A DNA stretch of 64,000 bases from Pocillopora verrucosa. Taxonomy: Eukaryota > Cnidaria > Anthozoa > Scleractinia > Pocilloporidae. This document shows positions 1-64,000 of the stretch, one piece after another. Each line of letters opens with the position of its first letter. Positions within the stretch are counted from its first letter, which is position 1. The stretch is taken from contig NC_089318.1 in the NCBI RefSeq assembly GCF_036669915.1, positions 19,519,561 to 19,583,560 on the forward strand, written 5' to 3'. The notes beneath the pieces are model-generated. The model ran no database searches. It was not told the origin of the DNA and saw only the letters and a list, made by a program, of their open reading frames with translations. Both the position numbers and the translations under genes were made by a program.

Positions 1-38
1 GTTGCCTCTTTTCTGTGCTGCGTGGTGATAGGTGACAG

Positions 39-79
39 CCAATCAGAAAGGAGTGGAAACAGTTTGAGAAGAATATAAA
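39..79 (+). promoter_or_regulatory. CCAAT box plus TATA box core promoter
   Basis: A CCAAT pentamer at 39-43 is followed by TATAAA at 74-79, about 30 bp further on. A pyrimidine-rich stretch suited to an initiator lies near 95-115. The first good ATG (149) opens a short exon ending in a donor at 231/232, so this is plausibly the promoter of the gene that starts there. This rests on motifs only. Confidence 0.4.
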
Positions 80-148
80 GGGTAGCTTCCTTCGCCTCTT
101 TTACATTTACTCCTGCGCCAAAAACTGAGTGCAGCCTAGAAGAGCATT

Positions 149-3100
149 ATGGGTAGTTTATCCTTTCTTTCGAACTACGTGCCTTCTTTTGCGAATTGCA
201 CGCTAAATGGCTTTATCCAGGCCACAGATAGGTAGGTGAAGTCTAAAAATGTCTGACTGTCGGACACTTAACCCTAAGGAGATCATGGTCGGGCAAAACA
301 AAAGATCGAAGGGGTTTGTGTGGCCAAGGATGAGGTGGTTGGGTACAGGCATCAAATGTTGTTCTAGCAGCAAAATATTTTCACATATTAATATTTGCGT
401 TGTCACCAAACAGATCAGAGATAAAACCATCAGAAAAGTAACAGGGTTTTCTCGAAGGTTTTTAACTAGCCGGAGCTTTTTTAAAGATAAATGGCATTCA
501 TAACTCGAAATCCAATATGGCGGACAAAACGTTATATTATTCGTACTTTCCTGCCATCGCAGCAAGATTTGTCAAAAAGACAGCCCCCATCAGAACGTTT
601 TTAAACTAACTTTGAGTCAGAAGACTTCTTGTGTTTTCAGAAAAGATAGGCAGTGCAAATTTATATTTTATATTTTAAATTTATATTTTGTACGGGCTCT
701 CGAAGCAATGAAAGTGGCCGGCGAAACCTTGCAGGGAAACCGGCGTACTTCGCCGGCTGCCGGCTCTTATCTCCAACCCTGAAGTAAAGAAATGGCCACT
801 CACGAAAGCGCAAGTGAGAAGACTATATGAAGGCTCGAAATTATATTAAGAACGATTGCGATCAAGAGACGGGCAAGGAATATTCGGAAAAATTTCCGCA
901 CAGCCCCCGTACTCTCAGCGTGTGTTGAAATGAACCCGCTACCGTTCCCTTGGGTGAGAAAATTTCGGCCTCTCGATTCAAGTTGTATTTTTAGAAGTTC
1001 AGAAATGTGATTTGAGGCTATCATTTTGATTAAACCATATAAACATTTTATTCTTTCCACGTGAGTTTTTTAGCCTCATCGAAATTAATTTTGTGCTCTT
1101 TTTCGGCCTCTCGATTCAAGTTGTATTTTTAGAAGTTCAGAAATGTGATTTGAGGCTATTATTTTCATTAAACCATATAAACATTTTATTCTTTCCATGT
1201 GGGTTTTTTAGCTTTATCGAAATTAATTTTGACTTAATGGGGAGGGGTAGCATTGCTTTCAGCATGAGTGAGCTAAAAACCAAGTTAATATATACATGTG
1301 TCGAGAGACTACGCTGTTTAAGTTCACAACTTAAAATCTTATTGTATGATATACTGACTGAAAGAAATCAAGCCATTATCTTCTAAAGATGAGGTCTTGT
1401 GCTGTTTTAGACAGTTATCAGATCTACTCATGCCATGCGCAAAATTGTTAAGAAAAATAAAAATTTACTCATTAATTGAGCAACTTCCCACAACAGCTCA
1501 CCATGGTTCAAAACCAAGCCAAGCACTCTAGGATTTGGGGTGAATTTCCACTGTTCTGTCTTTTAGGATTTGGGCTAATTTTAAGCCATAGCATCATTCT
1601 GCCAGTCTAGTTTTCAGAGTTGCCTGACTGCATTTTCATGTATCACTTAGTGTTGCAAGTGCAAAAATGGCTGAAAAGCCCAATACTCTCTCAAAACAGT
1701 TATTGAGTCAGTCATGCAATGGTTAAATGATTGGCAGCCCTATGCTCCTGATAAATTTGAGGAATCAAATGAAATTAGCCAACCCAAACTATATGATGTT
1801 GATCATGAAGAGCCAAATGACCCTAAACAGGCTTTCTATCCCACATGTAATGCTTTGTTACAGTTAAATGCACAATTTAAATTTTACAACTAGCTACTTA
1901 GTTGTAATGACTGTTGAACATTTTTTTAATTTGAACTCTAAGAGTTTTTTGTTAGAACAAAGAATATGCCTAAATCAATACATTTAAATATATTTCTTCC
2001 TTCTCTGATCTTTTTTAGTCACTCTTGATAGTGAAATAGAATATCAGGTTCCTTGTCGATTCAATTTTTACCTGTAAAGTGTTCTTTTACAGAATCAATC
2101 GTCCTCTTGGAATTTCTTTGTCAGGTGAGTCTTGTAGATAGATGGTGGAATAATTAACAAAATGGTAAACATCACATGATTATCAGTCTGGGAATTTGAA
2201 AGAGTTATGCGTCTACCTGCAAACATATTACCCAACAAAGTTATATAATTCTTTGTTGAGACATAACTGCATTTATCTATTATCCAGCTGTCTTGGTGAA
2301 AAAGTAGAATTGTCAAAAATGTTATCATGTGCAAAATTGTATTTTGGCTCATCATCCATGACTTTAAAACATACACAATTCATGACTATAACGTTAGAGA
2401 CAGTTCAGGCATTTTGTGACAAAGTTAGTCACAGAATACGAGTTTGTTTTTCTGATTGTAAACCCGTTTTGGTGTAGATTAAAGAAGGCCTACTATAGAT
2501 GATGATATTTTTATCTGTATTCCACCAGGATGGTTTCAAATTTACCTTCACGGCCAGATACGGAAATGACAGGAACCAGAGAATGCAAGTCTCCAATACT
2601 GGTAATTGTATTTCAGATAATTATAACCTGTTTTCATTTGAATGTACTGGTTTTCATTGTAAGTTAACATTGTTAACAATATAAACCCTTTTGGCTGGTA
2701 TAGTAAGCCAGGGGCTCGTGGATTTTGAGATCAGGCTGGCAGATTCTGACTCTCACTTGCCCAATGGGCAAGAGAATTTTTTTAGGGGACCAGAAAGTGT
2801 GTTACTGAATGAACATTACAAACAGAGAAGTGAACAACTGAATTTTCTGTTGGTTTATTGAAGTACTGAGTCACCAACTAGTATTTTCACTGTGTCGAAT
2901 TGGAAGTTGACATGCATTGGCTTGAGCAGCTCATCATTCTCATCATTATTCTCATCATTAGGAGGCGAGCGTGGCCTAGTGGTTAGGGCGCTGCACTTGT
3001 AAGCTGGAGGTCCCAGGTTCAAGTCCTCCTCCCTGCCACTGGATGGATTTGTCTTCGGTGGCCCCGAACTCAACTCCTGTACGCTTTGTAAATAGCCAAC

Positions 3101-3851
3101 TGGTCTGCCTCCTACCAGTTGGGGTTTTTAACGAGTTTCTGTTCATTTACGATATTTGTTTCCTTATTTACAGTGTCCCCAATTGGCACAGCAGTGCTAA
3201 AATACGCCGACACTTAAATAAAGTTATTATTATTATTATTATTATTCACTTCAATGAATATTAGATGACATTTTTCTGCATATTTTTGAGTTAATAACCT
3301 TGACGAAACTTTGTTCTCTTCAACAGTGGTAGAAATTCCATACAAAGTAGAACTGAAAATAGGCTACCCACAAGGGTTTGGTGCTCAGTATGAGTCCTCA
3401 ACTATTGAGTATGGTGTCATAGAGAAGGCTAATTCCCTCAAAGACTGGGTAGGCCAACATACGGATCTGATGGAAATTCTAATGCACCTGATTTGTCTCC
3501 TTTTGGGAAATTATACTAACGGTGAGTAAGATAATTTTATCTGTTATCAATGAAATGGTTCTTTTTGTTGTAATGTCACTTGCAAATGAGTTATCCTATC
3601 GAGATCTGTGTCCTTTTTGTTTGGCAGGTCCTCATTTGCTTCCTGGAGAGAAAGTCCTATTGATAAGAAAGGATTTCGCAGATGGATCACAAAAAATTTA
3701 CAAGAGGGAGAATTACCTTGCAGGGTACTTGATCAGTCCTCACAAAAGCAAGAAAATAGACGAGTTCATTTCCAAGGGGAATTTCAACCCGATGAGTTTA
3801 CTCTGGTTCTTGTCAGAGTTTGCTCTCATAAAGTTTTGTAAAGGAATATAA
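149..3851 (+). CDS. unrecognised multi-exon gene (partial model)
   Basis: I do not recognise this protein. The last three exons close in phase with GT-AG junctions: 2529-2601 (24 codons plus 1), 3327-3521 (65 codons) and 3628-3851 (ending in TAA). They encode a charged, hydrophilic product with motifs such as FTFTARYGNDRNQ, KVELKIGYPQGFG and GEKVLLIRKDF. A likely first exon is 149-231: an ATG, then MGSLSFLSNYV, ending with donor GTAGGT. A further coding-like stretch at about 1690-1842 (reading SVMQWLNDWQPYAPDKF) ends near a possible donor, but I could not join it in phase to its neighbours, so at least one exon is missing. No membrane segment or known domain is evident. The stop codon lies at the border of a foldback repeat (3849-4690), so the C-terminus may have been altered by insertion. 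It could be a lineage-specific gene or a decaying one. Confidence 0.4.
963..1231. repeat. two-copy tandem duplication, period 138 bp
   Basis: The segment beginning TTTCGGCCTCTCGATTCAAG at 963 recurs at 1101 with only a few substitutions, and both copies run to a GAAATTAATTTTG end. The high identity suggests a recent duplication. It lies in the presumed first intron of the leftmost gene. Confidence 0.85.
2961..3246 (+). mobile_element. tRNA-derived SINE with ATT-repeat tail
   Basis: The head has a pol III A box (GTGGCCTAGTGGTTAGGGCG) and a B box (GGTTCAAGTCC) in tRNA spacing. An unrelated body follows and the element ends in a run of ATT repeats at 3225-3246. This is the standard SINE plan. 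It sits in an intron of the leftmost gene in the same orientation. Confidence 0.8.
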
Positions 3852-4690
3852 TACAACTTATTAGAAGTTAAACATACAGAAAAGTAAACGATATTTAGTA
3901 AAAAAACACTGGTGAACATTGGTGAAGAAGAAGCTTAAAAATTGGTGAACATTGGGGAACATCACCAATGACTATAACAGCTTAAGACGCGAACGAGATA
4001 TTATTGTGCGACAACAACACCGTAAAGACTCATCATGTCAATCGCTCAGATTTTTTAAAGAAAACTTGGCTTTCTAGACAAGTTCTTTAGTAAAAAGTAA
4101 TTCTTTTTATTTGCAACAAAGTTTATAAGGATCTCAAGGCGAATTAAGCGAAGTAAACATCACCAATGGCTCTAACAGCTTCAGACGCGAACAAGTTATT
4201 GTGTGACAACAACACTGTAGAGACTCATCATGACAATCGGTCAGATTTTTTAAGAAAACTTGGCTTTCTAGATAAGATCTTTAGTAAAAAGCAATTCTTT
4301 TTATTTGCAACAAAGTTTATAAGGATCTCATGTCAATCGGTCTTATTTATTTAAGTCAAGTCGCTTGGTAAAAAGTCAACGCACAAACGGTGTTGTTGTC
4401 GCACAATAACTCGTTCGCGTCTGAAGTGGATATAGTCATTGGCGATGTTTTCTTTGCTTTATTCGCCTTGAGATCCTTATAAACTTAGTTGCAAATAAAA
4501 AGAATTGCTTTTTACTAAAGATCTTGTCTAGAAAGCCAAGTTTTCTTTTAAAAATCTGAGCGATTGACATGATGAGTCTTTACGGTGTTGTTGTCGCACA
4601 ATAACTCGTTCGCGTCTTTAGCTTGGTTATGTTCACCAATGTTAACCAATGTTTAAGCTTCTGTTTGATGGTCACCAATAAGTTGTATTG
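3849..4690. mobile_element. foldback (long inverted repeat) element
   Basis: The outer ends are inverted copies: TAATACAACTTATT at 3849 against AATAAGTTGTATT ending about 4689. The left arm holds two tandem units (about 3987-4168 and 4186-4340), each with a block reading GTTATTGTGCGACAACAACAC or a close variant. The right arm (about 4390-4620) carries the same block inverted, twice. No open reading frame of note is present. This fits a non-autonomous foldback/MITE transposon built from repeated units. Confidence 0.75.
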
Positions 4691-4692
4691 GA

Positions 4693-4790
4693 TTGAGGAC
4701 CAACTCGCCAACGTCTCTACTCGATTTTATACGTCAGCGAGTTGGCGTCGGCGAGTTGGACCGTCGGCGAGTTGACCGTAATTTATATAG
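4693..4790. repeat. GCGAGTTGG minisatellite-like repeat
   Basis: The core GGCGAGTTGG(A)CCGTC occurs three times in direct orientation, with an inverted CCAACTCGCC at the left side. It directly abuts the foldback element. Confidence 0.6.
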
Positions 4791-7435
4791 AAGGGTTAAT
4801 TTAGCACTTCTGAAAATAAACAGTGGACAAGGGGAGAGGAGTTTAGAGAGTTTATCTCAAATGGCAGTCATGAAAATGTGAACTTGTGTTGTTTTGGCTG
4901 TCTATTCAGTGTTAGAATGTAATGCCTTCTTGATTCTCAGACTTCTGAAACATCTTAGCAGAAAATCTGCTCTGTTACAGCAGGCAGAGCAAGTGGAGTC
5001 CTTGTCGATTTTAACATTGAATTAAAAATTGCTTGTTTTCACAACTTCCCTTTTTAAATTTTGTACCTAAAAGGCTATGTTTAAGTTTCTTAATCTTCAA
5101 TTGTACCTCATATAATGTTAGGAACATATTTGAAGTTTATTTTTAACTAGTTATTTATACAACAGTATGGTTAGTTTTCAACATCAGGGCCCCTCTGGAT
5201 ACCATCCCTAGAGCTGAATGGTTACCCTGTATAAATAAAGTTTATCTATCAGTTGGAGTCATAACAGACCAATAAAATCTCCTGATTATTTAACAAGTTT
5301 CATTTCACGAAAGAGTGGAATTGTTGAAATACTTGTACCGGCAAGCTGACTACTAACACTCGTTATTTCTTATTCATTTCTGTTACTGACAGGGCAGCAA
5401 GGCTAAAGTCCTGAGACATCCAAACAATGCTAATTTTTTTTTTGATAATAAAGTGCTAAATTTAGTTATAAGCAATAATTAAATGCAAAAAGATTTCCCA
5501 TGCTTGATGTCATTCTTTTAGTTGAAAACTAGGTGACATAGAATGTGTAAAGGGGTTAGTTTTAAGAGCGACGGTCAGGAAATATTGACCATTGAGTGGC
5601 AAGAGTTGAAAAATGATTTTCGCTTATTTTCTGACTATAAAAAGCTACTAAGAATAGAAGAAATTTAATGTATTTTTTTTCTTCCGGAGCGCTTTAATTC
5701 TGAGAAAACTGAGAAAAACGAATTTGACCCGCGACGATTCCGAAAGGTCCTGCAAGCAAATGTAAAATTGATATTTTAAACTGACTTTTGGTCTTCAAGG
5801 AAAAACGATTCAAAGGATCATGACACTGAATTTTGATAGAGTGAGTGCCGTACTTTCCCAGAAACTATATGACTTATCTTTATTGTTGTTCATAAATAGC
5901 AAACAATGCGCAGGAAAGTGCTGTATTTTCAAACGTGAAAAATCCCGCAAATACCTCCTTAATTTCACTACGTGGTATAATTCAGATTTTCCTTTCAACT
6001 ATGTCATTAGAGGGATTTAAGGTTGTCCTCTATAATATGTCAGGGAGTCAGAGAGTTAACATAAACATACACTGCACATGAGCCAGTTTTCTTTCTATTA
6101 TCAGCCAGACTAAACTGTAACATTCCATTAGAAAAAGAACTACTGCATAATGATAATAGTATATCTGGAAACAAATTTAAATGTTTTTCTCTGGCCAAGG
6201 AACAACCAACACAGAAATCTTGTTTCTCACACACATCTAAGAGTCTGAATGTTTGGGTATGGGAGCTTATTTACATTGTGTGGCTAACAGTTTTCCATGT
6301 GATTCACTTATTGCTCATTACTAAAAGACTTCCCTCTCTGGCCAACCCTTCCTGACCTTGATATCTTTCATCCTGTTTATCTTAATTCTTATACATTGGT
6401 TTTCTCTTCTCACTCTCTGTGGCCCTTTTTGGGCCTTAGGTTTTGTGCTTTCTCCTCCCATGGGTCAGGATACATTGGTCAACTTTCATTGCTTCCAGTT
6501 GTGCATGAGCAAGTTAACATGCTGAATTTCTCATGACAGTTTGATAGATTTGAAAATTACCATCCTCAAGACATCACTGTTGTCACAGCAACATGCCATG
6601 ATGTCGAAGTGTCATATGATTTGCACCAACTATATTACACATAACAAGTATCATGGAGTCCTGATACAATCTGTCTCAAAATAGACTGAAATCTAACAGA
6701 TTCTATACAACGTAAATCAAAATGTAGCACTTAATCAATTATTTTTCATGACTTTTTTATCCTGTATTTTCCTTTCTGTAATTGTCCTATGTACAACTTT
6801 GTTTTTGATCCATCTCCTTTTCTCACCCACACCTGAAAATCACAAATAAACAATTATTCCTGGTCAAGAAAATGTCCCATAAGGAAAAGATAAATATCAA
6901 CCCTTTAAACCCCATTGTAAACATATAAGGCCAGTTATTTACAGAAGGTCAAACCCAAACTGTAGTTTTATGCAACCAGTGGGCCTTAATTATGTATTTA
7001 CTATAAGAGATTATTTTCATTAATAATTTTCATTCAATGTCCTTCCCCAGGTAGGTTTTGGCCCTTTTGACAAACTCAAAATATACATGTTGAGGCAAGA
7101 GATTCAGTCAAATTCAAGATAAGTTAGAAAGCAGTTTTGCTAAACAACAACTTATCTTTGTTTAAATGTTAAATTCTATAAATTCTTGTCAATGGTGCCC
7201 ATGCATTTCCATACAATAGCCATTGAGAGAATTTAGGCTATTTTTCTTTACTGATCAATTCTTTGATTCCCAGAACCTTTACTTGTGATGAGATGGTGAT
7301 ATTGTAATGAGAAATTAGATGCAGATCTCTCTTGGGAGTTCTGATTTAAGGGTTAACATGAAAAGAAATTTTTAGTTCTGTTTGTGAAGAAGACTGGCTA
7401 GAAACACCTCACAAAAGAGTAGAAACTAGGAAAAC
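4791..7435. other. intergenic, no gene seen
   Basis: AT-rich sequence with short ORFs only, none with splice context or a recognisable product. It separates the left-hand gene from the 3' end of the BRMS1-like gene. I looked here for a final BRMS1 exon (expected to encode a DGSKxKLYISQLQKG-like stretch) and did not find one. A degenerate TTAA-type MITE end lies near 7265-7362. Confidence 0.5.
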
Positions 7436-10400
7436 CTATTTAATCACCTCTCCAGTGTTGATTCCTGTAACTACAGCACTAAAGTAAAAAAACAAAAAAT
7501 ATTTCATCACCAGAACAAATTTATTGAAGCCATAAAAAGCTGAGTATAAGAAAGTGCGTTTGCCTAGTGCTATGGCTGCAACATGGTTAAATTGTATAAA
7601 CCAAGGCACTTCTTTGACATAACGATTATGTCTGACAACTGCTACAAAATATTCTGGAGTAAAATCAGTGCCTTGCAATGCACACTTGAAAAAGAAATTG
7701 AACTAGACTGGGGACTAACAAATATACAACTACAGATTGGTGAATAAGTGAAATTGAAGGGTATGGCTTAAGATAGTTATACTGAAATCCTGACAAAAAA
7801 CAAAAGAACAAATTTGAAAGTAAATTCACGATAACATGTAACATCAGGAATATGAGCTGTAGACATACCTGGAATGTGTATCATTTCTGCTCTCTATCAC
7901 TACATGATCACCTTTGTGGAACCTTGAAAAAGAATGAAAAAGAATGTAAAGATGAGATTATAATTATTAGAGCTTTTGCACAACTATCCACAAACATCGT
8001 TCGAGGTGTGTAATTCAGTCTTAATAGTCATTGTCATGTGTGCACAGCTGTCACAAACTAACAAATATATGTCAGTCACAGAACCACATACCATTCTCCT
8101 TCATAGTAAAGCTTTCCATCTTCATATCTTGCACTGAATGGACTTTTCTCAGATTGACAACCACCTATACACAAAATAACCAAGTTAAATAATTCAAATT
8201 TCCTAAATGTTAATAACCTTACTCAGACTTGAAGGTTTTCTCTTCTAATAACTCCTAGAAGGACTTCATCAAACCCAAGTTCAATAAAAAGAAAAAACAG
8301 GGAAGAGGTGGGCACCTAACATTTTTGGCAGATCAAAAATCAAGCTCAAAGTAGAATGAACAAGGCTTAGGTCTTCATTCCAAAATGCTTAAAATTGATA
8401 AGTATTCAAATTTAATGGACTATTCTCTGATGGAAATCAAAATTCTACTCTACCATCCAGCGTAAAGATATTCATCATTAAGTAGTAATGCATAATTTGT
8501 ACATCCTAGTACTGATGAAGGAAGCTGTGTTGTTGAGTGTTTTATACCAAGGATAACAGAGTTTAAGTAAGACCAACAAGCCTCTTAAACTGTGTTTTGT
8601 TGGCAGGTGTTCTAACAAAAATTTGCCACAGTCAGGTACAAAGAAATGTTGTTAAATCTACAGGTATATTAGCCATTCCAAACAAATGATCAATTTGTTT
8701 GTATCAATGGCCAACAATTGCAAAATTATTTTGGAAATGAAGGTAAATCAAATAATGTCCTACTTTCTTGTCTTCTCCTTGCCAATGCCCCTTTTGCCTT
8801 TAAAAAAAAAACCAAAACAAAAAAAAAATTATGTTATAGCACATAATTTTTTAATGGAAAACAGACTGGCAGTTGTAATTGAAAAACAAAAAAATAAATA
8901 CAGCTCTCATATAAAAAAAAAAAAATTTCTGATTAAAAACTTCAAGATTTACCTTCCTGATGGCTGCCCAGTCTTCAAGAATATCCATTTCTCTTAACAT
9001 ATACACAATATAGGGACTTAGGTAAGGTCAAGAAAAGACAAAGAGAATACCTTCAACTTAAATCCTCAATTATCCTTTTATAACTGAATGTAATATAGCT
9101 TAGTTAATAACCAGGAGCGAAGGGTAGGAGCTTAAGGGTAGAACTGATATTTTCTAACATGATATTATTACCATGCTAATATCTATGTCCTTCCCATACC
9201 ATTGAATGCAGCCTAAGTTTTTTGTCAGGTTTAAGTTCTGATAGTACCTTTGCACTTCCTCATAAATGTATATTATATCTGAATTTGAACTGGCTTTGCT
9301 CACAGAAGTTTTAATTGGTTTCTGATTATTTCTATCTCTTAAGATACTTTCTCTTTCTTCTTAATTATCTTTACTGTTTATGATTTCCATTGAATCCTCT
9401 GTGTTGAGTTTGATGTGTGCCAAGGGGAAGTATGGATGTGTATGGCTAGGTTGCCAGTAATGAAGGTCGCTGAAAGGTTAACCCTCTGACTCCTTTGGAG
9501 TGATTGACATGTAGCTTCTCCGTACAATACACATACATTATCCAGTAAACAGGTGATGAGAATTCTCAAAATATGAAGTTGTCATCATGATAATATGACA
9601 CAAATTCTCCTCACTAAGTTTCAAGGAAAAGTGTTGCAGATAGAAGGGAGAATTAACAATCAGATCTTGGGAGTTTAAGGGTTAAGTCGATTTAGCAGGA
9701 GAAGGTGTTAAACTTAATTTATCTGTATGGATCACAGTTTAAGAAACATATTAAGTGTAAAGTTCTAAAAGGATATCTGTAACAGTGACAGGCTTCCGTC
9801 TTTTGTCAGAGAGCATGGATCCATCAGATGACTTTCTGTGCCTCTTTTTAAGAGACTGTGATTCAAGCCAGATATCTGAAATGAAGTAAATAACACAATT
9901 CAAAAGTACTCATGACTGTCATTAACTAAAGTTAACTCAACTAAAAAGTTTTTAGGAGTGAGAATTTTGATTTATATAATAATGAAGGAGAAACAATAAG
10001 CAGCCAAAATAATGAGCATGGTTCCAAAGATTTTACCAGCTGAGATATCCATATTTTGTTTATCTTCTTCTAATTTTCTAATTTTTTCTTCCAACTCTTG
10101 CTTCATGCTTTCCATCAAGGCCAACTTTTCACTCTGTAAAGGAAAGATATTAAATATTTTGATAATAGTCAATTGAACAAAAAAAACATCATTTGAAAAA
10201 TATCAAGGCACTGTATGTAATAAAGTACAGGCAAGGCTGAGAGGTCAAAGGCATGTTTGCAACCTCTACTGAGCTTTGAAAATAGCCAACTAATTTGCAG
10301 CCAACTGTTATAGATTAGTATGCACAAACATAAATGACTTCCACTTGTACATCACAACCTTTTGACTGCTACACTTTGGTCAGGCAGTAAGGTTAAACGA

Positions 10401-13400
10401 TTTGCATCATTGTTTAAGTAGTTTGATGATTGGCTTCAACGGTTTTTAAGGTGCCAAATTTTTTTTAACCAAATCACGACTGGATAATAGATGATCTCAT
10501 TAAATACACTCTTTATCCCTTCTCAAGATCTGTTCAATCAATTTACAATTTTGTGATTCTAGTTCAAAGATTTCATATTTACTGATTGATATTTTTCCAT
10601 TCTTTAACATATTCTTGGAAATTGAACCCTTTAAATATGAGTGACCAAGACAGAATTTCTTCTTACAATATCATTACAATATCAATCAGGCAAGTGATAA
10701 GAATAAAGAAAAATATCAGTTAGGGGATTATGAGTTGATTCAATACCAAATTCTCCAAACTAATAACACAAGAACTGTATGGCAGACAGTAAAGAGAATA
10801 ACTAATGAGATATTGGAAGTTAAAGGGTTAACAATATTGTTGGAAGAGTTTTTCTTTAGGTTACCCCTTGGAATGTGAGGGTTCATGTCACTTACCTCAT
10901 AATGTTGTTTGGCAGCCTGTTCATCAGCATCATATTTGTTTCTTACGTTCCCTAACTAAAAAGAACAACAGTCATTTATTCATCACTTCCCTGGTTTATA
11001 ACCACCAACAAAATGACCAGCTCCCAGTTGGTTTGTTAGCTCAGTTAGTAGAATACTGTACTGGTATCACAAAGATCATGGGTTGAAATCCACTACAGGC
11101 CTTACTTTTACTGCTGCACAGTACTGTTCGCAACTGTGAAGATCGCTTTCATATTCATTTATTAATCTGCAGTTCATATATATGATTTTCATATATTTAC
11201 AGTCATTTAAAAGAACAACAGTTATAAGGAAGAAACACAAACATAATTTCCTTGTTTACTTAATTCATCAATCAATACATTTATTCACATTTTCCTGATC
11301 AGTCAAGTTGTTTCTTTTAGAAGTTCCATTTATTTTCCCAATCAGTGTTCAATACATGTAAATATCAATAATCAATTTTCACGATATTACCATGATAATG
11401 GTTAGTTTGATATACTGCACAAAGACAAGCCATCACAACTTGACACACAGCTGTTGCAACCACTAAATCATTTCACCATTTATGTCACTGAGGATACTTA
11501 CCCTACAGTTTCGTAAAATTCCTGAAAATCAATTAATCACAGATTAGTTTTGTAGCAAATTGCTTTAACAATACTTTTGTTTGCATGTAATGACTACACT
11601 TTCCCATACATCCCTGGAAAAAATAACAAAATGAGATAAACAAAATTGCAAATCAACAAGGAGTACTGGCTGAACAGCAGCACCTGGGTACAACTTGTAA
11701 GTAAATATACCAGGGAAGCAAAAAACAAGTGTTGAGTTTTATATCTAACTTTACTTGCGACCTACTTTGGTTATCATTTGTAATTTTATACTTTCACTCT
11801 CTTCACATTTTTCCCAGAAATGTTGATTTTAAAGACATTTTGTTACATGCATATAAGAAACTTTCTCATTGGATAGATGATTTGAAAATTTAACATCTCT
11901 CTTGTTCCCAAGTCAGTACTGTTTTTAGATTTACAAAAAAATCTTTTTTTCAAGGGTGGATAACCCTATTCACTAGATAACCGGCTTTCTGCTGGATAGT
12001 GCAGTACATTTTGTTATCACTTGTCCTCTTGGATAGCAGTTTATCTGTTTGATTGCATTATCAGCCTTTTGAATGACTGGACCCAAGTGGCCATTTGTAG
12101 TGGTAAATGTAAGAACAACAGGGAGCTAATACCAAGTTCTGAAGTACATGAAGTCTGACATTCTTATTATTCTGGCACTAGCTGCAATAACAAACTTAAA
12201 AATAATATTTTATCACTAATGCATACCTGCAACTTCAATTCTTATCTCACACATCTCCTTCAATTCACCAACAGGGCCTGTGTACTCCATGGCACATTCT
12301 GTTACGAGAAAATCACACAGTGATACACTTTATTGTTCTGCAATTTCCATCAAGGTGATTAACACCAATTTAATACAAGTCACAATTATGTAATCATATA
12401 AGATGGAAAAAATAGGATATAAATCATGTTTCATACAGATGATGATAACTGTTGGAGTAAGAGAAAGATAAAAACATTTATCACTAAGTTGACTGTAATT
12501 TTGTCAAGAAGGTGGAATAGGGTTTAAAAGTGATGTGTGATTATGCCCAAAGTTAATCCATAACACAAAAAATTTACAGAAAGGCAAGTTAAGGTGAGAT
12601 TTGTAATTTTTCCTTTTAGATTTGTAATGCGTGAAATACTGTTCAAAGTATATGTGACCTCCCTTGCTACCCTTTTTTTCAAGTGACTTCCTTGTGCACA
12701 GGGGCTGTTGTTACAGAGACTCAAATTGTGGGGAAAGAGGAGGGTAACAATGCCTGTAGCTTTATCAAAAGGAGGTGGAAGGTATTGAAGAAACTTGAAC
12801 AACCAGGATGAAGGATTGACAAAGGAAACAGATGGATAATCCTTAACCCCTTAACTCCCAGAAGTGACTAACATGGAATTTCTCCCAATGATATCCATAC
12901 ATTTTCTAGCAAGCAGTTTATGAGAATACTCAAACTTATCAGAAAGAACTTTTTATCTTGATCTTACACCAAGTTTTTGAAACAAATTTACAAGGAGGTG
13001 TGTAGCAGCAAGAGGAGAGAATTGACAATCAGATTTGGGAAGTTAAAGGGTCAAAAAAGGAACATCTAAACACAACTCTCCAGACACTTAGGATACACTA
13101 GCTTAACTTTTGAATGAAAAGGAAAATTTTATTTTAAAGCGGGAGAAAGAGGGAAAGAAAAGAGATCATTCTCCACCCTACCCCAGAAAACTTACCAGAT
13201 TGTACTTCATCCAACTTCTTCTCAACTTGGCTGATGCGCTCTCGATACAACCTGAAAAAGGAGCATCACTTTGCTACTACCTGCTCATCAAAATCGTCAT
13301 AGAAACAGCTTATTTTAACAAATTAATACTAGTAGTAAATTCAAACTTACTGTTCTTTCAGGTCGCTAAATTGTCTTTCCAGGTCTGCCATGTCATTAAG

Positions 13401-13679
13401 ACATTCATTTCTTCTTCTCTCGTTTTCTGTTTCGTCGACTAAAATCAAAAAGAAATTTAGATAAGAATAAGCTAACATACTGGCAAAACAATTTACACTA
13501 AAGAGCAAAATCGCGCGGAAGAAAAAGTCAATAAGTCTGCACTAACTGCTGGACTCGGAAGACGATTCGTCGGAACTCAGGCTGCTCTCTTCCTCTTCGT
13601 CTTCACTCATGTTCTCGTCTTCATTAGGGCTCCTTTCCACCTCCTCCTCGCCATTTTCTTCACCATCTACAGACGGCAT
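7436..13679 (-). CDS. BRMS1L: BRMS1/BRMS1L-like Sin3-HDAC complex subunit
   Basis: Members of this Sds3-like family are nuclear subunits of the Sin3-HDAC co-repressor and bind through coiled coils. Exons in order: 13679-13547, 13438-13351, 13251-13196, 12298-12227, 11521-11502, 10955-10896, 10133-10037, 9875-9777, 9017-8953, an unseen exon, 8164-8092, 7922-7869, 7478-7436. The start MPSVDGEENGEEEVE opens an acidic, Ser-rich N-terminus, followed by ADLERQFSDLKEQ, then the heptad-rich KQELEEKIRKLEEDKQNMDI, then PYIVYMLREMDILEDWAAIRK and YEDGKLYYEGEWF, all in the family's order. Oddities: one exon is only 20 bp; the 9776-9018 intron fits U12-type AT-AA splicing; exon phases demand an unseen exon (length 3n+1) between 8953 and 8164. 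The last exon reads SSAVVTGINTGEVIK then stop, about 28 residues short of vertebrate proteins, so a final exon may be missed. Family call sure, 3' end not. Confidence 0.85.
9018..9776 (-). other. candidate U12-type AT-AA intron in BRMS1-like gene
   Basis: The intron begins ATATCCTTTT, the U12 5' splice-site consensus. A TTTCTTGAC branch-site-like motif lies about 10 nt upstream of the 3' end. Only a 3' boundary after CTAA keeps the frame (ACA-G/GT-CCC, reading TGPYIVYML). The usual AG one base later would shift it. No GT donor near the exon end gives the right phase. Confidence 0.6.
9474..9687. mobile_element. TTAA-ended MITE copy
   Basis: About 210 bp with inverted ends close to TTAACCCTTTAACTCCCA. 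The right end reads GGGAGTTTAAGGGTTAA. Same family as the copies at 10622, 12843, 49718 and 58618. Confidence 0.65.
10622..10834. mobile_element. TTAA-ended MITE copy
   Basis: Starts with GAACCCTTTAAATATGAGTG and ends with GGAAGTTAAAGGGTTAA, about 210 bp, in an intron of the BRMS1-like gene. Confidence 0.65.
11029..11215 (+). mobile_element. tRNA-derived SINE copy
   Basis: A tRNA-like head (TTAGCTCAGTTAGTAGAATA, then GGGTTGAAATCC and an ACAGGCC acceptor end) is followed by a non-tRNA body. The D- and T-arm mismatches argue against a working tRNA gene. It lies in an intron of the BRMS1-like gene. Confidence 0.6.
12843..13056. mobile_element. TTAA-ended MITE copy
   Basis: Left end TTAACCCCTTAACTCCCAG, right end GGGAAGTTAAAGGGTCAA, with AATTTCTCC and GGAGAGAATT sub-terminal motifs as in the other copies. 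Confidence 0.7.
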
Positions 13680-14970
13680 ATTTAATAGATACCACAAATT
13701 CAAGTTGAAGGGTTCACACTGTCAAGAAACGAAGGAACTACCAAAACGTCCAGTAGAACTGTAGTCCCTACTCCTAATTTGTCATGCGCTAGGCTAGAGC
13801 CCGCATTTTCTAACTCAGCGGTTACAACGTTGTATTCCATGTGTAAACGATCTCGACCCCAGGGTCATACTCGTCAGCGGTATGGTCGCCACATGTCAAT
13901 ATTTGACAGTGGCGGTAAATTTGAAATTCGTAACGATTCGCCGTTGCCGTTGTGAAATATCACCACAGTATAATTATTATTTGAGCTGAAACCAAGGGGC
14001 AGGGCCAACCTATTTATGGCATGCTCACTCTGATGAAGGGCCAATGCTTGACACATGAGCTTTAAAACTCTTTTCAATGGCCAATTTACAATTTATCAAC
14101 TCAGTTGATAATACCAAATTACCTTGTTATGACTCTTCCACAGATGCAGCACCAGTTTCTTTAGAAACTTACCCTCTTTATTTCTGACACCCCTTTGTGT
14201 TTAATATCTATCTATTACGCATGAGCTGAGCTAAGCTTTTCACTTGACAATAACATTCTGAAGATGTCAAAAATGTTTCATTTTCTTGTTACTTATCTTT
14301 GCATTGAAAGATCTACCATTAAATTTTGCTTATATCTGTTCCATCTAAGGATGTAAAAATGAAGGCTGACTTCAATCCCAGTCAGGACCACAGACTATAA
14401 TCTTACTGAGATCATGTCAGAGACAAATGCATGCTAGACAGTCCACTGTATAATGCTCTACCCACTTAATCATCAAGTATGTAGAAGTGAGAGGGTGATC
14501 ATCCAAAAAGACCAAGTCTACAATGCAAACGAATGGAGAGAGAGAAAGGAGAAGGAGAAATGGAAGGGAATGGAGAGTAAGGGATGAAGACCAATAATAG
14601 AGAAGGGAGTGGGAATTGAATTATGTATAAAGTGGAAATTATTTTTAGAGGTGATTAACAATGTTCAGGAAATTTTTTTAATGTTATGTTCAGAGTCAAG
14701 GAGAACAATATATTTGTGATGTAAAAGTTACATGATTGTTTCATTCTTTAATGACTTGAAAATACATTGCTAAATTACATCATTAAACAGAACATCATTT
14801 CATAAATAACAAAACTAATTTTTGTTGTTTTTCAGTTATCTGCTTAATTAATTTGATAAGGTGAATGAAATTGCTACTAAGAAGTGATAACCCTAGAAAA
14901 TGAAACGACTATTTACCTTTAAAACACAATTTTGACTATAAAGGTTATGTTGTATATTATCAGGAAGTTC
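13680..14970. other. intergenic between BRMS1-like promoter and BANF1 3' end
   Basis: Upstream region of the BRMS1-like gene and downstream region of BANF1. It holds a dispersed repeat at about 13990-14215 and a GA-rich purine tract at about 14530-14620. No further gene seen. Confidence 0.6.
13990..14215. mobile_element. dispersed repeat with ATCAACTCAGTTGAT core
   Basis: Contains TTATCAACTCAGTTGATAAT, ATGCAGCACCAGTTTCTTTAG and AAACTTACC blocks in the same order as at 43085-43300 and 50340-50545, marking one multi-copy non-coding family. Confidence 0.6.
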
Positions 14971-15243
14971 TTACAGGAAAGCATCACACCATTCTTTTAA
15001 ACAATTGTGACAATCTGATCCCTGCTTCTTGTTAGCTGCACATGTGTCTTTAATCCATTCCATAAACATTTCTTGATCTTTCTTCAGAAGAAGGAATTGG
15101 CCCAACACAACATAGGCCTTGTCAAAACCCTTCTCGGTCAATCTTTCCCCCAGGACTGGACCAATTCCTGCAAGCTCAGTCACAAGCTTTTCACCCATAG
15201 GCTCCGCCACAAAGTTTCTGTGTTTTTGTGAAGTAGAACTCAT
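14971..15243 (-). CDS. BANF1: barrier-to-autointegration factor (BAF)
   Basis: The 90-residue product is full length (vertebrate BAF is 89). BAF is a small DNA-bridging dimer that binds LEM-domain proteins and chromatin and is needed for nuclear envelope reassembly. The helix-hairpin-helix region ([20 protein letters not shown]) and the ends ([28 protein letters not shown]) match the family residue for residue over long runs. The N-terminal Ser-Thr-Ser before QKH preserves the site that VRK kinases phosphorylate in vertebrates (Thr3/Ser4 there). The coding sequence is one exon. A strong polypyrimidine tract plus AG ends just before ATG (CTTTTTAGCATG), so a 5' UTR intron abutting the start codon is likely. 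VRK1 starts 913 bp away, divergently. Confidence 0.97.
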
Positions 15244-16156
15244 GCTAAAAAGAAAGATGTTGTGGTTAAAATAGAAAGTGAAAGACCGCTCTTTCTGATT
15301 AAAGGCGTGCAACTAGATCTTTGCGTGTTTACAACACCAGTCCAGAAGAGAAACATTCATTTGAACTACCACCTGCATTATTTAACAATATCGAGTAGTT
15401 CCCGAAGGATTAACTGGTCTACCTCGAAAAGCTTGTATGCACGTGTGTCACGTGAAAAAGTCTCGATCAATATCTCGATTGATAGCCGATCGATGTATCT
15501 GATTTGCACGGTAAGGACTTAAATGTGCCATTAAGCAATGAGCGGAATAGTTTTGGTCTCACATATCTAAATAATTTGCGATATCTGGCTCTGCTACCAT
15601 TCTTGTAAATTCTGGCAACCGTCGATCCATCCTCATGGCTAATAGATCGATTATAGTGATAAAAAAATGTCGAAAATCGATCAAATAGATGAGGACTCTA
15701 CAGTTCTAAACGATTTTTGGGTAAATTGAGGCGATTAAATGTGCAATTTCCCAAACAAAGTATAGAGGGCGGAGGAAGTGCCGAGTCAACGTTTGCTGAA
15801 ATCGATCGTCGCCATCGTGGACTTAGGAGGCATTTTAACTCCCTAGAATGCGGAGCTAATGCGATATGAAATGAATCGAATGAGATATTACCTTAATTTC
15901 GCAAAGAAGGAGTCGAAAATTTCTGCAGAGACAGTCAAAGACACTTATGACTTGGCTCCTTGTTTAAGTGTGCTCGTGGACCTGTTCCAATGTACATCGT
16001 ATAAGCTTTCCAACTTTGGTAAACCTAGTCATATATGGATAAAGCGAATGGCGGGAAATCGAAAGGGGCTTAGGGACCACTCCAACGACACCTTCCAACC
16101 GATGTCTAGGAAGAACGGAAGACTATCGACACACTCATAGCGATAACTGGCGTAAA
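15244..16156. promoter_or_regulatory. shared BANF1/VRK1 intergenic region, candidate bidirectional promoter
   Basis: This 913 bp gap separates the two divergent start codons. It holds two CACGTG E-boxes 9 bp apart (15440-15445, 15449-15454) and four ATCGAT hexamers (15489, 15646, 15676, 15801), with more CGATC/TCGAT variants around them. ATCGAT resembles the core of the insect DRE element; whether that factor acts here is unknown. A 93-codon ORF at 15859-16140 has no recognisable product and is probably 5' UTR. Confidence 0.55.
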
Positions 16157-18648
16157 ATGAGCTCTTCAAAGCCTAAGCTTGGGAAAAGGAAGGCACCTGC
16201 TGCTAAGGGGCCTGTACCGGTGAAGAAAAAGCCTCACAAGCCCCGAGGAATGGTTAAATTGCCACCAGGAACCGTCTTGACAGACCTCACCAAGAAAAAG
16301 TGGCGTTTGGGAGAGTTGGTAGGATGGGGTGGTTTTGGTGCCATTTACTTAGGTAAAATATATCTGACATGTGAACTACTTGTTGGTGATTTATGGCGCA
16401 TTTGAAACTTTGCTTTTTTTGGTTTTGTGTCTGATTTTTTTGCGATTTTGCCGCATTATCTCAACACATTGCAATGTTGTTATTGATGATAATTTGGGAA
16501 GAGAGTGTTTAATTGCAGAATGAGTTATGAGTCTCCCTTCCTCAGCCCTTCCAAAAAGAAAACTTTTATTGTTAGAACCTTTCAATCAGTATGTTCACTA
16601 TCATTGGTCGATGTAGGGGGCCATATTTGACTGTATGGACTCACAAATTCAAAAGTTTGCTTGAATTGAAATCTTTCCCTCACAGCATTGGGTAGAGTAT
16701 TGGGTATATTACTTTTAATCAAATGGTATAAAATCATGTTTGATTATTTTTAACAGCTTCTCCAGATAGTGGATCACCTGTTACTGAAACTGCTGAACAT
16801 GTTGTTAAAGTGGTAAGAATGTTATTAATATCTGAATGTTCTAATGCTGATAGCACCATTGGTCAATTACAATATTGTTATACCTTTACTCTTGAGTGCA
16901 TAAGAGTCCAGAACTTAAATGCCAAATGAGAAAGATCAAATGGGCAGATCAAGTTTACATTTGGAACATGAATTTAGATTAGAGACTTTAGATTTCTTAC
17001 TTCCTTAGGCCATTTGATTGTAATATCCTTTCCTTTCTTACAGGAGCCACATACCAATGGCCCTTTATTTACAGAACTTGCATTCTATCAACGTGTTGCT
17101 AAGCCAGAACTAAGTATGTCTCTGAATTTTGAATTTAAAAACAACTGTCTCTAATTGATTAAGGGCCTTATTCTCACGACCTTTGTGTTTGATTCAGGAT
17201 AATACTTAAACAAGAAATTTAATACTGGGCACTCTGAGGATAAAAGGGTAATGTCTTGTTAGAATCTCATCAGGGTACATGTTATGACTGGGAAAATTTT
17301 TTCTCTTATTAGTTAAAAGCTGGTGTCAGTCGCATCGTCTAAAACATCTTGGAGTTCCAATGTTTTTGGGTTCTGGGTTACATGAACATGAGTCCAGTAA
17401 GCTGCGATTTCTAGTTCTGGAGAGGTTTGGGAAAGATGTTGATGAGCTTTTCCTAAACAGTAAGCGGAGGTTTGATGTGACAACAGTGTTGATGCTTGGT
17501 CTGAGAGTTGTAAGTTCCTCCATTTACTTGAGAGTCTGCTTTGTTTTTAGTCGTATTATGTCTGCCTCTTAATATGTGATTTCTAATTCTTTTTTTATAT
17601 CGTAGGTCAATGATGATCCATGCTTGTATTAAATTCACTCTAGTGCTTTATAACAGAGTTTCTTTAAAATTGTTTTTTCTTTTTTTTTTTTTAATTCTGT
17701 TGCAAGATCGATGCTCTGGAGTATATTCACTGTCATGAATATACCCATGGAGACATTAAAGGCTCAAATCTCATGATGGGATTCTCAAAGTCAAAATCTG
17801 GTCAAGTAAGTGATGTCTGTACACTTAAGTCATTCACTTACACAAACTGATGCCTGATAAGAACTTTGGGGAAATGAATTGAACTGTTTGTTTTGACAAA
17901 AGATTATTTATAGGTTATATTTGCATATGAGACTGGCTCACATAGCTATTTGAGCTTATCAAACATCAGGAAATGATCAGAAGCACTGCTGCCCTTCGCA
18001 CATGAGACAGCTTATGGTCACAATGGCACAATGAGAATTAAGTGCTCTGCCCGAGAACCTTAATGCAACATCACTTGCAACAACATGAGTCCAGAGTCCC
18101 TAGCATTGAATTTTTGGTCAATGTGGTTAAATACCAAAGATATGTATAAACAATACTAAATAAATGTGAAACAAAGACTCATCATAGTGGTATAGGGTTT
18201 GAAAATTGGGGAATATCACTTGGGTAATATTCTTGGATATAAGCCAATTTAAGCTGGGGATATTTGGTCACATGCTGCATCTAGACCAAGCCAAAATATT
18301 TGATCGATCACAATCATGGATATCACCCGGTTTTAGCAGGGAGATATTCATTCACATGCTGCATTAAGACCAACTGCGTGCAAGCAAAATTATTTCGTGG
18401 ATCATAATTCAGAATATCAGTAACAAAACCCAGAGGATCACTTTTGTAGAAGGCTCTTGGATCAGATTTTTTCCCCCCCACAGGTCTATTTACTGGATTA
18501 TGGGCTTGTATATCGGTTTAGTCCTGATGGGAATCACAAAGAATATAAAGAAGACCCTAAAAGAAAACATGATGGCACAATAGAGTTTACCAGCAGAGAT
18601 GCACATAATGGTGTAGGTAAGCTGATCACCAGCTGCCAAACTTTTAGT

Positions 18649-18705
<57 letters not shown>

Positions 18706-20360
18706 TATTTTTAATTCACCTGTTGTAGTTATTGTAACTGGGTTGCCTGTGCAAGTACAACCTTGAGGCTTTGTGGGTGAGCAAGCAATAAAGATGGCTC
18801 TGTGGATAATCTGCCTGCATGATGGACTTGTTTGTACAACAAACATTACACCAGTGGAGTGGGTCAAAAGTTAGGACTGGGTTTTAAAAATCTGGAGAAT
18901 GATCTAAATCTATATACTACATTTAGCAACACATTACATCTTTACTAAGTAACAAACAAAGAAACAAAACCAAAACCTAAACCCCTCCGGTCATTTTCCT
19001 CCTGGAGCAATCTAGTTTTCAATAGACTTGCTCCTCTAGGATGCATGTTCAGGAAATAATGTTATTCAAGGACTACAAACTTTGTTCCCAACACATTAAA
19101 TGCTTCTATCCCTTCTGGCCAGGGGTATGATTTGTAATCCTAATAATTCCTCTTATTTGAGGATCTTCTGCAACTAACTTGTTAATTTTACTTATCATAC
19201 TTTGGTATTTGTAGTCACCTCGCGGCGTAGTGATTTGGAGATTCTGGGTTTTGTGATGCTACAGTGGTTGTGTGACAGACTTCCCTGGGAAAAGAATCTT
19301 CAGGATAAGGAATATGTGAGGAATGAAAAGAATAGGTTTGTGCAGTCTCTTCTCCCAGTAGGTTATGATGTCAGCTTATATCACATATTTTTATGGAATG
19401 ACAGTTAAAATATAATTGTTGTAAGGGTTACTCTTTGTTTTTACTAGGTATATGAAGAACATTCCAAAATTAATGAGGGACTGTTTTTGTGGAGATCATC
19501 AAGGTAATGTTTATTACCAACAGTTTAATTGAGGCTCAATGAGTCATGTGGAGCTTAAAACAATCCAAGCATACCCCCCTCCCTTATTTTGAGTCCTTCT
19601 TTTTATGGGCATAGGTTATTTTCATATGCTTGAATTTGATCTTCTATGGTCTTCCTCACTAGGAGTATACAGGCTTATTTCAGTGTTGATGTTCCTTTTT
19701 TGCAATTTGTGTGTTCAAAGTTTGGTCCTTTTTTCTTGGGCAGCATATTGTGGTGGTTGTACAAGTCTTCCCCTTCCTTCTTTGAAGAGAGAATGGTTAA
19801 CTGATTATATGCACACATCTTTCATTGTAGTTGAGATACAAAAGTACTTGGAATACATCAACACATTGGAATATGAAGATCAACCAGACTACGAATTCAT
19901 TCGTAAACTGTTCAGAGAGGGCCTTAAAAAGAGGGGATGTACAGATGATGGAAAGAATGTGAAGTTCACCACCTCAAAAGCCAGCTCAGCCACTGCTGAT
20001 CTTCCCAATGGTTATAGCTCAGCAGGAGAGGTCTGCATGTTATTATTAATATTTATATTATCAGGAGAAATTCTGTCTTGGGCACTTGTGGGTGTCAAAG
20101 GATTCGCAACAAATTCCTTGTGAACAAGTTGTGCTATTTTTTCTACCCTGAAACAGTCATTTTCCATCTTTGTGTTTTGGCTTTTTCACCCACAAGCAGG
20201 TGTCAAAAAAATCTGGCAATAAGGACCAATGTCAATGCTTACAGTGCTTCCATTCCATGTCCCATTATATGTCCAATCAATGGAAACTAAAAATAATATA
20301 CTGGATGTAACTATCAACAAAATAGGTTTAAACCACTTTTTTTGCGTTTCAGCACATTTG

Positions 20361-20415
<55 letters not shown>

Positions 20416-20848
20416 CATTTTTATTATTATTACTTCTTATATATAATATATGTCCTATATATCTTCACATTGCTATTATTACTTTTTTTTCTTCTCCTTC
20501 TTTAAAGTTCAAGAAGTAAATGTAACCAGAGCATATATCTGTTAGTTTTTCTTAGATTTTTATTAGCCTTTTTAATGTGTTCAGTTTTTTTTAAGGATTT
20601 TATCATAATTTTTTAAAATATTTTTAGTGATTACAGTGAGTAAAGAATATATTTTAAATGTCCTATTCTTGTCTATATAAATATTATTTTCTTATGAATT
20701 GCAGAAGCGCAAGTCAGAGGACACAAGTGTGTCACCTCCAGCTAAGAAATCTAAAGCCAACCCAGTCAGAGCAACTCGAGGAAGAGCTGCAGCCAAACAA
20801 CAAGCTGAACCTGCCAGACCAAGAGTTAGGAGAGCAAGACAAAGATAA
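16157..20848 (+). CDS. VRK1: vaccinia-related kinase 1
   Basis: VRK1 is a nuclear Ser/Thr kinase of the CK1 group that phosphorylates BAF, histone H3 and other chromatin proteins. Ten exons (16157-16352, 16757-16812, 17044-17113, 17313-17509, 17707-17805, 18484-18616, 19215-19335, 19448-19503, 19831-20030, 20705-20848) close in phase to 423 residues (human 396). Visible elements: glycine-rich loop [12 protein letters not shown] (54-65), VVKVEP lysine (83), catalytic loop HGDIKGSN (Asp189), the VRK-type DYG in place of DFG (211-213), and [19 protein letters not shown], a VRK signature. The C-terminal tail is basic ([17 protein letters not shown]), suited to nuclear targeting and chromatin contact. 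The start was chosen because a Lys-rich N-terminus leads straight into the kinase domain. It is head to head with BANF1 and tail to tail with the thiazole kinase gene. Confidence 0.96.
18651..18703. repeat. (AT)n microsatellite
   Basis: About 26 AT units in a VRK1 intron, 34 bp after the exon 6 donor. It produces artefactual Tyr-Ile reading frames on both strands. Confidence 0.95.
20365..20433. repeat. (TTA)n microsatellite
   Basis: Near-pure TTA/ATT triplet run in the last VRK1 intron. Confidence 0.95.
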
Positions 20849-20901
20849 CCAGTTATGGTTGATACAGCCTCTTCACCCTAAGCTAGTTGTCTTCTATGCT
20901 G

Positions 20902-20907
20902 AATAAA
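20902..20907 (+). terminator. VRK1 polyadenylation signal
   Basis: AATAAA begins 54 bp after the VRK1 stop codon in a U-rich context (GGTTATTTTATT follows). Confidence 0.7.
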
Positions 20908-22459
20908 TAGGGTTATTTTATTATCAAAGACATATGGCCTTGTTGCAAGTAAATAACAAACTTAAGGCAACAAGTCTGTGCCTACCATATCACAGAATTA
21001 GAAAAGCAAAGGCAGAATGGTAGGGGCAAATTGATTCCATTTAGATGTCGCAAAAGATGTAGAATATGCCAGACAGAAAAACATCAAACTTTTCATGTAC
21101 TCAAATGTACAAAAGCAGAGTAAATCACCTAATTCTGGGTCAACCCTAGAATTGAGTTCAAGTGGCATTTATGAGGAGGTCACTTTTGAAGTTACTTTGA
21201 TTTGATTTTTCAACTCTTGAATGAATTTTATTTACTTTTGTGCTCAGTGATCCCTTCCTTCATTTAAGCGCAAGTTTGACTTTAGTATTCAACACATGAA
21301 TTAAACTCCATTATTAATTAAACTCCATTATTTGGGTCAATTCAAATGGGTATTTAAGTTTGTACACAGAAAACTTGATGTTTGAAAGATGCCATGTAGA
21401 ATAATGTATTGGTTAAGGCTCCATGATATGAAGATTATTTAATACTTAAATCTCATGAAATATTGTCATAAGTGTTCTCCAGATAATTAGTAGCCAGCCA
21501 TTGATACAAGACTGGGTGAAGGTAAAATTTATTTCAATCTAAGACTGCTATTTGACAACTGCTTTGTGTACTTTTAGTGGCTGGCATCTCAGAAACAAAT
21601 GATAGGTAGAAATACTGGCCTGACGTGTTCCTAAAGAACACATTGTCATCTTGATATAGGAGAACCTCACTAATTCAAACTAAGTGAACTCAAACCTCTC
21701 AGTAACTTAAATAAGATGCGATTTCAACCATTTTTTTTTTCTACTTTGTCTACTTTTAGTGGCTAGCATCTCAAAAACAAATGATAGGTAGAAATACTGG
21801 CCTGACGTGTTCCAAGAGAAAACTGTGTCATCCTGATATAGGAGAACCTCACCAATTCAAACTCAGTGAACTCAAACCTCTTAGCAACTCGAACAAGATG
21901 GGATTTCAACCGTTCTTTGTTTCCGATGGCAGATCAAGTTATCCAGTCTCTACTGTATTTTGTAATGTAAAAGTTATTTCAGCATATATCATGTACCAGA
22001 ATTAAAATAAAGTTTACATTTGTGAGGCATTGAGGTAAGTAATAAAGTCATGCATGGTATACTAGCAGATTAAGATATGTCCATTTTGTTAAGTATCCCT
22101 ATTATGTAAGCAGGGTCAGTATTTTAAGGTACATAAGCAATTTTTCTTATTCTAAATGGTATGTAAAATATTATTAAATATTAATTTAAAATAAATTTGC
22201 AAATATCCTAGGTTAACTCAATAGACATACTAAACTATTTGTGAACTTATTTGTTTGAAGAGATTACAATTGATGGGTAACTGGCTCAGAACTGGTGGTC
22301 AAAATGCTCTTGGCTAATTTTAATTAGTCTGATGTTCAAATTCTTTTGACACTTTTCCCTTACTTAATTCCTGTAACTAATTTACAAGGACTTCCACTGC
22401 CACTATAAACAAGAATTTACAAATATGATCTTGGCGGTGTGTAGAGGAAATTAGGAAAT
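20908..22459. other. intergenic between convergent VRK1 and thiazole kinase genes
   Basis: No gene seen. The main content is a tandem duplication at 21560-21920; the rest is AT-rich unique-looking sequence. Confidence 0.6.
21560..21920. repeat. two-copy tandem repeat, period about 182 bp
   Basis: AAATGATAGGTAGAAATACT and GGAGAACCTCAC blocks occur at about 21597 and again 182 bp later, with roughly 90% identity by eye, separated by a T-run. The inner part (CTCAAACCTCT...) has inverted relatives at about 31095-31245 (GGGTTTGAGTTATCAAGG), so this is a dispersed family. Confidence 0.8.
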
Positions 22460-24451
22460 TTAGGAAGGAAAGGAAATTTTTGCCCTTTCCAACAAGGTTT
22501 GTGCATTAAATCTGCCATAGGTATCTAGCATACGCATTCTGACACTACTTGGCCCCTTAGCTATTGGATCTTCAACAGCTAGCTCTGCTGCAATTCCAAA
22601 GATACTCAGTGTACAAGCACAACTTTTGATCACATGTGTTACATCTGTGGGATCCCCCAGAGAAACAAATGCTGCCAGCACAGCTGTCAAAGTGCATCCA
22701 GCTGCAGTTATCTTTGTAAGGATTGGATGACCATTTGATACAGTGATCACACTAGAGCCATCTGTCACAAAGTCATGTTCTCCTGTCACTAAAACAACAC
22801 AGCAGCACTCCTTGGCCAAGGCCTTGGCAGGCCCAAGGGCATGGTCGGAACTCTGAGAACTGTCAACTCCTTTTTGAGCTCCATCTAAACAGGATGTGAT
22901 CACCATTATCACTAATTTTAAACCCCTCTTCCACGAACCCTCAACACCTAACATTAGTATCTTAGTTCTCCAGGCTGTTCTCTATACAACTCCAATGGTG
23001 CTTGTCAAACAATTAAGAGCTTTCTTACTTGTTGATCATTTCCTTTATTCTCATGACCTTACTGTTTGAATCAGGGTGATATTGTAAGGAGATATTAGAT
23101 GCTAATCACTCTTGGAGGTTGAAGGGTTAACCCCAATATCAACTTTCATGTCTGCTAACAAAAAATTTGACTGTTGGTGTAAACATGACCCCAATTTTGG
23201 TGAATGGTGAATTCTTTATACAAGACTGAGTCATAAAGCAGCTGAAGCCTACTTTGGAACCAATTTGGAAAGTTGTGCTTTCTTCATTACAGTTTGCAGC
23301 AAGCCTTTGGTCAGATTTTCCTGTTATGACTGTTCAAGAACACACAATGACCTGTCCTACCACAATGACCATATAATCCAGAAACCATCACACTTATCAT
23401 TAAACCACTGTCTCCTGGGTGGGGTTGGGGGATGTGGCACAATGGTTAGCTCCATGATGATTGACAGCTAAATTGATGAAAATTCTAGAATTGCAATTTG
23501 CAGTGATCAAAAGCAATTTACATCATTACCATACCTGACGGCTGAAGATCAAGTCCTTTGCAAATACTTTTGGCAATAGCCATTATCTCAGAGGGATTGC
23601 CTCGTATCACAGTGGGCTTATAAGAAACAACCAAGTCTGTTGCAGTGTTTGTCCGTAAGCTGGTGGCACCTGCGCCCACAGGGTCTAACACCCATGGCTT
23701 CCCCAATTCCTGAGCTTTTGCTGCAGCCCTGTGCATTGACCTGATCCAAGGTGTAGAAAGAGTTCCAATATTTATCAGCAGTGCAGAGGCCAAGGTGACA
23801 AATTCTTCCACTTCTTCTTCAGCTGAATAATGAAAGTTTTTATGTTAGTCTGTTCGGAAAATTTATCACATTTTTTTATAATTGCGTAATTTGTTATTTA
23901 TCCGGCCATTCTATGTTTTCAGTTGATGTCTCCAAAGATCTGAGCCCAGGTACGTATCTACGGAGTCATTCTCGTATAAAAAAGTTAAAATTTAGAATCC
24001 AGAAGTTGTTCTGAAGTCCAGAGAAACAGAGTTGTAAAAAGCGACCTCAATCCTCCTTCCCTGTTTACTTTTTCCGCTTGCACAAGTCCTGAAAAAGATT
24101 GTCGGGAGAGAAAATTTTGTTTTTGTGTCTGTAGATATAATGCTCTTCTTCCACAACATAGCCTCTGACTCTCCGCTCCTAAAAAATTGTCGTTGACGTC
24201 ATAAACTTCTCTAAGTTTCCTTCATTAGTTAACATTAAAATGTTCAACCCACCGTGTACCATGGCAGGGGACGCTCCGATCGCAAGGAGAGTATTTGCCA
24301 TGATGTCCATCGACACATAATTTGTGATACACTGAACCAAAGGACAGTCCGATCTTAATTTCTGGAGAAGGCACCAACAGTCTGAAGAGCTACATTTCAC
24401 TGGCTTACGATTATTATCACCGGTGGAACTTGGATGTGCTGGCTGAGACAT
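22460..24451 (-). CDS. THIM: hydroxyethylthiazole kinase (ThiM family)
   Basis: ThiM phosphorylates 4-methyl-5-(2-hydroxyethyl)thiazole with ATP, a thiamine salvage step (EC 2.7.1.50). Exons 24451-24253, 23822-23535 and 22884-22460 join in phase to 303 residues, slightly longer than bacterial ThiM (about 260-270) because of an N-terminal extension and a Ser-rich linker near residues 165-180. Family features: PLVQCITNYVSMDIMANTLLAIGASPAM near the start, LLINIGTLS, VLDPVGAGATSLRT, IRGNPSEIMA, VVLVTGEHDFVTDG, NGHPILTKITAAGC with the catalytic-type Cys226, and GIAAELA. All expected core blocks are present, so it looks functional. Typical GT-AG introns and surrounding animal genes show it is not a bacterial contaminant. 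Only distant ribokinase-fold relatives are alternatives; the call is firm. Confidence 0.95.
22970..23132. mobile_element. dispersed repeat (CTGTTCTCTATACA...AAGGGTTAA type)
   Basis: Reads CTGTTCTCTATACAACTCC at the left and GTGATATTGTAAGGAGATATTAGATGC then GAAGGGTTAA at the right, as in the copies at 49718, 52816 and 59170. It lies in a thiazole kinase intron. Confidence 0.65.
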
Positions 24452-25860
24452 GGCATCCGTTCAGAAGATATAAGTTTAATTCTCACTTTTTAGAAGTGTA
24501 CCACAACTTCTCAGTATTCACGCACGAATGCACCAAAAGCGGAAGTAATCACGCGTGAGGAGAAATCAAAGTCACGCGATCAAGGCCAGTAACTGGCAGC
24601 GAAGGTACTTTATTCGATTCTTTCGCGGTATGCCTTGCGCTTGTGGAGCTGTCTAGACATCTAAAGGTTGGTGGAATCAGTCGTTTGATTTTCTCACCTG
24701 AGAATGTTGACATACGAAGATTATTTTTCAAACGCAAGTGTCTGATTCATCTTTAAGTAGATCACTTTCGCTTTGCAATTTCTTTTGAAGTATTTAATTT
24801 ACTGTAACTTGACAAATTTTTGCTTTTCTAAAAAAAGAGATTGGTCAAATTGATAAAAGTAAATTTAAAATGGCTTTTTTGTCAGATGTCATAGCATTTT
24901 ATGTTTATGGAATAAGGAGAAAGCGTTCTCTCGAATCCGGGGATTGTCCTCAAGAATACTCAAACCATTGAGTCACTCAGCGCTATTATTGTGAATACCC
25001 TTTTACATTTTAACACCAAATTTTCTCATCTTTGATTTCTTTGCTTTTTAACTTATTTACCATCGTTTTTACCGTCTCGTCATAGTTTTAAGCTCCTTAT
25101 TTCTATATATTTCTGTGATTTGGAACATTTCCAATCATATCGAGTGAACATCAGCGTAAACCCGGAAACTATGTCTACCGTTGATAACAGAGGGGGGCCA
25201 GCATGGTTTCGATCTAAAGATAAAGTTTGCCAAGAATTTGAAAGGGATTGAATCGTGAATTACTGTCACCGTAAAAATTGTCTTTAAAATCTAACTTGTA
25301 ACGAAATCTAAATCCAAGGTATCCCAAGCTCTTTCCCAGGGTCCTCTCTCTTCCTCCCTTAGGGAAGAGAGAGGACCCTGGGGACAAAGTTGTACCTCGT
25401 GCATTTCTTGCTTTTCACAAGATTCCATTTGGCATCCCGACCAACTATCGAATCAACGAGTAAATTAAATTCCGGTAGCATCAGCTTTCTGTTACAACGC
25501 AGTTATAAGTGGAGGAGAGGGGGGGGGGGGGGGGTGAGTGGGTGGGATTGCCAGTCAGATCCTAAAACGTCGAGTTTGTATTCAAGTTTGGGATGAGCAG
25601 GATCTTATTGATTCCTTTTTTTTCTATGTTTGTTGGTATTGTTGTTTTTGCGAATGTACAAATCAAAATTGTCTTAGGTTGCATTTTGGTCTGTCGTCCT
25701 CTCACTCAGATACCAGTTGTTGTCGACAAATGAACCTCATTTATGCTTAGTGAATTACGGGGAACCTAGCCTTTGTCTCAAACATGTTTTGTTATAACTT
25801 GTTCTGAGATATCCACGAGAATGTATTTATATTTTCTTTTAAGTGTACCACGAAAGTTGA
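24452..25860. promoter_or_regulatory. divergent intergenic region between THIM and PHYH-like gene
   Basis: The two genes point away from each other over 1.4 kb, so both promoters should lie here; I see no clear TATA box. Contents: a perfect-looking hairpin at 25334-25384 and a poly-G run at about 25516-25533. No additional gene. Confidence 0.45.
25334..25384. repeat. short inverted repeat (hairpin)
   Basis: CCCAGGGTCCTCTCTCTTCC is mirrored by GGAAGAGAGAGGACCCTGGG across a few bases, giving a stem of about 20 bp. It looks like a MITE end pair or a small palindromic repeat. Confidence 0.8.
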
Positions 25861-28246
25861 ATGGAAAGATTGCCCCCAAACACGATCACAGAGAAGGAAA
25901 TCCTTCGTTTTCAAGAGGATGGGGCTCTTTGTTTAAGAGCTGTTTTCAGTCATAGATGGATTGATCTCTTGCGAAGAGGGATTGAATTCAATAGGCTCCA
26001 CCCATCCGATATGACAAGACGTAAGGGCCACACGCCTCTCTTCTTTCACGATTACAGCAACTGGAAAAATATTCCTGAATACGAGGAGTTCATTCGCCAT
26101 TCCCCAGTTGGCGAAATAACAGGACGACTTCTTCAGTCTCCGGTAAGGGAGTCGCCAGTTTGCTTTGCATGACACCGACTTGTTTTAGCGTTGGAAACTG
26201 CTAACCATATCCTTCCGCGGCGCGGTTTTTCCAGACCTCTTTGCAAAAAGTAGCAAAGCAAAACCAAAGCAGGTTTTTTTCTCCACACTTAATTAAAAGC
26301 GTTCTTAACACATGGTGCCCATCCTTTGTAGCAGGTGTTTGCGCGGAACATGGGAGAAGAAAAAATGGAGATGGGGGTATGGGGAAGAGAAATCCTATCG
26401 CGCTTTCCTCCCCCTCCAGATTTCACCTCTGTAATTGTACAAAAAAATATCCTTATTCAACACGTGCTCCTGTAAATTTAAATGCCACTCTTAACTGCCT
26501 GGCGTTTAGTAGTCATTTGCAAGAGATGTCACCACATTTTCAGCTTTATTGTCAATTGTTAATCTCCTTAGGTATCTGCGCTGTATTCCAATCACGTGAT
26601 TGTGAAAGACAGCGGATCAACCAAACAAACTCCATGGCACCAGGATCAGGCTTATTATGAGATTGATGGAAAACAGGCATGTGTAACCTGTGATTTATGG
26701 TCGGTTTAGCTGATCTCGTACCCAGATCTTACCTTGTAACTTTAAATGAGATGTACAACCGCTTGGTCTTGAAAGGTCTGGGTACGAGACTACGGTTTAG
26801 GAATAATTATGTAAGTTCTGTTTGACTTGTATAAATGCGCTGAAACAATTTTTACAAGGTAAGGAATAAAAACTTGATAGAGCACAGTATTTCGATTGAG
26901 CATCGTCAAACAAAAACCAAATTATTTTAACGGCCGATCAGACCAAAATGTCAAAAGGAACCAATGAGAAACCAAAGTTTAGTTTTGCATTTGATTGGTC
27001 GAGAGGTCGGCGTGAATCTTCTTAACCAATCAAAACAATGCAATCCCAAATGATCCCGGGTTACTTTTACACGTCACAGTCTCTGCTCTCATACCGCTGA
27101 AGATTCAGAATAATGATGGTCATTATAAAAAAAATCAATCAAATTATTTGGCATAGCCTTGGAGGTCGTGATTTTATCGTTTTTTGTTCTTATAAAAAGA
27201 TATTTGCTTACTCAGGTTTGTTCTGTGTGGCTCCCAGTGGACCCAGTCTCCGAGCACACCTGTCTTCGTCTTGTGAAAGGTTCTCACAAGTTTCCATATT
27301 ACTTTAAACCTGTTCATTTTGACGGCCCTCCTTTTACGTCCTACGAAACAAAGCCTGGAAAAGAAAAGAGAGCTGATGAATTTCTTTCGACACCAGATGT
27401 TGATGGAAACGACCAATATCAAGTCTTGTCCTGGAATATGGAGGTGGGTTAGCCCTTAGAAAACCCCCCTCACCCTCCCCCCGCCGTCCGAATAAAACCT
27501 ACTGTTGTCAATCTAACGCTGATTTTTCGAAGGGTGGATAGCGAAATCCACTGGATTAATCACTTAGAAGTTGATTGTTCAGATCTCATTTATGTTTTAG
27601 ACCCTAGAAAGATGCTGAAATCGCCAATCCTGCGTCATGAATTTTGCCCACGTAAGCAAACATTGTAGCATCATTTAACTCCACAACATTTACCACATTT
27701 AATTAACTGCGAAGTTAGTGACTAGATAGCTTGAGTTTTTTGAAAAAAAAAACTGAAATAATAGTGCCAAGGAGATTGGGAATCTTTAGTATGAGGCCTC
27801 TAAATTAGATTTAGTTGACCCAATGTTCTCCCAGATTTCATTATCGCGTAACTGGAAACTTCTTCAGTTCTCGGCGAACCTATTACATTCCCGTGTATTC
27901 CTCTAAGTGTCACAGCACTTTTGTAATGTGAATGCTTTTCTCCCGGCTGAAATAAAATATCCATCAAGCTAAGAAAGGCAGCCGATGATGATCTCTATAT
28001 TTCATCTATTTTTTTTTTCTTTAGCCGGGAGACTGCATTGTTTTCCACATGAAAACAGTTCACGGTGCGCATGGCAATAATCTAGAGACGCCTCGACGAG
28101 CTTTCTCTACACGATGGCTGGGAGATGATGCTGTTAAAGGAGAACGACCTTGGATAAATCTACCACCAAGTAACGAGATCAGAAACTTGAAAATAGGAGA
28201 GAACCTCATTAAGTCGGGTGCATTCACTGTTACTTGGACCGTATAG
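25861..28246 (+). CDS. phytanoyl-CoA dioxygenase (PhyH) family protein
   Basis: PhyH enzymes are Fe(II)/2-oxoglutarate-dependent oxygenases; the substrate here is unknown. Exons 25861-26142, 26572-26676, 27216-27443 and 28025-28246 join in phase to 278 residues. The iron-binding HxD is TPWHQDQAYY (His117, Asp119). The distal ligand is probably His218 in KTVHGAHGNN, and an Arg near 230 in RRAFSTRWLGDD fits 2-oxoglutarate binding. The N-terminus (ITEKEILRFQEDGALCLR) matches the family opening. The second intron starts with GC (AAACAG/GCATGT), a GC-AG intron required by the frame. No peroxisomal targeting signal is evident at either end. The sequence style, notably RWLGDDA, recalls bacterial and marine-invertebrate PhyH proteins rather than human PHYH. 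A MITE begins directly at the stop codon. Confidence 0.9.
26714..26789. mobile_element. small inverted-repeat element
   Basis: TCTCGTACCCAGATCT is mirrored by AGGTCTGGGTACGAGA about 45 bp later. It looks like a mini-MITE in a PHYH intron. Confidence 0.6.
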
Positions 28247-28500
28247 AGCAATTTTTAATAGAATGTCGATAGTAATCCGAGATTGCTTTGGTTTAGTTTT
28301 ACTTCGCTCCGTGATTGGTAAAAAACTCGCACCGCTCTCCCAACCAATCGGAAGTGACATGGTCACTCGCCTTTTCCCGCGCTTGAGGCAGCTTGGTGGT
28401 TTTCACTCTGCGTTCTCATTGGTTCTTAAAGTTATTTCCTCTTACTCTGATCGACCGTTGTGATTACCTTGTTTTAGACACTCAATCGAAAAGCCCTCCA
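28246..28500. mobile_element. CCAAT-rich MITE copy
   Basis: Left end GAGCAATTTTTAATAGAATG and right end ACACTCAATCGAAAAGCCCT are imperfect inverted repeats. Inside are GTGATTGG, CCAATCGG, CGCGCTTGAGG and CATTGGTTC. The element abuts the PHYH-like stop codon and would supply its 3' UTR. Confidence 0.7.
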
Positions 28501-28847
28501 ATGGATATTGATGCTGATGATAAAATTAACATTTTGTCAGGATACTTTTTAAAGGCAAATTTTGCCATATTTTTTCAAAGTTCTTTCAGGTAGTACTAAA
28601 ACGAGGAACAAATTGCTAGTCCTTGTAATAAATTTCCAGGTGTCACATTTAGCGGAAGAAAGGAGGAGTCGTGGTTTTCGCAAATTAAAAAACCAGACAT
28701 GGGCAAATCTACAGGCCAATATCTTTGCTACTACAAAAACTTGGGAGTAAGTTAGGTTCGCTTTCATACACTGGTATATTAGAGAAAGTCTCAAAGAGGA
28801 TTCAGTTCATAATACGGTTTATTTTGTACTTCGGATGTCTTATTCCT

Positions 28848-29336
28848 TTACAAACCCTCACGTGGCCATTTGAATAACTTAACTATGTCTTGCTTTCCAC
28901 GAGCATTGCGTTCGATCTCATTTCTTTGCGACATCTCGGCCTTCCGTCCAATTATTTGTGACGTGGTCTCTGGAAATGGCATCTTGTTGGCGTTGCCAAG
29001 AAACACCTGAGCCTGTTCTGTACCATCTTTCTCTTCGCTCTCTGTACTAGTCACCAGGCTTTCTTGTTTACGTTCTTCATCCACCTCAAACTCATCTTGG
29101 CCGATTCTCAGTGTCTCGAGCTGTAACTAATACCCCATTCACACCAGCAAAACATGTTTTGTTAAACTGGTTTTCATTGAATGAAAATTATAAACAGAGA
29201 ACTGAAAAACTTGATTTTCCATTGGATTCAAGTACTTGCTAACTTGCATTTCCAATGTGCTACATTCAAGTCAAAAATATTCGGTTAAATAGTTTCTATG
29301 AAGAAAAAAAAAATTAAACTGTGTTTAACAAAACAA

Positions 29337-29367
<31 letters not shown>

Positions 29368-30689
29368 GGGGCATAAATCGCAATGGTATGAAAGGAACGT
29401 TGTCTGAAATTTTCAATGAAATGTTCCAAAAGATATTACGCGCAAAAGCATGAGTACTAATAAGAAATGAAAAGTTCACTCTCGGGAGTTCACCAGCGAG
29501 GACATTGTTTTTGTTAATTATGTGCTTTGACGAATTGGCCATAGCTTTGTTACATCACACGTGAAAAACGAAGCAGAAAATCACAATGCAGCTTTTTTGA
29601 AAATGTTTCCTTGCATCTCAATTGTATTTGATCCAGTTATCAGTACTCTCGCGTTTTGACGTAACTCAGCCTGAATGCTCCCTACTTGATATTTTCCGTC
29701 CCTTTACGCAGTGAAGTGCAGGGCGCTCTACAGAACATGCTTACCCGATGGTATTCATTAGCCAGAAATCCCCACTTATCCGGCCATCGCCTCTGAGAGA
29801 GGAGTTCTCTATTTACATGATCTTTCCTGTAATCGATTGAAAAATAAAGAATACAAGAAACATTTTTTCAGGTAAAGAGAAATTCCGGTGTTAAAAGAAT
29901 ATGGAGGGGGGGGGGGGTTGGCGGGAAGGGGATTTTGCCTTGAAAATCTTGGTGTTGTGGGGGAACGACGGAGGGCATTCTTTTGAGTAGTAATTCCACA
30001 ACTTCTTTGGCAAAGCCAGAGCATGGACACCAATTTGTAGCCAAATAACGACTTAAAAGACGGATGGTACTTTTTTGGTGTTGGAATCGGTATCAGCGGA
30101 CATTACAAATCTTTGATGAATAATGTAACAAACGAAGTTCTTTTAATGCCGCGTCTGGTGAAAAGTGAACATAAAGTAAAATAATTGTATACACAATACG
30201 CTCTTTTTTCTTCAAAGTGCTCTGTGATTTGGCTTGAAAACTCTCACTACCTTCTCAATCAATCAGATGTAAGTATAAATTAATCGACTACCTTTCACGC
30301 GCTTAACTTTTTTTATACTCATTTATTTCGTTTCTCATTGGCTCCTTGTATTTCTCTCTATTTTGATTGGCTACCAATAGACCATCGAGCTTAAGAGAAA
30401 TGAAAAGTTTGCTTTTGGGTGCAAAACGACTCGAAGTCGTCTGTAACTTTTCAGCACAAAAAATGGCTTGAGTCAATTTTTGGATATTGGTAGAGGATAC
30501 CACAGGCATCATTGTTGCCGATTTATAACCGATCCACTCCAAAAATGAAATTTCTAACCAAATTGCTCGGCACTTATATCGCCTACAGTTGAGGAAATTT
30601 ATGAGGGACCACAAAAAAAGTCAGACTTACCATATTTCGTCGTTGTGTACAAAATTGCACGCTTTCACTCTTCCCCTCACGCCAAACAT
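28848..30689 (-). CDS. CIMIP1: ciliary microtubule inner protein 1 (C20orf85/LLC1 family)
   Basis: CIMIP1 is a small protein inside axonemal doublet microtubules. Exons 30689-30631, 29826-29745 and 29120-28848 join in phase to 137 residues, the same length as I recall for the human protein. Matching blocks: NFVHNDEIW (12-20) as in human NLVGQDEIW; the RRWPDKWGFL box (32-41), the family hallmark; FPETTSQIIG; and the C-terminal GKQDIVKLFKWPREG. Residues 49-85 are acidic and poorly conserved. The human IGW motif reads IGR here. The short length, two small exons and conserved W/P/G positions make chance unlikely. Assignment is from memory of the family and should be confirmed by a profile search. 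Its neighbour upstream on the same strand is COX7A2L. Confidence 0.8.
29130..29377. mobile_element. MITE with CCCATTCACACCA ends
   Basis: Ends ACCCCATTCACACCAGC and TTGGTGTGAATGGGGC are inverted repeats, with AAAACATGTTTTGTTAAACT and TTTAACAAAACAAC inside. A second copy lies at 40225-40480 in opposite orientation. Confidence 0.8.
30216..30376. mobile_element. CCAAT-rich MITE copy (degenerate)
   Basis: Shares GCTCTGTGATTTGGC, CAATCAATCAGATG, CACGCGCTTAA and TCTCATTGGCTCC blocks, in order, with the copies at 28246 and 48510. It lies in a CIMIP1 intron. Confidence 0.6.
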
Positions 30690-31820
30690 CTTCGCTTTCT
30701 GGAGAAATAACTTACTCTCATTATGACGTCAAACAGTTTGCGTGCGCATGATTGTCGAAGACTCCATGCCATCTCGCTTCCAGAGGGCTAATTTTCAGAG
30801 CCTTGCGGACAGCAAACAAAGGAGGAGTTACTGGAAAGACTGGAAAAATTACAAAATTGTTTTTTCTTTTCAAACAGGATACATGTTCATCAAATCTAAT
30901 CATAGAGAAGTTGGGTGAAAATGTAACAGAAAACCGCGGAAACTGTAATGGACATAATGTAATTTGTTTTGGACTGCAGCAGACTGTTTGTTTTAGTTTG
31001 TCATGTATTGACAGACGTGGTTCAACATGCCATAGGAGGTATCAGGGGTAAAATATGTATAGAGGATGTCCTGAAATTAAAATTGCTCCCAATTAGAGGG
31101 AGGTTTTCGTTACAGAGGGTTTGAGTTATCAAGGGTTTGAGTTAGCAAGGGTAAAGTTGCAGTAAATGTATGATGGAAATACAAAGGAAATCAAATTTGG
31201 TTTGAGTCACAGCAAGGTTTCAGTTCATGAGGGTTCAAGTTATCAGGATTTTTCTGTAGTACAATTATTCTTTGCCTCATCACAGCTCGATGAATTACTA
31301 CTGCTTCATCAAATAATTGATAATTGTGAATCCCATTAAAGCCAAGTAATCACCATTCATCCCATCACTGCATGAATTTCTTTTCTTATTGCAAGTACTA
31401 CATACATTTCTTTTTGCATATGCCAAAATAGGAACTGCTATGCAAGATTGTCTGTTCTTTTTTTCATGAATTTGTCAATGATTTGCATGCATAGAGAGAT
31501 GAAAATTCACAACGAGCACCTCAAGTTTCTCTCAATAAAAAAAAATGAAAAAAACATATACAGTCAGTTAAAAGTACTTTATTATTATTACTAACCTCAA
31601 TTAAAGAAAAAGAAGCATAGAGGTGTCTATTATATTACAAATTAATCCTTCATAAAGTTCCAACAACAATTCTGCACCAAAAGAGCACTGGAGAATGAAT
31701 ATATTTTGACTAGTATTCAGTTATATCAATCAAAGCAGCAAATGAAGTTCCTTCTAAAATGCACAAATTTTGACAGAAGTAGTTTTAAATGATGAAAATT
31801 AGCTTGGACTCCAGTTACTT
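30690..31820. other. intergenic between CIMIP1 start and COX7A2L end
   Basis: No gene. A dispersed repeat at 31095-31245 contains GGGTTTGAGTTATCAAGG copies. AATAAA on the minus strand (31578-31583) lies about 240 bp after the COX7A2L stop and is its likely polyadenylation signal. Confidence 0.55.
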
Positions 31821-34052
31821 TCATCTTTCCTTTCTCTTCAGTTTACCAGTGGCCATCATGTAGTAGTAGTAGGCTGCAACACCCATTCCAACAGGTAGAA
31901 CACCCATAAGACCCCTGAAGATAATCTTATCCCTTGTACCCCTCAGCAGATACACTGGAGCTTTTGATTGCTATCAAAACCAAAAATAAATCAAGAATAA
32001 ATTGTTAGAAGTTAAAGCACAGTGATTCAAGTGGTACAGGGTTGTTATAGTGCTAAAAAAACTAACTTTTCTAAAGATAATCATTGTGTCTTTTTCCTCA
32101 ATGTCAATGTATATTTAGTCATAGTTGTCTTGCATGTCATGAGTTGTATGAGGAAATATAGCTGTAATTAAAAAAGAGGGGAAAATTGTGTCTAAAACAT
32201 GAGTGGGAGACATGGTAGCCTTATGGTTAATTCACTGGATTCTGGGTTGAGGGTTCAGAGCTTGAGACCTGTCAATGTGTTATGTTCTTGGGCAAGACAT
32301 TTCACTCTCAAGGTATCTCTTTTAACCTTGGAGCATAAATGGGTACCAGCAAAATTTCAGGGAAGCCTGGTAAAATCCTGGGGGATAGCCTTGTGTTGGA
32401 GTGGCATCCCATCCCGGGGGGAGAAGCGTACCCCTTGTAGCTTCATGCTATGGAAAGCGGGATAAGTTCCCCGTGGGTGAGGCACTTGGCTGAAGTACAG
32501 ACTACTGCTTTAATTAAAACATGATTCAAACTGATCAAGGTAGCTACTTGTATCTTTGGATGTTACTCTTCATATAAAAAAGTTTGATATCTAGTTCTGG
32601 GGTCCTTGGTGTAAAATCATTGGTCCACCATATCTCTGGTAACTTAATAATGCTAAGTTGGTCAGTTCTTAGAGGGAATATAACATGTATAGACTAGCTT
32701 CACTCTAAAAAAATCATTTCTTAAAGGATGTGTTGCACTAAATAATAGTAAGCTTCATTGATGGGGAAAACATAGCAGCCTAATGTTTAGTGTTCAGGTT
32801 CAAGCTTTGGCTCTCACATAACCTCTCTCCGACCAGGAATGCCGACCAGGAATGCCGACCAGGAATGAAAATTGGTAATAGTGAACAGTTGAATAAACTT
32901 GGTGAAGGCTGAAGTGTAATGAGTGGTGGATTAGCAATCCACCCAAGGGGAGACGAAATACTTCTTTTCATCCCATTAGAGAAGGTTTCACATGAGTGTT
33001 AAAAATAACCAGAGATTACAATGGTTTCATCAAATTTGCTCTGTGATTGGTCCAGAAAGCTAGCCCCATTCATTTCAATTAATCAGATGAAAGACTGAAA
33101 ACAATTGCAAGTGGTCAATTGCATTTTCCTGCTCTTTTGGTGGTTTGTTTGTTTTTATTTTAAGTTCTCATTGGCTAATGATAACCTTTGTTATGATTGG
33201 GTCACTGTAATTACTATGGTTTAATTTTTTCAACAGACGGTTGGAAACTGTTCTGTGTGAAAAAATGGGATGCGTTCTGGCCAGATAGGTTATTAGGCTC
33301 ATTTAATGACCTTACCCTTTGTTTTTCTATTTTTATCAACTACATGGTCTCTGAGAGGTAACTGAGACAAAATTCCCAGAGGTTAATCTTACAGAGTTAA
33401 ATGCGGCTTTTCTTATTTCCTAGAAACAACTGAGGCCTAGTGATTGACATGAATGGAGCCAAACACTGAGTCAGTACGCTTAGCAATTTATTTTTCTCCG
33501 TGTAACTCATCAGGTAGGTCTGGTGAAAAATTCCTGCATGACGGCATGACTAGTACAAGGATATAAATATTATGATAAATTACAGCCTCCTGTATTGAGT
33601 AAAAGTGATGATTTTTTCGTCTTTTACACACGAGTAACCTACATAAAGCCAATATACAATGATCGTTGATATAAGCTTGTTGTCGAAAAATGTCTCCGAC
33701 TGCTTTCTTTATATTACCTTAAAGGTCTCCTGCCACTGACGAACGTTACTTCCACCCAAAGTTCCTGAAGAGGACGACATTGGAGTCTCGAAAACTGGAC
33801 CTGCTTTCGGCTCTGAATATTTTCCAAGTCCCTAAAGAAATTAAACAATCCGGGTCGAAAACTGATAAGTGTTATATTATCGTATGTTAAGAAACTATAT
33901 TTAAAAACTGATATTTAAAACTTAATTTGTGTGAGCAATTAACAATCTAACTAAAGATTTTCAGTAAGTTGATACTTAACCTGTGGTTGATAAGCGGTGG
34001 TAGCTTCGGCAGAGACTACTCTGCCCGCAAAAGAGCTCTGTTTATAGAACAT
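31821..34052 (-). CDS. COX7A2L: COX7A2L/SCAF1-like cytochrome c oxidase subunit 7A-related protein
   Basis: COX7A-family proteins are single-span subunits of mitochondrial complex IV; COX7A2L (SCAF1) helps join complexes III and IV. Exons 34052-33981, 33831-33718 and 31970-31821 join in phase to 111 residues (human COX7A2L 114). The N-terminus MFYKQSSFAGRVVSAEA and the following GPVFETP parallel human MYYKFSGFTQKL and the IIFATP region, which are absent from plain COX7A. The C-terminal third, APVYLLRGTRDKIIFRGLMG, is the COX7A box. It is followed by a hydrophobic span (VLPVGMGVAAYYYYMMA) and a basic tail. The N-terminal similarity is why I prefer COX7A2L over COX7A1/2. It is head to head with PPP1R37. 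Confidence 0.88.
32196..32522 (+). mobile_element. SINE-like repeat with weak tRNA-like head
   Basis: GACATGGTAGCCTTATGGTT, then GGGTTGAGGGTTCAGAGCTTG resemble decayed A and B boxes. The body TTCTTGGGCAAGACATTTCACTCTC is shared with elements at 38460-38500 and, inverted, 52770-52800. Confidence 0.55.
33020..33250. mobile_element. CCAAT-rich MITE copy (degenerate)
   Basis: Contains GCTCTGTGATTGGTCCAGAA, AATTAATCAGATG and TCTCATTGGCTAATG in family order. It lies in the second COX7A2L intron. Confidence 0.6.
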
Positions 34053-34975
34053 CAGCCAAGGCACCTAAGAGATGTTCAGGAGAAAATGGCGTAAAACACA
34101 GCGTCCACTTGCAAGGAAGTGTGGGTAATAGCTTTCATTTGGTTGTGTAATTGACACAAAATTTCCTCACGCAATATTGTGTTGGCAAAGGATGGGAATT
34201 CCGTTGAGGTAATTCCGTATAACCTTAACAATAATAAAAACAAGCTCATAAATTTAAGCTAACTCAACAAAAATGGAAAAACGATATAAAGCAGTTTCAC
34301 AGAGGTAATTGAAAACGTGAGCAATATGTAAAAAATTATGGATGAATCTAATATCATGTTTATAAACTTCAGTCTGACATGACTTGTATTTTCAACGCAA
34401 GCCCACGACAAGGAATTTTTTTTCTTTATTCATAAAAAAAAAATTATATTTAAGTATTCAAGGCGAATTAACTTTTTTCTGCTCTGCTGTGAATGGCGCT
34501 GAAAAAAAAAACAGATTCGAAGAAAACAGAAAACAGATTCGAAGATTTTAGCTTTTGGTCCGATGAGAAAAAATGTATAATTATACGAGGCAGTCATTTT
34601 GAATTGTGTTTGGAAGTACGAAGTAGTTAGGATGGGACAAATAAGATTTTGAAAACTGGACCTGTATAAAACACCAGAGGGCGAAAGACTCCTAACGGTT
34701 CATAGCCTATAATTTGATGCTAACCTTGCAAAGAGCATCCACTAGGGTATATTATGTCATCGTGAGTTATCACATTCACGTTCCCGTCGTATAACACATG
34801 TCACGGAACGCACGATGAAGAAGGTGATTCAAGCCCAGTCCTCCACGTCAAGGGTGTCTTTCAAAATGGCTCCCTCGAGAAGTTGAGGCTCGGTACTGGA
34901 AAACAGGAAGTTTCCCTGGTTTTATTACCTTGCTACTTACTTATGATGGATTTGATTTTAAAGCCATGAGTAATT
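34053..34975. promoter_or_regulatory. divergent intergenic region COX7A2L/PPP1R37
   Basis: A gap of 0.9 kb between two opposed start codons, likely holding both promoters. There is a short direct repeat AAAACAGATTCGAAGA at about 34508-34545. I see no TATA box. Confidence 0.45.
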
Positions 34976-37900
34976 ATGGAAACAGGTGAGGATGTTTTGG
35001 CATCTGAGGAAGGAACTCGCGGTGGACCGAGTAATTGCGAAGGCGGTATACGTGAAGTTGCACGTCGGCAGGATCATCGAACCAGTCGGAAGAAGAAGCT
35101 TTCAAGAAAGGTTTCCTTCCCTGAAGATGCCTTTCTAGTCCGGGCTGTGGACCCAGTTGACCCGTGGGAAAATGGTTAGTCCAAAGCACTCGATGATTTC
35201 ATTTTATGGTGAACTACACATCAATATATGCCAATAGACTTGCGTTAATATAAATTTTAGTTGAGCTCCAGTGTGCCTTCACTCCATAGGGTGACTTAAA
35301 ATAATGTAAATATTGGTCTTCGTGCTTTAAATCGGTGAGCTCTGATTTGCGTGACTTGGTTTGTCTTGCATTTTTTCTATTGTATGCATGGCTTATTTTT
35401 TTGCAAACTATTTGCTCCCGAAGCCGGGTTGAAGAACGTTTTCGTTATCACTCGTTTATGTCTTTGAGTATAGCGGTGAGCGTAACATTTTAGTCGCTTA
35501 TAATGGGCAGTAATTGGGAATGAACTTCTCGCTCTTTAAATCTCGTTTATATATTCATTTATGTGCTTCAAAAGCTTAATGAATCAGTACTGGCATTTTG
35601 CCCGAAGTATTACGCGACATCGAGCGCAAATCGTGAAAACGAGAACACGAAATGTATGAAGGAATAGCAAATTTCCGGTTCAGGCGGTATTTCTCTAATT
35701 GTTGGTATATGTACGTTATTTTTTCATGTGATAAGCAGACGTTCGTTGTGGTGGTCGTATTTTCTTTGATGCTTGATTTGTTTAAACCGCAATGATGAAA
35801 TGTGGAATTTTACTTCCCTTCTTAGAAAGGTCTCCAACATTTTTCTAGGAACGGAAAATGAAAAATCTGTGAGCGCATTATTTTACTACATAGTCCCAAA
35901 TTTATGTTAATCTGAAACTGGTCAAATGATAACATAATTTTTCACTTTTTTGTTTGGGATTGATGAAGAAAACCTCAGGCCCCTGACTGCATTGCTGCTG
36001 GAAATAATGCTTAAGAAAATGTCAAAAATTAAAAAAATCAATTTATCTTCTGATTGAAATAAAAATGGAATGAAATCTTTTAAAGATATTATCAAAGTTA
36101 GATATATCTTTGAAGGCTCAACCATGATTACAGTGTGTTATAACCAGCAATCAAAATCAAGCATTCAGAAACCAAAAGTACTCAATCTTCATTTATATTC
36201 ATGATAAACTTTGGAACTCAGGGTTACGAAACCCAGTTGAAACCTTTTCCTCATGAAATACATTGTTATTTTTAATTGAACAAGAAAGTTTAAAAAAAAC
36301 TGAATGAGCAAATTGTTTCAGTGGATTCCTACAGGGCATGAGTGATTTGTGACCTTCAAACTGTCTAATCCTCATAGAAAAAAACACCTTGTAAAAGCTT
36401 ATAGCAAATGGCAGGGGTTGAAGTTCTTGGAGGTGTAACTCTGTCTTTTTTTCTCTTAGGAAATTCATGGCATTTGCCAAATGATATTTTTCCATTCTTT
36501 ATAAACTGTCACATGCACTGTGGCAAAAATTTCCCCTTGCCAAAAGGTGTGAAGTGCATTTGAACCTTAAGCAATGTGCTGTCCATGAAAAACCCACATC
36601 ATTAGCATTTTCTAATTGAAAGGGCAATTCCCAAGCTCCTTAGATACTTGATAGATATAGCCAAGGCCAGAAGGGTATTTGCAGTGCAAAATTAGTTCCA
36701 CAACCTGGGTCTTATTTGCTTATCAATGTTTAATATTTACTAATGCATGTATTAATTTATTTTTGTTTGTTTATTGATAAATTTGAACCAAATAATGACA
36801 GGTTAATTGGCATAATTGGGTCAATGATTTTAACTCACCAAAAAGTGAATTTTGCTTTCTCTTTGCATGTCCCTTAAAATACATGCCATCTTAAGTTTCA
36901 AAGCAATTGATGTGCTAAGGAGCTCTGTAGTGTCACTTAAAAGAGTATGTTTTTGTTTCCCTAACCCACAAAAATTTTTTGCAAATTTTGTGTTTTTTGA
37001 GACTTGCTGAAATGAATAAGACCACAACTTCTTTTTGCACAATGACATATAGCCAGAGAGATTCAAGAGATCCATTGGTTCCAAGGCTTATCAGTTCAAG
37101 AGTCTTCTGTCTGTCCTCTCCTCTTAAAAATAAATTTGTCATAATATGCTTACATTTCAGCTGGACATCACAGCAGTAAAGAAGTAATAGATGCTTATAG
37201 AAGTACATGCATCAGACTGAAGATTAAACCTTGTGAAAAGCTCATTAAACAGCTTGAGGTATTTTTAAAACAAAACTTTCTTGCCTCTGTATATTTCTGT
37301 GCTTTACACAGTCGTGAAGCTGGTTATGGTGAATGGCAGATGCACTTCAAAGGTCATGGAACAGTAAATTATAAGTTTTGTACAGAGTGCCCCTCAGAAA
37401 AGGGTTTGAATCCATTTGTCTACTTAGTGGAAAATGATATTATTCAATGAAAGACACAGGCATACTTAGAAAAAAGAATTTTGAGTGTTCCCAATAGGAG
37501 TGGAACCTATGACCTGGAATGGATGGTCTAATTAGTACTGTGAATGCACTACCACTCAGATATATGCTGTAAGAGACTTGTGGAAGGCTCGCCCATAGTT
37601 AGAATTTTTCCATGACCTGTAATCAAGACAGTTTTGGGAAAATTTGGTTATTTCAAACCAGAAATATGTTGGATTAATGCATCTAGGTCTGAGTTGCTGT
37701 TATGAGTCGTCTCTTTCACGGCATTCATTGCTCTGACTCATAAAAATCTTTCTTTTATGCAGGCTTGTGAGAGTTTTGCAGACAGAATAGATGTAATCGA
37801 CTTGAGAGGTAATGTACCGGTAAATAGACTGCCCTAAATTGTTTTAATAATTGACTGTCAAAATTTCAGTTTCTACTGCTTTTGTTAACAGCTTCTTTGA

Positions 37901-40900
37901 CTTGTAGGTGTTAAACTTGACCCACGGAACTGTGAGGCTTTGGAGGAAGTGTTCAGAAGGGTGAGAACCAAGACATTGGATCTTGAAAACACAGGACTTG
38001 AGGATGATGTGAGTTCATTTGGATTTGTTTTGTATTTTTTTTGTCACATAAATTATGTGAATTGCATGAGAAGTGGCTTCTCTTACAGTCATTGTATTCC
38101 AAGCCATGGCTCTTGTCCGCAGGAAGTTCTGCTTTTCTATGTTTAATAATCACTAGAAATATGTCCATTTTCATATTTGGAGTATATGATAAATACACTG
38201 TGCAAGAGAAGAATGAGTGCAAGAGAGAAATGAATGCAAGGCTTTCTTTAGTAAATAAAGGTTAACTTCGTGAAATGCCAAGAGACATTGAGGGAGACAC
38301 AGTTACCCAATGGCTAGCAGGCTGGTTTGGGGTTTAAGAGGTCTTAACCCAGACCTGACTGGGTCACTATGTTTTGATATTTGGCAAGACACTTTTCTCT
38401 TACTGTGGTTCTCTCTGCTAAAGAAGGTCAACTATCAGGAAAGGGGGGTCTGGGTTTGAGACCTAGGTGGGTCATTGTGTTGTGATCTTGGGCAAAACAC
38501 TTTGCTCCCACTGTGGCTCTCTCCACTGAAGAGTATAAATGGATATAAATGAACTATTGGGATACTTGGCAAACTGCAGTTTGGTAATCTGTGATGGACT
38601 GGCACCATTAAGGGGAATTGGCCATACTCTCTGAGGCTTCTTGGAAACTGGAATAAGCTGCAACAAGGCTGGCCACTTGGGTCAACGTTGCTGACTTTAC
38701 TTTCCCCTTGCTGGGTGGCAATGCTGTTGTGTTTCAGCAAAGAACAATGTTTTAAAAGGAACATGAAAGAACTTTAATCGCTACTTAACTTGACCTAGTG
38801 TAAATAACATGGACAACTGAATATATTTATACTGCTAGTTACATAACACTATGTAGTGAAAGGTGATCACACTAAATTCTCCAAAAGTTAATGATACATA
38901 TCAACACTAAGCTTAGGTGTTATTTACAATCAATACCATAAATTCCAGACAATGGAATGGCAATTGGTTGTAGAGAAACAATGGAGGGGGAAATTAATGC
39001 ACTCAAGCAGTCACTTCCCAATCCTTAGAATTGATTGTACAGGAGGCTCTACTTTCGAGTATTGTTCTCTCCTTTACATTATTTTTATACTTTGAAATAA
39101 ATTACGATTATTGTTTTGTTTTGAAATTCATGATTTTTCTATTTTGTAAAAAAAAAAATGGCTGGTAATTTGTAGGGTGCTGTTTCACTGCTGGAAATGA
39201 TTGAATACTACAAATCAACATGCAACCTAAACATGGCATACAATAGCAAGATAAAGATCAGAGGATGGCAAGCTGTTAGTAGAACTTTAAAAAAGGTAAA
39301 TAATGTTTGGAGAGCTTTTGAGAGATAATGTTTGGTTTGGGAATCAACAGATGTGTATCAAACCTACCTTACACATATTTAAGACTGCACCATGTAAATG
39401 ATGTTTTTCCCTCCTCAGACTCCCTGTTTACAATACTTGGACATACGTAACACAGTTTGGACAGAACAGGCTCTTCCTCTCTTGGGGCGCACCCTCAGGC
39501 TTGACTGCTGTCTCAGTGTGTTGCACATGGAGGGTTGTAATCTGTCAGGGAGACCACTGTTTCTGCTGGGTATGTAACATCTACAGTCATCCTGTAACAG
39601 TTTGTGTGTTGTTTGTTTATAGTAATCTTAAAAAGAAAAGACTGCTTTGAGAAGGGATTATTAAGAGTGCTTGTAGCCTTTTTTGTCTTGTGATGTTATG
39701 GACTGGGAGAGAGGGAATGCGTATCGTGGATCCTCTAATAAGTATGCCCTCTTGTCCTCTTTTTTGTATGATATGATAATCTGAATTACACAATCATGCA
39801 TTTTGCTTGGTGCTTACTACTGATCTGTTGGAAGACAGATGTATGCATGATGTTGCAGTTAAAAACATTTTGCTTTTTTACCATATTAAACAAAAATAGA
39901 CTCTATGTTGCTGTGCATTTGTACAGTAATAGATCATAGATGATGCCAAAATGTAGTAAAACATTAATGACTCACACAGCTGTGCCTTGTGTGCCACTTT
40001 GCATTCTTACCACATTTTGACATCATTTGTGAACTAGTACTGTACAGACTAATGGCAATATAGTAGCTATTTGTTAAATGGAAAATCTGGAATTCTTTGT
40101 CTCAAGGACCTTAATGGTATGAATGATAATAAATGGGAATAAAATGAAAATAAATAAAATGTGATCTTTTAGTGGATGATGTTCTTTTAATAAAGTTTAC
40201 TGTTTAAGTGATTATTAACTAACCTATATCCCATTCACACCAAAGCTTAAATATGTTTTGAAGTTGTTTTGTTAAACACAATTTAATTTTTTTTCTTGGT
40301 AGAAACAACTTAACCTAACACTTTTCTACTTAAAATATAGCACATTGGAAATGCAAGTTAGCAAGTACTTTCAAGAATCCTATGGAAAATTAAGTTTTTC
40401 CAGTTCTCTCTTTATGATTTTCATTGAGTAAAAATCAGTTTAACCAAACATGTTTTGTAGGTGTGAATAGGCTACTAGTTTGAAAGTGCCATAATCTTTT
40501 TTGATCTCTCATAATTTGTAGCTGTATGAAAGAAGAACTAAACCAAGTAATCAGTAACATAGTCTGCTTTTTTTCTATCAGATAATTATTTAAAATACCT
40601 AAATTTGTGTTGGTCTGAATCTTGCCTCTTAGTCAGTGCAGTAAAGTTTAACCAGAATCTCAAAGACTTGTTCCTGGGAGACAACAAACTAACATCACCA
40701 GATGGGCAGTCATTAGGTGCTATGTTGAAGGGTAATGGATATCTTCAATTGCTTGATTTAAGAAATAACCCTTTACAGGTGAGACACACTACATGTAATA
40801 AAATAGTATTTTTTCTTTTTAGGGTCAGTAATTCATGCTCAACATGTTCTTGAATTCAGGTTTTGTTTTAGGATGCAGTTTGATTGGTCTTGGAGGACAT

Positions 40901-43900
40901 GTGCCATGTCTTTTTAACCATCATGCATGACTTGAGAAGATGTGTTTTTGTGCTTGAGTCAAGCTGTTTTCATTTGTTGACTCTCTGTAAAATTGATTGC
41001 TTTTCTGGCCCCAGCCGTTGAAAGGGTGGATAACACTATCCAATGCATAGATCTCTGTCTGGCTGACAGCGCGGCATGCTTTAATAACACTTATCTGCTG
41101 CATAGCGATTTATCCTTGGGATAGCATTAACTGCCCAGTGAGTGGCTGGGCTGTAATTAATTTTGTCTGGTACTTTAAATAGCATCTACTGATAATAGAT
41201 GTTTTAGTTTACCATTGGGATGTTTCCTGTGCTACTTTGCATGTATAAAATGAATTTTTATCCTTTTATGTCACAAGATGTAACTATATAATCCATTTTA
41301 TTAACACCTCAGTTTCTGTGATAGTGTTCTTTAAAATGACCTCAAACTGACCTCTTTGTTTTGCAGGACATGGGTATTGGTTATATTTGTGAGGGTCTAG
41401 CTGAACAGCCTCATGGTGGACTACAGACACTTGTGCTGTGGAATACCCAACTAACTTGCCATGGAGCAATGTTCCTGGCTAATGCTTTGGTGAGTTAGTA
41501 CATGTTTTTACTAAATCCCTATTCCGACCTGAGTTTTTGTAGTGACTCAGCTTAGTGTCGTGTCAATTTATGGAGGCTAAAATAAGCTCTGGTAGAACTG
41601 GAATACAAAGACTGACCTTAAAAGTGAACTAAGCTTAAAGTAAGTGGTTTTTACTGTATGATATGTTTATGACCAAAGTCAATTTATGGTTTGTGTTTTA
41701 GGTAAGCACCAGCTCTCTTCAAACTCTTAATCTCGGACACAATCGATTGACTAACGAGGGAATGCACACATTAAAGGAGGGTCTTTTGAGGAACCACTCT
41801 CTTGAAAGACTTGGACTGTTGAATACAAGACTCTCTAGCGAAGGTAAAGGAAAAAAACTTATAATGACCTTAACAACAAAGCAAAAACATGTTTTACAGT
41901 TTTTGTCGTCGAACACAGTTTGAAATTGTCTTCTTCGTTCAAATTACTTGAAAGCTGATGTTTGTCGACTTCAAATTTAGCACAATGACATTAGTGATTA
42001 CTTGAACCCTTGGTAAATCTTTTATTGCTGCTTATTCAGTTAAACCTGGTTAACTTAACATGTTTTGCTGGTGTGAGTGGGACATTGTTTGCGTTGCACG
42101 TCTCTTATTAGGAAGAGCGAGTGAGAGGTACAAACTAGCGACTGTTCACCGAGTTCCCGTAAATTTTTCTCATTCCTACATTGGAAAAACAAATGTTTTA
42201 GCGACAGAAGCAGAATATAACGTCCAGTAATTTTACCGAGATACGACCCAAAAGGCAAAGAATTGTTTAAGTCTGTTCTAAACAAATGTACGTTCACAAC
42301 ACCGATTACCATAAACACCCAGATATGCTCCTTCTCTCTAAATAAGCTCTTCTCTCTTGCGAATACCCCGTCTGAAACTTTTAGTTTCTCCTAAGGCCTT
42401 CTAATGAGCACTGCTTCCCCCCTCTGCCCCTCGCGTTTGTCAAGGTAGTTTTTCTTAATCTGTTTCTGCGGCTAATTTCCAGTCTTCTGCCGTTGCAGGA
42501 ATAATTGCACTTGCTGAAGTAGTCGCAGAAAGCAAGACTATTCTAAGAGTGGACCTCCGTGACAATGACCCATATGTTGGAGGGCTGATGGCTCTGTCGT
42601 TGTCACTGAAAGTCAACAAGTCCCTTGTGCGGATAGACCTGGACAAGGACCTGAAAAAAGAGCCGGTAAGCTTGCTGTACCAGCGTGCTGATGTGCGTTG
42701 AAATAATTAATTGGGCTCCTACGAAAAGCGTGGGCGTCTCTCACCTAACTCCATTTCTCATGCTAAACATTTGCATGAATGAACAATGAGTAGTGATGAG
42801 AAGTAATGCATTTAACTTCGATTAGGAGCGACTCACGCCAACTGAGTCTTGCAGCCAATAATGTCACGAAAAACTGACCAATCAGTTTTTACGAACCAGA
42901 TTGAAAACGCTCGACTGAAAAAAAAAATCCTCTCTTGACTCAGATGATGAGTTTCGCCCAGGTTGTCAATGGTCCCATCCACAGTCCTCCGCAGCACCAC
43001 TCTCACCTAGACGACCAGTCTACACGGTCGACTAAGGTTCAACCATATATTCAAGATAATTTGTACTTATCAATTGACTAGAAGTTGTAAACTGGCTACT
43101 CTAAAGAGTTTCTAAAGCTGGCGTTTCGACCGTTCGGGAAAGACGAAGGGCTGCCTCTCGAAGCGTGAGCTTTGGAAACTCTCTACGGTGGCTAATTTAC
43201 ATTATCAACATAGGTGTTGAGACTAAATTATCTTGTGATGAGCCCCATCGACGCAGCACCACAGTTTCCTAAGAAACTTACCCCTAATATTCATTTGTTG
43301 TATGATTTGCTCTCCGAATGACTTCAAACTACTGAGGTTTAGTATAGTTTGGGTGAACAGAGTTGGACCTAAGCAGCGTATAAACTTTACTTTTTCAGAC
43401 CTAAGTTCGGAGATTTAGGAAAGTCTTCTGAGGATGTCATATGACGCAGAAGGAGTTGTGATGTGTCAAGTTTGTCATCTTTCAAGGTTTTTTTTGTCTT
43501 TCACAGGGCATGGAAACAACACAGAGGATTATTCTCGCTGACATCTACAGCTATTGCCAGCGAAACAAAGTTTTAGCCAAAGAACGAGAAGAAAGAGAGC
43601 TGGCTACTGAAAGCCAGACTGAGGAGGGAAGGATCAGTGAAACAGACAGCATTATCCATGATGTCAAAGAACACGTAACAGATGCGGTGTCTCACGTTGA
43701 AAACGAGACTGCATCTTGCTCGCCGAAGCTGATTCAGTTGGAGAACCCTCCGGATATTGCACAAGAGCTTAAAGTTCTAACATCGGACTATCCTGGCCTG
43801 TCACGATTCACAGTTACGGCTGTATCAGATGAGGAACAGCAGCCAAACCAAGACGGTACTTTTAGTGATGAGGACTTTGTTCCCCTTGTGGATTTATCGA

Positions 43901-45193
43901 ACACGAATTGTTCGTCAAACGAGCAAGATATAAGCGGTTGCGATACGAGCGTGAACGATGTGTTACGTGACAAGGTGTCAGGTGTTTCGCTGAGTGACAC
44001 GGACGCCTCTAACAGCACATTCAGTTCACTGTCGCAACCCACCGCATCTCCATTGATTCCTGCTCTGGTTCAGAGTGATGAGCGGACTTCAGGTACAACA
44101 TATGTCTTGAACGCCATATTAATTCCTGTATTTCCCCCCCCCCCCTCCTCTTACTAGCAAACGCCTCGTCTTGAAGTGAATTATTTCTTTGCTCTTCTTT
44201 CCGAGCTAACCAATCAAATTGCGTTGAAGGAAATTTCCCTCAGGTTGCACACATCGACTTAAATTAGTAATGTGACCATTCTCTTTCAAGATCCTGCCGT
44301 TATATCTTTTTGGCGATAGCCATACATTCCTCATGTGTGAGTTCTAATAATTTTAGTTTTGTTTAGGGAATACTTCCTCCACTTCATGATAGTTGTCTTC
44401 ATCGGCTTATTAATGTGTTTTTCTCGCCAAGTTGCTTGTGATCCCTCCAGGCGTCCCAAGGTTAAACTTTTGCCATATGTCAGAAACTCTTCTTTTAAGC
44501 AAAGGCTGAAGGAAAAAGATTCATGTAATTTAATATGAAACCTGCTTTCGTAAAATTTGCCATGAAACTTTCTATCAATGCGAGCGAACAATTGACGCAT
44601 CTTTTTTCCGAGACGATTTTAGTACTACACTTCCTTTCGATATGGTTAGAGTGTTACAGCGATTTGAAAATGGCATAAGAACCTTCCCTTACTGATCAGG
44701 TCATATGGATTATATTTAGTACAGTTTTTTCTTATTTTGTTTTATATCACTTCTGCAGCCTCTTCTCCTTTACCTGAAGGAAATAAACCAGAGCTGGACT
44801 TGTTGAGCAGCGTGTCTGTCAAGGAAACAAATCACAATCCACATCTCAACCATGCAATCAACAATCAGGGTGCGTCTGTGTATAGAAGAACTTGAAGTGT
44901 TTCCGGACGAGCCCGAAGCGCTTCCGATACTTTTGTAGTGTAGGCGTAGGTTCCTTTCATGCGCAAAACCTTAACATTGTCATTTACATTGCCTTAAATG
45001 TTAGACGGATTTAAAAAATTATAATTTAAGGTTTATAGAATATTAGATTTCATTCCTTTATGATGTTTCCCCTTTTTTAGATTTTTGGACAGGCCAAATG
45101 GACGGCTTGATGATAGGCTCAACAAAGTTGCCCACCCCTCCCTCCACAGTGTCTCCGAATAACGACGGTGCCGTAGTGGACCTTCTTAGCTGA
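34976..45193 (+). CDS. PPP1R37: protein phosphatase 1 regulatory subunit 37 (LRR protein)
   Basis: PPP1R37 binds and inhibits the PP1 catalytic subunit. Thirteen exons close in phase to 700 residues (human 691): 34976-35174, 37161-37258, 37763-37808, 37908-38008, 39176-39295, 39419-39569, 40633-40778, 41367-41489, 41702-41843, 42499-42665, 43507-44092, 44759-44869, 45081-45193. The PP1-docking RVxF motif is KVSF at 45-48, followed by DPWENAGHHSSKEVIDAY as in the family. Leucine-rich repeats fill about residues 110-420 (NLKDLFLGDNKL, LQLLDLRNNPL, LQTLNLGHNRLTNEG, LLRVDLRDNDPY-like units). A long acidic, Ser-rich, low-complexity tail follows and ends in VVDLLS. The start is the ATG whose frame reaches the KVSF motif; an ATG 10 bp earlier meets a stop at once. 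Introns carry several MITEs and SINEs. It is tail to tail with HECTD1. Confidence 0.95.
38290..38745 (+). mobile_element. two adjacent SINE-like repeat copies
   Basis: Two related stretches (about 38290-38430 and 38440-38745) each contain a GGGTCAYTRTGTT block, then a GGCAARACACTTT block and a CTCTCYRCTRAAG block, so one copy follows the other. They lie in a PPP1R37 intron and have relatives at 32196 and 52720. Confidence 0.65.
40225..40480. mobile_element. MITE with CCCATTCACACCA ends
   Basis: Begins ATCCCATTCACACCAAAGC and ends TTTTGTAGGTGTGAATAGG, with AAGTTAGCAAGTACTT inside: the inverted counterpart of the copy at 29130-29377. It lies in a PPP1R37 intron. A solitary end lies at about 42045-42090. 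Confidence 0.8.
43085..43300. mobile_element. dispersed repeat (GGCGTTTCGACCG type)
   Basis: Contains AAGCTGGCGTTTCGACCGTT, TTGAGACTAAATTATCTTGT, CATCGACGCAGCACCACAGT and AAACTTACCCC in the same order as 50340-50545. It lies in a PPP1R37 intron. Confidence 0.65.
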
Positions 45194-47481
45194 AGGAGAA
45201 ATTGAATGCATTTTTTACAGACAAGCATTTTGAAGATTTGTTGTCTTAGAGATCAGCATGGCTTATTCGCTGCGGCGATTTGACCTACTGGCTGTATCAT
45301 AGTATTAATTATTGAGGAAAAAATGCTATTATTACCAACTCCTTATGAACTTTACAAATTCAGTTTATTTTATAGATCGCTGCGCGAAAAGCTTTGAACC
45401 ATGCCACATTTTGTTCGAAGCTCTTCATAAGACATAATTTTGATCTTACGGAAAATTTTGCAGCGAGCGAGGTAATTTGAAGAATTCAAAAGTAAATAGA
45501 GCCTGTCTTGGTATGTATTTGTCTTTATGGTAAGCGATTTGGTGACATTTTGGTTTCCAAGATAACTAGTCGCGCAAACGTTTGCAATGACAATGACCTT
45601 AGCAGTGCTAGATGAAATATTAAAGAACGTTTTGTTCAATGTCAGTCACGGGCAACTGCGCCCCTACCCCTCCCCCCTCCAACCCAACAACAGTCAGTTG
45701 GTAATAAGTTGGAGTTCATGTTGAGTTGGGGGGGGGGGGAGTGGGGGTAAGTGCGCAGTTGCTTAGACATTGACATTGATCCCAACTTTTTGTATGTTTC
45801 CTGTTTTATATTCGGAGAAAAAATTGAAAAAAAGGTAGACTTAAGTTTGAACTAGTTATAGCTAAAATGTCTTATCAAAGGTAAAACCATAACTAAAGAT
45901 GTCTTGATCTTTTTCCGTCAATGATCTGTCTTTCTATGAATTCTTCCTTGTACCGTCTCGTTTACGTCTCCTTTTCCCCTTCCCTTAATGTTATATAGCA
46001 TGGTAAATTGTCTGAAGTGAGCTCAGCTTAAGTGGTGTTAAAACGCAGTGTAGATTTTTTTGTTGTAGTATGAAATTCTCCTTACTTGTCGTGAAAGAAG
46101 TGTATGGTACGGCTAAGGAGAGTTCACATCTTAAGCTAGATGTTAGAACGATTTCCACAGAAATGACAAAGAATTTTATGAATCATTGCAAATAATTATT
46201 ACTTTTTTTAGCCTTTATTAAGATTATGTTAAAACCTTTACTGCAATACAAACGGGAATACTTCTTTGTTATTAGGAACTCTGGACATACACTTTATTAT
46301 TATTGACTCAATAGATTATCCGTCATTTTACACGCTAAAAAATGGATCACGAATCCAAAGAAAGCATTTCTTGAATAATTTTTCCCAACGAAAAATCTCG
46401 TCGACTTCCTTAGTGTAATAAACGAGTGAAACCGTGGTTAGTAAGTCTTATTAGCTGTGAAGAACGAAGGGCGAAACCAGTTTACTACGGTCACAACCTA
46501 GATGCACACCCCACGACTGTGTTACCCCGCCTTGCCAGGCGACCTCCATACGCAAATGCGTCGAGCTAACGCCACCTGTCCAAAGGTGGTTGCTAAGTGG
46601 CCTGGTCGTCGACTGACGATATGTCCCAGGTAGCTAAAGAACAGGGGTAATTTTATTACATTTACCCATGGAGAGAAGTGCAAAAACACTCCCCTCGCGC
46701 AAGCTTGCGTTTGTTTCCCTGAAAAAGGCAGAATATAATGCAGGCTTTGTCCTTTCCATCGGGTTTGCTTAAATCCGCTCCTTGATTGGTGTAGATCAAC
46801 CGCGTCGGCCTCTCAGCCAATCAGATGCAACATCGAAATCAAACTTTTGCGTTTTAGAGTTCGGATATTTTCCTTTTCTTCAACTACTCTCCTTGAATTA
46901 GCTAAATTAAAGTAGCACACTGAGAAACCAGACAAATCAAATGAAATCGCTTGACAATTCTTTTAATTTAAATTACGCATTTACCTATTTATAGAGCAAC
47001 AACATATTTTTTAAAGAAAATGTCTACCTAGAGATTTAACAATCAACATTGTTGTAAGTTTGGTAAACAGTTGAAACAAACGAGTGAACTTCCCCACTGC
47101 ATCATGATACAGCTGAAATATTTGCCTTGCACCCCTTCCCGAATGTGATCAGTCACCGTAAAATGACTGAAACAGCCTTAATTCTGTTGAACTTTGTTGC
47201 CTCGGTTCACAATGAGCAGCTTTGACAGAAAAACAGAAAGAGCGCCTTCCAATCAACAATTTCCGTTAAGGTAAACATTTACAAGGCACGATATAGGAAT
47301 AAGCGATCCACAATTACACGCGACTATTTTGAAAGGCGCATAAGATTACTACAGCTAATGAAAGATAAACACAAACAATAAATTCATGGCAAAAGGACGG
47401 AAACCGCAAGCAAAGCTTCTCTAATGATGTCACGCGAATCATTACAGTGACATGTTTTTGGAAGAGTCGACTCGAACTGGC
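45194..47481. other. intergenic between convergent PPP1R37 and HECTD1
   Basis: No gene. Contents: a C/G-rich inverted-repeat element at 45636-45776, a locally GC-rich stretch at about 46480-46640 without recognisable coding, and a CCAAT-MITE-like fragment at about 46752-46870 (TTGATTGGTG, AGCCAATCAGATG). Confidence 0.6.
45636..45776. mobile_element. C/G-tract inverted-repeat MITE
   Basis: CAATGTCAGTCACGGGCAAC plus TGCGCCCCTACCCC at the left is mirrored by GGGGGTAAGTGCGCAGTTGC and TTAGACATTGACATTG at the right, with pure C and G runs inside the arms. Confidence 0.7.
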
Positions 47482-50400
47482 CTAATTTAAGTGGAATCCC
47501 TTCTCTCTTGTGGCTGCCAGGAGCTTCTCTCGCATGGCCTCTTCCGAAGAGTATTCCGGAAGTTTAAGGTAATGTACGCACGTATTAACAGACGGGAAAG
47601 AGCCATCTCCTTCACTCTCCTTTCTCACTACAGTGAGGCGAGGATGAAGATTGGCGAGACCGCCTGGAGGCAGGGACGAACAACCTGTGGTGAACTGGAG
47701 GAACGCCTGATGGGAAAAAAATTGTAGAGGTTTAAGATAAAATAGAAATAATAGAAAGGCTGATACGGCTGCATAAGCATTAACCTCAAGTAGTATAGCA
47801 CTCGTTTTGAACGCAATCCGCACACGTTCATCGCATCGGCCAGACTCGAACCCAGACCTCTTACTTCACCGTCCAACGCGCTAATTACTATGCCACCGCG
47901 CCTCTAACAGACGCGATCTGACGAACCAACGACGACAAATACACTACTATTCATGCAAAGACGCTACACACAAGCATGAACTATTTTCTTACTTTTCTCT
48001 CGTCGCCAGTCATGTTAACCAGCACATTCACAAATCTCTGAAAGCCAGGCGCTTCCCGTGTGTATCCAAACTTGGGCTCGGTGTAGTTCATTATGTCTTC
48101 CCTGGTCCACTGTGGAACCTGTTCTCCACTCAACATTAGCTGTAGCTCGTCTGGAGTGAATGGACTAAGTTTCTCGATTGGAAACACGGAGTTGAACCCG
48201 TCTGCAAAACGAAGGTTGATGGTAACGCTTATCAAATGAAGGAATTACTGGTTTTCTTACCTGTCCTGTTAATTTGTTGCTGTTTTATTTTATCAACTTT
48301 TACAACCTCAGATCAAACCATTTCATCTCTGAAAAGTAAGTTCCGCCACTACTTTTGCCACTCGTGGTATTTCATGTTCACTTTTGCGGAGACCAGCGAT
48401 TGCTAGCTTGCAGCATCAATCGAAACACCAAGATACTGTACAATAACTTTACGAAAAACAACCGAATACTATATCTAAATAACTCGTAACAATCATCCCA
48501 AACAACTACAGCAATTTTCAATTGAGTGTCGAAAGAAATTCGAGATTACTCTGCTTTTGCTCCACTTCTGCTCCACTTCGCTCTGTGATTGGTCCAGAAA
48601 ACTCATACCACTCTCTCAACCAGTCATATGTAAAATTTACGAAAATCACGAATTGATCGCCTGCGTTTCCCGCGCTTGAGGCGGTGTGACTGTTTTTTCT
48701 TTGATTTCTCATTGGCTCTTCAGGGTATTTTCCCTTCTTCTGATTGGCTGTTGTTATTACATCAGTTTTGCTTTTACGACACTCAATCGAAAAGTGCTCT
48801 CAACAATCTTCTCTCATATTTTTTCGTGAAATATCCTTTCACGACATGAAAACCTCATGGTTATTTCTACAATTCGTGAACAAAAATATTACCTCTAAAT
48901 GAGTCCAACTGAAGTTGCACGCCAGTGTATAAACAGAATTCCTTGACAAGCTTTATGTATTCCTCAGCATTTTCTGTTGTTAACATCTGTTACAAATTAT
49001 TATGACGAAAATCTAAGTTACAGTTATTGAGAGGCAATTATGATGAACAGGCAAATAAGAGGAAAAGTTAAGTTACAGAATAAGTCGAACCTGCTGTGAT
49101 GTGCGAATGAAAGGCAAGAGCCACCTTACACTCGGCGACTCAGGGGAGGTGAGGAGAGGGAAGGGGCAAAAATGATTTAGGACGAAACGAGAAGTTCCAG
49201 AAATGCTAAATATATTTAACAGCAAATGATGCTGTTAGAGAACCAAAACCTTACTGTGAAAAGATGAGGATACTATTTATTTTTATGACGTTGTACAACC
49301 TAGAAACTTTATTCCGCGCGCTTCGACTGTTACACTCACCGAGCGAAAAACATTTGTTTAAATCACAAAAGAAAAAGACTTAAGTCAAATATTTAGCTTA
49401 ATTAATAATTCCCGTGATTTAAAGTGCACCTCAAATATCAACCGTCAAATAAATTTGCCATAACAACGAGTAAAACAACTGAAGATTAACATTTTGTCCA
49501 GTAATTCTTAGGGAGCAGCCAATACTACCTCTCCCCTGAACTAGCTCGTTTCGCCCTGGCTAAAGGATCCAACGTTTTCATTCAACATCATGTTAGCTGC
49601 ACACGAAACGGAATGAACAGATCAAACATTTGCTCGTGAAGCAAAATGTTGGATGAAAACGTTTGATCTAGATAATACGTGTGGATTCATCGAAATACAA
49701 TGCCAAGAAACGTGCTTATCCCTATGACTCTTAACAGTGACTAACATCTCATTTCTCCCTACAGTTTACCCTTTGAATCAAACATGAAGGTCACGAGAAT
49801 AAAGAAAATGATCACCAACTGAAGAAGCTTTTGATTGTTAAACAAATTCTCCTTATCAGCACATTAGGAAATGTATAGAGAACAGTATGGAGAATATGCA
49901 AAGTGAAATTAGGATGCAAAGGGCTAAACAGTCCAACATTTTTGATTTCGTCACCAGTCTTCTCGACACATACCTGATCTCCACCATTCCGTACCAGATC
50001 AACTTCGCTAAACCCGTACACTTTAGAAGACGGTGAGAATTGGAAGGTTAGCCTGAAGATGAGGAAATAAATGATGTACTTCACTATTTCATCGATCATC
50101 ACAACAACAAACGGGAACAAATAATGTAAATGGGAAACGAACAAAATATGGAAATGAAGGAGCAACAACTCTACAAGGTACGAGAATCGATTAATTGTAG
50201 CACGAGTTAATGTACATTAGAGCGCAAGTACAGAAGAATATTTTCCGGCTCTGCACTCGGGGACCAAGCCCCTAAACTTCTCTTCCTATGAACGCTTGGT
50301 GACATTTCAAACCACTGTAAAATGGCCAAACAACACGATCGACTGTAACCGACATAATAATTTGGTTAAATCAACTGAGTTGATAATGACGAATGGCTAA

Positions 50401-53400
50401 CGCTCGAAACGTCAGCTTTCAAACTCTTTACGGTGGCCAATTCACATTGTCAACTCAGTTGATACAACAAAATTATTTTTTTTACTCGCCCACCGACGCA
50501 GCATCACAGTTTTTTAAAACTTACCCCCCTCATTCATTTGTAACCGACATGGTTTATTGCAATCACGCTACAGTGGCCCGCAGCGTGTAGGGTATGTCTG
50601 GTTGGTTTCATGTCTGGATATCGTATAATTTAATACATCTATCTCCACCACAAATGAGTAAAGGGGGTGAGTTTCTACAGAAACAGTAGTGCTACATCGG
50701 TGGAGAGTATAACAAGATAATTTGGTTTTATCAAGAAGTTGATGGTGTAAAATGGGCACCCTAAAGAGATCGAAAGCTGGCGTTTCGAGCGTTTGCACTT
50801 CGGCAGAGCGAGAATTTATTTTTTTTAAACACCAGCCACTCCCTTCACCACAATTTAGTTCAGGAGTGCTTGGAATTCGATTACTCTAGGGTACCACATA
50901 TGAAACGATAGAAAGGTGTTTCCAAGCACGAACTAGTCACCATTCTCCTTGCAGACATTTTGTATCATTAGGTTTTGACAAAATGAAAATTTTCCACCTA
51001 CCCCAGATCGTCAACACTGCACTCAACACCATGAGCTGTTTTCAACTTGAGCTCTGATATTTTTGCCCTCTTCTCGTTAACCGTCAGCAAATTGTCTTTA
51101 AGAATGTTATTTTTCCTGGCAACCAATTCTTGTAATTGTTTTAGGAAAGTTGCTCTGTGCGGATCCACCACTTCCATATCGCTGTCATCCAAGATACTAT
51201 CAAACCAACTTGGCTTTACAGGTGTGGACGGCATCTCTTCCACGCTTTCTTTAGTTTTTCTCAATTCAGAGTTCTCTTCCTTAGACAGCTCTTCTTCCTC
51301 TTCAATAAGCTCTCGTTCCTTGATGGAATCCAAGTCTAATTTATTGATCGCATTTTCGTTCTCTTCTACACTTGGCTGAGGTTGATCGAGCTCGTTAGTC
51401 GTGTCCGAGCACTCTACTAGATCCTCGAGTGAGCACGACGCGTCATCGATTACTTGTAAGGAGCTCCGACTGTAAGCCAATGTGGTTTTGCTGTTAGGCG
51501 GTGATGCACTACATGCCAAGAGTTTAAGAAACGATAGCGACAGCGGAATGTCCACTAATCGACTGTCCTGCAAACTTTTAGCCAAGAAAATTCCTAGGAC
51601 GTAAAAGAGCTTTGCTACCCTTTCTGTGTCAGGGGCATCCTGAGGAAGGGGCGCGGGAAAGAGGCCACCGGCGCGTTGCACGTAATAGCCCCTGGGACGA
51701 ATACCATGACCGATGTCCACCTGAAATAGAGAAGATGAATTAGTGATTCACTCCTTCATGTGGTGTGCACAGAGAGTAATGAAACATTTTTCGACCAAAA
51801 AAAAGTTTTCTTGTACAAACCTCTCTAGCAGTCTCGTCGACGATGGCATCCTCGCAAATCCACATACCCAGGCTCTTTCGTTGAAGCTCGGCCGCCACAA
51901 GCGCGTAAAACTCGAGTGAAGGCCCAAGCCCAGTTCCCTCCTCATCTTCAAACTCCACCTAAAAGATAACAGTGCTATATATAGAAAAAATGCATTTTCT
52001 TCTTGACAAAGTAATATGCGCTGAGCCTGGAGTTAACAGAGCACACGAGGTTCTAATGAACTGCTGAATTCAGTTCATTTACCATCACTTAGCTTGGAGA
52101 CTAAGGGTCTTACTACTGATCCTGTGCGGAAGGAACGCTAATCGGGTGAAAGCTATCGCCTAACATTTCTCCAAGACAGAGCCACGAGCAACATCTACAG
52201 TCTGCTCTCTATTCTGTCAGTTTGATTTTCAACAGATCGTATCGTTCTGCGCTTCTGTTAACGACTCCGACTGTGCATACGAAGCAAATGAAGCTTCGCC
52301 CTATGAGTAAGGAGTTCGCCTTTGAAACTTCGCACGCTGAGTCACACTTATCACTGAGCTATCATGTCTATCACACAAGAGACCTCTGATACCATAAAAA
52401 AAACATTCATTTCAACCTCTTTCTGACTGTTAATCATTACCAGTTAGTCAGGAAAATTCACGAGTAAATGAGGGACAGACACAAACCTCCAAAACAGACT
52501 TTCGCTCTGCATGGAATTTCAATACACCCATTGCCCAATCAAGCAACTGAAAGGCAAACAAAAATGACATTACTACTCCCAGTCGTGGAGCTACAGCCAG
52601 TCTGTCTATATTTCCGAAGGGTTTCCGAACCTTATATTCCAATCAGGCGAAAGCTCGAGCACTTACTAACAACCCGAAAGCTATAACGTGGGTCTCTTAA
52701 AGATTATCTCTCAGCATTTTGTTAGGTTCCCTAGTACCCAGTTCTACTCCTGGGTGGAGAGAGGCACTACGAGAGTGAAGTGTCTTACCCAAGAACACAA
52801 CACATAATGGTGATCAATACGCATATTCTCCATACTGTTCTCTATACATTTCCTAACGAGCTGACAAGGAGAATGTGTTTACTAATGTGTAATTCGGGGT
52901 GATACTGTAAGGAGAAATTTGTTGCTTATCACTCTTGGAGTTCAAAGGGTTAACGGTTAGGCCACCGCGTCTCCTCCTGCTAACATCAAAAGTTTATTTT
53001 GAACATAGCAAAACTTGCTTAACAAATCACACATAACATATTACATATCACATAAAACGTATCACATATCACATATTACATATCACACTGCGTCCCGTAC
53101 TCCGTTCGTAATTCCTTTTTTCAAAACATTCTGCAAATTTCGAGGGACATTTACCTCATCTCCTCGAGGAACCTTCACACGCTCGTGCTTTAATCGACCC
53201 ACTCGGAATTCGTGTTGTTCTTCTCGCCTGTGACTCAGTGGACGACTTCTTTCCAACGCTACGTCTCGTTTGTTTTGTAGCCATACTATTGCTCTGAGAA
53301 GAAATGTTACACATACACGTCAACCGATGTCTAATGGAGAAAAACTCAACCATTGTCACTAGATTTAAACACTTAATCCCCCTTTCCCCAAGTTAGTATT

Positions 53401-56400
53401 GGGAAAAGTTGAACCGCCAAAAAAAACAAAAAACAAAACATCAACAGTGAGAAGTAAGCGGGTTGTTTAAAAAAAAAAAAAACTTGACGAGAGTTGAGGG
53501 TACCTTCACATGCTATAAAGAGCAAGAGAAATTTCGAGACGTATTAAAGTCAACTAAGACTCGTTTTGCAAGTAAAACGCGATAGCTTTTGAAGTTCTAC
53601 TACGAGTTTAGGGGTAAATGCCGCAGGGCTTGGAACAATGGCTGGTTAACGGATACTGTCCGCATTTCTCCATGGACAGCGTAGAATGTCATTTTCCACC
53701 TCGCTGCTCTTAAAAGAGTGAACTAAATAGCAATCATTATAGAAGTTATTCGCATTCCAGAAAACCAAAGCAAAACAAAAAACAAAAGATACGCCAGGAA
53801 AAAGATGGATTAGAGCAGGATTCGAACAAACGTTGGGACACTCCCTAGTGTCGCAAATTTCCTTTTTGTCGTTGTGATGCGACTTCAATTCACACAAGCG
53901 TATTAACTGCCATTAAAAATTGAAAAAAGTATATCTTAAGACTGACGACGGAACCTGCCTGAACTAAGACTACGTTTCTAAAATAAATCCATGGTTGAGT
54001 GATCAAAAACTTGTCGTTCCTGGCAACATTTGATTAAAATTCAACATCTTCTAAGACTAAGAGGACGGCGCCAACGTGCAAAAAAAGCCGTGCACAATAG
54101 CCCTGTGCTATGGCGATTTCGCGATCGGGATAGCGGATTCTGACCTCATTTGCCTAATAGGCAAGTGGAGTTTTTAGGGCTTCGTACAAATTTCGCGCTT
54201 GAAGGGCAAGCTGTGAAACGGTCGCTTTTTCCCCATGTAAGATGTCTTTGCGGCTTTCTTACCTTGAGCTACCGAAAGCCGTACAAGAAAAGTACAGCTG
54301 TCTTGTCTCAAAAGGAAACAGGAATGGAAAGGTGCTTGTCAACACTCCACTCCAGGTTGGTAAGGCATTACTGGCTAACACTAAAGGGTCCTGCAGACAT
54401 GAAAGAAATTTAAAGTTAACATACTGAAAAAGCTCTTATAAGTTCTCATCTGGTCTTAGTCACCCTTTCACTCCCAAGATATAAATATCAATTCTCTGCA
54501 CTGTCTTCCATACATTTGCTATAAAATTAGCTTTGAAAATTTGGTATCATACCAAGCAACATTAGTAAATTGATGTCTTTCTTTCTTTTAATCTCATCAC
54601 CTTCCTGCTTGATCAACATTCTACATGTATCGATATTGTTCAGATAATCTTTTTTCTGATAATCGTTGAGAATGAAATAGTTAATTTCCAAGGCTTTCAA
54701 CTGGCGCTTAATAGACAGGGGGCTTATAAGGGAGGGATGCTTCTCACAGAGGCGAGGTTTAGTTGAGAGGGGTCATGCTGAGGTTGGAAGCTTCCTTAAA
54801 CCTTGCTAAGCACTATTATGAGAGTCATCTCCCAAAGCATATACGAGTGTGTAGATGTAACGGCTCTTTAAGGAAGAGCGCAATATACATTCACAGTTGC
54901 ATTTTATCGACATCCGTCACCTCTTACCTGAATTTGTTGCAAAAGTTTAGTTGTTAGTTTTTTACTTGTGAAGTCTTCATTGTCTACGATAAACCCGTAT
55001 TTCTCGTTACCTGAAAAGAGAGGAGAAAAATGTAACGTCTCAATATTGTTTTATGGAGGATACAATGACTAAAGAATAATAAAAAGAAAAAACAGTTATG
55101 CTAGCAAAGAAAATGTAAAATTGCACTTCTGTGAGCTACCGGACATTTTCGTAGAGGAAAAAATCGAGGAGAGAACAGTGCGAGAAAGCAAAGATAGAAA
55201 GACTTTCATTAACTATCTAATGCATGTATGAAGCGTTTGGGAAACGATTGCGAGTCACAAGGAACGGCTTCACGCGACTGCGCATATCAAAAGCAAACCA
55301 AGGTAATTCGAAACGCTTCTTCAGCTAGACATGGTTTGATGCTACTCTGGTTTGCAGATTTAATGAATGTAACCGAAGAAGTTACAATTCATAGACCCAA
55401 CGTTTCGACACCCCTGTCTAGTGCCTTCATCAGGGGTGATCTAAACGATGATGAAGACACTAGACAGGAGTGTCGAAACGTTGGGTCTATGAATTGTAAC
55501 TTCTTCGGTTACATTCATTAAATCTGCAAACCAGAGTAGCATCAAACCATGTCTGATTGTCCACCTGGTTGCCATGTGAACTTTAATAAGCTTCTTCAGC
55601 TGTTAGCATACAATTTAAAGAAACCAAAAGATTTTAAAAAAAGCGGCAAACAATATGAGAATTTCGACAGGAAAAAAAATTCAGCGTGAATTCTAGAGGG
55701 CCGCGCAATAGAGTACCGCCCACTAAATTGACCAATCACACATGCTTGGTAAACAGATAAAAACACTAATTGAAAGTATTTGGTCTCACCATCTTCTCCA
55801 AAGTCATGCGCAGAACTTGTAGATATACTATTTAAGACTTTCAGAAGCTGTAGAATATCTTCAACTGCGGAGATGTCGTCAACAGGGGCAGGCTCCGTGG
55901 ATGTTTTGTCTTGTTTCACTTCCTGTTTTACCTCCTCTTTTAATACCGGTTTCTCAAAAGGAGGAGAGCTAGGTGGGGACGAGTCTAAATTGGTGCAAAA
56001 TTCCTGACAGGAAAAAAAAGAGAAAAGGATGAGGAGAAATTTTCCTAACAACCCCCTTCCCCCCAAATATCAGAATTCGTTACGCACAGAGTCAGTCTCA
56101 ATAGATCCAAAAAAATTATACATTAAATCATAGTAATAATTTTTTTATTTTGAATCAACGCGAAACTGCTTTGTACAAGTAAATTCATCACTAGTATCAA
56201 CAACTATAGTGGAAAATTGATCTTAAGGGCGTGGACGCCAGGGTTACGTATACAAGTTGAAGTGACATGGAGATTTTGCGAAAATTTTTGTTCCTGAAAC
56301 AGACCTATGTCCACGTCAGTTTGCTCGCATTCAAACTGTTCACGGTTTCATGGCTCATAAACTGAAGGTGGAGGACAATGCAAATAAGATTTGGTTTATT

Positions 56401-59400
56401 TTTGCCTTCACCCCAGGATGTCTTCAAGTGTCATACCTTGTAGGCTGCCACGAGTTGAGAACAGTTCCTGTTCTTCCTTATGCTCTTAGGTACGCCTGTT
56501 AACTTCCATTTTCTTAGGAATGCTGCGTCAGCATTTCTTTGAAGGAACGAGATTACCTCAGACTTAGGGAGCTCATCAGTGCCCAAATAGCGCTCTACAT
56601 ATGATGTCGTCCAGTGAACCTATGAATCAATCAAAACTAAATCAATTAAATAATCTACGATTCGGTCGATGATTTAATCAACGAAATAGTCAGTGACGGG
56701 TCAGTTTGGTTTCTCCGAGTCAGTAATTAAATCAGTCAGCCAAAGGCAGTATGACAATATGAGTCAGTTTATCAGTCAGCCGATCAGTCATTCTGTCAGT
56801 CTTTCAGTCAGTCGGCCAGTCACTCTGTCAGTCTGTCTGCCTGTCAGTCAGCCGGTTAGTCGATTAGTACAACAGAGCTTCCGTTAATTGCTTTCACAGT
56901 GGGCCTTTTACTCCACTTGATCGACAGAGTGTGCTTAACGTCCTGCCACTGTTTACCTGGTGGTCTTGTGACAGCATATCAACATTAAATCCTACCGTCG
57001 TTTCGGTCTCTTCTTTGGTTTCTCTTGGGTTTTCCTCTTGGTCAGGGCTGTGTACTTCACGATAGACGACGCTAGATTAAAAAAAAGTATAAATAGATAA
57101 ATAAATAAATAAAATTAACTTGTACGAGGTTACATGCATGCAAAAACAAACCCAGGCAAATAGCCGACCTTAGTGTGCCTCACTTTTTGCCTTTATATAC
57201 CTACACTACATATCTCTGATAACACTTACGTGTAAGTTGGTTCCCAGACTCTCCGCATTCGCTCATTTTTGGAGATCCCGGTAGCCAGTGCGACCTTTTG
57301 TACGTATGAGAAAATGGTGGCCTTGGGGTCATCTAAACGAATCTCCACCTCAGGAAGCTTGAAAAAGAAGAAAGAACAAAACAAAAGACTCAATATCAAG
57401 AAGTATCATTATTTGTCTCGCAAAATAGTTTGGCTGGATGTAGAGCGAGAGGTCTCTACTGCATGTTGCGGTTCTTTTTAAGGTTGCGACTGGTACGTAT
57501 TACCTTGTAACACAGAGCACGGTTGCATGCTGTGCTGTGATTGCTTGGTTTTCAACAGCTGTGATTGGTGGATTTGTTGATCATAAAAATAAATGCTTGG
57601 AAGCCTAAATTTGAGAATTGATTGACGTAAAATAAGCTGATAAAGGCAGGCTTTTCACAGAATTATCGACTGGTTTCGAGGTACAGACATGCGGAAAGCT
57701 AGGTCAAAAGCTTCCATCTTCATGCATATTTTGTGTTCACTGCTTTCAGTTAACGGGCCGTTTACGTCAAACTACTAGAAATAAAAAAACGATCTATAAA
57801 AAGCATAACTATTTAAGCTAGAAAAAAAGTGCCACATCTAATCACACAACTCAGTATCTCGAATAGGCTCCAACAATAACTAGTTGAAGAATGGTTTGCA
57901 ATGAAAACAAAACAAAGACCTTTACCGTTAACGAAGCAGGTCCCTTGAGAGTCAAGAAAAGGCGAGGTTCTACTGTTGGGGGTGTCATCTCTGTTGAACT
58001 ACTTTCTTGAGAACCTGTTGAAGATATTGACACGATTGAATTTCCCTCCATGTTTTTGATCCCTTGAACTAGTCGCAATTGATTTTAGTTTTAAGTTTAG
58101 TTCGATAAGAGAGTGGCGCAAGCTTTGGGAGCCAATCAGAGAACAAAGCGAAGCTAAATCAACACAATCCACAATTCCTTTCGGCACTCAACTAAAAATA
58201 GCGCTGTTACGTTGCAGTGATGCTCTAAAAAGGGCATTTCAAACTTTCAGCCTGAACACTACCTGGTGCAGGAATCACAATATCCTGAGTTTGCGCAATG
58301 TTGGTTCGTCCTGGTCTCGGATCAAACGCAGGCACTAGCGCCGAGAACTGTCTCTTGAGCACGTGTTCGTCATCCCACGTTCGGCGACGTCCACCACGTG
58401 ACTCGGGCTCTTCTTCAACCTAACGACCAAAACGCAAACACCATGACGTTACAGACACACTCCTCTCACTGACCGTTGAATGTTATCGTTAATGTCAGTT
58501 TTGATATACCACTGGAATAAAAGTTGTGCAAATGAGCAACGGTGAACTTTATTCAAACACGCAAAGTAAAATGAGCTGTTAAGTGGAAACTTTTTTCATG
58601 AGCCATGAACCACTCCCATGAGTGACCACGACCAAATTTCTCCTTACCATATCAAGATAGTATCAAGCAAAACTGATTATGAGAATAATGAAAAATAGTT
58701 ATTAGGAGATTATTAGTTGATCTAGTGCCAAGTTCTCTGAACTAAAATTAAAAGAATTGTATGGCAAACAAAGAGGATAATTACTGATGAGATCTTGAGG
58801 CGAAAGGGTTGACCAGTCTCGTTCCTTTCAGTTTTACTGCTGCCACTTTGGAGCATTTTCCCCTTGTGAGAACCCTCTACACCCTAACATTAGTATGTAC
58901 ATTCTTCATAGCGGAGCCCCCATAATTATACAAAGTAGTAGTAACCCATCAAGCCGAAAAAATTTGGATGTACGACCGTAAGACCCTACAAGGTGCTACT
59001 TTTAACATGCGTGGTCAACTGTACCGCGGGCACGCCAACGCCACGGCTTTGTTCAGTAGTCCAGTGGTCAGTGCACTGGGCTCCAAGTCGGACGACCCGG
59101 GTTCTAGTCCTGGCCGGGGCAAGGCGTTGTGCTCTTGAGACGTGAGGGAAAAAAAATGCGAGGCTTGGCGAAATCTATATATTACTGTTCTCTATACATG
59201 TCTTCAGGTTTTGACGAGGAGAACTTGTCTAATAATCAAAGGCTTCATCAGCTGGTGATTATTTCCTTTATTCTCCTGACCTTAACATGAGATTTTGGGG
59301 TGATATTGTTGGGAGAAATTAGATGCAAGTCACTCTTAAAGGTCAAAGTGCATCAGGATATTGTTCTCCGTTGTCCCAACTATTTCAAAGGTGGTAACGT

Positions 59401-62400
59401 TGATCCTGTCAACATAGACTCATTAATCCACTCACTTCATAATCATCTTCATTCTCTTCATCATTCTCGTCATCGTCATCATCGTCATCGTCGTCGTCAT
59501 CATCATCATCGGGTTCAGGAAGGTCATAATCATCCTCAAGTCCTGTCAACAGCCCTGAACCTCTCATAGCCACGTACATGTCCAAGTCAGAGGCCCGGGA
59601 GAGGCTGCTGGCTGCTGAGTTAGCCTCAGATACAGCTGAGCTCAGTAATCTGTAAGGAAACAGACGTTGTTAACTCTTTGAGCTGTAAGAGTAATCAGAA
59701 GAAAACTTTCTCTTCATAAAATCCGTTCATTATCATGAGTACAGGTCAGGAGAATCAGGGAACTGGTCATCAAAGAAACTTTGCCTGATCTTTAACGAAT
59801 ACTCCCGAAACGTATCGGAGGAAAATAATTGATACTAACGAGACCTACTATGAAGGATAGGACTTTACTCACAAGAACGATAAAAAAAAATTACCTTTCC
59901 TCTCAATCGCCATTACTTATCAAGCAAACTGATCGGGATGGAAAAACGCAAAAACTGAATGTTATCATCTTGACATAACACCAACTTCTTTCCCCGAATC
60001 AGTAAGGAATTACTTAGCAGCTTAAAGAGATGCAACACCAAATTCTTTCCACTAACTAACAAGGAATTACTCAGCAGCTTAAGGGGAGAATTGATATTCA
60101 GATCATGGAATATTTAGGGTTCATAAAATGGATCGATCCGTAGCTATACACTCACTCGGAGCTTGAAGATAAGAATATTTTAAAACACATTTTTTTGGAC
60201 CACAGGTTGTAGCATAGTATGCGTCACTAGACAGCATAGCATGCGTTACTAGACAGACAACTTGAAGACTGAGTTTCTAAACACATCTTTGCCTACACCT
60301 TTCGGCCTTTTGTACAATGAGGTGAAGATATCTTGATTATTAGATTTCCTTTAGATCTGCATGAGAATTCAGAAGAAACGTTTGCTCTTCGATTTTGCAA
60401 TAAGCATGCTGTAAATCTATCACAAACTCTAACTATCTCGGGCTCTTCTTAACAAGCGTTTTTACCTCCTCGCAGTCTCCGCCACAGAAATATTAACAGA
60501 TGCTGTCTTAGAACTAGAAGCTGTCTCCGTAACAGAGTTCAAAGGTTCAGTAACCACACCCTCCTCTTCAGTAATCTCTTGAACCTCTCCAACAGTCTCT
60601 TTGGGTTCATCAGCACTAGGCACTATCTCCGTACTGTCTGTTGTCTCCAACACTACCAGTGTGTTCCCTAAAGTTTCGATAACATCTTCTGAAGTAAAAA
60701 CTCCTTCATCGGGGATCTCCTCAACACGAACAGCTTCAACTAGGGCCATGCTTGACACCTCGTCACTTTGGGACGTCGAGGAACTTTCCTCCTGACGTTT
60801 CTCTAGCGACTCGACTTCGGCTTCCTCGATCGAGGGTCCCTCCTCATATTGTCCTTTATCGCTTCGGGCTGAAGACGAGGGCTCTCCTGAAGAATCAGTT
60901 GAGGGACCTGTCTCTACCACGCGTAAGTCGAACTTTCCATCGGCTCCCATGCGATAAGAGTTTGAGGTACCGTTAGTCCAAGCTACTTCCACCCAACCTA
61001 AAATAGAATAATTCCACTTCAAAAGAATGTAAATGTTCATCTTTTATCCCTTTCACACCTAGAAGTGAGTAGTAATGGTAACAGGACTGAGTGGAGTCCA
61101 ATACGGTCAGCTATCACACGAGTGATAAACAAAATCCGACCGAGAAGCGGGATGTACGATTTATTTATTACGAGTATGATTACAGACAGGATTGGGTGAC
61201 ACGACTTCCTGTTACCAATTATTCAAAACTAGTAAAAAATTTGAGAAAAAAAACTAGCCACCGAGTTATAAGTTTTCATATGAACAACACTAAACTCGGC
61301 GAAATGCACGTCAAAGGCGACCGTACATGATGCATACTGTCCAGTTACACAGGCATGACGCATACAATGTCCATAACACTGTCCAATTATAAGCGCAACA
61401 CGCGCAGTCCTATTAGTGCAAATAGGCTGGTGGTAACCAATCAAAGTCGAGAATTTTGATATAGATTTTGATTGGTAGGGTATTTTCTCCAAGAATCTTA
61501 ACACATTGTCCGGCACACATATGAGACCATAGAAAGACAAGGTCAACTTTCTCGCATTCGTAATGAGCACCTCGATCTTCCTAATTTCTAATTATCATTG
61601 ACAAGATCTTGGTCGCCATTCCTTCATTCAAAAGTCTAAAGGGTCTATCAAAATCAGAAAACTTTAAGCTTCTTAATATTACATCTCAATAGGCACACAC
61701 AGAGGTTTCATTAAAAGCCAGTTACCAGGGTCTACGCGATCTATTTAGCCAGCATGCAGGCTCTCTATTTAAGTTTCACCTTGCGGCCCCTTTTTGATTG
61801 CAGCCGCCTAATTTACCATCTGTTTATCAAAAAGGGTTTATTGAAACCCCTGCATTCATTCGAATCACTATTCATAATCTCCCCCCTCCCTTCCCTTCCC
61901 CACACTTCTCCACCCTCCCTTCCCTAGAAAAGCAAAAAAATCTGTTATCACCGTTACCGTTCTGCAGCTCCCCTGTAACCAGGCCCTCGCCGGGGGGACT
62001 TCCATCCTGGTCTTTCCACTTCCAGTCCACCCCTCGGACCACTTTGCTACCCACATTCAAATGCTTCAGCATCTGGGAGCGAATGAGGCGGCGCTGACGG
62101 CGTAAGGCGGCTTCCACCTCTCTCGCAGCCTTGCCTGGACTCAGAGACCAGCTGGGCTTCAGTGACTTAGCGAGTTTCTCACCAGCTGTACCACTCTTGG
62201 AAGAAGACAACTCTGGAGCTGCAAAAAGGTAGTACACTCTATTTAGAAAAGCAATACATTTTATTTGAAAAAGCAACTTATCTGCTTGATACTTTATTGG
62301 TAGCGCGAGGAGAAATTTTGGGAGTGAAAGAGCTAGAGCTCTTCCATTGCGACTCACCGAGCGGTTCTTCAACGGCCGTCATTACTGTTCCGTACACTTC

Positions 62401-64000
62401 AAATCCCGATAAGGACAGATAATGCGTCTGACCACTGGCATTTTTGCCAGCTTGTTGCAAACGAACGTGTCTCCATCCTTCTTGGTCAGACGGAGGCTCA
62501 AGCGGCCAGGAAGCTGTTGACCTGTTGATAGAAGGGGAGTTAAGCGTCTGTCTTGATCCAAAGAAAACGAGTAAAGGTAACATCACAACTTGTTTATTAT
62601 TTCATTACTATTTAAGATCAGTAAGATCATTCTCCTTGATCCTTGTGGTCTGGGTTCCATTCTAGGGAACTGGCGTCGCATGTTGGAACTCTCCTTCGCT
62701 TCGAAAGTTTTTTTTTTTTTCAGGATCTCTAGTTTTCCTCTCTACCTAAAAACCTACACCTGAAGTTAGAGCAATTTTCCAATTGAGTGTCGAAAATAAT
62801 CCGGGAATTTTTTGTTTGCTTTTGCTTAACTTCGCTCTGTGATTGGTCACTCTCTCCATGTTTTCCCGCATTTTCGGCAGTTGGATTGTTTTCACTTCGA
62901 GTTTTCATTGGCTCTTTAAGATGTTTTCATTTCTCTGATGGGCTGTTGTGATTACCTCGGTTTTGCTTTTTACAATATTCACTCCCAGAGTTCCGGCACT
63001 ATCGTCAACTTTTTTGGCTATTTTTTTCTTTGAATTATGCGACGGAATTTGCTGAAAAGGAGCCACCGCTCTTGGTCTAAAATAAGACACACGCACGAGC
63101 GTAAAACGAGAGACAGTTCACAATAAATTCCCAGTGAGGAAGATTTCATACCCGGGTTCATTCAGCGAGTTATCATCTGTATGAGTATAGAGTGTTGTCC
63201 AAGTCTTTCCATCCTTGCTCACTTGGAAAAGCCAGTTGCGAAGAGCAGACCTAAGAATCGATTTAGCCAGGTAAATATAATTTGTCATTGACTCATTCAA
63301 AACTAAAACCTTGAAGTTCTCAACTTCTAAAACAAATTCTGTCCTAACAATAAACAGTTTGAACCGTGACGTAACATTTGAGCGTGTGGACTTATCATTG
63401 GGATAAGAGAAGTCCTGGGAGGGACTGTTGTCGGTAGCAGTGACTGACGTTCCGACAGACTGAGCAGAATTCCTCATCAGATCTAATTGGTAATTCTCCT
63501 CACTGAGTGCCAAGCAATTCTTAAGATGTTAGTTTGGAGAATTTGGCATTGGGTGGACTAATGATCACCTAATTGATAGGTCTCATTATTCTCATCACTT
63601 GTCTGCGTGATACTGTATTGAAATTGTAGGGAGAAATTATTTCTTGGTCACTTATGGGAGTTCAAGGGTTAAAAGTACTTCTTCCCGCTTGCCCTTGAGT
63701 GCTTACTTTAACTCAAGTTTCTATTCACTTTAATCCGATTATGACCTCTTGAACGAAGGCAATTATGTTAAATTACCGAAGCATTGTAATGTTCTAAACA
63801 GTACAACGATAAATTTGAAGTTAAAAAAGATAGTTCATTCTTGTCGAGATTAACTGTAATGAGCACGTCACCGCAGAGGATCAAGAAACTCACCTTCCAT
63901 ATCCACGCGCATGCCTGAGTGTATAACAGGTTGGTCTAAACCAAACGCCGAGATCAATGGCAAACCAGGCATTTCTGTAGGAAAAAAAAACAGTCAACAT
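47482..64000 (-). CDS. HECTD1: E3 ubiquitin ligase HECTD1 (C-terminal half, runs off right edge)
   Basis: HECTD1 is a large HECT ubiquitin ligase. Twenty-two exons in the window close in phase to about 1,370 codons; the N-terminal half lies beyond 64000. Exons: 63974-63894, 63250-63152, 62521-62358, 62218-61958, 60997-60466, 59649-59436, 58419-58263, 58014-57926, 57357-57230, 57071-56957, 56619-56437, 56003-55790, 55010-54928, 54390-54263, 53293-53155, 52546-52487, 51958-51821, 51720-51002, 50052-49974, 48986-48893, 48201-47993, 47706-47482. Domains in order: SUN/F5-8C-like fold ([26 protein letters not shown]), MIB/HERC2 domain ([32 protein letters not shown]), an Asp-rich run, the [20 protein letters not shown] block, [20 protein letters not shown], then the HECT domain from about 51958 with catalytic Cys at 47578-47580 ([16 protein letters not shown]), ending GFHLN. 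A variable linker within the HECT domain (51100-51500) is Glu/Ser-rich. All catalytic features appear intact. Confidence 0.97.
47831..47907 (-). mobile_element. tRNA-like SINE head
   Basis: On the minus strand, GGTGGCATAGTAATTAGCGC (A box) and GGTTCGAGTCTGGCC (B box) lie in tRNA order. The D-arm is too irregular for a working tRNA, and it is intronic in HECTD1. Confidence 0.5.
48510..48800. mobile_element. CCAAT-rich MITE, best copy
   Basis: Terminal inverted repeats AGCAATTTTCAATTGAGTGT (left) and ACACTCAATCGAAAAGTGCT (right) flank GTGATTGGTCC, CGCGCTTGAGGCG, CATTGGCTC and GATTGGCTG. This is the clearest member of the family; it lies in a HECTD1 intron. Confidence 0.8.
49718..49926. mobile_element. 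TTAA-type MITE copy
   Basis: ATGACTCTTAACAGTGACTA, ATTTCTCCCTACAGT, GGAAATGTATAGAGAACAGT and GCAAAGGGCTAA match the inverted order of the 22970 and 52816 copies. It ends about 50 bp from a HECTD1 exon (49974). Confidence 0.65.
50340..50545. mobile_element. dispersed repeat with ATCAACTGAGTTGAT core
   Basis: ATCAACTGAGTTGATAATG at 50370 and TCAACTCAGTTGATAC at 50450 flank GCTCGAAACGTCAGCTTTC. CACCGACGCAGCATCACAGT follows. In a HECTD1 intron. Confidence 0.7.
50640..50870. mobile_element. dispersed repeat, inverted relative of 50340 copy
   Basis: TATAACAAGATAATTTGGTT, GTAAAATGGGCACCCTAAAG and AAGCTGGCGTTTCGAGCGTT are family blocks. Two members thus lie within 300 bp of each other in the same intron. 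Confidence 0.65.
52719..52978 (-). mobile_element. SINE-like element interrupted by a second repeat
   Basis: Minus strand: a tRNA-like start GACGCGGTGGCCTAACCGTT is separated from its body (TGTTCTTGGGTAAGACACTT) by a 137 bp block (52816-52952) that is itself a copy of the CATACTGTTCTCTATACA...AAGGGTTAA family. Confidence 0.6.
53020..53090. repeat. CATATCACATATTA minisatellite
   Basis: Short direct repeats of (A)CATATCACATATTA-like units in a HECTD1 intron, about 65 bp from an exon end at 53155. Confidence 0.8.
54461..54620. mobile_element. TTAA-type MITE fragment
   Basis: CACCCTTTCACTCCCAAGAT, then TCAATTCTCTGCACTGTCTT and TTCCATACATTTGC: the inverted right half of the family seen at 10622 and 58618. 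Confidence 0.5.
55327..55554. mobile_element. near-perfect 228 bp palindrome
   Basis: The left arm begins AGACATGGTTTGATGCTACT and the right arm ends AGTAGCATCAAACCATGTCT. The arms match almost base for base, including AACGTTTCGACAC / GTGTCGAAACGTT, around a short centre near 55435-55447. It lies in a HECTD1 intron and resembles a MITE that is nearly all terminal inverted repeat. Confidence 0.85.
56693..56880. repeat. degenerate CAGT tandem repeat
   Basis: Many CAGTCAGT / CTGTCAGT tetramer and octamer units with drift, in a HECTD1 intron. A spurious Ser/Val/Gln-rich ORF results. Confidence 0.85.
58078..58207. mobile_element. CCAAT-rich MITE copy (short, inverted)
   Basis: GGGAGCCAATCAGAGAACAA, GCGAAGCTAAA and CGGCACTCAACTAAAAAT are the inverted blocks of the 48510 element. 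Confidence 0.6.
58618..58815. mobile_element. TTAA-type MITE copy
   Basis: GTGACCACGACCAAATTTCT at the left, AATTACTGATGAGATCTTGA then GAAAGGGTTGACC at the right. It lies in a HECTD1 intron. Confidence 0.6.
59048..59150 (+). mobile_element. tRNA-derived SINE fragment
   Basis: GTAGTCCAGTGGTCAGTGCA (A box) and CGGGTTCTAGTCCTGGCC (B box), then GGCAAGGCGTTGTGC and an A-run. The T-arm differs from a working tRNA. Confidence 0.55.
59170..59350. mobile_element. dispersed repeat (CTGTTCTCTATACA type)
   Basis: ACTGTTCTCTATACATGTCT, GACGAGGAGAACTTGTCTAA, GTGATATTGTTGGGAGAAAT and AGTCACTCTTAAAGGTCAAA match copies at 22970 and 52816. Confidence 0.65.
59450..59520 (-). repeat. in-frame Asp-codon microsatellite in HECTD1
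   Basis: ATC/GTC triplets on the plus strand (GAT/GAC on the coding strand) encode a run of about 14 Asp followed by a mixed Glu/Asn/Asp stretch. Slippage here would change protein length without a frameshift. Confidence 0.85.
62769..62982. mobile_element. CCAAT-rich MITE copy
   Basis: Left end GAGCAATTTTCCAATTGAGT is close to that of the 48510 element. GCTCTGTGATTGGTC and TTCATTGGCTCTTTA follow. The right inverted repeat is decayed. Confidence 0.7.
63530..63674. mobile_element. TTAA-type MITE fragment
   Basis: TTTGGAGAATTTGGCATTG at the left, AGGGAGAAATT and GGGAGTTCAAGGGTTAA at the right. It lies in a HECTD1 intron. Confidence 0.6.

Follow-up and report, generated by a model that had tools for sequence, protein, structure and literature searches.

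Introduction

A close described parallel to the gene pair studied here is PDI/RhoGDI. In the account of PMC5722932, these gene partners are linked in cnidarians as well as in vertebrates and were duplicated in the vertebrate ancestor. As with BAF (BANF1) and its kinase VRK1, the products act together and the genes are neighbours; however, PDI and RhoGDI have the same transcription orientation and their co-expression has been shown experimentally (PMC5722932), whereas BAF and VRK1 diverge and are known here from sequence. In nuclear-envelope assembly, BAF and VRK1 act as a kinase-substrate switch, and the mitotic action of this switch has been described in other animals (PMC8053085, PMC7438335). 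In human, VRK1 targets BAF at Ser4 first and at Thr3 second (PMC8053085). A literature search that omitted most subscription journals found no published account of BAF-VRK1 linkage.

A second type of system with which the locus can be compared is the bidirectional, or head-to-head, promoter pair, which is usually defined by the distance between transcription start sites. BAF and VRK1 of the coral Pocillopora verrucosa are likewise divergent: less than 1 kb separates their start codons, and a single CpG-normal block lies in this interval, but the arrangement is known here from the start codons. A first-pass annotation of the locus had stated that the two genes start 913 bp apart in opposite directions and that BAF keeps the N-terminus phosphorylated by VRK1, and had proposed a shared promoter and an ancient linkage. 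Here, we followed up these statements in the window, that is, the whole stretch of 64,000 nucleotides that was analysed, and in homologs from other animals.

Results

BAF and VRK1 are intact, divergent neighbours

The genes and the region between them are placed as follows (positions are those of the window):

6749..13679, minus strand, as BAF: BRMS1/BRMS1L-like gene, hand-made model, Sds3 PF08598, E=4.7e-21
15243..14971, minus strand: BANF1/BAF coding sequence, one coding exon, 90 aa, SAM_BAF PF02961, E=3.2e-45
15244..16156, no strand: divergent intergenic region, 913 bp, CpG-normal, candidate bidirectional promoter, CpG o/e 1.18
16157..20848, plus strand: VRK1 gene, ten coding exons, 423 aa, all ten exons matched by tblastn of homolog P0001
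16157-16352, 16757-16812, 17044-17113, 17313-17509, 17707-17805, plus strand: VRK1 coding exons 1-5
18484-18616, 19215-19335, 19448-19503, 19831-20030, 20705-20848, plus strand: VRK1 coding exons 6-10

The start codons of BAF and VRK1 flank positions 15244-16156, so that the spacing and orientation given by the first-pass annotation are confirmed and its coordinates are right; the 913 bp run from ATG to ATG and are not the distance between transcription starts. The SAM_BAF domain of the coral BAF protein is complete (residues 2-89, profile positions 1-88 of 88), seven distinct BAF sequences in the PDB match it (best E=1.3e-43), and the homologs P0121, P0122 and P0123, for which the source molecule is not stated, are 100, 98 and 98% identical to it. 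Its N-terminus reads M-S-S-T-S-Q-K-H. In the alignment, human BAF is shorter by one residue, and the human VRK1 targets Ser4 and Thr3 therefore correspond to Ser5 and Thr4 in the coral. The VRK1-target N-terminus, with Thr-Ser before Gln-Lys-His, is present in the form S-S-T-S-Q-K-H, and the retention of Ser-Thr-Ser-Gln-Lys-His noted earlier can be read directly in the sequence. Among the best 120 of 1214 BAF homologs, S-S-T-S stands ahead of QKH in 101, the remainder having S-T-T-S (10), S-S-T-T (1), another sequence (6) or no fit to the pattern (2). With BAF as the query, tblastn scans of viral contigs and genome contigs gave no relative.

Immediately ahead of the BAF ATG, and inside the 913-bp gap, lies the acceptor-like sequence TTTTTAG, which makes a BAF 5'UTR intron using this acceptor possible. 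The frames of P0121 and P0123 stay open ahead of the BAF ATG, and by tblastn the two proteins map gap-free as far as positions 15356 and 15360, respectively (P0121 with a frame shift). We considered, and then dropped, the reading that this proves an unspliced 5'UTR: the two contigs (1,682 and 1,790 bases) come from a molecule that is not stated, BAF has a single coding exon, and the contigs could be genomic DNA. The stretch from BAF to about 15360 may be 5'UTR or plain genomic DNA.

All nine introns of VRK1 start with GT and end with AG. The model and homolog P0001 disagree in 3 of 423 residues (99% identity). The coding sequence of P0001 runs intron-free along a contig of 2,667 bases, which is therefore taken to be RNA-derived and to confirm the splicing model. 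Identity to a Porites lutea protein is 74%. By PDB match scores, the coral kinase is closest to VRK1 and not to VRK2 or VRK3, the best matches scoring 390, 322 and 178 bits, respectively (best E=1.2e-115 for VRK1 and 7.1e-95 for VRK2). The catalytic residues K83, D189 (in HGDIK) and D211 (in DYG) are intact.

The BRMS1/BRMS1L-like gene lies directly downstream of BAF, with 1,291 bp between the BAF stop codon and the BRMS1 ATG. A tblastn search with P0241 places the first and the last BRMS1 residue and leaves short internal stretches unaligned. Homologs of this gene carry the name BRMS1-like. The one from Stylophora pistillata is 96% identical and covers 75% of the query; that from Acropora muricata is 88% identical and covers all of it.

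The intergenic region is a candidate promoter

In corals, transcribed gene bodies tend toward methylation and loss of CpG. We scanned the window for CpG-normal runs of at least 200 bases, using windows of 400 bases and 0.8 as the cut-off. The CpG o/e ratio is 1.18 in the gap, compared with 0.13 in BAF and its 3' side, 0.33 in VRK1 exon 1, 0.22 in the remainder of VRK1 and 0.15 in the BRMS1 body. The stretch from about 5.9 to 24.3 kb contains just two such CpG-normal runs, one in the BAF-VRK1 gap (15350-16050) and one at the BRMS1 start (13400-14000), where the following block was placed:

13300..13950, no strand: second CpG-normal block, BRMS1 5' end, CpG o/e 1.17

Three CpG-depleted gene bodies are thus accompanied by two undepleted blocks, one of which is common to BAF and VRK1. 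As 35% of the 400-base windows across the stretch are CpG-normal, the block in the gap is supportive of a promoter and not decisive. We regard it as the strongest in-silico indication that BAF and VRK1 have a promoter domain in common. The shared promoter proposed earlier appears plausible on this basis, its support being in silico and consisting of the sole CpG-normal block that lies between the gene bodies of BAF and VRK1.

Two short elements in the gap were noted as weak candidates:

15440..15454, no strand: two CACGTG boxes, starts 9 bp apart, shuffle P=0.0085, uncorrected
16050..16057, plus strand: GGCGGGAA, which we take to be an E2F-like octamer, about 100 bp before the VRK1 ATG

The octamer occurs twice in the window against 0.43 expected, one copy being in the gap (shuffle P=0.013, uncorrected). 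Taken singly, four ATCGAT, two CACGTG and one GGCGGGAA in the gap exceed shuffled sequences with P values of 0.003-0.013. Eleven motifs were tried and nothing survives correction for this number; the motifs were therefore rejected as support for a promoter. None of the six-letter words in the gap stands out against shuffled sequence (the top count is 6, and 83 of 500 shuffles reach at least 6). TATAAA, CCGGAA, TATCGATA, TGACGTCA and GCGCGC are absent from the 913 bp, and CCAAT and TTTGAA are not enriched there. Positions 15200-16400 gave no match to phages, and Rfam no match within the window.

BAF, VRK1 and BRMS1 share contigs in several animal phyla

As a proxy for linkage, two proteins named for one species on contigs of identical bp were taken to lie on one contig, the bp figure being that of the longest contig per match (clusters at 90% identity). 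The best 120 of 484 (VRK1), 1214 (BAF) and 857 (BRMS1) matches were compared by eye. A shared contig is not adjacency, and distance and orientation were read in the coral window only.

In the best-120 lists, BAF and VRK1 share a contig in three of eight common species, namely Clytia hemisphaerica (814,193 bp), Haliotis asinina (66,935,639 bp) and Engystomops pustulosus (184,509,409 bp). They are apart in the other five: Nematostella (840,688 vs 192,852 bp), Lingula (739,992 vs 566,329 bp), Paralvinella (1,128,966 vs 811,118 bp) and the teleosts Acanthopagrus latus and Antennarius striatus, in which they lie on different chromosome-sized contigs. BAF and BRMS1 share a contig in five of the eight species common to their best-120 lists, that is, in Porites evermanni (69,332 bp), P. 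lobata (2,530,769 bp), Lingula anatina (739,992 bp), Ridgeia piscesae (1,327,437 bp) and Haliotis. The three misses are Nematostella, whose BRMS1 (17,865,913 bp) seemingly comes from another assembly than its BAF and VRK1 and was still counted as a miss here and in the VRK1-BRMS1 comparison, and Megalops and Alosa alosa, where the fish gene involved is named BRMS1-like. Among the species compared, BAF is hence linked more consistently to BRMS1 (5/8) than to VRK1 (3/8). For VRK1 and BRMS1 or BRMS1L, six of ten species in common on the best-120 lists match (Acropora cervicornis, 5,131,197 bp; Haliotis; Sinanodonta, 156,443,777 bp; Chanos, 63,121,898 bp; Colossoma, 43,836,131 bp; Scleropages, 54,115,380 bp) and four do not (Nematostella, Lingula, Danionella and Lethenteron). 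In Haliotis, all three genes are on one chromosome-sized contig.

The chance of sharing a contig was calculated as contig bp divided by genome bp. With assumed genome sizes, it is about 0.0019 for Clytia, 0.0018 for Lingula, 0.0019 for Ridgeia, 0.0001 for P. evermanni, 0.004 for P. lobata, 0.017 for A. cervicornis and 0.06 for Haliotis; the matches in corals cannot be counted as independent of the window studied. Given a shared ancestral chromosome, we estimate that the chance of meeting on one 0.8-Mb Clytia contig is a few per cent and not 0.2 per cent.

An ancient BRMS1-BANF1-VRK1 linkage group appears well supported by these contigs, and close BAF-VRK1 proximity has likely been retained in hydrozoans. 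The first-pass annotation had suggested that the linkage of BAF and VRK1 could be ancient and that unlinked genes in close relatives would refute this. The Clytia contig and the chromosome-sized contigs of Haliotis and Engystomops agree with the suggestion, whereas the different scaffolds in Lingula, Paralvinella and, among cnidarians, Nematostella go against it in part.

Discussion

We read the coral locus as an ordinary divergent gene pair inside an ancient BRMS1-BANF1-VRK1 linkage group, and we assign no age to the adjacency itself. According to the explanation that we favour, and to which we give about an even chance, the intact BANF1 and VRK1 genes diverge from one compact promoter region within a linkage group that predates the cnidarian-bilaterian split. 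Both genes would be driven divergently by a promoter region that is CpG-normal, presumably unmethylated and no longer than 0.9 kb. Judging from this anatomy, the open block would fire both genes in dividing cells and thereby supply substrate and kinase together, and we infer shared regulatory elements and co-expression of BAF and VRK1 in such cells. By analogy with other animals, coral VRK1 would then phosphorylate BAF at Ser5 and Thr4 at mitotic entry, so that BAF comes off the DNA, and a phosphatase would undo this phosphorylation at mitotic exit.

The same observations could be accounted for by ancient macrosynteny only. In that case, the genes share an ancestral chromosome on which gene order shuffles, and the head-to-head position in the coral is a neutral accident with a short gap and no shared regulation. 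We consider this a real, if tentative, possibility. The co-locations in Haliotis, Engystomops, Sinanodonta, Chanos, Colossoma and Scleropages are all chromosome-sized; Nematostella, Lingula and Paralvinella each have BAF and VRK1 on separate scaffolds; and in yeasts one study names intergene distance as the best predictor of conserved pairs (PMC2258174). It fits less well with the sub-megabase contigs common to BAF and VRK1 in Clytia and to BAF and BRMS1 in Lingula and P. evermanni, and with the single CpG-normal block that separates both starts. That the two genes are unrelated, became neighbours recently in the coral lineage and owe their kinase-substrate link to an after-the-fact story seems very improbable. 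Many kinase-substrate pairs are known per genome, and a lone adjacent pair would hence be unsurprising, but the contig match in Clytia and the linkage of BRMS1 across phyla speak against coincidence, and the co-location on contigs in other phyla raises the coral pair above chance.

Nested in our favoured explanation is the stronger proposal that co-regulation was selected, with a bidirectional promoter matching the dosage of kinase and substrate over the cell cycle and the pair kept together since the cnidarian ancestor or earlier. The divergent arrangement around one CpG-normal block, the intact substrate and kinase and the Clytia contig are in line with it, as is the precedent of PDI/RhoGDI, an interacting pair that is together in cnidarians and vertebrates (PMC5722932). 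As the genes are on different chromosomes in human and on different scaffolds in Nematostella, linkage is not required, and we think this proposal rather unlikely. BAF and VRK1 may be a further case, next to PDI/RhoGDI, of ancient linked partner genes. Should their linkage prove as old as the contigs suggest, it would provide a test of whether functional partners stay neighbours for matched dosage; species with BAF and VRK1 on one contig and species with the pair apart have both been identified for such a comparison.

The arrangement in vertebrates can be viewed against the same background. The human regions 11q13 and 14q are paralogous, having arisen in the genome duplications of early vertebrates, and we take human BANF1 to lie at 11q13 and to be head to head with EIF1AD. 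The human genes that correspond to the coral pair by best PDB matches are on chromosomes 11 and 14, whereas the coral genes are adjacent. Specifically, human BANF1 has been placed on chromosome 11 near FOSL1 and OVOL1 (PMC3380836), BRMS1 at 11q13.1-13.2 (PMC5563535), VRK1 at 14q32.2 (PMC2042987) and BRMS1L within a 14q13 interval (PMC3643849). We propose that the BRMS1-BANF1-VRK1 linkage group was doubled by vertebrate whole-genome duplication and may then have been resolved into BANF1 with BRMS1 on chromosome 11 and VRK1 with BRMS1L on chromosome 14; the separation of the human pair would follow from such reciprocal loss. One might speculate further that a single bidirectional promoter has set the BAF:VRK1 ratio since the cnidarian ancestor or before, and that this coupling was lost when the vertebrate duplication split the pair between the paralogous regions of chromosomes 11 and 14, but we regard this as doubtful. 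Farther along the same coral window lies the likely counterpart of HECTD1, a gene that in human is presumably located at 14q12.

Other genes in the window

Profile matches point to further genes in the window, listed here with their coordinates and strands.

Further features in the window
22460-24460, minus: hydroxyethylthiazole kinase (PF02110 in two separate open frames, E=1.1e-25 and 1.2e-28)
25861-27452, plus: possible phytanoyl-CoA dioxygenase-like gene (weak PhyH match)
about 37900-43000, plus: leucine-rich-repeat gene (LRR matches on 40563-40850, under the cut-off)
about 51000-62600, minus: HECTD1-like domain set

In the last of these, Sad1_UNC (a weak match, under the cut-off), MIB_HERC2 and HECT follow each other in this order on a single strand, the layout known for HECTD1. 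Human HECTD1 is located at 14q12, on the chromosome arm that also carries VRK1 and BRMS1L. The leucine-rich-repeat gene presumably resembles PPP1R37.

Hydroxyethylthiazole kinase is a thiamine-salvage enzyme found chiefly in microbes and plants. As introns appear to split its coding sequence here, the gene is probably the coral's own. For the phytanoyl-CoA dioxygenase-like candidate, the PhyH match covers 27132-27452 (E=0.005, under Pfam's cut-off), and the profile search gave no match on 25861-26169.

Unusual BAF homologs

Two BAF homologs depart from the usual form. The krill protein P0124 (Meganyctiphanes; named BAF-like) fits roughly one and a half copies of the BAF repeat into its 128 residues, with the N-terminal motif present once; this arrangement may be a gene-model artefact. 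The BAF homolog P0127 reads S-S-T-T-Q-K-H, which places a threonine at the preferred VRK1 site.
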